This document shows, piece after piece, positions 1-44,593 of a stretch of 44,593 bases of DNA. The first letter of the stretch is position 1. The number at the start of each line of letters is the position of its first letter. The stretch is from a virus, in IMG/VR virus record IMGVR_UViG_3300021963_000221, positions 1 through 44,593 of that record; one strand, 5' to 3'. The notes under the pieces are model-generated. The model saw only the letters and a program-made list of their open reading frames with translations, was not told where the DNA came from and ran no database searches. The position numbers and the translations under genes were made by a program.

Positions 1-6
1 ACAAAA

Positions 7-708
7 ATGCAAAAAATAGTAGCAATTCCCGATGATTGGTACCTACACTTAAGAGATACATTAGAAAGTCCATATTTTAAAAGCCTTGGAGGTTTCATTG
101 CAAATGAGAGAAAGACTAAGTCTATTCTCCCATACAAAGATGAAGTCTTCAAGGCTTTTAATTTAACCCCTTTTCAGAAAGTAAGAGTGGTTATCTTAGG
201 TATGGATCCGTATCCAGGTAGATACAAAGGAGAACCCACAGCACATGGCTTAGCTTTTAGTCCTAGAAATAGAGATCAAGTTCCTCCTTCTTTAAGGGTT
301 ATGTATAACAAGATTAAAGAAGACATTTATCCAGACGAACTTACATTTCCTATTGACATGGACCTAGAAGCATGGGCTAAGCAAGGAGTTCTTTTAATTA
401 ACGCAGCTTTAACTATTGAAGAAGGTAAGTCAGGTTCTCACCTAGCTCACTGGCATCAGTTTACAGAAGCTGTATTCAAAACTTTAGACGACAACACTAC
501 AGGACTTATATTCTGTTTCTGGGGTAAAGACGCTTTAAAGTTTGCTCCTTTAATTGATGATAACTTTCATCACATTTTAGTTGCACCTCATCCTGCAGCC
601 GCTTTATACGGTGGAGGTAAGTGGAATTGTGACCACTTTAAAAGAATAAACGAAATACTAATGGCCAACAACGGAGAACAGATTGATTGGCTACAAAACT
701 TAAAATAA
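7..708 (+). CDS. ung: Uracil-DNA glycosylase (family 1-like)
   Basis: 233 residues, the usual length for family 1 uracil-DNA glycosylase, which removes uracil from DNA. Seen in order: the water-activating loop as GMDPYPG (residues 65-71, catalytic Asp67), the PPSLRVMY segment (93-100), the LLINAALT stretch followed by SHLAHWH (129-150), the FCFWGKDA strand (169-176) and the DNA-intercalation loop as HPAAA (195-199, catalytic His195). The family normally has GQDPYH and HPSPLS, so both key loops are altered while the catalytic Asp and His are kept. UDG genes are common in crAss-like phages beside the DNA polymerase. It heads the plus-strand genes seen here; anything upstream lies outside the window. 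Confidence 0.93.
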   Translation: MQKIVAIPDDWYLHLRDTLESPYFKSLGGFIANERKTKSILPYKDEVFKAFNLTPFQKVRVVILGMDPYPGRYKGEPTAHGLAFSPRNRDQVPPSLRVMYNKIKEDIYPDELTFPIDMDLEAWAKQGVLLINAALTIEEGKSGSHLAHWHQFTEAVFKTLDDNTTGLIFCFWGKDALKFAPLIDDNFHHILVAPHPAAALYGGGKWNCDHFKRINEILMANNGEQIDWLQNLK

Positions 709-715
709 ACTAAAC

Positions 716-913
716 ATGAATTGGCAAGATTTTGAAACACTAAGCCACTTAGAATTTAAATCTAAGTTAATAGAACACTTTACAGAAAGAGTAAAACAAA
801 CAAAACTAATGGAACAAAGTACCGAGTACGAGTATTGTGAAGTACAAGGTAGAATCAAAGAATTAGAAGAACTACAAAACTTTATTGAAACATTTAAAAG
901 ACCAGCCTTATGA
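716..913 (+). CDS. Small hypothetical protein, probably helical
   Basis: 65 residues, family not recognised. It is rich in Glu, Lys, Leu and Gln and likely all alpha-helical. It starts 7 bases after the UDG stop behind the leader AAATAAACTAAAC, the A-rich type of start context used throughout this genome. Its TGA stop overlaps the ATG of the next gene (ATGA), which suggests coupled translation with the DUF932 gene. No signal peptide or membrane segment is visible. Confidence 0.7.
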   Translation: MNWQDFETLSHLEFKSKLIEHFTERVKQTKLMEQSTEYEYCEVQGRIKELEELQNFIETFKRPAL

Positions 914-1758
914 ACAAAGAACAATTATTAGAAAGCTCCAGAACTAACTGGACAGTAGACAAACGTGAACTAGTAGGTCCTAACAGAGAACCTACTCCTG
1001 CTTATGGTATCTTTAGACAAGATAACAACAAGTGTTTAGGTATCGTAGGATCTAAGTACGTTCCTACACAGAACGAAGAAATCTTAGACATGCTTTTAGA
1101 AGCTGCTGCTAGGGTTAATATCTCAGGAGAAAGAGGTGGTTTCTTAGGAGACGGCCAAAAAGTATACTATCAATTTCCTTTAACTGATGTTACTATTGGT
1201 GGATCTGATAATAAGCGATTCCTTACAGCCCTTACATCACACGATGGGAGCTCTCCTATTGGCTTCGGAGCAACCAATGTAACCATTGTATGTGCTAATA
1301 CCTTTTACATGGCTCTAAGAGACTCTCAGAGGGTAAGACATACTAAGAACTCTCATGGTCGCTTAGCCGTAATCATCTCTCAGTTGCAAAACTCTCTTAC
1401 TCAAGAAGAACAGTTTATTGAAAAGCTGATTGAGTTAAGTAAGATTAATGTTCCTGATGTAGTTACAGACGATTTTATTATCAGTATTATCGGTGGAGAT
1501 TCAGAGGCAACCAGAAGCAAGAATCGTATCAACGATTTCAGACAAGCTATCTCTATCGAGTATAACACTCATGGTAACACAGCTTATGCTTTGTTTAATG
1601 CTACTACTCGTTTCACCAACTATATGATGGGACATAAAAGCATTGAGCATAAGCGTGAGTCCTTGATTCATGGTACAGCTTACAACATCAACAATAGAGG
1701 CTTAGAGTTAATCTCTGAAACGTACACTCCTTTGTACACTCCTGAGTTATCTTTGTAA
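910..1758 (+). CDS. DUF932 (phage/plasmid-like) protein
   Basis: 282 residues. Recognised as the DUF932 family (phage/plasmid-like protein) by segments such as GIVGSKYVPTQNEEI near residue 50, LTSHDGSSPIGFGATNV near residues 110-125 and VCANTF near residue 130. The family is widespread on phages and plasmids and often sits beside recombination or replication genes; its biochemical role is not established. It begins in an ATGA overlap with the preceding small gene and is followed by a hairpin terminator at 1784-1810, so it appears to end a transcription unit. No catalytic motif can be assigned. Confidence 0.85.
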   Translation: MNKEQLLESSRTNWTVDKRELVGPNREPTPAYGIFRQDNNKCLGIVGSKYVPTQNEEILDMLLEAAARVNISGERGGFLGDGQKVYYQFPLTDVTIGGSDNKRFLTALTSHDGSSPIGFGATNVTIVCANTFYMALRDSQRVRHTKNSHGRLAVIISQLQNSLTQEEQFIEKLIELSKINVPDVVTDDFIISIIGGDSEATRSKNRINDFRQAISIEYNTHGNTAYALFNATTRFTNYMMGHKSIEHKRESLIHGTAYNINNRGLELISETYTPLYTPELSL

Positions 1759-1783
1759 TTCTCTTGCATGCCAAAAAAGATTA

Positions 1784-1810
1784 GGGGGTCAACAGATCCC
1801 CTTTTCTTTT
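1784..1810 (+). terminator. Intrinsic terminator after the DUF932 gene
   Basis: A 7-bp stem GGGGGTC/GATCCCC (one G-T pair) with loop AACA at 1784-1801 is followed by TTTTCTTTT. It lies between the DUF932 stop (1758) and the start at 1828, so it ends the upstream unit. Confidence 0.8.
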
Positions 1811-1813
1811 GTT

Positions 1814-1821
1814 TATATTTG
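1814..1821 (+). promoter_or_regulatory. Bacteroidota-type -7 box before the NinG-like gene
   Basis: TATATTTG matches the Bacteroidota -7 consensus TAnnTTTG, and the longer 11-mer TATATTTGTAT recurs at three other intergenic sites in this window. No TTG is found at the expected -33 spacing. Only 6 bases separate the box from the ATG at 1828, so a transcript from here would be nearly leaderless. It follows directly after a terminator, as expected for the start of a new unit. Confidence 0.6.
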
Positions 1822-1827
1822 TATATC

Positions 1828-2472
1828 ATGTTAAAGAGAACGATAAAGAAAGTTCCTGTAAAAGGAAATCCCGAGGAAAAAGATTTGCAGAAGCCCTGTT
1901 CTGAGTGCGGTAAAGTAAAAGCTATCGCCAACAAAACTAAGAGACTTTGTGCAAGTTGTGTAGTAAAAGAAAAGAAAGCTAAACAGAAAGTCCGTAAAGA
2001 GATTAAACGTAAGATCAAACAAGAAACCATTACTCAAACCAAGTTAGACCAAATAACTTCTTGGTTAGTAAGAGGTGCACACATTAATAAGTGTCATGCT
2101 TGTGAGATTACGCTTGATCCTAAAGGACTTCAATGTGCTCACTTTGTAGGACGTACTAAAGTATCTACCCGTTATCACTTGACTAACTTATTACCAGCTT
2201 GTCCTAAGTGTAATCTTTATACCCCTCATCACGTATGGAACTTAGGTAAGTCCCTAAACAAGATATGGGGAGAAGATACTACTGAAGACATGCTACAACT
2301 ATCAAACAAGATTCTTAAGCTAAGCAACCACGATAGAAAACTTATCTATGATGTATATAGAACCTGCCTTACAGATATCGAACAAGGCAACTATTCACAG
2401 GATCAGAAGTATCAGAAGCTTAGAGAAGCATTACATCAGTACAACAAGATAGTAGAACCGATTTTAAAATGA
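1828..2472 (+). CDS. ninG: NinG/Rap-like recombination nuclease
   Basis: 214 residues from the ATG at 1828. An in-frame ATG at 1768 is rejected because the extension would cover the terminator and promoter. The N-terminal third has Cys pairs C24xxC27 and C41xxC44 plus a long Lys/Arg-rich helix. The C-terminal part has C89xxC92, an LQCAHFVGR segment (101-109) with TRYHLTN following, and C125xxC128. This is the zinc-binding, HNH-like pattern of lambda NinG (Rap), a structure-specific endonuclease that acts on recombination intermediates. The stop overlaps the DNA polymerase ATG (ATGA). The N-terminal zinc-ribbon-like segment could contribute DNA binding, which is inferred. Confidence 0.82.
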   Translation: MLKRTIKKVPVKGNPEEKDLQKPCSECGKVKAIANKTKRLCASCVVKEKKAKQKVRKEIKRKIKQETITQTKLDQITSWLVRGAHINKCHACEITLDPKGLQCAHFVGRTKVSTRYHLTNLLPACPKCNLYTPHHVWNLGKSLNKIWGEDTTEDMLQLSNKILKLSNHDRKLIYDVYRTCLTDIEQGNYSQDQKYQKLREALHQYNKIVEPILK

Positions 2473-4439
2473 TTTATCTAGTTACCAAACAAGATATCTC
2501 CTTACCCGACATTACCCTTACTACAGTACAAGAATCTCTCGAATACTTAAACAAGTTAGAGTGGATAGGTTTGGATACAGAGACCTCAGGTTTTGATCCT
2601 TACACTTGTAAGTTATATACTCTTCAGCTAGGAGATAACGATGTTCAATACGTAATAGACTTAACTACGATTGACATCAACGAATACAAAGAGTTATTAG
2701 AGACTAAAGGTCTTATTGGTCATAACTTAAAGTTTGACCTAAGATTCCTTTATCATTATAGGGTGGTTCCAACAAAGGTATACGATACCTTCTTAGGAGA
2801 AAAAACATCTCGCCTAGGTATAGAAAGCCATAGATGTTCGCTTGCTGCTTGTGTACTACGTCATTGTGGAATCGTACTAAGCAAGGAAGAGCGTTTAAAT
2901 ATTACAGGTAGACTTACTGAAGGTTTCGTAAAGTACTCTGCGTATGACGTAAAGTATCTACACGAATTAAAGGACAAACAAGAATTCTTACAGCTAGGAG
3001 ATGGTACATCAGTGTCCATTGATTTGGACAATAAGTTTGTTTTAGTCTTAGCTTACATCGAGTATTCAGGAATGAAGCTAGATGTAGAGCAATGGACAGC
3101 TAAGATAAATAAAGTACAAAAGATAGCTGATGAAGCAGAAGCACAGTTAAACCAATTCATCCTAGACAATAAGATGGAAAAGTTTATCGACTCTCAACTC
3201 GACCTCTTCTCTTCTTCTACTAAGGTTAATGTGAATTGGAACTCACCTTCACAGGTAGTAGAATTCTTTCAGACATTAGGTGTAAACACCAAAGTAGTAG
3301 AGAAAGGAAAGACTAAAGATACAATTGAAGCTAACCATCTAGTAAAATACAGCTCAAAGTATCCAATTATTGAGCTTTATTTAAAGTTTAAGGGAGCTCA
3401 AAAGGACATAGGTACTTACGGACAGAACTGGATAGACCAAATCAATCCAGTAAGCGGAAGAATCCACACACAGTTTAAGCAGTTGATGAACACAGGACGC
3501 TTATCTAGTGGTGGTAAATCAGGAGACGTAAAGAACTTTAACTTTCAAAACATTCCCTCAGACCAAGAAACAAGGTCATGCTTTGTAGCAGCAGAAGGAA
3601 ACACTCTAGTAGGTTGTGACTATACAGGTCAAGAACAAATTGTATTAGTTAACAAGTGTCTAGATAAAAACCTTTTAGAATTCTACGACAATGAATTGGG
3701 CGATATGCACAGTTTTATTGCGAGCAAGATGTATCCTGAGTTAGAAGGTATGGATTTAAACGACATTAAAAAGAAACACAAAGACAAAAGACAATCAGCT
3801 AAGGTAGCAGGCTTTGCTATTAACTACGGTGGCTCAGGTATTGGTATTGCAGATCAACTAGGTCTTAGTGTAGAACAAGGTCAACATATCTACGATTCTT
3901 ACTTTAAAGCTTTTCCAGGACTTAAGTCTTATTTTGACGAAGCAAAGAAGTTTGGTGTAGAAAATGGCTATGTTCTTATCTCACCTGTAACAGGTAAAAA
4001 GTCTTATGTAGATTACTATGACGAGTTTGTACAAATCAAGAACGAAATGAATAAAGATTTTTGGGACAGGTATAAACAACTTAAAAATAGTGATACTCCT
4101 ACAGCTAGAGACATGAAGGAAAAAGTAAGCAAATTCTTTAGAAAGCGTGGAGACATTGAACGTATGTCATTGAACTATGGAATACAAGGAGAAAGTGCAG
4201 AGATTACCAAGTTAGCTTGTGTATACTTCTGGACTAAATATCTAGTACCAAATAACTTATTGTTTAAAGTATTGATAGTCAATATAATACATGACGAGAT
4301 ATTGGTAGAGACACCTGAGGAAATTGCGCAACAGACTGCTGCACAATTAGAAAAAGCAATGGTAGATGCAGGCGCTAAGTTTTGTAAGAGAGTACCTCTT
4401 AAAGCAGATCCTTGTATTGCACCGTATTGGAAAAAATAA
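2469..4439 (+). CDS. polA: Family A DNA polymerase with 3'-5' exonuclease domain
   Basis: 656 residues, the phage replicative polymerase. The N-terminal DEDDy proofreading domain has Exo I D36-T-E38, Exo II N86...D90 and Exo III Y156xxxD160. Polymerase motif A is D384-Y-T-G-Q-E389, motif B is K445-V-A-G-F449-A-I-N-Y453-G, and motif C is H608-D609-E610. There is no 5'-3' exonuclease domain, as is usual in phage enzymes. Phe449 sits at the position that favours discrimination against dideoxynucleotides (E. coli Phe762). About 60 extra charged residues lie between motif B and the NYGIQGESAEITK segment, a possible processivity or partner-binding insert. crAss-like phages carry either family A or family B polymerases. 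Confidence 0.95.
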   Translation: MIYLVTKQDISLPDITLTTVQESLEYLNKLEWIGLDTETSGFDPYTCKLYTLQLGDNDVQYVIDLTTIDINEYKELLETKGLIGHNLKFDLRFLYHYRVVPTKVYDTFLGEKTSRLGIESHRCSLAACVLRHCGIVLSKEERLNITGRLTEGFVKYSAYDVKYLHELKDKQEFLQLGDGTSVSIDLDNKFVLVLAYIEYSGMKLDVEQWTAKINKVQKIADEAEAQLNQFILDNKMEKFIDSQLDLFSSSTKVNVNWNSPSQVVEFFQTLGVNTKVVEKGKTKDTIEANHLVKYSSKYPIIELYLKFKGAQKDIGTYGQNWIDQINPVSGRIHTQFKQLMNTGRLSSGGKSGDVKNFNFQNIPSDQETRSCFVAAEGNTLVGCDYTGQEQIVLVNKCLDKNLLEFYDNELGDMHSFIASKMYPELEGMDLNDIKKKHKDKRQSAKVAGFAINYGGSGIGIADQLGLSVEQGQHIYDSYFKAFPGLKSYFDEAKKFGVENGYVLISPVTGKKSYVDYYDEFVQIKNEMNKDFWDRYKQLKNSDTPTARDMKEKVSKFFRKRGDIERMSLNYGIQGESAEITKLACVYFWTKYLVPNNLLFKVLIVNIIHDEILVETPEEIAQQTAAQLEKAMVDAGAKFCKRVPLKADPCIAPYWKK

Positions 4440-4465
4440 ACTAAACTAAAATTAAAATTAAAATC

Positions 4466-5011
4466 ATGGGAGCAACAACATTTTACAACAGAATAACAGC
4501 CCCTTCTATGAAAGAAGGGTATACTTCATTAATAGAGGAAGCTATTGATGAGTATGGAAATGATCCGTACAACGGAACTATAAGCACAACTCATGCCTTT
4601 ACAGATGCAACTAACAAATACAAAGCATCAGGTAAAGATTTAAATCAATTTATAGAAGATGCTTACGACTATCTCGGAAAGAGAGACTGTTGGGCAATCT
4701 GTATTAATGAACCTAGAGGAAACTCTAACAAAATTAAAAGCCAAGTAGAATTAAATCCACAGGTTGGTAAGCGAGTTTGGGAAACTAGGTATGAAGTAGC
4801 AACACGTGAAGGAGTAGTAGGTAGTCATATCTTACAAGCAGAAGCAATTAAGATAGCTAGAGCCTATACAGAACGTACTAAAAGTATTACCACAGTAAAC
4901 ATTGTTAAGCGATTAGTTGAGGGAAACACTCAAGTTGCTAAGATTGAATACAAAAAGAGCAAGGATGAGTGTGAAGGAAACTATGTATTCTTTGGCTACG
5001 CAGCAGAGTAA
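4466..5011 (+). CDS. Conserved phage hypothetical protein with YNGTI motif
   Basis: 181 residues, function unknown. The N-terminus (MGATTF) and a YGNDPYNGTI segment near residues 49-58 resemble a small family of phage proteins that I recall having a YGxxxYxGTI pattern; this is memory of a pattern, not a search result. The rest is mixed alpha/beta with no recognisable catalytic motif. A 26-base A-rich leader, composed of AAACTAAA and AAATTAAA repeats, precedes the start and may give strong translation. The stop overlaps the next ATG by one base (TAATG). Confidence 0.75.
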   Translation: MGATTFYNRITAPSMKEGYTSLIEEAIDEYGNDPYNGTISTTHAFTDATNKYKASGKDLNQFIEDAYDYLGKRDCWAICINEPRGNSNKIKSQVELNPQVGKRVWETRYEVATREGVVGSHILQAEAIKIARAYTERTKSITTVNIVKRLVEGNTQVAKIEYKKSKDECEGNYVFFGYAAE

Positions 5012-5271
5012 TGACAGACGAACAACTAAAAGAAGTAAGAAGAACTTATCTCCTTGCTAGAGCAGTTAACACACAGTATCAGTTTATCCGTGAGTTTGTC
5101 AATGACGATTTACGGAAAGCAATTAACGAAGCAAAAGCAAAAAATGCTTACTTTATTAAAATTTTAGACGGATATTTGCACAAGAGAAACGTAAGTAGCC
5201 AGATAGAAGAAGACGAAGAGTTAGCATTTTTGCTTTTGGAGGAAATAGAAAAGAGAACCAATGATAAATAG
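5011..5271 (+). CDS. Small hypothetical protein, helical and acidic at the C-terminus
   Basis: 86 residues, not recognised. It is predicted to be all helical, with a C-terminal run rich in Glu and Asp (IEEDEELAF). It starts within a TAATG overlap with the preceding gene and overlaps the next gene by 11 bases. It ends with TAG, which is one reason to think TAG is a true stop codon in this phage. Confidence 0.65.
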   Translation: MTDEQLKEVRRTYLLARAVNTQYQFIREFVNDDLRKAINEAKAKNAYFIKILDGYLHKRNVSSQIEEDEELAFLLLEEIEKRTNDK

Positions 5272-5698
5272 AGTTTACATACCTGCAACTCTCTCCCTTA
5301 ATATAGACGGCAACGTACATCTTAAGGGAGACAAAGAGTTAATGCAATCATACTTTAAAGAACTTATGAAACAAGATCCTTCAGTAGATGTAGAAGTTTG
5401 TATTACTAGATTAGATTCTAAGAAAACAAACCCTCAGTTGGCTTATTTTTATAGTACCCTAGTACCTATAGTAAAAGCAGGCTTTGAGAACCTTACAGGC
5501 GAAGTATACACCAAAGAAGACGTAGTAACATTCCTTAAGGATAAGTATTTCTACGAAGAGATAATGTTTCAAGGACAGTTTATTAAAACTCCCTTGTCGT
5601 TATCTAATGGTAAGAAGGACGAAGTACATAAGTTTATCCAAGATGTGATTGGATTTGCAAGAGACATCCTGGGAGTGGAAGTACCAGAACTAGACTAA
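5261..5698 (+). CDS. NinB-like recombination protein (tentative)
   Basis: 145 residues. The middle has K54-T-N-P-Q-L-A-Y-F-Y followed by a hydrophobic helix. The C-terminal half pairs a short strand segment (SLSNGKKDEV) with a final helix ending in ARDILGVEVPEL. This resembles the layout of NinB/Orf-type phage recombination mediators, where a charged-Gln-Tyr helix is followed by a threonine/serine-start segment and an end helix around a conserved 'LG' position. NinB/Orf proteins bind single-stranded DNA and help load recombinase. It sits between the polymerase and an exonuclease, which fits, but the similarity is weak and the gene could be an unrelated protein. Confidence 0.5.
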   Translation: MINRVYIPATLSLNIDGNVHLKGDKELMQSYFKELMKQDPSVDVEVCITRLDSKKTNPQLAYFYSTLVPIVKAGFENLTGEVYTKEDVVTFLKDKYFYEEIMFQGQFIKTPLSLSNGKKDEVHKFIQDVIGFARDILGVEVPELD

Positions 5699-5703
5699 AA
5701 ATT

Positions 5704-5970
5704 ATGTTATATATTATAGAACCCCGCACAGAATCAGACAAAGTGGAAGCTGTTGGCTCTCCCGATGTCCAACCCTCCTACGAGTATGGAGAAAAGAAAG
5801 TCACTTACCATAGCAAAGAAGAACATCAAAGTATTACTGTAGGCAGTTTAATAGACTGCAATGGAGTAATATCTATTGTAAACGATCTTGTTCCTATGAA
5901 GTTTGGAAGAGTAATTCTTACAGTGACTCCCTTTCTTTCAAAAACTACTACAGGTGCTTTAAAGCGTTAA
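5704..5970 (+). CDS. Small hypothetical protein
   Basis: 88 residues, not recognised. It appears to be mostly beta-strand with a hydrophobic central region (SLIDCNGVISIVNDLVPM) and a basic C-terminus. It sits 5 bases after the NinB-like gene and 3 bases before the pyrophosphohydrolase-like gene, so it is very probably co-transcribed with both. Confidence 0.65.
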   Translation: MLYIIEPRTESDKVEAVGSPDVQPSYEYGEKKVTYHSKEEHQSITVGSLIDCNGVISIVNDLVPMKFGRVILTVTPFLSKTTTGALKR

Positions 5971-5973
5971 ACT

Positions 5974-6333
5974 ATGGCTAACGATTTCCCTGCAATGGAA
6001 GACTACAATGAAGGAGGTCAAGCCTTACGTTACAACAAAGGAAAGAAACAGTGGTCTTTAGTAGATTTTAAGTCTCTAGAGTCTATGGTAGAAGTTCTTG
6101 AGTTTGGAGCGCAGAAGTATGATAAGTGGAATTGGACTAAAGGTATGCCTGTAACACAAGTAAGCGAAAGTTTACTTAGGCATATGTTTGCTTTCCTATC
6201 AGGAGAAGACAAAGATCCTGAATCAGGTATAGACCACTTAGGACATGTTATGTGTAATGCTATGTTTCTCTCGTACATAATGAGAGAGAAGTCTCACTAT
6301 GATGACAGAAGACATGAAGATTCAGATAAGTAA
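5974..6333 (+). CDS. dATP/dGTP pyrophosphohydrolase-like protein (DUF5664/PF18909)
   Basis: 119 residues. LRYNKGKKQWSLVDF (18-32), the VLEFGAQKYDKWNW block (41-54) with Glu43, SLLRHMFAFLSGE (66-78) and the acidic-His cluster DPESGIDHLGHVMCNAMF (81-98) together match the dATP/dGTP diphosphohydrolase N-terminal family formerly called DUF5664. It belongs to the all-alpha NTP pyrophosphatase (MazG-like) superfamily, in which Glu and Asp residues bind Mg2+. The likely role is trimming dNTP pools. In 2-aminoadenine phages a related activity (MazZ) makes dGMP for Z synthesis, but no PurZ or DatZ is seen here. The neighbouring small gene overlaps its 3' end. Confidence 0.8.
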   Translation: MANDFPAMEDYNEGGQALRYNKGKKQWSLVDFKSLESMVEVLEFGAQKYDKWNWTKGMPVTQVSESLLRHMFAFLSGEDKDPESGIDHLGHVMCNAMFLSYIMREKSHYDDRRHEDSDK

Positions 6334-6490
6334 CTTTTCTAAACTAACTAAAGGACAAAGGGATTATCCTTATTGGTTCTTTTATCCACTACCCATAATA
6401 ACTTTTAGTCGTACTAACTCTAGAGAAAGATTTAGTGTGCACTTTGGTTTCTTATGGTTTACATTAACTATTAAATTTACAAAGCAATGA
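6314..6490 (+). CDS. Small aromatic-rich hypothetical protein
   Basis: 58 residues if started at the ATG at 6314; in-frame ATGs at 6299 and 6302 would lengthen the overlap with the upstream gene. It is rich in Phe, Tyr and Trp (YPYWFFYPLPI, FGFLWFTLTI) but lacks a clean transmembrane helix. Its TGA overlaps the ATG of the exonuclease gene, which supports it being translated. Function unknown. Confidence 0.5.
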   Translation: MKIQISNFSKLTKGQRDYPYWFFYPLPIITFSRTNSRERFSVHFGFLWFTLTIKFTKQ

Positions 6491-7455
6491 TTTTAGACGA
6501 GGATTACTTATCCAATACAGCACAGAGCCAAAGTAGGCTAAAGAAAATACTTTTACATCCTAACCTTTATATCAACTATGACCCTAACTCTGATATGGAT
6601 GAACCAGCAGAAGTTACAGTTATAGGTGATGGAGTAGATTTATTATTAACTCAAGGAGAAGATATCTTCTTAGAACAATTCTATTTCAGTACTGTAGAAA
6701 GACCTACAGGACAGATGGGAGACTTTGTATGGCATCTATTTGCTAATCGTAATGATACTATGGCAGAAAACATTGCATACGAGCTAGCAGGTTTTAAGCG
6801 TGATACTCTCGCTAAAGTAAGAGAAAGGTTTGAGAAAGAAGGCAAAGCTTATTACGATGATTTGATTGCAGGTGAGGGAAAGAAAGTAGTATCCCCTACT
6901 CAATACAATACCATACAAGTAATTGCTAACAGCCTTAAGACTAATCCCTTTACTAGTAAGTATGTATTAGGTAACTCTCAATATAAAGTATTTACCCAAC
7001 AAGCACTTAACTTTCAATACAAAGGTGTAGCATGTAAGGGTCTTTTAGATTTAGTGGTAGTTGATACAGTAAACAACATCCTATATCCTATTGACCTAAA
7101 GACCACTACTACTTCGTTGAACTACTGGGTAGAGATGTTGCTTAAACACAGATACGATTTCCAAGCAGCCTTCTATACAGAAGCTCTTAAGCAAACAGAT
7201 CTAAGTGTGTATGGAGATAACTTAACTATACATAACTTTAGATTCATTGTAGAAAGTCAGAAGTATCCCGGTAGTCCTTTAATCTATGAGATGTCAGATC
7301 ATCTTATGGCTTTAGGAAAGACAGGAGGCACTTACTTATATAAAGAGTATGAAGGCTTTGACCAAGCAATAGATCGCTTACTATGGCACTCAGAAAACGA
7401 TTTATGGGCATATACTAGGGAGGACTATCAGAATGACGGACTTAGAATCGTATAA
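6487..7455 (+). CDS. PD-(D/E)XK exonuclease (RecE/ExoVIII- or Cas4-like)
   Basis: 322 residues. The PD-(D/E)XK core is visible: GLLDLVVVD gives Asp188, PIDLKTT gives Asp203-x-Lys205, and the RYDFQAAFY helix gives Gln226, the QxxxY motif of RecB/Exo VIII-type nucleases. Such enzymes resect double-stranded DNA ends to produce 3' single strands for annealing or recombinase loading. Together with the NinG-like and NinB-like genes this suggests a phage recombination module. The start is fixed by the ATGA overlap with the gene before; the 3' end overlaps the next gene by 23 bases. Confidence 0.82.
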   Translation: MILDEDYLSNTAQSQSRLKKILLHPNLYINYDPNSDMDEPAEVTVIGDGVDLLLTQGEDIFLEQFYFSTVERPTGQMGDFVWHLFANRNDTMAENIAYELAGFKRDTLAKVRERFEKEGKAYYDDLIAGEGKKVVSPTQYNTIQVIANSLKTNPFTSKYVLGNSQYKVFTQQALNFQYKGVACKGLLDLVVVDTVNNILYPIDLKTTTTSLNYWVEMLLKHRYDFQAAFYTEALKQTDLSVYGDNLTIHNFRFIVESQKYPGSPLIYEMSDHLMALGKTGGTYLYKEYEGFDQAIDRLLWHSENDLWAYTREDYQNDGLRIV

Positions 7456-7891
7456 AGTGTACTCAGATACTACAAACAATACCACAAAGTTTTTATGCCC
7501 CATGATATTTACATCTGGGGCTAATGCTTCTAGACTATTATCTAACTTTGGTTTAGTTAATGTTTACGTAGATGACTATGGGTATAAATGTAAGTATACT
7601 AACTGTTTATTTTTTCTATTTAAGCCTACTGACAAGGAAGCATTTCAGATGTTTGAGGACAAGATTACAAACTTTGACTCTTTCTATGACTATTATGACG
7701 TAGATGAGATGATTATGTATGTATTTAAAACTAGTTCTTTATACCATAAAGATATAGAGTTGTTTAAGCAAGGTAGGTTTGAAGAAATGTCCAAGGACTA
7801 CAAGTCTTTATTACATCGTGATATAAATTTTAAAGATGTAGTTGTGGATATTCCAAAAGAAATATATAGATTTGAACTGAGTTTAAAATAA
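7433..7891 (+). CDS. Conserved phage hypothetical protein, Tyr/Asp-rich
   Basis: 152 residues, function unknown. It has a beta-rich N-terminal half with the segment CLFFLFKP (residues 58-65) and a helical second half containing YYDVDE and the FKQGRFEEMSKDYKSLL region. No catalytic motif is seen. It overlaps the exonuclease gene by 23 bases and meets the dCMP deaminase ATG in a TAATG overlap, so it is locked into the operon. It may be a regulator of one of its neighbours, but nothing in the sequence shows that. Confidence 0.7.
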   Translation: MTDLESYKVYSDTTNNTTKFLCPMIFTSGANASRLLSNFGLVNVYVDDYGYKCKYTNCLFFLFKPTDKEAFQMFEDKITNFDSFYDYYDVDEMIMYVFKTSSLYHKDIELFKQGRFEEMSKDYKSLLHRDINFKDVVVDIPKEIYRFELSLK

Positions 7892-8331
7892 TGCATAAGA
7901 TACCTATCTTTTACAGTAACGTTAAGAATGAAAAGTTTAATCTTTATTTAGATTTAGCTTTAAGAATCTCTCAGGAATCTTACTGTGAAAGATTACAGGT
8001 AGGATCTCTAATCGTAAAGAATGGAAACATTATCTCTTTTGGATATAATGGAACGCCTAGTGGCTTTCCTAATAAATGTGAAGAGAACGATATAACCTTT
8101 GACTATGTCTTACACTCAGAGTCTAATGCAATCACTAAAGCATGCAAGAGTCCTATCAGTACAGAAGGAGCCGTTATGTACTGTACTCATGCATGCTGTG
8201 TGCATTGTGCTAAGTTGATTATTCAAAGTGGAATCACTACATTTGTATATCTAGAAGACTACAGAGATAAATCAGGATTAGAATTATTAGTATCTGCAGG
8301 TCTAGATGTAATCAAAGCAAAAACAAATTAA
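7891..8331 (+). CDS. Deoxycytidylate (dCMP) deaminase
   Basis: 146 residues. Zinc and catalytic motif H75-S-E77 and a CxxC pair C103-V-H-C106, in the context of GSLIVKNGNIISFGYNGTP (38-56), identify a ComEB/T4-like dCMP deaminase. It converts dCMP to dUMP, the precursor for dTMP synthesis. Cys32, Cys63 and Cys98 may support a structural zinc as in T4 dCMP deaminase. The phage also encodes UDG, so uracil made in the pool is unlikely to be tolerated in DNA. No thymidylate synthase or dUTPase is in this window. Confidence 0.9.
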   Translation: MHKIPIFYSNVKNEKFNLYLDLALRISQESYCERLQVGSLIVKNGNIISFGYNGTPSGFPNKCEENDITFDYVLHSESNAITKACKSPISTEGAVMYCTHACCVHCAKLIIQSGITTFVYLEDYRDKSGLELLVSAGLDVIKAKTN

Positions 8332-8344
8332 AGAATAAAATAGA

Positions 8345-8626
8345 ATGGCAATCACAGTAAAAGGACACAGAGTATTACTCAATCGTCCTAAAAGAGAAGA
8401 AAGACTCATTCAACTTACACCAGAGATGGAAGAAGAGTTGAACATGAAAGAGTTAGCAAACCTTAAGCGTTTAGAAGTATACGCCCTCGGAGAAGAAGTA
8501 ACCAACGTAAAAGTAGGAGACTTCGTTTATGTAAACTTGATGTACCTTCAATCAGCAGAGTTAGTTGAAGTAGAAGGAGAAGAAAAGATCATGGTAAGAG
8601 ATAGCGACATTGCTATTGTTTGGTAA
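8345..8626 (+). CDS. GroES-like co-chaperonin
   Basis: 93 residues. The pattern KGHRVLL near residue 7, a charged mobile-loop-like region up to residue 40, LEVYALGEEV (43-52), VKVGDFVYVN (55-64) and the ending VRDSDIAIVW follow the order of GroES (cpn10) elements: N-terminal strand, mobile loop, 'VLAVG', 'VKVGD' and 'I.E.DILAIV'. Phage co-chaperonins such as T4 gp31 adjust GroEL for folding large capsid proteins. It stands at the end of the plus-strand enzyme block, next to virion genes. The similarity is at fold-pattern level, so a generic beta-barrel protein remains possible. Confidence 0.6.
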   Translation: MAITVKGHRVLLNRPKREERLIQLTPEMEEELNMKELANLKRLEVYALGEEVTNVKVGDFVYVNLMYLQSAELVEVEGEEKIMVRDSDIAIVW

Positions 8627-8646
8627 CAGTAATTAATAAAAAAGAT

Positions 8647-8970
8647 ATGTTATTCTATTACACAGAAAAAGAAAAAATTGAAAGCGGTGAGGAAATGGAA
8701 CTCATTGTTAAGAAAGGTTACTCTTTTAACATCAACAAGGTGCTTATGACCTACCCTACAGAGAACGGCTTAGCTGTTGTTTTAGAAGGTAACGCTGATA
8801 AGCTTAACCCTGTAGACTACCAATACAAGATTGATCCTGCAACTAAGCAAAAAGTTCCAGTAAAAATCACTAAATTTGAAATCACAAGTGAGCCAATCGT
8901 AGTAGAGCTAAAAGTGAAAGAAGAAATTCTTTCTTTCCTAGCTGCTACAGGAGGACCACAAGCGATATAA
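8647..8970 (+). CDS. Hypothetical protein, beta-rich
   Basis: 107 residues from the ATG at 8647. A TTG start at 8620 would overlap the upstream stop region and is less likely, since an A-rich leader (TAATTAATAAAAAAGAT) precedes this ATG. It is rich in Lys, Glu and Val, with alternating strand patterns and no cysteine or membrane segment. It is the last gene before the terminator at 9046 and may belong to the same unit as the GroES-like gene. Function unknown. Confidence 0.65.
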   Translation: MLFYYTEKEKIESGEEMELIVKKGYSFNINKVLMTYPTENGLAVVLEGNADKLNPVDYQYKIDPATKQKVPVKITKFEITSEPIVVELKVKEEILSFLAATGGPQAI

Positions 8971-9045
8971 GATACCAGTTTATTTAGTTTTAGTTTTTAG
9001 TTATTTAGTTTATTTAGTTATTTTAGTTTACCAACCAACCAAAGT
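8971..9045. repeat. Low-complexity TTTAGTT/TTATTTAG stretch
   Basis: Non-coding bases made almost entirely of imperfect copies of TTTAG, TTATTTAG and TTTTAGTTT. The complement reads as repeats of AAACTAAA and AACTAAATAA, the same words that form A-rich start-codon leaders elsewhere in the window. No gene was found. It lies just upstream of the terminator. Confidence 0.6.
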
Positions 9046-9081
9046 AAAGGGGAATCAAAAGTTCCCCTTTCTTTATTTTTT
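9046..9081 (+). terminator. Intrinsic terminator after the enzyme block
   Basis: A perfect 9-bp stem AAAGGGGAA/TTCCCCTTT with loop TCAAAAG (9046-9070) is followed by CTTTATTTTTTT. It separates the metabolic and replication genes from the fibre genes. Confidence 0.88.
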
Positions 9082-9089
9082 TAATCTAT

Positions 9090-9097
9090 TATATTTG
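9090..9097 (+). promoter_or_regulatory. Bacteroidota-type -7 box before the fibre genes
   Basis: TATATTTG within the recurring 11-mer TATATTTGTAT, directly after the terminator and 44 bases ahead of the ATG at 9142. No TTG is present at the usual -33 spacing because that position falls in the terminator stem. It probably drives the three fibre genes. Confidence 0.6.
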
Positions 9098-9141
9098 TAT
9101 TAGACAATTAGTGTGCAGTATACTGTACCTCCCATTCTGTA

Positions 9142-9828
9142 ATGCCTAATAACCCCCTAACCTTAGCCGAATTACAATCTTATGCAGGTTCTGCTGTAGG
9201 AGGAATAGTCCAGATGCCATCAGGTTATGTGTTTGCTACACCTGTAAGTGGTACAGGACCTATAGCTTACCGTTTGTTTGATGCAGGATACATTACTTTA
9301 GGTATTATTAACGTCAATAGATTAGGTACAGGTGCTACGGGTGCAGGTACAAAGTTCTTAGCAGACGATAATACTTGGAAAACAGTAAGCGGAGGAGGGG
9401 GAGGAGTAAGTTCTTTTAACACAAGAACAGGAACAGTCACTCTTAACTCTTCAGATGTTACTAGTGCCTTAGGTTTTACTCCGCCATCTAACTTAGACCA
9501 ACTAACAGATGTAACAACTCCTACACCTTCTAATGGACAGTTGCTTAGGTTTAACTCAGCTACTGGTCAATGGGAGAACTGGAGTCCTAGTTTCAACGCT
9601 TTTAAGATAGATTACGATTACAATCTATCAGGAGCTAAGGACGGAGTAAATACCAACTTCACTACTAGTTCTAACTTTGTTGCAGGTACTACTAGAGTAT
9701 TCTTAAACGGTCAAAGATTAACTAGAGGAGTAGGTTATGATTACGTAGAAGCAGGTGTAAGCCAAGTAAGCCTTGTATATGCTCCTGTTCCCTCAGATCA
9801 ACTCATAGTAGAGTATCAAATAACATAA
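9142..9828 (+). CDS. Modular tail-fibre protein 1
   Basis: 228 residues. The N-terminal section (MPNNPLTLAEL onward) is followed by a Gly-rich hinge near residue 90, a FNTRTGTVTLNSSDV segment that ends in LGFTP, a DQLTDVTTPTPSNGQLLRF segment near residues 120-138, and a C-terminal beta domain with TRVFLNGQRL and a final LIVEYQ. These are standard repeating modules of phage fibre shafts and receptor-facing tips. The FNTRTG and DVT-NGQLLRF modules recur in the two genes that follow, so the three genes form a related set. It probably contributes to host binding; the exact position in the virion cannot be told from sequence. Confidence 0.75.
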   Translation: MPNNPLTLAELQSYAGSAVGGIVQMPSGYVFATPVSGTGPIAYRLFDAGYITLGIINVNRLGTGATGAGTKFLADDNTWKTVSGGGGGVSSFNTRTGTVTLNSSDVTSALGFTPPSNLDQLTDVTTPTPSNGQLLRFNSATGQWENWSPSFNAFKIDYDYNLSGAKDGVNTNFTTSSNFVAGTTRVFLNGQRLTRGVGYDYVEAGVSQVSLVYAPVPSDQLIVEYQIT

Positions 9829-9847
9829 AACTAAATAACTAAATAAA

Positions 9848-11848
9848 ATGCCAGTAACTAAAATTAAAAAGTCGCAACTTGATGCGTTAAGTATCATAAA
9901 CAGTGATATTGATGCATCAGCAGCCATAGCAAGTAGTAAGCTTGCAGATGGTGGTAACTTTGTCAAGAAGGATGGGAGTGTAGCTTTTACTGCAGACCAA
10001 TCTCATGGAGGATTCAAAGTAACCAACGTAGGAACTCCTACCTCTAACTCAGACGCAGCTACTAAAGCTTACGTAGATTCAGTTGCTCAAGGTTTAAGCG
10101 TAAAGACTGCAGTAAGAGTAGCTACTACAGCAAACATTACTTTAAGTGGAACACAAACTATTGATGGTGTTTCTCTTTCTGTAGGTGATCGTGTATTGGT
10201 TAAGAACCAAACTACACAATCTCAGAATGGTGTTTACGATGTAGCTTCAGGTGCTTGGTCTCGTTCAGCAGATTCAGATACAGGAACAGAACTAGTAAAC
10301 GCTTTCTACTTTGTACAAAGCGGAACTACTCTTCAAGCAACAGGTTGGGTACAAAGTACTCCTGGACCTATTACTCCTGGTACAACTTCTTTGGTGTTCT
10401 CTCAGTTCTCAGGAGCTGCCGATTATACTGCAGGAGCAGGTTTGACTAAGACAGGTCTTACTTTTGACGTAGGAACAGCTTCTTCTGCTCGTATTGTTGT
10501 TAACGCTGATAACATTGACTTAGCAACTACTGGCGTAAGTGCAGGTACCTTTACTAAGGTTACTCTTGATACTTATGGTAGAGCAACAGCTGCTACTAGC
10601 GCTACTACTTCTGATATTGCTGAAGGTTCTAACCTTTACTACTTGGATGCTAGAGCACAAGCAGCTATCACAGGAGGTGCTTCTACTATTGTTACTTCTA
10701 ACTTGACTGCAAGCAGAGCTTTGGTTTCTGATGGTAGTGGTAAAGTAAGCGTAAGTGCTGTAACAGGTACTGAAGTAGGTTACTTGACTGGTGTTACCTC
10801 AGCTATTCAAACTCAGTTAAACGCTAGACAACCTCTAGATGCTACCTTGACTGCATTGGCAGGAGCAGTTACTGCTGCTGATACAATGATCTACTTCACA
10901 GGGTTGGATACTACTAGTGTAGCTAGTTTGACTTCTTTTGGTCGTACTTTAATTGGCTCAGCTGATTCTACTGCTGCTCGTACTTCTTTAGGTCTTGCTA
11001 TTGGTACTGATGTTCAAGCGTATGATGCGGATTTAGGTGCAATTGCAACCCTTAGTGGTACTACAGGTTTCTTGAGAAAGAACGCTGCTAACACATGGTC
11101 ACTTGATACAAACACTTACTTGACAGGTAACCAAACTATTACATTGTCTGGTGACGTTACAGGTACAGGAGCTACAGGTATTGCAGTTACTCTTGCAAAC
11201 TCAGGTGTAACAGCAGGTACTTATGGTAGTGCTACTCAAGTTCCTGTATTCACAGTTGATGCTAAAGGTCGTGTAACAGGTGTTACTAATACTTCAATCA
11301 ACTTGATCAGTGCTTTGAGTGGATTGAGTGATGTAACTATTACAACTCCTGCTGATGGTCAATTGCTTCGTTACACAGGTGGTGGAACTAACAAGTGGGT
11401 AAACTGGACTCCTAACTACATTACAGGTAACCAATCTATCAGTGTTACAGGTGATGCTACAGGTTCAGGTACTACTTCTATTGCTTTGACTTTGGCTAAC
11501 TCTGGAGTTACTGCAGGAACCTATACTAAAATTACCGTAGACGCTAAGGGTAGAGCTACTGCTGGAACAACTTTGAGTACTGCTGATCTTCCTTCAGGAA
11601 CTATCAACATCTCAAACATTGCTACAAGAGAAACTCCTACTCCTTTGCCTAATGGTGTAGCTACTGTATTTGCTGTAACAGGTGCTGCTGTAGCAGGAAC
11701 TGAACATGTATATTTTAATGGTGTATTGATGGAGCCAGGTGCAGGTAATGACTACACAGTCAACCAACTTTCTCCTTCTTTTACTATTACTATGTTGTTT
11801 ACTCCTACTTCTACTGATAAAATTCGTATCTCTTATATTAAACCTTAA
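9848..11848 (+). CDS. Modular tail-fibre protein 2 with internal repeats
   Basis: 666 residues. The N-terminus is followed by a tail-fibre AATKAYVDS element near residue 75 and a SVGDRVLVKNQT element near residue 115, both common in phage fibres. After it come several beta-repeat modules, including two about 70 per cent similar 35-residue copies starting at residues 425 and 525. The LSDVTITTPADGQLLRY module near 497 matches fibre protein 1, and the C-terminal domain has VYFNGVLMEPGAGNDY. The composition is rich in Thr, Ser, Ala and Gly. The leader AAACTAAATAACTAAATAAA precedes the ATG. Confidence 0.8.
   Translation: MPVTKIKKSQLDALSIINSDIDASAAIASSKLADGGNFVKKDGSVAFTADQSHGGFKVTNVGTPTSNSDAATKAYVDSVAQGLSVKTAVRVATTANITLSGTQTIDGVSLSVGDRVLVKNQTTQSQNGVYDVASGAWSRSADSDTGTELVNAFYFVQSGTTLQATGWVQSTPGPITPGTTSLVFSQFSGAADYTAGAGLTKTGLTFDVGTASSARIVVNADNIDLATTGVSAGTFTKVTLDTYGRATAATSATTSDIAEGSNLYYLDARAQAAITGGASTIVTSNLTASRALVSDGSGKVSVSAVTGTEVGYLTGVTSAIQTQLNARQPLDATLTALAGAVTAADTMIYFTGLDTTSVASLTSFGRTLIGSADSTAARTSLGLAIGTDVQAYDADLGAIATLSGTTGFLRKNAANTWSLDTNTYLTGNQTITLSGDVTGTGATGIAVTLANSGVTAGTYGSATQVPVFTVDAKGRVTGVTNTSINLISALSGLSDVTITTPADGQLLRYTGGGTNKWVNWTPNYITGNQSISVTGDATGSGTTSIALTLANSGVTAGTYTKITVDAKGRATAGTTLSTADLPSGTINISNIATRETPTPLPNGVATVFAVTGAAVAGTEHVYFNGVLMEPGAGNDYTVNQLSPSFTITMLFTPTSTDKIRISYIKP
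11120..11224 (+). repeat. Fibre repeat unit, copy 1
   Basis: Codes for residues 425-459 of fibre protein 2, beginning LTGNQTITLSGDVTG and ending GVTAGTY. A second copy lies exactly 300 bases downstream. Such units probably form one turn of a trimeric beta shaft. Confidence 0.75.
11420..11524 (+). repeat. Fibre repeat unit, copy 2
   Basis: Codes for residues 525-559 of fibre protein 2, beginning ITGNQSISVTGDATG and ending GVTAGTY. It is clearly diverged from copy 1 at the DNA level, so this is an old duplication under selection and not a recent one. Confidence 0.75.
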
Positions 11849-11853
11849 TATTA

Positions 11854-12639
11854 ATGGCTAGAACTCAGATTGGTGGTTCCCTTATTGAAAATGCATCTGT
11901 AGGCAGAGTGGATATAAACACTACTGTCTCAGGGCAAGCACTAGTGACTAAAGTTTTAGTAGGTAGTGGTCTCACTGCTACTAAGACTGGAATAGACATA
12001 GGTACAGGTGATGTAACTTTAAGTCTAAATACTAGTGGGTTAGTAACTTCTTTTAATACAAGGACAGGTAACATTACCCTTACAGGTACTGATGTTATTG
12101 ATGCTCTTGGTTATACTCCTGTAAGCGGAGATGCTTACTTGGGTACTGTTACCTCTATTACAGCAGGAACAGGATTAAGCGGAGGAACAATCTCAACAAG
12201 TGGAACCATCTCTCTAGCCAACACAGCAGTAACTGCAGGCTCTTATACAAGTGCTAACATTACTGTAGATGCTCAAGGAAGAATAACTGCTGCCTCTAAT
12301 GGAAGTGGTGGTGGAAGTTCTCCTAGTACAGCAACTCTAAACACAGGAAGTACTATTAGTTTATACAGTAGTGGTACTGATGTAGGATTCTTAAAACTAG
12401 AATACTACGCTAAGCGTAACTCAGCAGCCAATGGAGAACAAGAAATTGGTGTTATGTATGTTACTTTTTTAGCAGGAAATCCCTTAGGATATAATTTTTG
12501 GGTAGACGTTCAAAGTCCTACTCCTGCTTCTTTTGGACAACTAAGCTTTAGTGTCACGGGAGGACCTTCTTTAGATATTACGGTCAATAATCCCAATCCA
12601 TATAACATGGATATCTATTATAAAATTACGACCTTTTAA
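11854..12639 (+). CDS. Modular tail-fibre protein 3
   Basis: 261 residues. The FNTRTGNITLTGTDV-LGYTP module (near residues 67-90) matches fibre protein 1. The TAGTGLSGGTISTSGTISL and ITVDAQGRITAASNG segments (105-150) resemble the GVTAGTY-TVDAKGR units of fibre protein 2. A Gly/Ser linker near residue 150 leads to a distinct C-terminal beta domain of about 105 residues with aromatic-rich strands (YNFWVDV, MDIYYKITTF), a candidate receptor-binding tip. It follows fibre 2 by only 5 bases. Its stop codon overlaps that of the convergent minus-strand gene. Confidence 0.75.
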   Translation: MARTQIGGSLIENASVGRVDINTTVSGQALVTKVLVGSGLTATKTGIDIGTGDVTLSLNTSGLVTSFNTRTGNITLTGTDVIDALGYTPVSGDAYLGTVTSITAGTGLSGGTISTSGTISLANTAVTAGSYTSANITVDAQGRITAASNGSGGGSSPSTATLNTGSTISLYSSGTDVGFLKLEYYAKRNSAANGEQEIGVMYVTFLAGNPLGYNFWVDVQSPTPASFGQLSFSVTGGPSLDITVNNPNPYNMDIYYKITTF

Positions 12640-12866
12640 AGTCTTATTAGTCTTGGGTACTCTAAACCATTTGCTATGACGACATCCATTCCTAGGATAC
12701 TTTCTATTGTTACGTCGTCTTCATCTTCTATTCCCATTTCTTTTAGTATCTCTTCAAACTGATCCTCTGTGATTAGTATTACGTTAGGTCTTACTGCTCT
12801 ACCGTCCTTCTCGGAGTCTAAATAAAATTGATTTATTAATTTGTCTATATCTGCTAGGGTAACCAT
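12636..12866 (-). CDS. Small acidic hypothetical protein
   Basis: 76 residues, not recognised. The N-terminal helix (LADIDKLINQFYL) is followed by a strand-helix unit, NVILITEDQFEEILKEM, and an acidic EDEDDV run. The layout resembles small DNA- or protein-binding adaptors in phage structural regions, but no family can be named. The leader CTTTAAATAAAATTAAATAAAGATAAC is A-rich as elsewhere. It is the last gene of the minus-strand block and meets the fibre gene tail to tail. Confidence 0.65.
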   Translation of the reverse strand: MVTLADIDKLINQFYLDSEKDGRAVRPNVILITEDQFEEILKEMGIEDEDDVTIESILGMDVVIANGLEYPRLIRL

Positions 12867-12883
12867 GTTATCTTTATTTAATT

Positions 12884-14218
12884 TTATTTAAAGCGAATAT
12901 AAAACGAATAAATCAAATCCGTATCTTTTTCTACTAAATCAAATGAAACTCCTGGGTATCCTGGACCAAAGTTATTCATTATCCACTTAGAAGAACCATA
13001 CATAGACAATACATTTCTGTATCTAAATTTGTATGCTTGTTGCATACTCTCTGTATGTAAGTCTCCTTTTACTATCGAGATATTTTTATTCTCTCCTAAA
13101 TTGTGGTGATTTATATACTTATTGAGGAAGTTTTCTGCTTTTTCGGTTAAGAAAAGGGGAAGACCATGCTTAAGATCTTCAGAATCTTTTCCATGAGTGA
13201 AGATAAACGTATGTTTGCCATAATCAAAATGTTCTAAAAACTTCTCCATTATCGTTACTTTGATAAATGGATAAGCTGTGTTTAAATAAAGAGTAAGTGC
13301 TTGATTAGTAATATACCCATAACTACCGCTATGATTATCATTGGTTTGCATTACTGCATGAATGTTATTTGCTAAGTTTCTTTCGACTAAAGTATCGAAG
13401 AATCTCTTATGAGTATAAAGATAAGTCATAAAAGCTTCCTTACTATCCATGTTCTGAGGTAATTGGTGACCTCCTCTGGTTGTATATCCGTTCCAACCAT
13501 CTAAAGAATCGCCTAAGTCACAGATAAATAAGTCTTGTAGTCTTCCATGTATCTTAACTTGCTTCTCTATCTCCTCTAATGTTCTATTCATTCTCTCCTC
13601 AAAGACATTCTCGTTGTATTCGTTTCCAAAGAGAGCAGTAGGATGTGTAAGCGCACCTACATGTTTGTCACTCATATAAACAAATAAGCCTTTATTAGAG
13701 CTTACAAGAGCTTTCTTAGGTGTTGGGTGTACTGTGATGTCAGATTCAAGGAAAACTTCTCTTAGAATGCCTTCTATGTCGTCATTAAAAGTATCCTCAG
13801 GTTTAATATGAGCAAACAAAGCTGATACTAACCATCCTGAGCTTTTTTCTTTACTCCAATACTGAACAAGTTTCCACTTAGTAGTGTCTATTTTGTGAAT
13901 CCTTATGATCTCTTCGGCAGATCTAGGTTGTTTAGAGACTAGTTTAGATACTTCTAGGGTACCTTTTTCTAAGTTTTCGTCGTATGTTCCTAGAGTTGTA
14001 TTAGAATTAATCTCAGATTGTGGATTTGGCATGTAAAGAGGATCACCCTTTAGGAGTTTAGCCATAGCTGATCTTTTTAAATCACGAACTCGCTTACCCC
14101 TTAACTGATTACGTTCTTCAGGATGATAGTTAAAACGAAGAGCAACTTCAATAGCTGTCTCATTCGTATTTGGATTCTCCATGTAATACTGGACAATCTG
14201 TTTAGATATTGGCATCAT
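12884..14218 (-). CDS. Calcineurin-like metallophosphoesterase with N-terminal HTH-like region
   Basis: 444 residues. The dimetal centre is visible as SDKHVG (D184, H186), GDSLD (D237, D240), TNDNH (N295, H296), FTHGK (H342) and GDLH (H388; the family usually has GHxH). Residues 4-55 look like a helix-turn-helix with a basic RGKRVRDLKRSAMAK helix, and the KWKLVQYWSK segment (115-123) is typical of phage members of this family. Such proteins are nucleases or phosphatases acting on DNA or nucleotides. Its place after the lysis genes gives no clear role; processing of genome or host DNA is an inference. Confidence 0.85.
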   Translation of the reverse strand: MMPISKQIVQYYMENPNTNETAIEVALRFNYHPEERNQLRGKRVRDLKRSAMAKLLKGDPLYMPNPQSEINSNTTLGTYDENLEKGTLEVSKLVSKQPRSAEEIIRIHKIDTTKWKLVQYWSKEKSSGWLVSALFAHIKPEDTFNDDIEGILREVFLESDITVHPTPKKALVSSNKGLFVYMSDKHVGALTHPTALFGNEYNENVFEERMNRTLEEIEKQVKIHGRLQDLFICDLGDSLDGWNGYTTRGGHQLPQNMDSKEAFMTYLYTHKRFFDTLVERNLANNIHAVMQTNDNHSGSYGYITNQALTLYLNTAYPFIKVTIMEKFLEHFDYGKHTFIFTHGKDSEDLKHGLPLFLTEKAENFLNKYINHHNLGENKNISIVKGDLHTESMQQAYKFRYRNVLSMYGSSKWIMNNFGPGYPGVSFDLVEKDTDLIYSFYIRFK

Positions 14219-14223
14219 AGGCT

Positions 14224-14583
14224 TTAGAGTATTAACCCTATGGTTAACAAAACTATAGCAAACAATCCACCTTTCAAAACATTCTTTAATGTTTTAATAG
14301 TTTCTGCTTGAGATCTAACCTTTGTATCTAAGCGAACTATCTCTACTTTAGCTGTATCTAGAGCTAATCTAAAGTTAGGAATAATAGAATCTTTATATAA
14401 AGATAACTGTATACTGTCAGTCCTAACTATCTTTTTAAGACTAACTACTCTCTCACGTGCTTGAATTCCCTTAAGAAATTCGTTATTCAACTCCTTTAGC
14501 GGTAAGCTGTCTAGAGATTGTGAGTAGATACTTTGTGCCATCAATGTCAGGCATAGTGTCAATAGCAATCTGAATGGTGTCAT
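14224..14583 (-). CDS. Spanin-like periplasmic protein with signal peptide and C-terminal membrane anchor
   Basis: 119 residues. There is an N-terminal signal sequence (residues 1-21, ending AQSIYSQ), a charged helical middle with heptad-like spacing from about residue 40 to 100, and a C-terminal hydrophobic segment (GGLFAIVLLTIGLIL). This topology, an exported coil held by a C-terminal helix, resembles unimolecular spanins, but the only Cys (C11) has Leu at -1 and is a poor lipobox. The first 101 bases overlap the preceding gene out of frame, as in classical Rz/Rz1 pairs. The likely role is bridging or disrupting the envelope at lysis; this is an inference from topology and position. Confidence 0.55.
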   Translation of the reverse strand: MTPFRLLLTLCLTLMAQSIYSQSLDSLPLKELNNEFLKGIQARERVVSLKKIVRTDSIQLSLYKDSIIPNFRLALDTAKVEIVRLDTKVRSQAETIKTLKNVLKGGLFAIVLLTIGLIL

Positions 14584-14800
14584 ATTTAAGGGTGATTTGT
14601 TCGTAACGGAAGTACTCTTCGTGTTTAATGTGCTCTAAAGAGTCAATCTTTTCAAAGTAAGTATCGTTTGCTTTATCAATAGAATCTATAAAAGAGATTA
14701 CTTGATTGGTGTCTTGTTCTTGTACGTACTCATACCTGTATAAAAGGTAGACAATAGTAAAGAAGAAGATAAAGTTAAGTTTGATGGATAGGTTTTTCAT
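14483..14800 (-). CDS. Inner-membrane spanin-like protein (Rz-like topology)
   Basis: 105 residues. One N-terminal membrane helix (about residues 7-22, FIFFFTIVYLLYRY) is followed by a charged, helical, coiled-coil-like domain (residues 30-85). This is the N-in, C-out layout of an i-spanin. It overlaps the next gene by 101 bases in another frame. The ATG directly follows the U-tract of the terminator at 14807-14827, leaving no room for a separate leader, so expression probably depends on read-through. The holin is two genes upstream, which supports a lysis role, but sequence alone does not prove it. Confidence 0.55.
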   Translation of the reverse strand: MKNLSIKLNFIFFFTIVYLLYRYEYVQEQDTNQVISFIDSIDKANDTYFEKIDSLEHIKHEEYFRYEQITLKYDTIQIAIDTMPDIDGTKYLLTISRQLTAKGVE

Positions 14801-14827
14801 AAGAAAAAGGGGGCTATTAACCCCCTT
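14801..14827 (-). terminator. Intrinsic terminator abutting the spanin-like start codon
   Basis: On the minus strand a 7-bp stem AAGGGGG/CCCCCTT with loop TTAATAG is followed by TTTCTT and then immediately by the ATG of the next gene. It closes the holin unit, but reading into the lysis genes needs it to leak. Confidence 0.8.
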
Positions 14828-14834
14828 AATTAGT

Positions 14835-15161
14835 TTAAGCCCAAGGCAAAGGGGTGATTACAGGTTCTACTGCAGGACTCTTTTGGTTTTCAATGTTCTC
14901 TTCGATATGAGAATATATGGGAGCAAGACCTTCTTCACCCAACTCTTCTTTAATCCACTCTACTACGATTGCTTCAGTCAAGTTAGCGTAAGGAACAAAC
15001 TCAGCTCCTTCTTTTACGGTAAACATTTGACTTCCGTTCACGGTGTAAGAGAATTCTCCGTCTACACCTTCTACTTCAAACATAGCAGTTACTACGTAAT
15101 CTTCTAAGCCTTCTACGGTCTTAGTATAGAGGTTTGTAATTTTCCAATTATAATTTGTCAT
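14835..15161 (-). CDS. Small conserved phage protein (DUF7936-like, tentative)
   Basis: 108 residues. It has an N-terminal WKITNLY strand, a beta-sheet core (VTAMFEVEGVDGEFSY), a YANLTEAIVVEWIKEEL helix and a C-terminal tail ending in PLPWA. I recall phage families with this order of strands, 'Y..LTE..V..W' helix and Pro-Trp end (DUF7936), but could not check. The function is unknown. It sits between the holin and the spanin-like genes and may be a structural or lysis accessory protein. It is followed by the terminator. Confidence 0.65.
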   Translation of the reverse strand: MTNYNWKITNLYTKTVEGLEDYVVTAMFEVEGVDGEFSYTVNGSQMFTVKEGAEFVPYANLTEAIVVEWIKEELGEEGLAPIYSHIEENIENQKSPAVEPVITPLPWA

Positions 15162-15179
15162 GACTTTATATTACTTATG

Positions 15180-15596
15180 TTATTTATCGTGGTTGAATTT
15201 GTGTTGGTCTATCTTCTGTAAGATATTAGATAAGACACTATTGTCTATTACTCCTACTGTGTGAGCGTTCTTAAGCGCACTTATTAGTTGAAATATAATA
15301 AAAGGTGCACAGAAAGTTTCGCTTAGCCAGAATGTGCCTTCAAATCCTTTCTCAATCATTAAAATACCTGTAAGTAACACTACCCAAGAGAAAAGAGTCT
15401 TAAGAACTTTAAGCGCCTTTCTAGTTTGGAATCCTTCCTTCTTACTTCCAGCCCACACTCCAAAGAAGCCATCTATAAAAATAACAGAAACTAAGGCTAA
15501 GTATTGCTCTGCATTATCTGCTCCTAGATTAAGGAAGTAAGTTCCTAAGAAAGCTAGGATAGTTGTCGTAGAGTAAAGTAGGAAGGAAGTTTTCAC
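15180..15596 (-). CDS. Holin (phage holin family 4-like)
   Basis: 138 residues with four hydrophobic helices at about 5-25, 31-49, 66-82 and 92-108. The FIDGFFGVWAGSKKEGFQTRK segment (40-60) matches the loop between helices of the phage holin_4/toxin-secretion holin family, usually D-x-x-x-G and then K/R. Holins form the membrane hole that triggers lysis timing. The start is GTG at 15596, the only sensible start in frame. The -7 box ends only 10 bases upstream, so the mRNA leader would be a few bases at most. It has its own promoter, unlike the genes upstream. Confidence 0.78.
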   Translation of the reverse strand: MKTSFLLYSTTTILAFLGTYFLNLGADNAEQYLALVSVIFIDGFFGVWAGSKKEGFQTRKALKVLKTLFSWVVLLTGILMIEKGFEGTFWLSETFCAPFIIFQLISALKNAHTVGVIDNSVLSNILQKIDQHKFNHDK

Positions 15597-15606
15597 GGTA
15601 TGTTTA

Positions 15607-15636
15607 CAAAAATAGTTTATTTTAAATTTAAATCAA
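15607..15636 (-). promoter_or_regulatory. Host-type promoter for the holin unit
   Basis: On the minus strand TTG at 15634-15636, a 19-base spacer and TATTTTTG at 15607-15614 match the Bacteroidota TTG-N19-TAnnTTTG promoter. It sits right before the holin start and after the long fibre gene. Confidence 0.75.
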
Positions 15637-15647
15637 GTCAATAGTCT

Positions 15648-17684
15648 TTAGATTATAAAAGTCCAACCAGTTGATTTGTAAATATAAAGTCCTTCTGTAG
15701 CATCAGTTTGATACACAATCAAACCAACAGCTGGAGAAGCTATAGCTGTTCTTTGTGTTTGAAGCATTCGTGGTGGTAGGAAACCTCTAGCGGAACTTTT
15801 TATTTCTAGTTGAGCAGAACTATGTGCATGATTTCCTTGATCTCCTAAGACGCATGGGTTACTACTTCCAAAACTACTGTTTGTAAAACTTAAAGAAACA
15901 CCTGCTACTCCATTATTACTTAAGATCATAGCACCAAAGTTTCCTGTAATACTAGAGTTACCGACAGTCAATACACCATTAACCCTAGCTGTTCCATTAA
16001 CGTCAAGCTTATATCCTGAATCAGTAGTAGTATTAATCAAGACGTTTGTAGTGTCTTGAGTTATCATGAACTTAGTATCAGATAACTGAGGAGGATTGTT
16101 TGGACTTGCTGACCCTAAGGGAACTATTGCAATTCTAAAATCTGCATAACCACTTCCACCGTTAGGTTTACTTAAAATAGCTACACGAGTTTCGCTAAAT
16201 CTAAAGTAGATACCGTTAGTAATTGAATTCGGTTGGTTTCCTGACAAGTATAAACCGTTTCCAGAATTAAGAGCAGTTTGATCTAAAGTAAAAGTCTTGT
16301 AAAAAGTATTTCCATTAGTGCCAAATAATACATTAGCGTCAGAAGTAGTAGCTACTCCACTATCCCCAGAAACGGATGCTATGTAAAGATTTCCTTGTCC
16401 ACTGCCTCCAGCAGCACTTGCAATAAGTTTTACTTGTTCTCCACTTCCTCCAAAGCCAAAAGATATATCATGTCTTCCTTGGTTTGTTGTAGGAGATTGA
16501 AAGTACATCTTATTAAGCAATCCTCTGGTTTTAATATTGTAGTTGTTTACTCCTGTAAAAGCGCCATTTGTAAACGTAGGATTAATATCTAAAGAAACTA
16601 AAGAATCATTATTCGCAGCAGCTACTAAAGTGTTCTTAATATTTAAACCATACGCAGTATTAGGAGTTGCAGGAATTGTATTAGCCGTAACAGAACCAGA
16701 CATAAGAGTAGCTCCATCTACATGAAGCATCGTACCATTAGTCATGTTAAAAGCGTATCCTGAAGTACTAATAAAAGCACGTTCTGCATATAGTCCTATA
16801 GGTTTATAAGTAGAGTTTACTACACCATCTGCATCTGTGAAAGAATCTACTAATGGAGAAACTGCTCGTCTAGCTGCTACACCAACACCTAATGTAGTAC
16901 TTGGACCTGCACCTAAAACACTTATAGCATTAATACCTACTGCACTAGAGGCACTAATAGCAGTTGCACTATGATGCCCAACATTGCTTACAGTCATAGT
17001 AGTTGCTCCTGGTGTGTAAGAAGTAACTGTCACATATCCATTATTGGCTCCTAGTCTCGCTGTTCCATTAACATCAAGCTTATAACCTGCATCGGTAGTA
17101 GTACCTATTAATATATTACCATTACCAGAAAAACGCATTCTCTCTGTTAATGCGGTAGAACCTGTTATTACAGTATTAAATGTAGTATAAATACCGTGAG
17201 CTGTAGGAGTCCAAGTCTCTGAAGTACGAGTCATCATACTATAAGCTTGTCCTACTGAAGTACCATCATGTCCCCAGAAAGTGTATTCATTTAAGCCATA
17301 GTTATTAGGAACTGCTGTAGGTGCTGCTGCAGTACCTCCTGCTCTAGTAGTTGTCCAGTTAGGCCATCCCCATCCAGGACCACCATATTGATATTGTTCA
17401 AATCCTGTAACATAGTCACTAATCATTTGAACATAAGCAACACTATTAACTTTATTAGTAGTGATTTTTAATGAAGCGCCAAATCCACTATGACCATCAA
17501 TATGCAATTCCGAACTAGGAGCATTAGTTCCTATACCTATCCTAGTAGTACTCATGTACAGAGGAGAAGCATTGCCTAAGCCATCTGTTACGTTCTTAAC
17601 TGTAGTAGTTAGGATAGTATTGTCTTCCAGTTTTAAGAGTGACTGGTAGGTGTCTTTTATTTTTGTATTAAATAAAGTTGCCAT
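15648..17684 (-). CDS. Tail-fibre protein with Bacteroidota-type repeat modules
   Basis: 678 residues. It begins MATLFNTKIKDTYQSLLKL, a likely attachment domain, followed by an RIGIGTNAPSSELHIDG segment. Two GYKLDVNGTAR modules appear near residues 200 and 555, and the C-terminal element GFLPPRMLQTQR leads to GLIVYQTD and a final Trp-rich strand. These modules are frequent in tail fibres and adhesins of phages of Bacteroidota. The middle is mostly Ser/Thr/Asn/Gly-rich beta sequence with fast-evolving character. It is probably a receptor-binding or shaft protein, with the leader AACATAAAATAAA before the ATG. Confidence 0.78.
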   Translation of the reverse strand: MATLFNTKIKDTYQSLLKLEDNTILTTTVKNVTDGLGNASPLYMSTTRIGIGTNAPSSELHIDGHSGFGASLKITTNKVNSVAYVQMISDYVTGFEQYQYGGPGWGWPNWTTTRAGGTAAAPTAVPNNYGLNEYTFWGHDGTSVGQAYSMMTRTSETWTPTAHGIYTTFNTVITGSTALTERMRFSGNGNILIGTTTDAGYKLDVNGTARLGANNGYVTVTSYTPGATTMTVSNVGHHSATAISASSAVGINAISVLGAGPSTTLGVGVAARRAVSPLVDSFTDADGVVNSTYKPIGLYAERAFISTSGYAFNMTNGTMLHVDGATLMSGSVTANTIPATPNTAYGLNIKNTLVAAANNDSLVSLDINPTFTNGAFTGVNNYNIKTRGLLNKMYFQSPTTNQGRHDISFGFGGSGEQVKLIASAAGGSGQGNLYIASVSGDSGVATTSDANVLFGTNGNTFYKTFTLDQTALNSGNGLYLSGNQPNSITNGIYFRFSETRVAILSKPNGGSGYADFRIAIVPLGSASPNNPPQLSDTKFMITQDTTNVLINTTTDSGYKLDVNGTARVNGVLTVGNSSITGNFGAMILSNNGVAGVSLSFTNSSFGSSNPCVLGDQGNHAHSSAQLEIKSSARGFLPPRMLQTQRTAIASPAVGLIVYQTDATEGLYIYKSTGWTFII

Positions 17685-17690
17685 TTTATT

Positions 17691-17945
17691 TTATGTTAAG
17701 TTGAATGGGTTAGGGGTTGGCTTAGGAGTAAACTCTCCATAGGGTAAGTCTTTTACCCATGAAAATGCTTCGTTAGTACAGTCTTGTGATTCTTGATAGA
17801 AGATACACCATCTATCTTCTATGTTTTGCACAGGATTAAAGTAACAGTTAGGTCTGTATTCCTGACCCTTTAAAGAGTTTGCTTGTTCTTCTGTAAGAAA
17901 GAAAGCAGAGTCTTGAGGAATTACATTTAAGATTATATCTGACAT
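17691..17945 (-). CDS. Small hypothetical protein between fibre genes
   Basis: 84 residues, not recognised. Three Cys residues (near 34, 47 and 56), a WCIFYQE strand and a Pro-rich tail (TPKPTPNPF) suggest a small folded domain with an extended end. It may be a chaperone or adaptor for the neighbouring fibre, as such small genes often flank fibres, but nothing in the sequence proves it. Confidence 0.6.
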   Translation of the reverse strand: MSDIILNVIPQDSAFFLTEEQANSLKGQEYRPNCYFNPVQNIEDRWCIFYQESQDCTNEAFSWVKDLPYGEFTPKPTPNPFNLT

Positions 17946-17963
17946 GATTTGTTTTATTTAAAG

Positions 17964-19259
17964 TTAAACTTGGCGATTTAGATTAGTCTGGAATTGCTGT
18001 ACGATAGTATTTAAGGCTAAGGCTTCTGCATCAGTTAAGCCATCACCGATGGATGAAAAAGCACATTGTTTGGTTGAGAATAAAGAACCACTAGGTCCAA
18101 TATTATAACACGCTAAAAATATATTTAGATTTGCTTTTCCTGTGCTGTTTGCCGTTCTTGTTTGGCTCACATTATTTGTAAAATATCGCTCTTGTGTACT
18201 TGATGTTCTGCTACCAATTAAAAAACCTGTTGTAGGATTTGCTGCTGTCGTTCTTGCTGCTTCTCCAGAATTTATTGCAGAGTAGGCAATTCCGTCAAAA
18301 TTAAAAAGAAGATAAGTAGAAGGACTTGCTCCCACACCCATTTCAACTTGCTGAGCAATAACATTCGTTCTTGAGTAATAACTTAAGTGTGTTGAGTCTT
18401 GTATCAGTTGAGTATTTATATTTATAGCAGTATCCATATAAGCATTAGTACCATTAGGTAATGCTCCTGTAGGAGTGAATGTCCATGTTCCAAATATCTT
18501 AAGTCTAAATGCTGCGTCAGTATCTTGGGGATCTTTTAAGTTATACTTATAGGCTGCTGCAAATTGTTCTTGTGCATTAATAGTTACTTGATAGTCAGTA
18601 GCTGTTGAACCCAATTCAAACTGAGGACCCCAGATTAATACATCAGAGTCAACAAAGAAACCTACTGTTCCTGTGTCTACTGAAGCAAATGTTTTAGAAA
18701 CTTGCACTCTAGTCCAAGCTGCTGTTACGTTTACTGTAGTTGTTGTGACTCCTCCATCTAGGAATACTCTAAGAGTACCTGTACCTCCTGCAGTCATCTT
18801 TACATAAAAAGAAAATACATAAGTACCTATCTCTTTATTTATACCAGGATTTTGTATTGCTCCTCCATTGTAGATTCTACAAGCAGTAGTAGTTCCGTTA
18901 GGTGCTGCAGCATAGTTAGGAGTACGTAAAGTGCCTCCGATTAACTGCCAATAAGTATTACCGATATCTTCTGTATAGTTCAGATAATTTCTCTGCTCGC
19001 TTACAAAAGGATAGATTGCTTTCATCTTGTTCCATAACCCCTGATTCTTAAGAGCTATTACAAGATTGTTTACATAGTTTTGTTTGTTGGGATCTATAAT
19101 ACCTGTAGCACTTAGGAAAGCTGCTGTACTAGGATCTGTAACGTAGTTATCGTTCCACCAATCGTCTGCTTTATTCCATAGAATGTTTGGTCTCTCCCAT
19201 AGGACAGACGTAGAGAAGCCTTCTACTAAGCGTCTAGTATCAATTTTTAAATCCCACAT
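17964..19259 (-). CDS. Tail or fibre protein with carbohydrate-binding-like beta domains
   Basis: 431 residues. After an N-terminal segment (residues 1-95) that includes an ATGIIDPNKQ turn comes a jelly-roll-like block near residues 95-230: RNYLNYTEDI, TTACRIYNG, YVFSFYVKMTAGGTGTLRVF, WTRVQVSKTF and IWGPQFELG. This pattern is common in LamG- or carbohydrate-binding-module-like domains of phage tail proteins. A second beta-rich domain (250-430) follows and ends in a helical LNTIVQQFQTNLNRQV. It is likely to bind host surface sugar or be part of the baseplate/adsorption apparatus. No glycoside hydrolase motif could be identified. Confidence 0.7.
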   Translation of the reverse strand: MWDLKIDTRRLVEGFSTSVLWERPNILWNKADDWWNDNYVTDPSTAAFLSATGIIDPNKQNYVNNLVIALKNQGLWNKMKAIYPFVSEQRNYLNYTEDIGNTYWQLIGGTLRTPNYAAAPNGTTTACRIYNGGAIQNPGINKEIGTYVFSFYVKMTAGGTGTLRVFLDGGVTTTTVNVTAAWTRVQVSKTFASVDTGTVGFFVDSDVLIWGPQFELGSTATDYQVTINAQEQFAAAYKYNLKDPQDTDAAFRLKIFGTWTFTPTGALPNGTNAYMDTAININTQLIQDSTHLSYYSRTNVIAQQVEMGVGASPSTYLLFNFDGIAYSAINSGEAARTTAANPTTGFLIGSRTSSTQERYFTNNVSQTRTANSTGKANLNIFLACYNIGPSGSLFSTKQCAFSSIGDGLTDAEALALNTIVQQFQTNLNRQV

Positions 19260-19269
19260 AGAGAATTAA

Positions 19270-19605
19270 TTAAGCGTATACTAAGACAGTGCCTGAGGCT
19301 AAGGTAACTTTTCCGAAGATTTTTCCATAAGGAGGGGTAAGCAACATACCCTTAGTAACTGTGAAAGCATTCAATCCTAATGCAGTTACTTTATTTACGC
19401 CTACTTCATCTGAGTACTCCAATACAGCAATAACTGCATCTTCGTTTACTACTAAGGCTTCAAAGCTTCCTGTGTATGTAGTAGCAACTGCAATAGTTCC
19501 ACCCATACCTGCACTTCTAGAAGTAGCGTTGTTTACTAATGTGATTTCATCTTTTACTTGACGAAGACGCTTAGCTTGCTCTTTGAGCAAATCATTATTT
19601 TCCAT
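19270..19605 (-). CDS. Small structural protein, possibly capsid decoration or head/tail fibre base
   Basis: 111 residues. A Lys/Arg helix at the N-terminus (LKEQAKRLRQVKDEI) is followed by a beta-sandwich-like domain ending with GSFEALVVNEDAVIAVLEY (residues 48-66), GMLLTPPYGKIFGKVTL and a C-terminal VLVYA. Small proteins like this are found as decoration or fibre-base proteins in many tailed phages; which one cannot be told here. It is the first gene after a strong promoter with a 62-base structured leader, so it is probably highly expressed. Confidence 0.6.
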   Translation of the reverse strand: MENNDLLKEQAKRLRQVKDEITLVNNATSRSAGMGGTIAVATTYTGSFEALVVNEDAVIAVLEYSDEVGVNKVTALGLNAFTVTKGMLLTPPYGKIFGKVTLASGTVLVYA

Positions 19606-19639
19606 AATTATTTAGTTTTAAAAGTTAAATTATCGGTAC

Positions 19640-19666
19640 AGTACCTAGGTACTCGGCACATATGCC
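19640..19666 (-). promoter_or_regulatory. Structured mRNA leader with two hairpin palindromes
   Basis: In the 5' leader between the promoter and the 111-residue gene, a perfect 14-base palindrome AGTACCTAGGTACT (19640-19653) and a stem GGCA/TGCC around TATG (19655-19666) occur back to back. They could act in mRNA stability, translation control or as a protein binding site; which is unknown. Confidence 0.55.
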
Positions 19667-19673
19667 CGTAGTA

Positions 19674-19703
19674 CAAAAGTAAATTAATTAAAAATAAAGT
19701 CAA
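19674..19703 (-). promoter_or_regulatory. Host-type promoter for the tail gene unit
   Basis: On the minus strand TTG at 19701-19703, exactly 19 bases, then TACTTTTG at 19674-19681. It matches the Bacteroidota consensus fully and lies in the gap between the Zn-protease giant gene and the 111-residue gene. Confidence 0.78.
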
Positions 19704-19704
19704 G

Positions 19705-22700
19705 TTATTCTTCTATAGGATTATCCCGCAAGTATTGTTGTCTCCACTCTTTTCTTCTTCTCTTATCTTCTTTGCTTTCTGTACTCATCTGTTTGTATTC
19801 TGCTGGATAATTTTCTTTCATATACCTCTTCAGTTCTTTGTCTACTTCTCTACTAAGTTGCTGTGATAAAGAGTTCATATTTTTCTTATTTGTATTTACT
19901 CTATCCAAGAATTTATTAGTCTTAGCTAACTGTTCCATCTTTAGTTCATTCTGAGCCATCTGTTCAAGTACTGCTCTTCTTTCTTCTGGATCAGATACTC
20001 TATCATTTCTATTTAAAGTAGATAAGCTTTTCTTAAGATCAGCAGTTTCTGTCTCTAGTTTTTCATATGATCCAATAGGATTAGTAGCAAGCATAGAAGA
20101 CTCTGAAAGCATTAAGCGTGGATTATACTTTAAAGTATTATACAACTTACGTTCTGTATCCATATAAGGAGCTACAGCTACGTCTAAACCTGTGTATAAA
20201 GCTGCAGCTGCAAAAATAGCAGGAGCGCCAGCAAGAAACTTAGGTGTCATCTCACTCTTAATACCTGAAGAATTCTCATAATAAAACTCACCTGTTAAAC
20301 CTTTATCATAAAGTGTAGTAATAGGATCAAACAAAGCTTGATTAGATGCACTGAAAGTTCCTGATACAGTACTCCAAGCTAACTGTTTAAATGTAGCTTC
20401 CCATCTTCCATCACCAGGTTGCTTAACAGGAGGAACAAAGAATGTTTTGTAAGACCAATCTGCTGCCCCAAGTACATTAAATGAACTTAATTCATCATAC
20501 ACACCTGACATTATTAATGCTGAGAACATAGCAGTTTTTAATTCATCTGCACAATCATCATCATCACACTCTGCTTGTTTAGAAGCAATAAACAACATTA
20601 AGTATTTAAATGCAAGTTTAGCAGCGGCTGCACTAGCTAAAGACATTCCTACATTCTTAAGTCTACGTTTATCTCCGGGAGAGATATTATCAAACCCTCC
20701 TCCTAGAGCTAACATCTTCGTCCTATCAAATAACGTTCTATTATATCCTCTTAGAATGTCTCCTGTATTTAACTGGTAACGAGTATCTCCGTACTTGTTT
20801 ATGGTCATAGGGGCTAACCACTTTTTCATATTCATCAATACTTCTAAAAGAAACTCTTTATGATAGAATGCTCTACCTCTTTGGAAATAGTTACCTTGAG
20901 TTCTTGTATAGTAAGTAAATATTCTATCCCTTATACCTTGTTCTAGTCTAGAAATATCTTGTACTTGTACTCCTTGTTTAAGGACTAGTCTTCCGTCTTT
21001 TTGATCGTATGCATCCCTAAGCTTAATTGTTCTTACTACTCCGTTCTCTACTATGTCAACATAGTATTGCTCTATGATTGCTTCAAAGACTGCAAGAGTA
21101 CTTATAGTTTCAAAAGCTCCACGAACTGCAAAACCCAAAGTATCAAAAGAAAGATTCCTTCTTATAAAAGTTTGATTAATTCTATGAGATTTTTCAGAAG
21201 CTATTGCAGCTGGGTTAGCTTCAAAGTGCATAAGCAAATCAGCATAGTAACTTACGTTAGCTCCACCTAAACTAATATCTCTTGCTGCTATCCAGGATTG
21301 TTTACTAATTGCTCTAGTAAGTGCTTTACTAAACTCTTTTTTACTTACTCCTGCAATACCTCTACCTAAGTAAACGTTCATTAAGTTGACCATTAAGTTC
21401 TTTATAGATGAAGTAGTATTTATCTGAAGTACTCTTCTACTACCTGCTTGCATTGCTACCCTAAGCGCTCTTACTGTTCCGTCTACAATAGAGTTTGTTC
21501 TTGTTCCGATAGCTTCACCATAGAAATCTTTTGCAATCTCATTGTCTATCATCTTAAGTGTGTTCGGATCTACTATGTTTTTTTCATCCAAGATATCTCT
21601 TGTAATAAAAACAGTAGGCATAATAGTCTTAAGGGCATCAAACTGCGAAGAGTATGCACCATACTTTGCAATGTTTCCTAAGATATCAAAAGATACTTCT
21701 GCTTCACTTAAAGGTGTAGTAAATCTAGTTCTAATTAACTGGCGTTTTCTCTTTTCAAACACTGATTGTTTTTCTTCAGGAGCTAATGCATCCATCTCAT
21801 CTGAAACATCAGGAAGGAAAGGAGCAATAATACTTTCATACAAAGCAGAGTAAGAACCTTTAGAGAAAGGACTTCTTAAAGCACTTTGAGTAGATTCCCA
21901 TAAAGTTTTTCTACTAGGTACTAAAGCATAACCCATTCTCTGACCTTTAGGAATAGATCTTTGAACATCTTCCTGTAAAGCAATGATGTCATCTAAAATA
22001 CTTCTCTCTTCTGCACTAAGTTTTGAGTATTCCTTATTTACAAATCTACCGTCTTGTGTCTCTCTAGGAGAAGGTTTGCCTGTAAATCTATAATCTTTAT
22101 TCTTAAACTTATCTTGAATAGTAGGAATAGCCCACTTAAATGAAGGTAACTCTGTATTTATAAACCTTGGATCATTAGGAACTGTCTCAGTCCACATATA
22201 TAAAGGCTTAGTAGTAGTGTAAGTTACTTCTTCTCCCCTCTGAGTCTTCTTTGTTTCTGTTGTTGTTATGTGGTTATTAATATACCAATCTGTTTTTACG
22301 TAACGTTTGTTTACTTCTTGACTAATAACATCTTGTTTATACTCTTCTAAGTCAGCAAATACACTTGCAGCTCCCATAGCAAGATCTATCTCAAGCAATG
22401 CCTTTGCCTTATCTTCTACAGAATCCATAAACTCTTGATCATTTTCTACTTGTGATCTTATAGTTCCTTGAATCTCTTGTACTTTTTCTGTATAATAACT
22501 TGTATTTTTTCTAGACTGTAAAGCACCTAACTCTTTAAATAAACGTTTTAGTTCTGTTTTATCTTCAATACTTAACTGTCTATCCTTGTTTACTTTAGAC
22601 TTTATATCTTCTATGTCTAATTGTATTTTCTTTAAGGTATCACGAAGTCCCTCAGTTCTTTCTACATCTGAACCTTGAATAACACCATCGTTGTCTCTAA

Positions 22701-25700
22701 ATCCAAGAACTGCATTAAATAAACGATCATATAACTCACCTAAATCAGTTTCGTATTGATTAGGATACTTAGCAAAAATCTCACGAATAGAATCAGTTAT
22801 GTTTTTCTGTTCCGCAAAAAACTCGTCTGTTAATTGTGATCTAGTATTCTCTTCATACCAAGCATTCCTTTCGGCTACAGCTTGATTATATTCGTTACGA
22901 TATCTTTCTTTATCTGCTAATAACTGTTGTGCTTTAGGATCTTTTTCAATCTGACTAGGTTCAAAGAAATCTGTTAGTTCTAGATTCTCTACTAAGTCTA
23001 ATCTTGCTTGTGCTTTCTTTACACGGTTTTCTACTTCTTTCTTCTCTGAAGACCACTCTGTCATCTTTGATGAGTAGTCGTAAGTAATAACATCTTCGTC
23101 TCTTCTTTCTTTCTTCCACTCTATAATAGAATCTGCTATTAGTCTTTCTTTGCTTCCTGCAGGCTTCTCATGACCATTGATATCATAGATAGACCCTAAG
23201 CGATTAAAGTCCCTTAGAAGTTCTTTAATACGGTCATTATCAGCAGGAACTTCTTGCTGAGCAATAGCAATCTCATCTAACAACTCTTGTCTAGCATTCT
23301 TAGCTTCAGGAATTAACTTACGTTGAATCTCATTGTACTCATCCGTATATGGACTCTGTGCGTACTTATCTAAGAAATCTTCTAAATCTAATCTTGCTTG
23401 ATCTGCTTTTGTAACATCTCCCTCTTCAATTGCTTTTTGCACTAAGCCTTCAAGTCTATCAAACTCGTTCTCGAACTCTGCATATAATAACTTAGTATTA
23501 AGTACTGCTTGTTTGATTGTTCTCTTCTTTCCATTCTCATCTAATACAGTCTTTTCTACTATACGATAGAATCCTTTGTATAGATTCTTAAAAGAGTCTA
23601 AGTTTATTGCAACAGATCCTCTAAGTTCTCTTAACCTGTTATAGATTTCACTTGCTCTAAAACTAAATGTCTGAGATGAAATAGAAGCTTCTGAAGTAGT
23701 CTTGTCTATTAGTTGTTTGATAAGTTGTATTGTAGGATTGTTAGCATGGATTGCTGTATTAAACTTCACACCCAACCAACTAGTTTCTTGTCCTACTACA
23801 GTATCGCCAGATAAAATTCTGGCAATGTTTTCTTCTGTAGGTTGAAAACTTACAAACTGTTCTAATTCTGTAATTCTTTTAGTTATTGCTCTTTCTAATC
23901 TTTTTTTACCTTTGGCTTTTGCATTTGCAAGTTGCTGTTGTAAAGATCCAATCTCTTCTGCATAAACCCTTTTAGCTTCTGTTACTGCTCTTGAGTCAAT
24001 CGCTTTAGCTAGTCTTCGTGCTACAGGTCTAACTACTTTGTTTGAAAAACTATCTTTAATAGAACTAATGCTACTTGTAGTTTCTTTTAACATAGAATCT
24101 AGGTTAGCCATAACAGCAAGAATACCTGGAACAGTATCTTCTAAAGCTTGCATTGCTTCTTCTCTTAGTGCTTCGTCTTCTATAGCACTAAAGTTATACA
24201 TGTTTCTAATCTTCTCGTTAAACTCTCTATAGTGACTCTCAATAGTTAAAGCAAGATTCTTAGCACTATTGTAAGCGGAAATGATAGCGTCTTCAGTAAA
24301 TTCGCCTTCGTTGTTGCTGTATACTTCTAACTGTGCTTCTACCTTTTTAAGCAAGAAAGTAGCACTCTTAAGGTAGTTTATACTTGCTTCAAGAATCTTT
24401 TTAGCTTCTGGAGAATCAATTTTTTCAAACTCTGCCTGAAGTAAATCTAGACTTCTATTGTTAGGATCAACTTCTTTTAAATATTTTTTAAGTTCAGACC
24501 ATGTTCTACCTTGTAAGTTTTTCTTTACAAAATTTACTAAGTTAGCTAAACTAGGAAATTTCTCTGTGTCTGTGTTTCCATTAGGATTATAAGCACTAGA
24601 GTTAAATCTTAAAGTATACTCTCCTTCTGTTTTGGGAATGTCTTCTAAAGACAACAGGTAATCTAAGTATTCGTTAACACTATTCTCTATCTCTTGTACT
24701 GTAGGTAGGTCAGAAAAGTTACCTAAGAAAAATTCTTTAATAGCATCTACTATCTTCTGTACAAATGAAGTATCCTTAAGTTGCTTTTGATACCTAATCA
24801 ACTGTCCTCTAAACTGAGGATTAGACATAAACTCACTTGCAAACTCTTCTACACTTGTAAAGCCATAGTTAGTAGAAAGAATAGGAAACTTCTTGAGGTA
24901 ACCTTCAAAGGCTACAGTCATCTTATTCTTAAAAGCAATCTCCTGTGGTGTAGTAGGTTCATTAAGAGCTTTAATAGTGTAAGAGTGCATTGCTTCGTGA
25001 ATAACATCTATAGCAAGTTTAGAGTTATCCATATCATCTAATACAGCCTTACCTATATAGATTGTGTTTGTCTTGTTGTCATAGAATGCTACTTGACTTC
25101 CTTCTTCTCCGATAGCCCTATCAAAGACTGCAAGCTTTAAAGAAGTGTTTACTTTTCCTAGGTCTTTAAGTCTACCTATAATTTCTTTTTGGAAGGGTTG
25201 TAGATTTTCAGAACTCTCTAATGCATCTAACACACTCAAGAGATCTAACTCTTCTATATTACCTAAGTTAGATACAATATCTCCAAAGTTTAAATTCTTT
25301 AGATCATCTAGGGTAACAGGATTTCTATCACTTGTAGTAGGCTTGTATTGAATCTTAAAACCAGTTTCTGTTCTTACTACTTTTGCACCAATAGCATCAA
25401 AGCGAGGATTTAAGTTAATCTCTGCTGCTACTGCACTAGCTTCAGTATAGTTAGAAAACTCATAGGTATTATCTACAGTTTCTGCTAACTCTTCTAGTTG
25501 TCTAGCACTTGCTAACTGTTCTTCTGTAAGATTTAAGTTAAGTAACTTGTCTACTGTCTCCATACTAGGTTCTCCTGAAAATCCTAAATCAGGAGTTCTT
25601 TCTGTATTAGTAGTCCAGTCAAACCCAAGTAATTCTTTAAAGCCCTCTGTATACATTGCATTGTATATGTCTATGGCTTCTTCTTTAGGATAGAAGCTAG

Positions 25701-25773
25701 TTAGTTGGTAGTACACATGAGATTCTACTCGTTTACCAGTTAAGGGAGATATGATTGATGCTCTACAAGCCAT
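19705..25773 (-). CDS. Giant virion protein with putative Zn-metalloprotease domain
   Basis: 2,022 residues. The N-terminal 250 residues have no recognised family. A gluzincin-like motif H259-E-A-M-H263 in an AIDVIHEAMHSYT context, with a downstream SVEEFASEF helix (E310 or E314 as third ligand), marks a putative zinc protease. Residues about 350-1300 are extended coiled-coil-like helices rich in Glu, Lys, Arg and Gln. Two hydrophobic Ala-rich segments near residues 1708-1728 and 1844-1868 suggest membrane interaction. It is one of three adjacent giant genes, including the virion RNA polymerase. crAss-like virions are known to carry giant cargo proteins that are ejected with DNA; protease activity and ejection are inferred here. 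Confidence 0.75.
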   Translation of the reverse strand: MACRASIISPLTGKRVESHVYYQLTSFYPKEEAIDIYNAMYTEGFKELLGFDWTTNTERTPDLGFSGEPSMETVDKLLNLNLTEEQLASARQLEELAETVDNTYEFSNYTEASAVAAEINLNPRFDAIGAKVVRTETGFKIQYKPTTSDRNPVTLDDLKNLNFGDIVSNLGNIEELDLLSVLDALESSENLQPFQKEIIGRLKDLGKVNTSLKLAVFDRAIGEEGSQVAFYDNKTNTIYIGKAVLDDMDNSKLAIDVIHEAMHSYTIKALNEPTTPQEIAFKNKMTVAFEGYLKKFPILSTNYGFTSVEEFASEFMSNPQFRGQLIRYQKQLKDTSFVQKIVDAIKEFFLGNFSDLPTVQEIENSVNEYLDYLLSLEDIPKTEGEYTLRFNSSAYNPNGNTDTEKFPSLANLVNFVKKNLQGRTWSELKKYLKEVDPNNRSLDLLQAEFEKIDSPEAKKILEASINYLKSATFLLKKVEAQLEVYSNNEGEFTEDAIISAYNSAKNLALTIESHYREFNEKIRNMYNFSAIEDEALREEAMQALEDTVPGILAVMANLDSMLKETTSSISSIKDSFSNKVVRPVARRLAKAIDSRAVTEAKRVYAEEIGSLQQQLANAKAKGKKRLERAITKRITELEQFVSFQPTEENIARILSGDTVVGQETSWLGVKFNTAIHANNPTIQLIKQLIDKTTSEASISSQTFSFRASEIYNRLRELRGSVAINLDSFKNLYKGFYRIVEKTVLDENGKKRTIKQAVLNTKLLYAEFENEFDRLEGLVQKAIEEGDVTKADQARLDLEDFLDKYAQSPYTDEYNEIQRKLIPEAKNARQELLDEIAIAQQEVPADNDRIKELLRDFNRLGSIYDINGHEKPAGSKERLIADSIIEWKKERRDEDVITYDYSSKMTEWSSEKKEVENRVKKAQARLDLVENLELTDFFEPSQIEKDPKAQQLLADKERYRNEYNQAVAERNAWYEENTRSQLTDEFFAEQKNITDSIREIFAKYPNQYETDLGELYDRLFNAVLGFRDNDGVIQGSDVERTEGLRDTLKKIQLDIEDIKSKVNKDRQLSIEDKTELKRLFKELGALQSRKNTSYYTEKVQEIQGTIRSQVENDQEFMDSVEDKAKALLEIDLAMGAASVFADLEEYKQDVISQEVNKRYVKTDWYINNHITTTETKKTQRGEEVTYTTTKPLYMWTETVPNDPRFINTELPSFKWAIPTIQDKFKNKDYRFTGKPSPRETQDGRFVNKEYSKLSAEERSILDDIIALQEDVQRSIPKGQRMGYALVPSRKTLWESTQSALRSPFSKGSYSALYESIIAPFLPDVSDEMDALAPEEKQSVFEKRKRQLIRTRFTTPLSEAEVSFDILGNIAKYGAYSSQFDALKTIMPTVFITRDILDEKNIVDPNTLKMIDNEIAKDFYGEAIGTRTNSIVDGTVRALRVAMQAGSRRVLQINTTSSIKNLMVNLMNVYLGRGIAGVSKKEFSKALTRAISKQSWIAARDISLGGANVSYYADLLMHFEANPAAIASEKSHRINQTFIRRNLSFDTLGFAVRGAFETISTLAVFEAIIEQYYVDIVENGVVRTIKLRDAYDQKDGRLVLKQGVQVQDISRLEQGIRDRIFTYYTRTQGNYFQRGRAFYHKEFLLEVLMNMKKWLAPMTINKYGDTRYQLNTGDILRGYNRTLFDRTKMLALGGGFDNISPGDKRRLKNVGMSLASAAAAKLAFKYLMLFIASKQAECDDDDCADELKTAMFSALIMSGVYDELSSFNVLGAADWSYKTFFVPPVKQPGDGRWEATFKQLAWSTVSGTFSASNQALFDPITTLYDKGLTGEFYYENSSGIKSEMTPKFLAGAPAIFAAAALYTGLDVAVAPYMDTERKLYNTLKYNPRLMLSESSMLATNPIGSYEKLETETADLKKSLSTLNRNDRVSDPEERRAVLEQMAQNELKMEQLAKTNKFLDRVNTNKKNMNSLSQQLSREVDKELKRYMKENYPAEYKQMSTESKEDKRRRKEWRQQYLRDNPIEE

Positions 25774-25810
25774 TGTCTTTTGTTATTATTTTAATTCTAG
25801 TTATTCAAAT

Positions 25811-28800
25811 TTAACCTAAATCGCATGATTCTTCTAATCCTAAGGAATTATTTGGAGTATTAGTAGACTGCTGAACATCATAATTAGAAATACCTTCAGA
25901 TTTAATATCTTCAAGCATTTGTCTGTACAGAGTTGCATGTCTATCAATTGTTTCGTCTGAAACAGCTGCTCTATCTTCTCCCCTAGCTAACTGTGCTTTA
26001 ATTCTTTCTTTAGCTAACTCTGGGTTTAATTCCATTAACTTATATTGGATATTAGCTGAAGGAATTGCTTTTCTAATAGCTGTAATAAAAGGTCTTCTTT
26101 TTTCTTTAGTTAGGTTAGTTGTATCAAATACAACTTGTTTACCTTCTTTTATAGCTTGTATAGCTCTTTTAGCAGCTTCTTTGTAAATTTCTTTATCTTT
26201 AGATTTATTATTTATATCTCCTGTAAATTCAACTCTCATTGCATCAGGTTCTATAACAACTAAATTTTGTTGAGGAAGTGATTTTACAAAAGTAGATTTC
26301 CCACTTCCAGAAGTTCCTATAGGCAAGATAACATCAGGTTTATTTTGATTTCCTATAGTAGATGTTTTCTGTCTCAATTCAGCAACAACTTCGGATAGTG
26401 ATACTGCATGTGATCCCTGACCTCTATCCATAAGTTTTTTAGAGTACAAAAGATTAGCACCATCAAGTTTACCTTGATTAATTTGATCAAGTATCCATGT
26501 TCTTTGTTCTGGTTTTACCTCTTGAAACTTATTACCAAGTAACCAATCTTTGTAATTCTGAGCAGCTTGAGCTACACTACTAGCTTTTATAGTTCCTTGA
26601 TATCCTCCTTCACTCCATGGATTACCAAAGTGTTCGTTAGCTGTAGCTGCAGAGGTTCTCATAGTATTAATTCCTTCTGCTGTATAAACTGGTCTAGACT
26701 CTAAGTCTCCTTTCCATTCTTTACTTAAATCTATCTTAGGTTTAACTTCTGTAATTTCAGCAACTTGAGTAGATAGTCCAGTAATTTTTCCTAACTGTGC
26801 AGCTAACTCAGGAAGTTTTAAATCAAAGGTTACTGCATTAGCATATACAGATGGGTAGTTTGTCCTAATGTTACCTAAGTTAAATAATCTATGAGGTATA
26901 TTAAGCAATTCGTTTAAGTAACTCATACCTGCAAGATAGATAGGCATTACTGTTTTATATTCTTCGTTTTCTAGATTCTTTCTAATGTCTTTATCTGCTT
27001 GAGTAGTATATTGCTCGTAAGCTTCAAAAGGTACTACTTGATTTAAACCATACGAGTTATTAGAGAAACCAAATTGAATAAAGTTTGCTAATCCTAGATC
27101 TTTAAAAAACTGAGATACTTCAGGTCTTACGTCATTCATACCCGCAAGGAAAGCTTTTTCGTATTCATTTATAAGATAAGAATCTAAGTTAGAGTTTCTT
27201 AGTTTAAAGATAAGGAACGGTGTAGATACCGTTGGCTTCTCTTCGTATAAGTTCTCAATTAAAAGATTCTTATTTATGTCTGGATAGTTTTCTTTGAGTG
27301 CTTTTAATCTCGCTAATAAGTTATTAGAGTTATTTTTTGCTAAGAATCCTTTCTCTCCAAAAACTTTAACTCTAACAGAATTACCTTCACTATCTACTCC
27401 TTGAGAATGTATAGTCAGTAAGATAAGATTATCTTTAATAGTCTTTGCTGCACTTACTTGATCATCTTGGGTATATAACTCTGATAGATTTAAAAAACGA
27501 TTGATTGCATTAAATACCATCCTATGTCCTGTAACAGGAAAAGCCTTATCAAGTAATCCTGATACAGTATCTGCTACGTTAAATGCAGAAAGAGCAGAAC
27601 GTTTAGTTAAAATGTCTAACCCCTCTTTATTAAAGGAATCAGCTATCTGTGCATACGTAAACTCTTCTGCTTCTTTTTGGTAAGAACTTTGGTAGCTTTT
27701 TGTATTGTAATCTACTAAAGCATTTAACTGTTGAATCTTACTTTGTCTGTCTCTTAAGTTTTGCAACATAGCTAAACTTGCAATGTCCTTTAATACTGAA
27801 GACTCTGTAGAGAAGAATGCATCTTTAACACTAGACTGAGTTAAAAGACCATTTGTAATGGCTCTAAATGGAGCTCTTTTACCTTGTTCTTTCTTAGCGT
27901 TTTTTATTTGCTCTACAGTCTCTCTAATCTCTTTATCAGATAATACAAGTTTATCAAATATGTTTTGTAAGGTTCTAGTTGCTCTTCTACTTTCTAATTG
28001 TTCTTTAGTGTAGTGCATCTCTGATTGGATGATACCTCTGTTCATCTCTTTCAATGCATACTTTACTATAGGACGATTAAGAAACTCTAAGGATTCTTTT
28101 ACAGGTGTACCTGAAAGAATCATAGCATGGAATAAAGGCGTTTTAACTTTATCTAGTCCTAACAAGATTAACCAATCTTCCTTAGCGATATCTACGTGCC
28201 CGTTAATACTCTCACTGATTACACGAGAGATACTAGTGCCATCTACAAGATCCTGCATACCTAAGGCAACACTACCGTCTTGCATAATATGTTGAGGCAA
28301 TATGTAGGAATTAGCAGCCTCTACATCAACGTATCTTAGACCAGCTATCTGGAATTCTTTTTGAATTGTGTTGATCTTAGCATCTATACTTAATGCTTTC
28401 TTAGCTTCGATGTTGTCAGAGTATACTCTGTTAGAAACTAAAAGATTAAATACTCCAGTAGAAGTTATTGGGTTGGAAGGAAGCTTATCAGCTTCTGCTT
28501 TTAGAATAGTGTTGGTATTAGGAAGTACAATCTTATTGTAGTTTTCTTCTAATCCCATAACACCTGCCATAACATTAATCAAACGGTTACCAGCAGCTGC
28601 CTCAAACTTATTAAAGTTAGAGTTTTCTGTTTCAAAGATTTCTCTCTGTAACTCCTTAAAGATCTTAAGTCCTTCTGCTACTTCACCTTCTTTTAACAGG
28701 TTTCTAATCTGTGCGTACTTGCTTTTTAGTTCTGCTTCTTTCTGCTCCCTGTCTAAATCTTTTGTTTGAAGTTCTTCTAGGTTAAAAGTTTTTCCAGTCA

Positions 28801-31800
28801 TACCAAGTAACGTAGACTCTTTAGTCTCCAACGCTTCTTTTAATGCCTGTATTTCTTTTTGTAACTCCTTAGATTTCTGATAGTTAGGAAGCTCTTCTAC
28901 AATACTCTGTATTTCTTTCTTTGCTTGACGCAGATATCTAAGTAATTGTACACTCTCTTGTCTTGTTGGTAATTCACTCTTGTACTGATCTAAACTGTAA
29001 TTTTCAGTTTCTACTAAGTTTCCTTGTCTGTCTATTACAGGTTCAAACATAGTTAACTTATCTATATCAAAGTCTCCTCCTGACTTAGCTACAATTCCTG
29101 CAGGTACAACAATAACAGGACCAGCACTAGTAGGTAAGAATTCCCTTACACGCATATACTCCATAGAGTTAAATCCTTGTACAGGAATACGTACTCCTAC
29201 TAGAATTAATTGTTTAGAGTTTTGTTCTACCCACTCCATCTCTTTGAGATTATCTGAAGTTAGGATAGCATTTAAGTTTTCTATTGTGCCTATGGTTTTC
29301 CCATTAAACTTTAATCTAAGTAAGCCAGAATGTTTCTTAGGATTAAAAGCAATCTTAACGTCTGCAGGTTGTGTTTTACCGTTCTCTACTCTATAGTTTC
29401 TAAGACCGTTAATACCAAACTTTTTAATTTGAGTCTCAGTAGGTTTCTTAAATCTTTGTTTACCTAATCCTGTAGAAGCTACTTGTACGTATGCTTCTCC
29501 ATGTAGCTTCTGAGAAATAATTCTGTTATTGATTACAGATAAGATAATGCCTTCAATTTCTTTTCTATTCTTAGCAGAATCAAGAGGATATAAAAGGTTA
29601 CCATTCTCGTCTACTTGAATATACCTCTTCAAAGAATCACTAACATTTCTGTTATCCATCTCTGTACGTAGGAAAGAAATAAACTTCTTATCATCAAACC
29701 CTGACAAACTACCATCAGGATTTTCTTCAAGACCTAGTTTGTTATACAGTTTTAGTTTTTCTATACCTACAAGATCTCTTAAGCTTTGACCATAGTCATT
29801 ATATAGTTGCTCTATCTTAGCTGCAAAAGAAGGACTTAGTTCTGTTAAAGAACCATCACTATAAAAGTCTCCGAATAACAACTTAACCATCTGAGTAGCT
29901 AAGGTTGCTTCATTCTTAAACTTAGGAGCAATATACTGTTGTTGTTTAAGATTAACTAGGTGCAGAGTAGTTACGTTATTCTCACCAATAGCTTCGTTTA
30001 CTTTTAACTTTAACTGTTCATTCTTAGAAGTTAAAGGTTGCTCTACGTAGAAATCTAAACTTTCTCCGTAGTTAGAAGCTTTTGATCCAGACTGAAAAGT
30101 AGCATAGTCAATGTCTTGAGTTAGCATACTTTTATTCAAACCCTCTAATTGTGTTCCTTGTATCATAGAAGGAATCAAGGGAGCCAAAGAATACTTGTGT
30201 AAAGCAACTAATCTAGGATCTTCTACTACTGAACCATAATGTCCTAACTTTAATGGAGGAAATCCTACATAGTTAATAGTATCCTTAAGGTCAGCTATCT
30301 GCTCATCTCTTTCTTCTGATTGAGGTTCTTGGTATAATCTAAATAACTCTATCTCATTAGTGTAAGCGTCTTCTTGTTCTTGACTCCATTGACCTATATT
30401 AATTAGATAGTTTCTGTAGAAATCAAGTGTAACAAGACCTTGTGCATCTGATTCCTTTGGGTTGTTTACATACTCCTTGTAAGTAACGTCATCAGGAAGG
30501 CCCATAGCGTTTCTGTAAGCTTCCCAATCTTCGGGTTTGAATGTATTTACATCATTGAAGATTACTGTCCTTACAGTGCGTCTAAATGGCTTAGTGATAT
30601 TAGATAAGACCTTCTGTAATCCATTAGTATAAGGACTACTGTTTAAAAAAGTATTAACTACAGGATTGTCATGAGGAACATATCCAGGAGAAGAAGTAAA
30701 GGGAATGCGTTTAAATACTTCTCGGTAGTCACCCTTAACTTGGAAGTTAGCAATGTCTCCTACAAATATTTTAAAGAACTCTGCTTTATGTACAAAGTCA
30801 TTTATAAAGTAGTTAGCAATAACATAGTCAAAGTTGTTTGCATTGATTGGTATCTTATTGATACCGGTATCCATAAACTTCTTTTGATTAAGCCTAGCAA
30901 TTACTGTATTTAATCTTTTTTCTGGAGAAGTAGGATTAGGCAATAACAAGTCATCAGGATATACAGCTTCCATAAGAGCTGTCTTAACTGCCTGAGTCTG
31001 TTGTTGAATGTACTCATCTAAGTACGTTTTTAAGTCTCCCTTAATGTTCTGATATGCAGCATCAATCTCTTCTTCTGTAGTAGCATTTACTAAACTTGAA
31101 TACAAGTCATCAGGAAGAATATCTTTAAATATAAAAAGATTCTTACCATTCTTATGGTAAGTACTCTTACCGGGATTACGTAGTAAGTCTTTAAGTCTTA
31201 CTGCTTCGCTCTTTAGATATTCAGTAAACTGTTCTACTACTGCATTACTAGCTTGAGGAACAACGGTTTCCCGTTCATTCATAATCTCCTCATCTAGTTT
31301 AAAGTAAATTCTATTTTCAGGTTTACCTGCTAGTACAGTAGCATAAGAAGTTCCCTTGTCACCAAATCGTACGTTTTCTACTATACCTTGAGAGAAGAAA
31401 GAAAAGAAATCTTGAAGGATCTTATCTTCAGGAGTTAAGCTAGTAGTAACTGAATTCTTTTTATGGTTACCAGCTATACTTACACCTGCATAGTTTTGAA
31501 TGTTTATACTAAAGGGTTCATTACTATAAGGAATGTTTTTCTTTTTAAATACAACTTCCCCTGTAAGTTCTGCTTGATTAAGTTGATCTATAATAGTCTT
31601 TAAGTCTTTTCTCTTAGTACTTACACCAAACATCTTTTCTAGCCAAAGAGATCCTATTACATTAGGGTTCTTTCTAATATCTAAATGTGCAAATTCTGGC
31701 TTAGCAATTAACTCACTATAACTACCTACACTATTGAGTGTATTAGAAATTTGGGTTAGATAAAAGTATTGAACCCTATTGTATTGTAATTTGTTTTCTG

Positions 31801-33505
31801 GGTTATAGTAAGAGCCAGAAGCAAACTCCCTCTCAAATTGTCCGTAAAACTTAACTAAAGTAGTTACTGAATCAGACAATCTTTTAAGAGGTCCTGGACC
31901 TTGATAAGTGTTAAGATAAGATAATAACTCTGTAACACTTGTCTTATCCTGACTATTAGCAAGTTTAGTATAAATAGAAGCAGTTTCTCCAGCAGTAGCT
32001 ATTAAGAACTCTTTAAATGCTGTTTTATTTGCTCTATATAAAGAGTTAGTAGGAATAATTCCTATGGCTTTATGAAACTTAAAAAGCTCATTCAATAAAG
32101 CAGTACCTTCAGTAGTGTCAAAATACTTAGGAGTTCTAATCTTAGTCATGTAAGTAGAAACCCTACTTGCAAGTGTTTCATTTCCGTAAGTAAATAACGA
32201 TACAAGTTTCTTTATATCTACAGCAGAACCATCTTCTAAGACTAAGTTAGGATTAGCAGAAGCATAGTCGGCATCAAAGTAATTAATAAGATTGGTTACA
32301 GTCTTTGTACCTAGTTCAAATACTTTAGTAGTGTAACTATTACCTACTATCTTCATTGATAGTTTTACTGCAGGAATCTCAGGCATAGACATTACCTGCT
32401 GAAAAGCTGCTGCAAGATTAGTATTGCTTAATGAAACATTTGTGTTGTCTGGTTCAGGTAATCTCTCGTATAAATTTCTAAACTGAGGATAGATAGTACT
32501 TAAGCTTTTGATCTCTTCCTTTAATTGATTATAGTCTGTTATACCTGTAAGACTTGCAGAAAGAAGATTCCAGTTCTTAGAGAAATCTCCTGTAACAGGT
32601 AAACCCAAAACAGAACCTAATACTACAAAGTCCTTTATAGATCTTTTACCTGAAGCTACTTCTTTTTGTTCTTTTGCAGAAAGTTTTTTATACTGTGGTA
32701 AGGCTTGAACTACTTTAATTACTTCAGCAGAAGCAAGTTCTTTCTGCCCTCTATCATGAGCATTCTTATTGTAAGTGCTTACTCCTCCTGTAAAGTCTTC
32801 TACGTCTATATCTGAATCATCTTTTTCTGTGTTAGATTCTTCTACACCTTTAAGCCCAAAAGTAGGCTCTTGAGCCTTAAACCAATCAACTACTGTGTCC
32901 CAATTTTTAGTTAGTAAGATTATATTAGTTGCTTGCTGTTGTTCTGCCTCTGTTACAGAGTCAGGGTCAGCCATAATCTTAGCCTTAATCTTTTCTTTCT
33001 TAGCATTAAGTAATCTAAGTACTTCAGAAGGTCCATAGTTTGCACTTAAAAAAGAAAGATTATCAAAAATTTCTGTACTCTCTTCTTCATTAAATATAAT
33101 AGGATCACCTTCTGTAGGAATACTAAGTACTATGCCATTAGGAGATTGTTCTGCTTGTAGGTTTCCTTGTTCTCTCTTTCTAATTTTTTCAGCTAACTCT
33201 TCTAAGTCTTGTTTTAAAAAGTCTATAGTGCTTCCTATCTCTTCTTCTCCGTACTTATCTTGGAACTCAGGCATAAGAGTTCTTGCAATAGCTTTTAAGG
33301 CTACAGTACGATCCCCTTCAGCTATAACATCAAGCACTTCATTATATAAAGGATTTACTTCCTCTTTGCCATCTACATCTATTTTATCTAAAGGCAAGTA
33401 GTTGTTTTTTCTCCATAAAAATAAAGCTAGTGTAGAACTACCAACAACTTTACTAAGTTCTGCAAACTCAGGAGTACTCTCATCAGGACAGGTTATTCTT
33501 GCCAT
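25811..33505 (-). CDS. Virion RNA polymerase (crAss-like, DFDID type) with C-terminal DUF4326-like and P-loop kinase-like domains
   Basis: 2,564 residues. The catalytic loop SGGDFDIDK has Asp1478, Asp1480 and Asp1482, preceded by GVRIPVQGFNSMEYMR and VVPAGIVAK. This is the signature of the crAss-like virion RNA polymerase (phage phi14:2 gp66), related to the two-barrel QDE-1-type polymerases, which enters the host and transcribes early genes. After the polymerase part, residues about 2275-2390 contain a DUF4326-like domain (NEHFGNPWSEGGY, then WILDQINQGKLDG and GSHAVSLSEV). Residues 2390-2550 form a polynucleotide-kinase-like domain: Walker A GTSGSGKST (2397-2405, Lys2403), PDAMR and VVFDTTNLTKEKRR. 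The start is the ATG 5 bases after a -7 box. Confidence 0.9.
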   Translation of the reverse strand: MARITCPDESTPEFAELSKVVGSSTLALFLWRKNNYLPLDKIDVDGKEEVNPLYNEVLDVIAEGDRTVALKAIARTLMPEFQDKYGEEEIGSTIDFLKQDLEELAEKIRKREQGNLQAEQSPNGIVLSIPTEGDPIIFNEEESTEIFDNLSFLSANYGPSEVLRLLNAKKEKIKAKIMADPDSVTEAEQQQATNIILLTKNWDTVVDWFKAQEPTFGLKGVEESNTEKDDSDIDVEDFTGGVSTYNKNAHDRGQKELASAEVIKVVQALPQYKKLSAKEQKEVASGKRSIKDFVVLGSVLGLPVTGDFSKNWNLLSASLTGITDYNQLKEEIKSLSTIYPQFRNLYERLPEPDNTNVSLSNTNLAAAFQQVMSMPEIPAVKLSMKIVGNSYTTKVFELGTKTVTNLINYFDADYASANPNLVLEDGSAVDIKKLVSLFTYGNETLASRVSTYMTKIRTPKYFDTTEGTALLNELFKFHKAIGIIPTNSLYRANKTAFKEFLIATAGETASIYTKLANSQDKTSVTELLSYLNTYQGPGPLKRLSDSVTTLVKFYGQFEREFASGSYYNPENKLQYNRVQYFYLTQISNTLNSVGSYSELIAKPEFAHLDIRKNPNVIGSLWLEKMFGVSTKRKDLKTIIDQLNQAELTGEVVFKKKNIPYSNEPFSINIQNYAGVSIAGNHKKNSVTTSLTPEDKILQDFFSFFSQGIVENVRFGDKGTSYATVLAGKPENRIYFKLDEEIMNERETVVPQASNAVVEQFTEYLKSEAVRLKDLLRNPGKSTYHKNGKNLFIFKDILPDDLYSSLVNATTEEEIDAAYQNIKGDLKTYLDEYIQQQTQAVKTALMEAVYPDDLLLPNPTSPEKRLNTVIARLNQKKFMDTGINKIPINANNFDYVIANYFINDFVHKAEFFKIFVGDIANFQVKGDYREVFKRIPFTSSPGYVPHDNPVVNTFLNSSPYTNGLQKVLSNITKPFRRTVRTVIFNDVNTFKPEDWEAYRNAMGLPDDVTYKEYVNNPKESDAQGLVTLDFYRNYLINIGQWSQEQEDAYTNEIELFRLYQEPQSEERDEQIADLKDTINYVGFPPLKLGHYGSVVEDPRLVALHKYSLAPLIPSMIQGTQLEGLNKSMLTQDIDYATFQSGSKASNYGESLDFYVEQPLTSKNEQLKLKVNEAIGENNVTTLHLVNLKQQQYIAPKFKNEATLATQMVKLLFGDFYSDGSLTELSPSFAAKIEQLYNDYGQSLRDLVGIEKLKLYNKLGLEENPDGSLSGFDDKKFISFLRTEMDNRNVSDSLKRYIQVDENGNLLYPLDSAKNRKEIEGIILSVINNRIISQKLHGEAYVQVASTGLGKQRFKKPTETQIKKFGINGLRNYRVENGKTQPADVKIAFNPKKHSGLLRLKFNGKTIGTIENLNAILTSDNLKEMEWVEQNSKQLILVGVRIPVQGFNSMEYMRVREFLPTSAGPVIVVPAGIVAKSGGDFDIDKLTMFEPVIDRQGNLVETENYSLDQYKSELPTRQESVQLLRYLRQAKKEIQSIVEELPNYQKSKELQKEIQALKEALETKESTLLGMTGKTFNLEELQTKDLDREQKEAELKSKYAQIRNLLKEGEVAEGLKIFKELQREIFETENSNFNKFEAAAGNRLINVMAGVMGLEENYNKIVLPNTNTILKAEADKLPSNPITSTGVFNLLVSNRVYSDNIEAKKALSIDAKINTIQKEFQIAGLRYVDVEAANSYILPQHIMQDGSVALGMQDLVDGTSISRVISESINGHVDIAKEDWLILLGLDKVKTPLFHAMILSGTPVKESLEFLNRPIVKYALKEMNRGIIQSEMHYTKEQLESRRATRTLQNIFDKLVLSDKEIRETVEQIKNAKKEQGKRAPFRAITNGLLTQSSVKDAFFSTESSVLKDIASLAMLQNLRDRQSKIQQLNALVDYNTKSYQSSYQKEAEEFTYAQIADSFNKEGLDILTKRSALSAFNVADTVSGLLDKAFPVTGHRMVFNAINRFLNLSELYTQDDQVSAAKTIKDNLILLTIHSQGVDSEGNSVRVKVFGEKGFLAKNNSNNLLARLKALKENYPDINKNLLIENLYEEKPTVSTPFLIFKLRNSNLDSYLINEYEKAFLAGMNDVRPEVSQFFKDLGLANFIQFGFSNNSYGLNQVVPFEAYEQYTTQADKDIRKNLENEEYKTVMPIYLAGMSYLNELLNIPHRLFNLGNIRTNYPSVYANAVTFDLKLPELAAQLGKITGLSTQVAEITEVKPKIDLSKEWKGDLESRPVYTAEGINTMRTSAATANEHFGNPWSEGGYQGTIKASSVAQAAQNYKDWLLGNKFQEVKPEQRTWILDQINQGKLDGANLLYSKKLMDRGQGSHAVSLSEVVAELRQKTSTIGNQNKPDVILPIGTSGSGKSTFVKSLPQQNLVVIEPDAMRVEFTGDINNKSKDKEIYKEAAKRAIQAIKEGKQVVFDTTNLTKEKRRPFITAIRKAIPSANIQYKLMELNPELAKERIKAQLARGEDRAAVSDETIDRHATLYRQMLEDIKSEGISNYDVQQSTNTPNNSLGLEESCDLG

Positions 33506-33510
33506 ATATA

Positions 33511-33518
33511 CAAATATA
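33511..33518 (-). promoter_or_regulatory. Bacteroidota-type -7 box before the virion RNA polymerase gene
   Basis: TATATTTG in the recurring 11-mer TATATTTGTAT, with only 5 bases before the ATG. No TTG at -33. It could give a leaderless transcript, or be fortuitous in this AT-rich gap. Confidence 0.5.
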
Positions 33519-33540
33519 ATCTATTTAAAGTTTTTAGTTA

Positions 33541-36500
33541 TTATTTTATGCTACATGAAGCAGCATCCTCTTGATCGTTTTCTTGTGCAGGAGTTATTGG
33601 ATTGTTCTGAGAACTACCCATCTTACCTGTAATGTTTTCTGTAAGAATGTTAAGCAAGTTAGTAGGAAGGGTTGTTACTACCGCATCCTCTACCACAGGC
33701 AAAGTACTTTCTAAAGAAGCTAGTTCTGCATCGTATTTAGCATTGATTTCTTGTTCAGTAGGATTTGTCCTGACTATAGGAGAATTATTTGCAACTATTT
33801 CAGTTATCTTTTCCTCAGTAAACCCTTGTTTTCTTAATTCTTCTTTAAGTGTATTCAAACCATCACTAACAGAATATTCTGATCTACCACCACTTGCAAT
33901 AAGTTTTCCGTCTGCATCTCTTACCTCAGGGTTGTATACATCTTTGTACTCCCCTTCAAAAAAGTTAGAATCATAAGTATACTCTCGTACTTGTTCTCCA
34001 TACTTAAATCTATACTTTTCTAGTTCCTCTTGCCTTTTTGTTTCTATTTCAGCCTTAGCGTCTTCCGTAGATATAGATGGAACTATTACTTCTGGTACAG
34101 AGGTAGGTGTTACATCTTCTTGAACAATAGGTTCTTGGTTATCTAACCCTAAAGAAATCTGTGGAGTTAACGAGTTCTTATGACCACTATTGTCAAAACT
34201 AATATACACACTAGTTTTAGACTTCTCGTAGTTTCCTTTATTACTAATCTTAGTACCACCTACAATAGATCCTGTAAAAGTCACAGGAGTATTTGTTACT
34301 ATATTTCCTCGTAAAAGATTTGCAGTAGGGTCTTCTTGGGGTAAAAACATTAAGGCATTCACCTTACCCTTACTGTCCTTATTTCCTTCTAAATTAAACT
34401 TGGCTATTTTATTGTTAGACTTGTTTGCAATTGTACTTACAATAGAATTAATCTGAAAGAATTCTGCTCGTGCATTAATTGGAACAGGAGTATACGGTTT
34501 AAAACTATTCTTGTCTACATAAACAATCTTTAGACTCTTCTTATTAATAGCTTCTAATTTACCATTTACAACCTTACCTGTTAACTCAACTGAATACTTT
34601 ATTACCTGATTACCTTTTACAAATTCTATAATCCCTTCTTTCTTTTTATAGGTAGTTGCAATCTGTATAGCACTTGCTGATTCAGTTGTAACTGTAGGTA
34701 TAGAAGAATCTGGTTTACCTTGTATAAACTGCTTGTTCCATATATACTCAAGCATCTCCTTTGCAAAAGTTCCTTCAGGAAAGATTGCCATAAATTCTTC
34801 CTTAAGTGCATCAATGCCTTCTTGGTTATCTTCGTCTATTGCTTGACCTACTTTCTTATATATGTTCTGTAAAGTTCCTAAGGCTCTCTTACCTACTGCC
34901 TCTTTAATAAAAGAAAACAGATCCATAACTTTAACTACATAAGATTCTGGTTTCTTATTTACTGTTCTTAGTATCTCAGACTGAGTTCCAGCATTAGAAC
35001 TTGCAAATACAGTAGGCGTAGTAGAACTTACACCTGTTTGTTCTGCATTTTGTGGCATAGGTTTTTCTACAGGTAATCCGTCAAACAACTCTTGTGGAGG
35101 TGCAGGAACAACTTCTGCAGGCAAATCTGTTGGGGGTTCTACTACAACTACTTCAGGTAAAGTAATGTCACTTACGGGAGCAGGAGGGGTTACTACTTCT
35201 TCTTCACCCGTAGTTATTTCTACAGGAGCAACTTCAGCATTTGTAAGTGGAAGGTTCTTTAACTTCTCCGCATTTACTACATTTAAGTATATACGATACA
35301 ACTCTCCAGGATTAGTAGGTTCTTTACCATCTAACAAACTGTTTAAGTCTTCTAGACCTTTGTTAACCGTCTCTGCATCAAAACCTAAAGCAGAAAACAA
35401 AGCTGTAAATCTAGACTTTAATTGTTGCTTAGACTTAGAAGAGTTAAGGGACTTAATAGCTCCAGCTATCTTTTCTTTCCTTTTCTTATTTGGGACATTT
35501 ACAACTTCTCCTTGCTCATTCTCTTCTTGTATAAACTCTGGCTCCTTTTGAAAGTTAGCAATAGCAGCATTCATTGCTGGATCTTTTTCATCAGGAACAA
35601 CTAAAGCAGTATCTTCTATTTTCTCGTCTTCTCTTACTATCTCTTTTACAGTTTCATCTACTACTTCTTTATGTTCTTCATCTGTTAGTTGGATATTAAA
35701 TACAGTGTTTACTGCACCCATATCAAAAGTTATTCCAGGTCTAATTGTTTCTAAGCGAGCAAGTTCTTTAGCAAGTACTTTCTTTTGTTCTTTTTTACTC
35801 AGCTCAGATAACTGTTGTTGTCCTAATCTAACAGCTGACTCAATTTTGTCGTTTAACTGTTTAAATACACTTTGACGAATATTTTCGGAATTGTCTCTTA
35901 ACAGTAAGGCAAGTTCAGTTGCTTTAGCAATCTGCATACTTTGTCCAAAGTCTTCTATAGGTGTGTTTAAAAGTTGATTCTCAAATACGGTATTACCATT
36001 GTCTTCAATAGACTGTAGTTGCTGTTTACGTCTTTGAATAGCTTCCATCATTTGATCTCTACCTGTTCTCATAACAGAAGATCCTTTACCTGAAAGCTCA
36101 CTTGCCATTATAGTTTTTGCAAGTGCTTCTTCATTTGCTTTTAATGCTGCAGGGTTATTTGTCTCTGATACTTGTTTGATGTTTCGAGTAATCATTTTCT
36201 CTAACACCTGCTCTCTTTCCTCTGGAGTAGATTCTGCATACTTAAGCGCAAGATTCTCGTAGTTGTCAATCTCCTTCTCTACGTTCTCTACTAAAGAAAT
36301 GTATTGCTCTTGTTGTTGAGCATCCATCTTCTCAAAGTCTAATCCCTTTTTAACTAGTAAGTCACTTCTTTGTAGTAAGGCACTAAAGTATCCAAACTGT
36401 TTCTCACTATCTTCTAGTAAAGTTTCTGGATCAACTAGGTTTAACATTACTCTATCTGCAGACTCTTTCAATTGAGTAAGTCTGTTTCCTTCTAGTATAG

Positions 36501-38625
36501 CTCTAGAGTACTGGTCCTTAGTAATCTCTCCTTTATCTCTAAGTTTAGTTAACTCCTCTTTAAAGATTCTAGGATTAGTAGCTACGTTAAATCTAATTAA
36601 ATTGTCATCTATCTTCTTTGAACTATAGACACTAGAACCTGTCATTATAGCACCTGCTGCTGCGGATTCTGCAAATGTCTTCCACATAGAACTTCCTATA
36701 GTCTCTAGACTTGTAGCATCTAGTTCTTCTGGAAGTTCTCCATACATGTCATCTTTTGTTTTATATATTTGGTTTAGTGCATAGTTAGCAAACATTGAAA
36801 TTTCTTCCTCTAGCCCTTCTTGTACAGTTTGTTTAATTGCAGAACCTGCTGCCAACAAAGTAGATCTAGCTGCTACTGAAAGTTTATTAAACTCTGGAAG
36901 TAAAGCAGTAGTTACAGCTGCTTTTCTTTCAGCTGCACTTAACGACTTAGTTGCTAGACTCTTAGAACCCATAAAGTATCCAATATCAGGTACAATAGAT
37001 TCTGTAAGTCCTTCAATAACTCCTTGGATTACACCTACGTTAAAAGCGTCTAATTTGCTTTTGTAGTTCTTCTTATTCTGATCGTAAGAACGTAAAGCAG
37101 AACTTGCTGCTACAGGAACAAATGTTGCTAATCTAGCACCTACTCCTGCACCCATTAATCCTTTTGTAATAAAAAGTGTAGGAGCCATTTCTGCAGCTGT
37201 ACGAACACTTAATCCGGGAAGAGATCCCCAGATATATTCTGTAGACTTTACTTTCTTTCCTCCTTCAATCTTTTCTTTAGTGTAAGTAAAGTTTTGACCT
37301 AGATACTGATAGTTTCCTAACTGATCCCTATCTCTTTCTGTAATTCTATTATCTCCATCTAAGTCGGCAAGAATCATATCTCCAGAGATCCACTTATCTC
37401 TAAAGTTATTCATACTATAATCAGAGACTCCGGGAACAAAAGGAAGAATAAAATTACTTAGTCCTTCTACTATAGGTTGAAGAATTTGTGTTTTAGTATA
37501 TATACCTGCTTTGTTTAAAGCTCCTGCTTCCCTGTAACGTTGAGATGTACCGTAGTAATAATCATAAGCATCTTCATTAGATTTTGCATGAGTATTATAA
37601 GTACGTTGTACTTCCCTTAAAGCTCCTTGTAATTCATTTGCTTTCTGAGGATCTGCTACCTGCATCTCCTCACTTAAGACTTTCATTAAACTAGCTATAC
37701 TTCTATCAGTATGATTGTAGTCTGTAAAGTCATTAGTTCCTATTCCTTCTTTTTTATATGATTCAAATACATCATTATCATAAAAAGCATCTCCTCTAGT
37801 TCTGTTCCTTTCTTGGGCTTTAATTAATTTTACTTGATCAATTAATCCTTTAGAAGTAGAAGAGTTAAAAGATTGTCCTTTTGCTTTTAAATTTGCAATG
37901 TAGTCTTCTGTTGCTTTCTTTATCTGAAGGTCGGACTTATACTGATTAATAACAGCTTGTTGTTTCTTAAGATCTTCTAATTCCTTTCCTAACTTATTTA
38001 TTCCAGTAACATCTGTATTAGCTCGTACTGTACCCATAGAGTACGTAGCATTCATTAGATTTGTTTTTGATGCTTCCTTTGCTTTTAAATAGTTTTCAGT
38101 AAGTTGACCTATCTTCTTATCTAACTCGTCAGACAAAGGATCTTCCATGCCATAGGTTTGGTCAATGATTCCTTTTGATCTTTGCTTTTCTTCTCCTACT
38201 GGATCTATTCCTGGAGTGGTTTTAACAGGAGCAGTATTACTAATAATCTTTCCATTAGGCAACTTTACTGTACCGTTATCTAATAATACACTTCCCTTAG
38301 GAGCACCTGCAACTTCTAACTTAGCAGTAGGAGTATTTGGAAACTGAGCACCTGTACTTTCCAAGTTAATCTTAGAAGCTACAGATAAAGCATTATCAAT
38401 CTCTGATGCTCTTCTTGCATTAGCTAATTTTATTTCTTCTAGTCTTCTTTCGTAAGAAGCTATCTCACTGTTGATTCTACTTACATTTTGTCCTCTAAAA
38501 TATTGAGAAGCTGCTGGTCCAGATAAGTTACCTCCAGATATTTGCCCAATACGAGTCTCAGGAATAAAACCTACACTAATAGGTTTTGATGCGGGTTTAG
38601 GATTAGGGGTCTGATTTTCAGCCAT
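33541..38625 (-). CDS. Giant virion protein with a dockerin/EF-hand-like calcium loop
   Basis: 1,694 residues, probably packaged and ejected with the other giants (inference from neighbours). A dockerin-like calcium loop starts at residue 421: DLDGDNRITERDRDQLG, with Asp at positions 1, 3 and 5 and the typical helix after it. An Ala/Gly-rich hydrophobic stretch at about residues 480-512 (LFITKGLMGAGVGARLATF) may cross or perturb a membrane. Most of the remainder is charged helix up to about residue 1070, then a Pro/Glu/Val-rich linker (near residues 1110-1200) and a C-terminal beta-rich region. No enzymatic motif was found. It precedes the polymerase by 35 bases. Confidence 0.75.
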   Translation of the reverse strand: MAENQTPNPKPASKPISVGFIPETRIGQISGGNLSGPAASQYFRGQNVSRINSEIASYERRLEEIKLANARRASEIDNALSVASKINLESTGAQFPNTPTAKLEVAGAPKGSVLLDNGTVKLPNGKIISNTAPVKTTPGIDPVGEEKQRSKGIIDQTYGMEDPLSDELDKKIGQLTENYLKAKEASKTNLMNATYSMGTVRANTDVTGINKLGKELEDLKKQQAVINQYKSDLQIKKATEDYIANLKAKGQSFNSSTSKGLIDQVKLIKAQERNRTRGDAFYDNDVFESYKKEGIGTNDFTDYNHTDRSIASLMKVLSEEMQVADPQKANELQGALREVQRTYNTHAKSNEDAYDYYYGTSQRYREAGALNKAGIYTKTQILQPIVEGLSNFILPFVPGVSDYSMNNFRDKWISGDMILADLDGDNRITERDRDQLGNYQYLGQNFTYTKEKIEGGKKVKSTEYIWGSLPGLSVRTAAEMAPTLFITKGLMGAGVGARLATFVPVAASSALRSYDQNKKNYKSKLDAFNVGVIQGVIEGLTESIVPDIGYFMGSKSLATKSLSAAERKAAVTTALLPEFNKLSVAARSTLLAAGSAIKQTVQEGLEEEISMFANYALNQIYKTKDDMYGELPEELDATSLETIGSSMWKTFAESAAAGAIMTGSSVYSSKKIDDNLIRFNVATNPRIFKEELTKLRDKGEITKDQYSRAILEGNRLTQLKESADRVMLNLVDPETLLEDSEKQFGYFSALLQRSDLLVKKGLDFEKMDAQQQEQYISLVENVEKEIDNYENLALKYAESTPEEREQVLEKMITRNIKQVSETNNPAALKANEEALAKTIMASELSGKGSSVMRTGRDQMMEAIQRRKQQLQSIEDNGNTVFENQLLNTPIEDFGQSMQIAKATELALLLRDNSENIRQSVFKQLNDKIESAVRLGQQQLSELSKKEQKKVLAKELARLETIRPGITFDMGAVNTVFNIQLTDEEHKEVVDETVKEIVREDEKIEDTALVVPDEKDPAMNAAIANFQKEPEFIQEENEQGEVVNVPNKKRKEKIAGAIKSLNSSKSKQQLKSRFTALFSALGFDAETVNKGLEDLNSLLDGKEPTNPGELYRIYLNVVNAEKLKNLPLTNAEVAPVEITTGEEEVVTPPAPVSDITLPEVVVVEPPTDLPAEVVPAPPQELFDGLPVEKPMPQNAEQTGVSSTTPTVFASSNAGTQSEILRTVNKKPESYVVKVMDLFSFIKEAVGKRALGTLQNIYKKVGQAIDEDNQEGIDALKEEFMAIFPEGTFAKEMLEYIWNKQFIQGKPDSSIPTVTTESASAIQIATTYKKKEGIIEFVKGNQVIKYSVELTGKVVNGKLEAINKKSLKIVYVDKNSFKPYTPVPINARAEFFQINSIVSTIANKSNNKIAKFNLEGNKDSKGKVNALMFLPQEDPTANLLRGNIVTNTPVTFTGSIVGGTKISNKGNYEKSKTSVYISFDNSGHKNSLTPQISLGLDNQEPIVQEDVTPTSVPEVIVPSISTEDAKAEIETKRQEELEKYRFKYGEQVREYTYDSNFFEGEYKDVYNPEVRDADGKLIASGGRSEYSVSDGLNTLKEELRKQGFTEEKITEIVANNSPIVRTNPTEQEINAKYDAELASLESTLPVVEDAVVTTLPTNLLNILTENITGKMGSSQNNPITPAQENDQEDAASCSIK

Positions 38626-38636
38626 CTTAGTTTATT

Positions 38637-40250
38637 TTAAATAGGCTCTTTATACTCGTAGATTACTGTTTGATCAGAGTCGTCTAATAAAGCAGACAAT
38701 GGTAAGTTAAAGTACTGTTCAGCAGGAATTGTTTGGTTTCCGTTGTTTACCATTAAGTTTGTATTAGATACTGCAACACCCTTATCATCTACAGTTTGTT
38801 TTAGATACTCATTGTAAGATCGGCTTACTGTTGTAGCTTTGTTTATAATACCTTGTAAAATTTCTGCATCCGGTCCTGTAACATACTCTTTATTGAGTAG
38901 TGTACTAGCTTTTTCAATTACTCCTTTTAATTGCTTAGGGTCAGTTGACTTAAGTAATTGATCTATTTTTTGTATTTCTGATCCTACTGTAGTATTTGGT
39001 GCACCCTTTAAATAAATAGGTGTTTTACTATAAGCCTTTGTCATTGCTCCTAAAGTATTTAATAAATCAAATTTTAGATTAAATTGATCTACGTTAGAAA
39101 CTATTTTAGATCCTTTAGGAATAGTTGCTTCTGCTGTCTGTTTGTCCAACTCTGCATTTAAGTAAGCCATCTCTTTAGCATTTCTATGTGCTTGTGCTTG
39201 AGTACCGTAAGGATCTGCTTGCATCTTTCTTTCCTCTTGACGGTAAGCGTAAGCATTAGCTTGTTGAGAAATAAACTTATCTTGATAGATAGCAACGTAC
39301 TGATTAGGATTAAAGTTATTTATATCAGAAATCTTGTTTAGATTATCTTTTACAATATCAGACTGTACTCTAAACTGTTCATACTGTTGTTTTGCTTGCT
39401 CAAGAACTTTCTTTGCACTTGCAGTACCCGATCTATCAAAAGCACTTTGTGCCTCTCTTACTTTCTGACTAGATAAGTTTAATCCAGCTTGAGTAGAAGC
39501 ATCCATTGCACTATAATAGTTAACTACGTCTGCATGAGCAGCTTCAATACCTTTTTGTTTAACATCATACATTGCATCTATACGCAATTGATTTTGTTCT
39601 TTGGCTCCTAAGGTAGCTCTAACTTTAGCTGCAATCTCTTGCTCACTCAGTCCCTTAACAGATACTGTTCTAATGTATTGTCCATCAGAGTATTCTTCTA
39701 AGTAACCATTTTCTTTTGCTCCCTTCATCATATCTTGAATCTTTGCAGATACATCTACAAAAGGAGTATACTCTTTAGTTCCTAGTTTGTATCCTAGTTT
39801 GCCACTCTTCATGTAGTCTTGTACATCCTCAAAAAACTCAGAGTCGTTAGCAGCACTTCTTAGTTCAGGTTTAAGTTTAGATAAAGTTTCTTTTCTACGA
39901 GAAACTTCTTTACCGTTAGAAACTGCAGTAGTAAGATATTCGTCTCTCTCTAAAGGTTTTCCGATGTTAAGAACTGCTTGTACATTAGACTTATTAGAAA
40001 AGTCTAATCCTGCACTAGAACTAATAGCCTTAACTAGGTTACCCATACTCTTATCAAAGTATTCTCTTTCTACGTCTGTTAAAATAGAAGAACGAAGATT
40101 ATGATAAGTGTCTATGCTTTGTTGTACTTTAGCTACACCTTCGTCATACATCTCTTGTTTTTTCTGAGCAAACTTTAATAACTCGTCTGCTGGTAAAGGA
40201 GAGATATAGTCTGGATATTCAAATTTGGTATGTTGTGCTGAAATTGGCAT
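38637..40250 (-). CDS. Helical virion-associated protein (putative)
   Basis: 537 residues, nearly all helical and rich in Lys, Glu, Gln and Ala. The start has a PDYISPLPADELL segment followed by a KKQEMYDEGVAKVQQSID helix (residues 15-47). I recall this N-terminal pattern in virion-associated proteins of crAss-like phages; function unknown. It is in the same run of genes as the giant proteins, separated from the 1,694-residue gene by 11 bases and from the gene before by 3 bases. It may be a cargo or internal virion protein. Confidence 0.65.
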   Translation of the reverse strand: MPISAQHTKFEYPDYISPLPADELLKFAQKKQEMYDEGVAKVQQSIDTYHNLRSSILTDVEREYFDKSMGNLVKAISSSAGLDFSNKSNVQAVLNIGKPLERDEYLTTAVSNGKEVSRRKETLSKLKPELRSAANDSEFFEDVQDYMKSGKLGYKLGTKEYTPFVDVSAKIQDMMKGAKENGYLEEYSDGQYIRTVSVKGLSEQEIAAKVRATLGAKEQNQLRIDAMYDVKQKGIEAAHADVVNYYSAMDASTQAGLNLSSQKVREAQSAFDRSGTASAKKVLEQAKQQYEQFRVQSDIVKDNLNKISDINNFNPNQYVAIYQDKFISQQANAYAYRQEERKMQADPYGTQAQAHRNAKEMAYLNAELDKQTAEATIPKGSKIVSNVDQFNLKFDLLNTLGAMTKAYSKTPIYLKGAPNTTVGSEIQKIDQLLKSTDPKQLKGVIEKASTLLNKEYVTGPDAEILQGIINKATTVSRSYNEYLKQTVDDKGVAVSNTNLMVNNGNQTIPAEQYFNLPLSALLDDSDQTVIYEYKEPI

Positions 40251-40253
40251 GGT

Positions 40254-42422
40254 TTACTTTTTAGATTTTTTGTACATTCCTTTTTTAGCCGTAGTCTTTT
40301 GAGCAGCTTGTTTTGCTTCTTGTTCTTTCATGTAGTTATACATTTCAAAAGCAGCTCGCATACCTTCAGGCATATTAGGATTTCCCTTAGAGTCCCAATT
40401 GTACGTAGGAGATACAATAGGAATACCTAATGCTTTTAGGTTTTCGTCTTGGTCAAATTTACCTTTTTTCTCTGTTAAACTAGCAATTGCTGCTAACTTT
40501 TCTCCCGACTGAGCATCCCTAGCTTGACCTATTAAATTGTTGTATACACGATCAAATGCTTGAGCATTAAATTGATCTGCTCTTTCAGACATCTGTGCAT
40601 TAGCCATATCAGCTTGAGAACGTCCTTGTGCATCAAAGTTTTGCTTAGACTGAAAAGCTTTTTGCTTAGCATCTAAACTTGCAATGTAAGCCATGTTAGG
40701 ATCTGCTCCTGCTCTCATTGCTGCAATTGCAGAGTTATCTATATCTTGTAGCTCACTCTGAATGTTTAATGTCTGAGGACGTACGTAAGGAGCGTCTACT
40801 TCAGGAATAGCATAAGAATAGATTTCTTGTGCTTGAGCTAATCCCATAGCTTCTGGAATAGCTTGATACAAAGGAAACTGTCCTCTAGTATACTTACCTG
40901 TCTTTCCAGGGGTTACATCATTTATTTTAACTCCATCAGGAGGAGTTCCGTTACCGCCTCCTGGAGGAACAGGAGTTTTAGGTTCAAAATTAGGTAACTG
41001 TCTTGATGCGGTATACAAGCCTAACTTAGAATCAATAGAACGTTGGTCTCCTTCTTCAGGAATAAAACCCATTTCAGAAGCAAACTGATCTGCTTCTTCT
41101 GGAGTATATCCAGCTTTTAATGCTCGATTTCTTATCTCTTCAGTATAAGCAACCTGTGCTCTACGCATCTGATCCTTATTTTTAGGATCAAAAGTTTCTC
41201 CTTGTGCTTCTAGGTCTTTTAAAAACCACTCATAATTTCTTTTAAATAAATCTAAGTTAGACTCTTCTCCATATACTCCTGAAGGCAGAGTAGACTGAAG
41301 ACCGGGAACTTGTGCATCAAGTAGGCTAAGTTTAGGATCCATTTTAGCTACCTTAGATTTAGTACTAGGCTTATAAGTAGGGATAGGATCTTTTTCAGTT
41401 ACTGCTCCCTTTCCCATGTTAGCAGTAATCTTAGCTTGTACATAACCAGGTAATGCTTTAAATCCTGGGTTGTTAATATCTGCTCCATTCTTAGCTTCTA
41501 CTTCTCCGTTAGAGTTACCATTCATAATCTGTTGATCTCTGAATAGTTCATCAAGAATCTTTTGATTACGTTGCATCATAAGACTTGCAGTATCCTTATC
41601 TACTTGTTTAGCAAAAGGATTGTCTAGCGTTTTCTTGTATGAAGTAATATCGTAGTTTTTAGCAATCTGAGCAAAGGTCTTCTTAGAACCTTCTGGCTTT
41701 AAGTTGTTAGAGTAGACACGAGTTTCATCAGGAAGGTTTGTAGGAATACCTCCATTCTCATGAGAAGGTCCTTCAGCCATTTCTGTTTCAAAGTTAGGAA
41801 GTTGGATAAACTCTCCTCCCTCAATCTCTACATCGTTCATGCCTTCACTAGCATAACGTTTATTTATTTTTGCACCCATTTCGGCTTTAATTATAGGTTG
41901 AGACTCTGTTCCCCCACTTGTAGTAGGACCATACATAAAGTTATAATCATCTACAGGTTTAGAGTTTCTTTGTTGGATTGACTGAGTTAATTTACGTTGA
42001 TTTTCTAAATCTTGGTTATAGCTAAAGGCAGTATTTAATCCTAGTAATCCTAAACCTACAGCTGCACTTTCTTGTCCTTTAAATTGATCTTTAAGTTGAT
42101 CTAACAAACTTTTTTCTAAAGAACCAGAATCGGTCTTTTTAGTTAGTTCATCAGACTTTGAAAACTTTTGTTCTTCAGTAGGTACCTGACTTGGATTTAA
42201 AGTAATGTATGAGTCTGTGTTTAATTTAGGAACCTCAGGATTAAGTTTTTTTTGCCAATCCCAAGTTTCTTGAGGGCTAGCAATAAATCCAGGTATATTT
42301 AACAGCTCTCCAGGATTATCTGGATTATCCGTAAGTTGCGGATTAGATAGATTGGTAGCTTTAGGATTTAACTCGTCCTCACCTCCATTACCAAATCTTC
42401 TAAATAAACGATTTCTTAACAT
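40254..42422 (-). CDS. Virion protein with conserved GPSHENGGI domain
   Basis: 722 residues. Residues 197-260 contain a conserved segment: VEIEGGEFIQLPN, AEGPSHENGGI, LPDETRVYSNNLK and KTFAQIAKNY. I recall this set in structural proteins of crAss-like and other Bacteroidota phages, with no known function. The N-terminus has a FGNGGEDEL motif, the centre is Pro/Gly-rich (PPGGGNGTPPDG), and the C-terminus is helical with an unusual Lys-rich tail (KKGMYKKSKK). It is the first large gene after the promoter at 42486-42515, with about a 60-base leader. Confidence 0.7.
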   Translation of the reverse strand: MLRNRLFRRFGNGGEDELNPKATNLSNPQLTDNPDNPGELLNIPGFIASPQETWDWQKKLNPEVPKLNTDSYITLNPSQVPTEEQKFSKSDELTKKTDSGSLEKSLLDQLKDQFKGQESAAVGLGLLGLNTAFSYNQDLENQRKLTQSIQQRNSKPVDDYNFMYGPTTSGGTESQPIIKAEMGAKINKRYASEGMNDVEIEGGEFIQLPNFETEMAEGPSHENGGIPTNLPDETRVYSNNLKPEGSKKTFAQIAKNYDITSYKKTLDNPFAKQVDKDTASLMMQRNQKILDELFRDQQIMNGNSNGEVEAKNGADINNPGFKALPGYVQAKITANMGKGAVTEKDPIPTYKPSTKSKVAKMDPKLSLLDAQVPGLQSTLPSGVYGEESNLDLFKRNYEWFLKDLEAQGETFDPKNKDQMRRAQVAYTEEIRNRALKAGYTPEEADQFASEMGFIPEEGDQRSIDSKLGLYTASRQLPNFEPKTPVPPGGGNGTPPDGVKINDVTPGKTGKYTRGQFPLYQAIPEAMGLAQAQEIYSYAIPEVDAPYVRPQTLNIQSELQDIDNSAIAAMRAGADPNMAYIASLDAKQKAFQSKQNFDAQGRSQADMANAQMSERADQFNAQAFDRVYNNLIGQARDAQSGEKLAAIASLTEKKGKFDQDENLKALGIPIVSPTYNWDSKGNPNMPEGMRAAFEMYNYMKEQEAKQAAQKTTAKKGMYKKSKK

Positions 42423-42485
42423 GTTTTAATGATTAATGTTATTAACTTAGTATGTTAATAAGTGCTTGGAAATAAGCTAGTTATA

Positions 42486-42515
42486 CAAATATACAAGATT
42501 AATAAAAAAAAGCAA
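42486..42515 (-). promoter_or_regulatory. Host-type promoter for the giant virion gene unit
   Basis: On the minus strand TTG at 42513-42515, 19 bases, then TATATTTG at 42486-42493 and the extended GTAT. The -33 end lies inside the U-tract of the terminator just upstream. Confidence 0.8.
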
Positions 42516-42533
42516 GGGGTAATTGCTTACCCC
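42504..42533 (-). terminator. Intrinsic terminator overlapping the small basic gene stop and the next promoter
   Basis: Minus strand: perfect stem GGGGTAA/TTACCCC with loop GCAA, followed by TTGCTTTTTTTT. The 5' arm contains the TAA stop of the 51-residue gene, and the U-tract holds the TTG of the next promoter. Confidence 0.85.
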
Positions 42534-42682
42534 TGACCTCGTGATTTCTTTAAGTAGTTCTTACTAGACTTTAACTTTGAAGCTTTAGTTTTTGCTACTA
42601 CTCCTTTTCTGCGGATCTTTGGTTTAACTTTAAACTTGGAAGCAGTAGAGGTTGATTTTGATTTAGATGCTTTAGTTGCCAT
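42527..42682 (-). CDS. Small basic Lys/Ser-rich protein
   Basis: 51 residues: starts MATKASKSKSTSTASK and continues with KVKPKIRRKGVVAKTKASK, ending SRGQG. About one third of the residues are Lys or Arg, and there are many Ser and Thr. The leader AAATAAACTAAAACTAAATAT is the A-rich type of this genome, which supports translation. It lies next to a second basic protein gene. It is likely a DNA- or RNA-binding packaged protein; the family is not recognised. Confidence 0.65.
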   Translation of the reverse strand: MATKASKSKSTSTASKFKVKPKIRRKGVVAKTKASKLKSSKNYLKKSRGQG

Positions 42683-42708
42683 ATATTTAGTTTTAGTTTA
42701 TTTAGTCT

Positions 42709-43281
42709 TTAGCACTTCCAACGCCTACGTGCTTGTCTGATTCTGCTGTTAGGATCATTCTGTGTAGCCTGTGAGGATCTACGCAACTGACCTAATGACC
42801 TAGCACAATAAGACTTTCTACGATTAGCTGCTTTGCTACCTGGCTTTACCTTACCTGTAACAGCAGTGCTTAGTTTAGATCCAGGGTTTGCTCTACGATA
42901 AGCCATTACACCTTTCTTAGTCATACCTGCTCCTTGTTTAGTAGGACGATAGTTTGCTCCTGGACCTTTAGTAGTCTTAGCAATAGTACCTCCCTTAGCC
43001 ATATAAGCAGCTTTAAGTCTGCCTCCTGACATAAACTTATAGCCATACTTAGAAGCATCTTGTCTAGCTTCTTGTACGTTACCTTTGTTAGCAGCTACAA
43101 ATCTTGCCTTAGCAACTGAGGTAGGCATCTTACCACCGTCAGCCATCTTAGCTTTAATCTTGCGTTCTTGTTTAAGCATCTCTGGAGTAGGTTTCTTTCC
43201 AGAACCTCTCTTAGCACGGATGTTATCCCACAAACCTCGTTGTGAGTAAGATCCATCCTTACGTTTTATCATTTGTTTCAT
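42709..43281 (-). CDS. Basic virion-associated protein with conserved RRANPGSKL...RRWKC domain
   Basis: 190 residues, very basic. The N-terminal SYSQRGLWDNIRAKRGSGKK segment is a common phage motif. The C-terminal domain has KKGVMAYRRANPGSKLSTAV (122-141), KPGSKAANRRKSYCAR (146-161) and NDPNSRIRQARRRWKC to the end. I recall this domain in marine and environmental phage proteins (a DUF6321-like pattern) of unknown function. Three short M-x-GG motifs lie between (residues 46-50, 84-87 and 94-98). The start overlaps the previous gene (ATGA). Likely DNA-binding in the virion. Confidence 0.72.
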   Translation of the reverse strand: MKQMIKRKDGSYSQRGLWDNIRAKRGSGKKPTPEMLKQERKIKAKMADGGKMPTSVAKARFVAANKGNVQEARQDASKYGYKFMSGGRLKAAYMAKGGTIAKTTKGPGANYRPTKQGAGMTKKGVMAYRRANPGSKLSTAVTGKVKPGSKAANRRKSYCARSLGQLRRSSQATQNDPNSRIRQARRRWKC

Positions 43282-44381
43282 TTCTTTACTTTAGATTTTT
43301 TTAAGAAGTCAGCTAGGTTATACTCTACTTTTTCTCTGTTAAACTGCTTAGCTAGTTTATTAGCTAATTGTAATCTGTTCTTTTTGTCTTTTACTCCTCT
43401 AAGAATACTTGCAACACCTTCAACCATTTCTTTATCATCGTTATCGTCTTCTACTTCTCCCCCTTCTTCAAATGTTTTATTAAACCTTAGACCAGCAAAG
43501 TAATCTTTATTTAAACCTGTTTCTCCTCTACTAACTCCATAGTTTCCTGTTATAGAAAAGTTTGGATTAAAGTTGTAGCTTCCACTAATCTGCCCACTCT
43601 GTAAAGAGTTGTTTGTAAAGTTTACTCCTGCATTCAGATTTACTTTATCTGTATTATATCCTGCAGAAGCATCTCTAAACATAGTCTGCCCTTCTCTAGT
43701 TTGATTATAGTTTGCATAAGCCTTACCTCCTTCTACAGATGCTCCAAAAGAATTAGGAGATATGTAAGAAGAAAACTTATTCTTACTATAAGATAGAGTA
43801 GGAGTAACAGATCCAGCATAGAAACTAGGAGCATTGACTGATCCTTGTAGACCTGCTCTAAAGTTCTTTAAGTTCTTTGATACATTGTACTGTACATCTC
43901 CTTGAGGAGAAATATTCTCAATAGAACTCTTGACACCTCCATTAGGCATTTGTCTTCCTTTATAAGTATAAGGTTTAGCATTAGAAATTTTTTGTATGTC
44001 GTTTACTACAGAAAGAATATTTGCTTTCTTTCCTGGAACAAATTCTAAACCTTGATTATAATCATCCTCTCCTGCTGCCCTTAATTTTGATACAACATCA
44101 AATCCTTTACCAATATATCCAGGCAACAATGACCCAGCGTCGACTCCAAGATCAGTATATAACTTAGTATAATTAGGAGTAATAGTGTCTCCTACTCTAG
44201 GTTTTATTATTGGCTTAGGCGATGGAGTATCTGTATACTGATTTTGTGATCTAGTATAAGGAGTATAAGTAAGACCTCCATTAGGCATCTTACGCTTTTT
44301 AGAATTCTTATATGCACCCTTAAGCCTAGAGCCTGAGGGTGCACTCGGAATTACAGAACCATTTACTCCTGGGACAAACAT
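43278..44381 (-). CDS. Virion-like protein with beta-strand-rich, barrel-like C-terminal half
   Basis: 367 residues, family not recognised. Two identical MPNGG motifs occur at residues 32-36 and 145-149. Residues about 160-305 alternate polar and hydrophobic residues in short strands (AGSVTPTLSYSK, VNLNAGVNFTNNS, GQISGSYNFNPNFSITGNYG, YFAGLRFNKTF), like beta-barrel or porin-type hairpins. It ends with an acidic EEGGEVEDDNDD stretch and a basic helix. No signal peptide is present, so it is not a typical outer-membrane protein. The stop overlaps the next ATG, and its ATG overlaps the preceding stop by one base. Confidence 0.65.
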   Translation of the reverse strand: MFVPGVNGSVIPSAPSGSRLKGAYKNSKKRKMPNGGLTYTPYTRSQNQYTDTPSPKPIIKPRVGDTITPNYTKLYTDLGVDAGSLLPGYIGKGFDVVSKLRAAGEDDYNQGLEFVPGKKANILSVVNDIQKISNAKPYTYKGRQMPNGGVKSSIENISPQGDVQYNVSKNLKNFRAGLQGSVNAPSFYAGSVTPTLSYSKNKFSSYISPNSFGASVEGGKAYANYNQTREGQTMFRDASAGYNTDKVNLNAGVNFTNNSLQSGQISGSYNFNPNFSITGNYGVSRGETGLNKDYFAGLRFNKTFEEGGEVEDDNDDKEMVEGVASILRGVKDKKNRLQLANKLAKQFNREKVEYNLADFLKKSKVKK

Positions 44382-44593
44382 TATGGGTTTGTTATATAGT
44401 TATTACCTGAGTAACTAGCTAGAGTTTTAGTTTTTGGTTTTACAAAACCTAAAGGCCTTTGATTAACTATGTCTCCTGGAGTTCCAGGAATCAAACTCTT
44501 ACGACCTTGAGCTGTTTGGTATCCTCCAGTACTAGTACGGATTTGATCTTCTGATTTTGTAGTCTTTGATTTAATATAAGCTTCGTAAGCTTT
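44381..44593 (-). CDS. Partial gene cut by the window end (C-terminal 70 residues)
   Basis: The reading frame is open from the window edge to TAA, giving a C-terminal fragment that begins KAYEAYIKSKTT and ends GNNYITNP. It has a polar, Gly/Ser/Thr-rich composition. Its stop overlaps the next ATG by one base, so it belongs to the same operon. The rest of the gene lies outside the window and no family can be named. Confidence 0.7.
   Translation of the reverse strand, partial: KAYEAYIKSKTTKSEDQIRTSTGGYQTAQGRKSLIPGTPGDIVNQRPLGFVKPKTKTLASYSGNNYITNP

What the first reader, a model, noticed from the sequence alone, without database searches (positions are those of the whole stretch)
24985..24999. 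HExxH protease motif in a 2,022-residue virion protein
H259-E-A-M-H263 within AIDVIHEAMHSYT, with a downstream SVEEFASEF helix, is a plausible gluzincin Zn-protease site near the N-terminus of a giant coiled-coil protein next to the virion polymerase. It may be a virion maturation protease or may act on a host target after ejection.
Basis: partly seen in the sequence, partly recalled or inferred. Interest (0 to 1): 0.65.

Follow-up and report, generated by a model that had tools for sequence, protein, structure and literature searches.

The report
Ejected zinc-protease domain beside phage polymerase
A giant protein that this crAss-related phage probably packs and injects with its own RNA polymerase carries a genuine zinc-protease-type domain, related to one in the injected polymerase of phage N4 and in other phage ejection proteins; it is a newly placed member of a known group, and what it cuts is unknown.

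Summary
The HExxH motif is real: HEAMH lies at aa 259-263 of a 2,022-aa minus-strand ORF (24985-24999). It is not chance: expected count in this protein is 0.004. H259, E260, H263 and a downstream glutamate, E310, are the only invariant columns among 17 divergent phage proteins, and HExxH is invariant among 62. The stretch is the most conserved 120 residues of the protein. A 174-residue model (pLDDT 82) puts HExxH on one helix and E310 on another behind three strands, a gluzincin layout, and the best fold matches are mostly zincins. The protein is the homologue of Cellulophaga phage phi14:2 g065, the virion 'RNA polymerase associated protein', and sits next to the vRNAP. Sequence profiles tie the domain to the HExxH 'C1' domain of phage N4 vRNAP and to T7-like ejection proteins, the polyvalent-protein metallopeptidases of Iyer et al. 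2017. So the motif reading is right. 'Maturation protease' is less likely: relatives sit in intact ejected proteins, so action after ejection is favoured. The domain is lost or moved to another giant protein in several crAss lineages, so it is not essential to the polymerase. Target, zinc binding and activity are untested.

The parts
19705..25773 (-). 2022-aa ORF, vRNAP-associated giant protein (homologue of phi14:2 g065 / crAss001 gp49)
   Evidence: hhalign of its C-terminal 1640 aa with the crAss g065/gp49 family 99.7%, E 1.7e-26 over 990 columns
24739..25176 (-). zincin (gluzincin-type) domain, about aa 200-345
   Evidence: alignments A1, A3, A9; most conserved 120-aa stretch of the protein starts at aa 203; models; profile matches
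24985..24999 (-). HEAMH, aa 259-263: predicted zinc ligands H259 and H263, general base E260
   Evidence: invariant in A1, A3 and A9
24844..24846 (-). E310, predicted third zinc ligand
   Evidence: invariant in A1 and A3, over 90% in A9; in helix 308-317
24865..24867 (-). Y303, seven residues before E310; candidate catalytic Tyr
   Evidence: present in all window-clade members and many others, absent from the N4-type members; PPEP structures in the hit list carry Y178F / Y189F mutants next to the general-base mutants
25528..25773 (-). N-terminal domain aa 1-82, similar to residues 2-95 of phi14:2 vRNAP (6VR4); candidate packaging or ejection tag
   Evidence: VIA Z 8.0, 76 residues, 22% identity; hhalign E 9.8e-6, 82%
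20374..23796 (-). C-terminal region (about aa 660-1800, approximate) shared with crAss vRNAP-associated proteins
   Evidence: hhalign
25811..33505 (-). 2564-aa vRNAP homologue (DFDID catalytic motif)
   Evidence: BLAST to phi14:2 g066, 5e-22
25934..26332 (-). P-loop kinase-like domain at the C-terminus of the vRNAP ORF (aa 2392-2524)
   Evidence: Pfam AAA_33 9.1e-18, Zeta_toxin 1.6e-5; phrog_505 polynucleotide kinase 6e-12

Best explanation
The segment is the active-site helix of a gluzincin-type zinc endopeptidase domain (aa about 200-345), with H259, H263 and E310 as zinc ligands, E260 as general base and Y303 as likely transition-state tyrosine. It belongs to the phage polyvalent-protein metallopeptidase group that includes domain C1 of the N4 vRNAP. 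It sits in the vRNAP-associated cargo protein, is packaged intact, is ejected with the vRNAP and DNA, and acts after ejection. I think cutting the ejected phage cargo itself (in cis, or in trans on its partners) is slightly more likely than cutting a host protein. Shown here: motif, conservation, predicted fold, homology, synteny. Inferred: zinc binding, catalysis, packaging of this protein, timing, substrate. The parts taken alone: zincin domain about 0.93, active protease about 0.8, action after ejection about 0.65.
For: Invariant H, E, H and E across 17 divergent proteins; HExxH invariant and E114 (=E310) over 90% in 62. Of 88 loci from two later scans, 85 showed HExxH near the match; two of the other three are open at the contig's 5' side close to the domain. 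Some scan patterns contain HExxH, but EF[IF]AE[FA]F does not. dN/dS in the domain is 0.025-0.067. Domain model pLDDT 82, pTM 0.79; top matches are selecase, ArdC, Spartan, LF, PPEP and IrrE zincins. Independent profile: phi14:2 g065 domain against phrog_2206 (N4-type vRNAP) 7.7e-8 at positions 2081-2232, window-clade L026 5.8e-6, nearest relative L017 0.002. A9 profile against PDB sequences: ejection proteins 9sfn 1.7e-17, 8vb2 3.9e-16, 23sg 7.5e-11, N4 vRNAP 9pnr 9.2e-6. Model aa 152-353 against N4 vRNAP 2126-2350: Z 7.2. N4 vRNAP is packaged unprocessed (PMC5512222). phi14:2 g065 is a virion protein.
Against: No zinc binding or proteolysis has been shown for any phage member I could find. 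Structural Z scores are 7-8, within what unrelated models can reach, so the case rests on sequence profiles plus motif. The window domain alone hits no Pfam or PHROG model. Zinc geometry could not be measured (no coordinates). Y303 is not conserved in N4-type members. crAss001, cr128_1, cr111_1 and DAC15 keep the vRNAP but lack the domain, so the activity is dispensable or replaceable. Cargo versus host target is a judgement, not a result.
Confidence: 0.5

Rival explanations
1. Injected effector: the domain cleaves a host protein (defence, envelope or transcription factor) early in infection.
For: Patchy presence and movement between giant proteins of the RNAP block fit a host-specific role. 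Iyer et al. list host targeting as an option for these MPTases (PMC5512222). Same fold as known injected protease effectors.
Against: No target known; the domain is more conserved than the rest of the protein, less usual for an arms-race effector; present in ejection proteins of phages of very different hosts.
Confidence: 0.3
2. Virion maturation protease: it processes virion proteins during assembly.
For: Phage P1 DdrB, with a related MPTase, is processed before packaging (PMC5512222). The protein's homologue is in the virion.
Against: N4 vRNAP is packaged whole although it carries the domain. PhiM1 gp48 is modelled across the domain in the mature virion. The domain is absent from the vRNAP block of crAss001, which makes intact virions.
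Confidence: 0.12
3. Structural or regulatory module: the zincin fold serves as a docking clasp for the polymerase, catalysis being secondary or lost.
For: In N4, C1 clasps the RNAP and the CTD dampens transcription (PMC12633501).
Against: The active-site residues are invariant or nearly so across distant families, including proteins with no RNAP.
Confidence: 0.1
4. Peptidoglycan-acting domain that helps the ejected channel through the wall, as proposed for the same region of PhiM1 gp48.
For: PhiM1 authors call gp48 Asp268-Asp528 'endolysin/exotransglycosidase-like'.
Against: That region holds HEAAH...YGLSDTHEF and matches the zincin profile at 3.9e-16; zincins of this shape are generally endopeptidases on proteins (general knowledge).
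Confidence: 0.04

Closest known systems
Zincin-like MPTase domains of phage polyvalent proteins (Iyer et al. 2017, PMC5512222)
   Same: HExxH helix plus downstream Glu helix behind three strands; giant packaged proteins; two of four relatives scanned carry LPD39
   Different: that paper's main text does not mention crAss; here the domain is on the vRNAP-associated partner, near the N-terminus, and no LPD was detected in this protein
C1 domain of phage N4 virion RNA polymerase (aa 2124-2375; PDB 9PNR/9PNT)
   Same: homologous by profile and similar fold; companion of a virion RNAP
   Different: fused to a T7-like RNAP instead of lying on a separate protein; the rest of this protein shows no sequence relation to the N4 C2 region; the Tyr at -7 is missing in N4
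Internal virion / ejection proteins of T7-like podophages (PhiM1 gp48 8VB2, 9SFN, 23SG)
   Same: same domain by profile, E down to 1.7e-17; ejected proteins
   Different: no RNAP in these proteins; in PhiM1 the domain is inserted into the ejectosome hub
Cellulophaga phage phi14:2 g065
   Same: same position beside the vRNAP; domain about 32% identical, HExxH, Tyr and Glu kept
   Different: shorter (1421 aa)
PPEP / lethal-factor-type (M34-like) gluzincins
   Same: fold match Z 5-7 and, from my own knowledge of those enzymes, the same Tyr-x6-Glu spacing
   Different: secreted bacterial enzymes; 9-20% identity over the aligned part

Membership tests
Phage polyvalent-protein zincin MPTase (incl. 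N4 vRNAP C1) | HExxH plus downstream Glu, in two helices | tested here: met
Phage polyvalent-protein zincin MPTase (incl. N4 vRNAP C1) | sequence homology to known members | tested here: met
   relatives significant: phrog_2206 7.7e-8, 5.8e-6, 0.002; A9 profile to 9pnr 9.2e-6; the window sequence alone finds no PHROG
Phage polyvalent-protein zincin MPTase (incl. N4 vRNAP C1) | in a giant protein that is packaged and ejected | tested here: inconclusive
   2022 aa in the vRNAP block; homologue g065 is a virion protein; not shown for this phage
Phage polyvalent-protein zincin MPTase (incl. N4 vRNAP C1) | zinc binding and proteolysis | not testable with these tools
   needs purified protein
crAss vRNAP-associated protein (g065/gp49) | homologous C-terminal region and position next to the vRNAP | tested here: met
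   hhalign E 1.7e-26; synteny
SprT-like (Pfam PF10263) | reaches the Pfam gathering score | tested here: not met
   window: no hit; relatives listed at most 20.1 bits against a cut-off of 25.6; best E in the set 7.5e-5
ArdC-type MPTase-PolyVal (Pfam PF18818) | reaches the Pfam gathering score | tested here: not met
   best 0.037, in two relatives; none for the window
Peptidase M34 (lethal factor / PPEP) | fold with HExxH, Glu ligand and Tyr seven residues before it | tested here: inconclusive
   Z 5-7; A9 profile to LF 3.9e-6; Tyr present here; no curated M34 model passed for the window
Order Crassvirales | hallmark TerL and MCP homologous to crAss phages | tested here: inconclusive
   neither was identified in the window; relatives' TerL 31% identical (E 8.6e-24) but no MCP match to phi14:2

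The most novel reading that the evidence does not exclude
Phages with two unrelated virion RNA polymerases (N4-type and crAss-type), and ejection proteins with no polymerase, have all drawn on one ejected protease family as a standard tool of genome entry: the protease cuts the ejected cargo inside the cell, for example freeing or activating the polymerase from an autoinhibited, packaged state. In crAss relatives the cargo proteins also carry exchangeable N-terminal tags for packaging or ejection.
Probability: 0.2. Interest if true: 0.8.

Novelty: new member of a known kind. Interest (0 to 1): 0.5.

Why it matters
[quoted passage not shown] An ejected protease in that complex, shared with phage N4 and T7-like ejection proteins, gives a concrete residue (E260 or its equivalents) to mutate in phages with working genetics. 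It also suggests re-reading the 'endolysin-like' domain of PhiM1 gp48 as a zincin.

Tried and rejected
Pfam and PHROG scans of the whole protein and of the window domain found nothing significant; a single-sequence scan of viral contigs found nothing, so an alignment with phi14:2 and cr10_1 was used. A1 as scan query was too divergent; A7 found no relatives. Homology of the rest of the protein to the N4 C2 region: no signal. SprT-like and ArdC families rejected as names (below gathering score). The N-terminal tag profile did not reach phi14:2 vRNAP by hmmsearch, only by hhalign, BLAST and fold. Foldseek gave no PDB match below 0.001. The VIA list for the domain-only model does not show the N4 chain, although the list for the 420-aa model does. 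Two key papers, Yutin 2018 (10.1038/s41564-017-0053-y) and Drobysheva 2021 (10.1038/s41586-020-2921-5), are not held, so a prior mention of a protease there is not excluded.

Full report
Observation. The 2022-aa ORF runs 25773 to 19705 on the minus strand and has HEAMH at residues 259-263, bases 24999-24985. The protein has only 10 histidines, so 0.0044 HExxH are expected by composition.

Context. The ORF follows a 2564-aa ORF that matches the virion RNA polymerase g066 of Cellulophaga phage phi14:2 (5e-22, through the DFDID catalytic motif). In phi14:2 the gene in the same place is g065, 'RNA polymerase associated protein', a virion protein by MS/MS. tblastn of the 2022-aa protein against 50,697 phage records found only phi14:2 g065, over residues 228-325, the HExxH segment. 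Profile comparison of the remaining 1640 residues with the g065/crAss001 gp49 family gives 99.7%, E 1.7e-26 over 990 columns, so the two are homologous beyond the domain. The phage is crAss-related; longer relatives have a terminase 31% identical to that of phi14:2 but no detectable major capsid match, so I do not place it inside Crassvirales.

Domain family. A permissive tblastn with residues 210-345 brought in giant proteins of other crAss-like phages, N4-like vRNAPs, Vibrio phage Vp_R1, Rhizobium phages and Helicobacter prophages (many of these hits weak on their own). The alignment of 17 has four invariant columns: H259, E260, H263 and E310. An alignment-based scan gave 25 further loci, all with HExxH; two more scans gave 88, of which 85 showed HExxH near the match. 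In 62 domain sequences H, E, H are invariant and the Glu over 90%. Some scan patterns include HExxH, so part of this is selection; the pattern EF[IF]AE[FA]F does not. Within the window's clade the segment starting at residue 203 is the most conserved 120-aa window (0.51 against a mean of 0.32), and dN/dS in the domain is 0.025-0.067 (large dS in several pairs makes these rough).

Fold. The 420-aa model has strands 213-217, 229-232, 237-241, then helix 250-271 with HExxH and helix 308-317 with E310. A 174-aa domain model from 62 sequences has pLDDT 82 and pTM 0.79, about 90-96 over the active-site helices. The best Foldseek and VIA matches are mostly zincins: selecase, ArdC, Spartan, lethal factor, PPEP, IrrE, and in the viral library phi14:2 g065 (3.6e-6) and Vibrio phi 1 vRNAP (1.4e-3). 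Scores are modest (Z 7-8), so the sequence evidence carries the weight: the phi14:2 domain against the N4-type vRNAP profile, 7.7e-8; window-clade relatives 5.8e-6 and 0.002; the 62-sequence profile against N4 vRNAP 9PNR 9.2e-6 and T7-like ejection proteins down to 1.7e-17.

What is known. Iyer et al. [quoted passage not shown] The N4 cryo-EM study names the motif in C1 and shows the CTD damps transcription (PMC12633501). Neither text mentions crAss. Four crAss papers that I could search mention no protease in these proteins; the two most relevant ones were not available.

Function. The full catalytic set under strong constraint argues for an active enzyme. N4 vRNAP is packaged whole, and PhiM1 gp48 is modelled in the virion across the domain, which argues for action after ejection. 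crAss001, cr128_1, cr111_1 and DAC15 lack the domain; in cr116_1, crAss002 and crAssphage LMMB (the last only E 0.046) it lies in another giant protein of the same block. So it is neither essential to the polymerase nor bound to one cleavage site in one protein. Cargo processing and host targeting both fit; I lean to cargo by a small margin.

Side finding. The N-terminal 82 residues match the N-terminus of phi14:2 vRNAP (6VR4; Z 8.0; hhalign 9.8e-6), while the N-terminus of the window's vRNAP matches that of Suoliviridae vRNAP-associated proteins (hhalign 1.5e-8). These E-values are for single pairwise comparisons. Tags exchanged between the two cargo proteins would suggest a packaging or ejection role; this is inference.

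Noticed in passing
window 25528-25773 (-) and 33245-33496 (-): N-terminal ~85-residue domains seem exchanged between vRNAP and vRNAP-associated protein in different crAss lineages (window associated protein with phi14:2 vRNAP; window vRNAP with Suoliviridae associated proteins). Candidate packaging or ejection tags.
   Followed up: partly
window 25934-26332 (-): The vRNAP ORF ends in a P-loop kinase-like domain (AAA_33 9.1e-18, polynucleotide kinase PHROG 6e-12, Zeta_toxin 1.6e-5).
   Followed up: no
PDB 8VB2 (PhiM1 gp48) residues 376-511: Called endolysin/exotransglycosidase-like by its authors, but matches the zincin profile (3.9e-16) with HEAAH and YGLSDTHEF.
   Followed up: partly
L003 8671-9963; L013 8863-10137: Two successive zincin domains in crAss-like cr10_1, and two HExxH sites in the vRNAP of Vibrio phage phi 1.
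   Followed up: no
L051, L052, L053: In cr116_1, crAss002 and (weakly) crAssphage LMMB the zincin sits in a different giant ORF near the vRNAP.
   Followed up: partly
L048 1089-9335: A cyanobacterial phage (Leptolyngbya phage Lbo-JY46) has a giant ORF matching the phi14:2 g065 C-terminal region (4e-21), with no zincin match in its genome.
   Followed up: no

Follow-up and report, generated by a model that had tools for sequence, protein, structure and literature searches.

The question raised by this locus is whether a virion RNA polymerase of a crAss-like phage carries accessory enzymes at its C terminus and, if so, what these enzymes would do once injected into the host. The window, that is, the whole stretch of DNA analysed here, is an IMG/VR virus record of 44,593 bases. 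Related loci, most of them from IMG/VR, are labelled with L numbers (L0xx to L1xx), with phage phi14:2 as L115. The protein of interest is encoded on the minus strand (25811-33505) by a single uninterrupted reading frame of 2,564 aa, which carries every motif named in the initial annotation of this DNA: SGGDFDIDK (starting at residue 1475), NEHFGNPWS (2290), SHAVSL (2365), GTSGSGKST (2397), PDAMR (2420), and DTTNLTKEKRR (2461).

The polymerase and its virion status

The polymerase lies between two other genes for giant cargo proteins:

33541..38625, minus strand: giant cargo protein of 1694 aa encoded upstream, placed like phi14:2 g067; sole cysteine at residue 1691
25811..33505, minus strand: predicted crAss-like virion RNA polymerase, 2564 aa, from homology to phi14:2 g066 and gene order
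26879..33505, minus strand: polymerase proper, residues 1-2209, common to the closest relatives L012, L015 and L016 (49% identity)
29060..29074, minus strand: DFDID catalytic motif, residues 1478-1482, from a motif match
19705..25773, minus strand: giant cargo protein of 2022 aa encoded downstream, homologous to phi14:2 g065 (E 1e-12), with an N-terminal Cys3

The DFDID motif, the synteny with phi14:2, and the homology to g066 of this phage (23.7% over 621 aa, E 2e-21) together predict that the 2,564-aa ORF is a crAss-like virion RNA polymerase. The protein g066 is itself a characterised polymerase of this kind, and the gene block in the window matches the phi14:2 gene order g067-g066-g065. 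The proteins of the phi14:2 block carry annotations derived from MS/MS proteomics of virions, and virions of crAss001 contain RNAP subunits or RNAP-associated proteins (PMC10172136). The virion polymerase proposed in the initial annotation is supported by homology and synteny and, by analogy with phi14:2 and crAss001, the C terminus of the window polymerase would also be part of the virion. The similarity to phi14:2 extends to the catalytic core, the gene order, and the terminal cysteines of the giant proteins, but not to the two C-terminal modules described below, both of which are missing from phi14:2.

The C-terminal extension

The closest polymerases (L012, L015, and L016), which are 49% identical to the window protein over their whole length, align with it only up to residue 2204-2209. 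The remaining ~355 aa consist of a linker, a DUF4326-like module, a kinase of the polynucleotide kinase (PNK) fold, and a short tail:

26723..26878, minus strand: linker, residues 2210-2261, delimited by alignments
26360..26722, minus strand: DUF4326-like module, residues 2262-2382, with HFGNPW at 2292-2297; predicted from relatives and a model of pLDDT 87
25871..26344, minus strand: PNK-fold P-loop kinase module, residues 2388-2545; predicted from profiles and a model of pLDDT 81
26291..26317, minus strand: Walker A motif GTSGSGKST, residues 2397-2405; K2403 and S2404 invariant in 22 relatives
26234..26248, minus strand: PDAMR, residues 2420-2424, with invariant D2421 and R2424, which align to D-x-x-R in the Clostridium thermocellum Pnkp (CthPnkp)
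26093..26125, minus strand: DTTNLTKEKRR, residues 2461-2471; D, the second T, and N invariant
25970..25972, minus strand: Arg2512, invariant, candidate lid arginine
25814..25870, minus strand: C-terminal tail, residues 2546-2564, ending in ESCDLG and holding Cys2561

Since the alignments to the closest relatives stop at residues 2204-2209, the C-terminal segment is an addition to the polymerase. These closest polymerases lack the kinase both at their C terminus and anywhere else in their records, and it is also absent from phi14:2 and from every other cultured crassvirus in the comparison. Because the relatives end differently and the cultured phages lack the kinase, the C terminus of the polymerase is best described as a variable slot.

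An error of assembly or reading could also produce a segment of this kind, be it a frameshift, a chimeric contig, or a C terminus that lies outside the protein. The contig is metagenomic, and a DUF4326-like module directly before the kinase is found in just two proteins. Nevertheless, the reading frame is continuous, the DUF4326-then-kinase order recurs in L056, the DUF module and the second half of the linker are common to L085, and the protein ends in a Cys-bearing tail, as do 26 of the 27 polymerase ORFs. An artefact is, on this evidence, extremely unlikely. A short form of the linker precedes many other DUF4326-like modules.

In place of the DUF4326-like module and the kinase, the closest polymerases (L012-L021) mostly hold ~170 aa with a metallopeptidase-like HEVKH or HEAKH motif, and the C termini of L015 and L021 bear one further module. 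Pfam assigns no family to the HEVKH/HEAKH region or to the extra module of L015 and L021.

The kinase module

The kinase region is matched by Pfam AAA_33 (E 6.9e-19, 69 bits against a cut-off of 27), by the polynucleotide kinase family PHROG 505 (E 1.5e-13), and by the NCBIfam model of bacterial Pnkp (E 2e-11). A profile search of the PDB with 22 relatives gave full-length matches to CthPnkp (4e-8), Pnkp1, seryl-tRNA(Sec) kinase, and T4 Pnk; a lectin repeat region, the nominal best row of this search, was discarded as a repeat artefact. The AlphaFold model of the module (pLDDT 81) retrieved polynucleotide kinases at all of ranks 1-12 in a Foldseek search of the PDB, with CthPnkp as the best match (E 2.9e-9, TM ~0.7), and the nearest solved folds are those of Clostridium Pnkp, Pnkp1, mammalian PNKP, and T4 Pnk. 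The PNK-like P-loop domain read from the motifs in the initial annotation is therefore confirmed by profile and structure searches alike. The active site suggested there, a D..R pair together with a lysine, is also found: K2403, D2421, and R2424 are invariant and the D..R pair aligns with that of CthPnkp. Also invariant across the 22 sequences, down to 62% identity, are S2404, D2461, N2464, and R2512, and the median dN/dS of 0.16 (105 pairs) indicates purifying selection. Given the profiles, the Foldseek matches, the invariant catalytic-type residues, and this dN/dS value, the module is predicted with high confidence to be an active phosphotransferase, which very probably belongs to the PNK group.

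The kinase domains of Pnkp from C. thermocellum (PDB 4gp6/4gp7/4jst) and of T4 Pnk resemble the module in their P-loop fold (TM ~0.7), in their Walker A, D-x-x-R, and DxTN-type motifs, and in their size of ~150 aa. In Pnkp and T4 Pnk kinases, the D-x-x-R motif serves the 5'-OH substrate. The differences are that the window kinase is 24-25% identical to CthPnkp, that it is embedded in giant, probably injected virion proteins, and that the window protein holds no phosphatase or ligase domain. No phosphatase family is present among the Pfam or PHROG matches over the kinase region of this protein, which is therefore not a bifunctional Pnkp.

A toxin-like effector had also been considered in the initial annotation. 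A kinase of the zeta-toxin type would phosphorylate a cell-wall precursor and so weaken the envelope of the host, a role that has been suggested elsewhere among polyvalent proteins. Both polyvalent proteins and MuF fusions are reported to include kinases of this type (PMC5512222), and the Pfam Zeta_toxin family does match the kinase region (29.2 bits, cut-off 22.3). This match is far weaker than that of AAA_33, which outscores it by 40 bits; the nearest structures are PNKs, no zeta toxin occurs among the best 50 Foldseek matches or in the PDB profile list, and the DTTN motif aligns with its PNK counterpart. A zeta toxin appears very unlikely.

The DUF4326-like module

The resemblance to DUF4326 held up through relatives of the module but is undetectable from the window sequence alone, for which PF14216 gave no match at E<=10. 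Relatives of this module were found in 45 IMG/VR loci, and 27 modules were aligned. Among these homologous modules, 16 of 27 match PF14216 (best E 1.5e-6, with the curated cut-off reached in none of the records scanned) and 17 of 27 match phrog_464, a family that genuine DUF4326 proteins match at 1e-26 to 1e-33. A comparison by hhalign with a few DUF4326 sequences was weak (probability 3; P 0.005), so the homology rests on the Pfam and PHROG matches of the intermediates. The structural model (pLDDT 87) gave no match in a Foldseek search of the PDB and, in BFVD, DUF4326 proteins were among the top matches but at E 0.09 or worse. A joint alignment of both modules was dropped, as it misaligned the DUF rows onto the kinase, and the two modules were modelled separately.

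Modules of this group share with DUF4326 (PF14216; phrog_464) the GNP motif, the helix pattern, and the terminal H motif. The canonical cysteines (CWC...CH), on the other hand, are invariant in genuine members and missing from all 27 modules, which hold no cysteine in 3013 aa, as compared with 24 in the 686 aa of five genuine DUF4326 proteins. The pattern argues for a kinship that is real but distant, the modules forming a predicted subfamily stripped of its canonical cysteines. DUF4326 has been placed in the rhodanese-phosphatase superfamily and proposed to act on ADP-ribose derivatives (PMC9503650, PMC7824862). Because the 27 modules contain no cysteine at all, a cysteine-based mechanism seems unlikely for this subfamily, and a role as a partner that binds nucleotides or nucleic acids is more likely for it than one as a cysteine phosphatase.

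Shuffling of modules among giant proteins

Neither module is confined to polymerases. The kinase or the DUF module is present in 62 distinct stretches, nearly all of them within giant ORFs, and most of the giant proteins with these modules show no visible DFDID motif. A further 25 IMG/VR contigs encode the kinase, within proteins that measure about 450-5,300 aa (several of them incomplete) and whose flanking regions are unrelated, and no relatives of it were detected in 84,980 bacterial and archaeal genomes with a scan limited to two short peptide patterns. Its position can be before the polymerase motif (L005), directly after it (L061), or behind the polymerase (L041, L042, L048, L053, L059, and the window), and it otherwise occurs in giants without DFDID. 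In L005 (9986-10465) and L009 (9998-10477), the kinase fills the loop GWFRSD...TRRILE(V/L)QSD inside another conserved domain; in five homologs (L026, L075, L106, L107, and L110) the GWFRSD...TRRILE loop holds instead 45-98 residues of other sequence.

The modules can also receive insertions themselves. The kinase is split by an insert, with both halves in frame, in L010 (1314-1435 and 1570-1603) and L061 (1462-1583 and 1712-1750), and the DUF4326-like copies of L037, L039, and L085 are likewise split with their halves kept, a case of nested domain insertion. A truncated kinase in L010 and L061 was ruled out by an HMM search that found both halves around the insert, and an intein-like insertion by the lack of intein-type first or last residues in the inserts. 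The recurring linker sequence TQPSTSV was considered as a recombination site, but it occurs in just 7 of 143 giant ORFs, too few to support this role.

Such extreme promiscuity in position, including insertion within other domains and copies split by inserts, would suit a mere passenger, that is, an enzyme-dead or purely structural domain carried by a recombination-prone region. This explanation is improbable in view of the invariant catalytic-type residues, the median dN/dS of 0.16, and the fact that even split copies still hold both halves in frame.

The history of the kinase can be compared with that of its carriers in those proteins that hold both, with the near-identical L041/L042 set aside. 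The polymerase cores (375 residues around the active site) are 23-44% identical, whereas the kinases of the same proteins are 61-88% identical. At synonymous sites the cores are saturated (pS 0.62-0.73, against 0.71 +/- 0.06 at saturation) and the kinases are below saturation (pS 0.39-0.57), which rules out slow evolution of the kinase as the cause of the gap in identity. In L041/L042, the pS is 0.08 for the kinase and 0.44 for the core. Since the cores are saturated and the kinases are not, the kinases go back to later common ancestors than their carrier polymerases do.

The initial annotation had treated the two modules as parts of the polymerase. The extension is real, but the modules occur in many giants and, as judged from these sequence comparisons, are accessory cassettes shuffled horizontally among 'polyvalent', presumably injected giant proteins rather than features of the polymerase. 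Lateral exchange has carried the kinase between such giant proteins in many unrelated phages, so that the kinase is probably a payload for early infection and not a part of the transcription machine.

Proposed function and comparison with polyvalent proteins

The C-terminal ~355 residues are likely to be an accessory payload, formed by the linker, the cysteine-less DUF4326-like module, and the PNK-superfamily kinase, and acquired by horizontal shuffling. This segment would be synthesised late, packaged along with the polymerase, and ejected together with it, to enter the cell and then refold. Once in the host, both modules would come into play ahead of early transcription or while it is under way. 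Within the first minutes of infection, the kinase would transfer phosphate from an NTP to 5'-OH ends of RNA or DNA, e.g., ends produced by anticodon nucleases or by nucleases of the host defence, which would fit a role in end repair. The product might then serve the DNA ligase of the host; alternatively, the kinase might in truth act on a nucleotide. The chance that 5'-OH polynucleotide ends are the substrate is put at slightly under even.

PNKs that act in repair usually work with an RNA ligase. An RNA ligase (PF09414) was found in only 1 of 26 kinase-bearing records, many of which are fragments, and this low count is a point against polynucleotide repair, as is the failure to find a 3'-phosphatase domain in the window protein. 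The sole case is L116, the record of L010 (E 3.8e-16). The kinase could alternatively target a small nucleotide or an ADP-ribose/NAD-type molecule, as one member of an injected counter-defence set with ART and DUF4326-like modules. The scarcity of RNA ligases speaks for this option, as does L048, in which the kinase adjoins a Pfam ART-PolyVal domain (E 7e-10), and the companion modules of the relatives (ART, and DUF4326 with its link to ADP-ribose) fit a small-nucleotide substrate equally well. The nearest structures and profiles, however, are all polynucleotide kinases, the window kinase is accompanied only by a DUF4326-like module of the subfamily without canonical cysteines, and the SLOG-like modules spotted by eye were not confirmed by Pfam. 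A small-molecule substrate is, in consequence, considered rather unlikely. Helicase modules also occur in the giant proteins of the relatives.

Fusions of enzymes to virion polymerases are a known theme of polyvalent proteins, with N4-type virion RNAPs joined to metallopeptidase, ART, lysozyme, or RNase domains (Iyer et al. 2017, PMC5512222). Among the virion RNAP fusions reported in the passages of this source consulted, no PNK-type kinase or DUF4326 was found. The initial annotation had stated that no function was described for this combination of domains; the literature searched indeed contained no crAss-type polymerase with both a PNK-type kinase and a DUF4326-like module, although enzyme-polymerase fusions as such are not new. 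Similar to the window protein, the polyvalent proteins of phages and conjugative elements are large and multidomain, combine virion RNAPs with effector enzymes, vary in a cassette-like manner, and, as in the relatives of the window protein, include the ART-PolyVal domain; their injection into the host is predicted for the window protein as well. They differ in two respects. The N4 fusions involve single-subunit polymerases of the T7/N4 type, whereas the window enzyme is predicted to be a crAss-type two-barrel polymerase, and here nearly identical cassettes are found within very divergent backbones. The present case extends the polyvalent concept to a crAss-type virion polymerase, and the synonymous-site test indicates that cassettes encoding enzymes move from one giant predicted virion protein to another across distantly related phages. 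The case also provides a defined kinase module of 150 aa that can be directly expressed and assayed.

Terminal cysteines of the giant cargo proteins

The window polymerase contains only two cysteines, Cys6 and Cys2561 (of 2564), and these belong to a series that runs through the gene block. Cys1691 (of 1694) of the upstream giant is followed by Cys6 of the polymerase (codons 33553-33555 / 33488-33490), and Cys2561 by Cys3 of the downstream giant (25823-25825 / 25765-25767). The corresponding series in phi14:2 is 1797 of 1797 followed by 3, and 2179 of 2180 followed by 3. The pattern is also seen in L117-L120 and in most IMG/VR loci. Giant ORFs of this group contain 0.06% cysteine, as opposed to 0.7-2.2% for ORFs of 100-700 aa. 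In a set of 100 complete giants, 115 of 149 cysteines sit in the first or last 8 residues.

The junctions of neighbouring giant genes were classified by the presence of a cysteine in the upstream C terminus and in the downstream N terminus. With gaps of <600 bases, 66 of 72 junctions have a cysteine on both sides, 6 on neither, and none is discordant; with gaps of <200 bases, both sides carry it in 56 of 61. The cysteines are thus paired across junctions. In fused genes (jaberico, cr1_1), the inner pair is missing. In the Bacteroides phage DAC15, the first gene lies on the other strand, behind the block, and both its C-terminal cysteine and the N-terminal cysteine of the polymerase are kept. 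That both persist despite the relocated gene speaks for pairing at the level of the proteins.

A tentative model, somewhat less than even in its likelihood, is that the giants are free of cysteines except at their ends and that each C-terminal cysteine is coupled, e.g., by a disulfide, to the next N-terminal one, giving a head-to-tail train that would be ejected as such. Physical coupling through the terminal cysteines is a conjecture. If true, any inserted cassette, such as the Cys-free kinase or the DUF4326-like module without cysteines, would ride between two couplings. The cysteine pattern offers a testable handle on how several megadaltons of cargo are ordered and threaded through the tail of a crass-phage, and this side finding may be bigger than that of the kinase.

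Other features of the window

A block of genes on the opposite strand occupies 910-12639 (plus strand) and includes the following:

910-1758, plus strand: DUF932 protein
2469-4439, plus strand: DNA polymerase I family protein
6487-7455, plus strand: PDDEXK-like nuclease, DUF3799
7891-8331, plus strand: dCMP deaminase family protein
9848-11848, plus strand: protein matching tail-fibre and head-decoration families

On the minus strand, positions 42709-43281 encode a 190-aa protein ending in RRWKC. Its last ~90 residues match the C termini of several families of long phage proteins (phrog_10346, 727, and 30733), and this end of the protein looks like a C-terminal domain shared by virion proteins.
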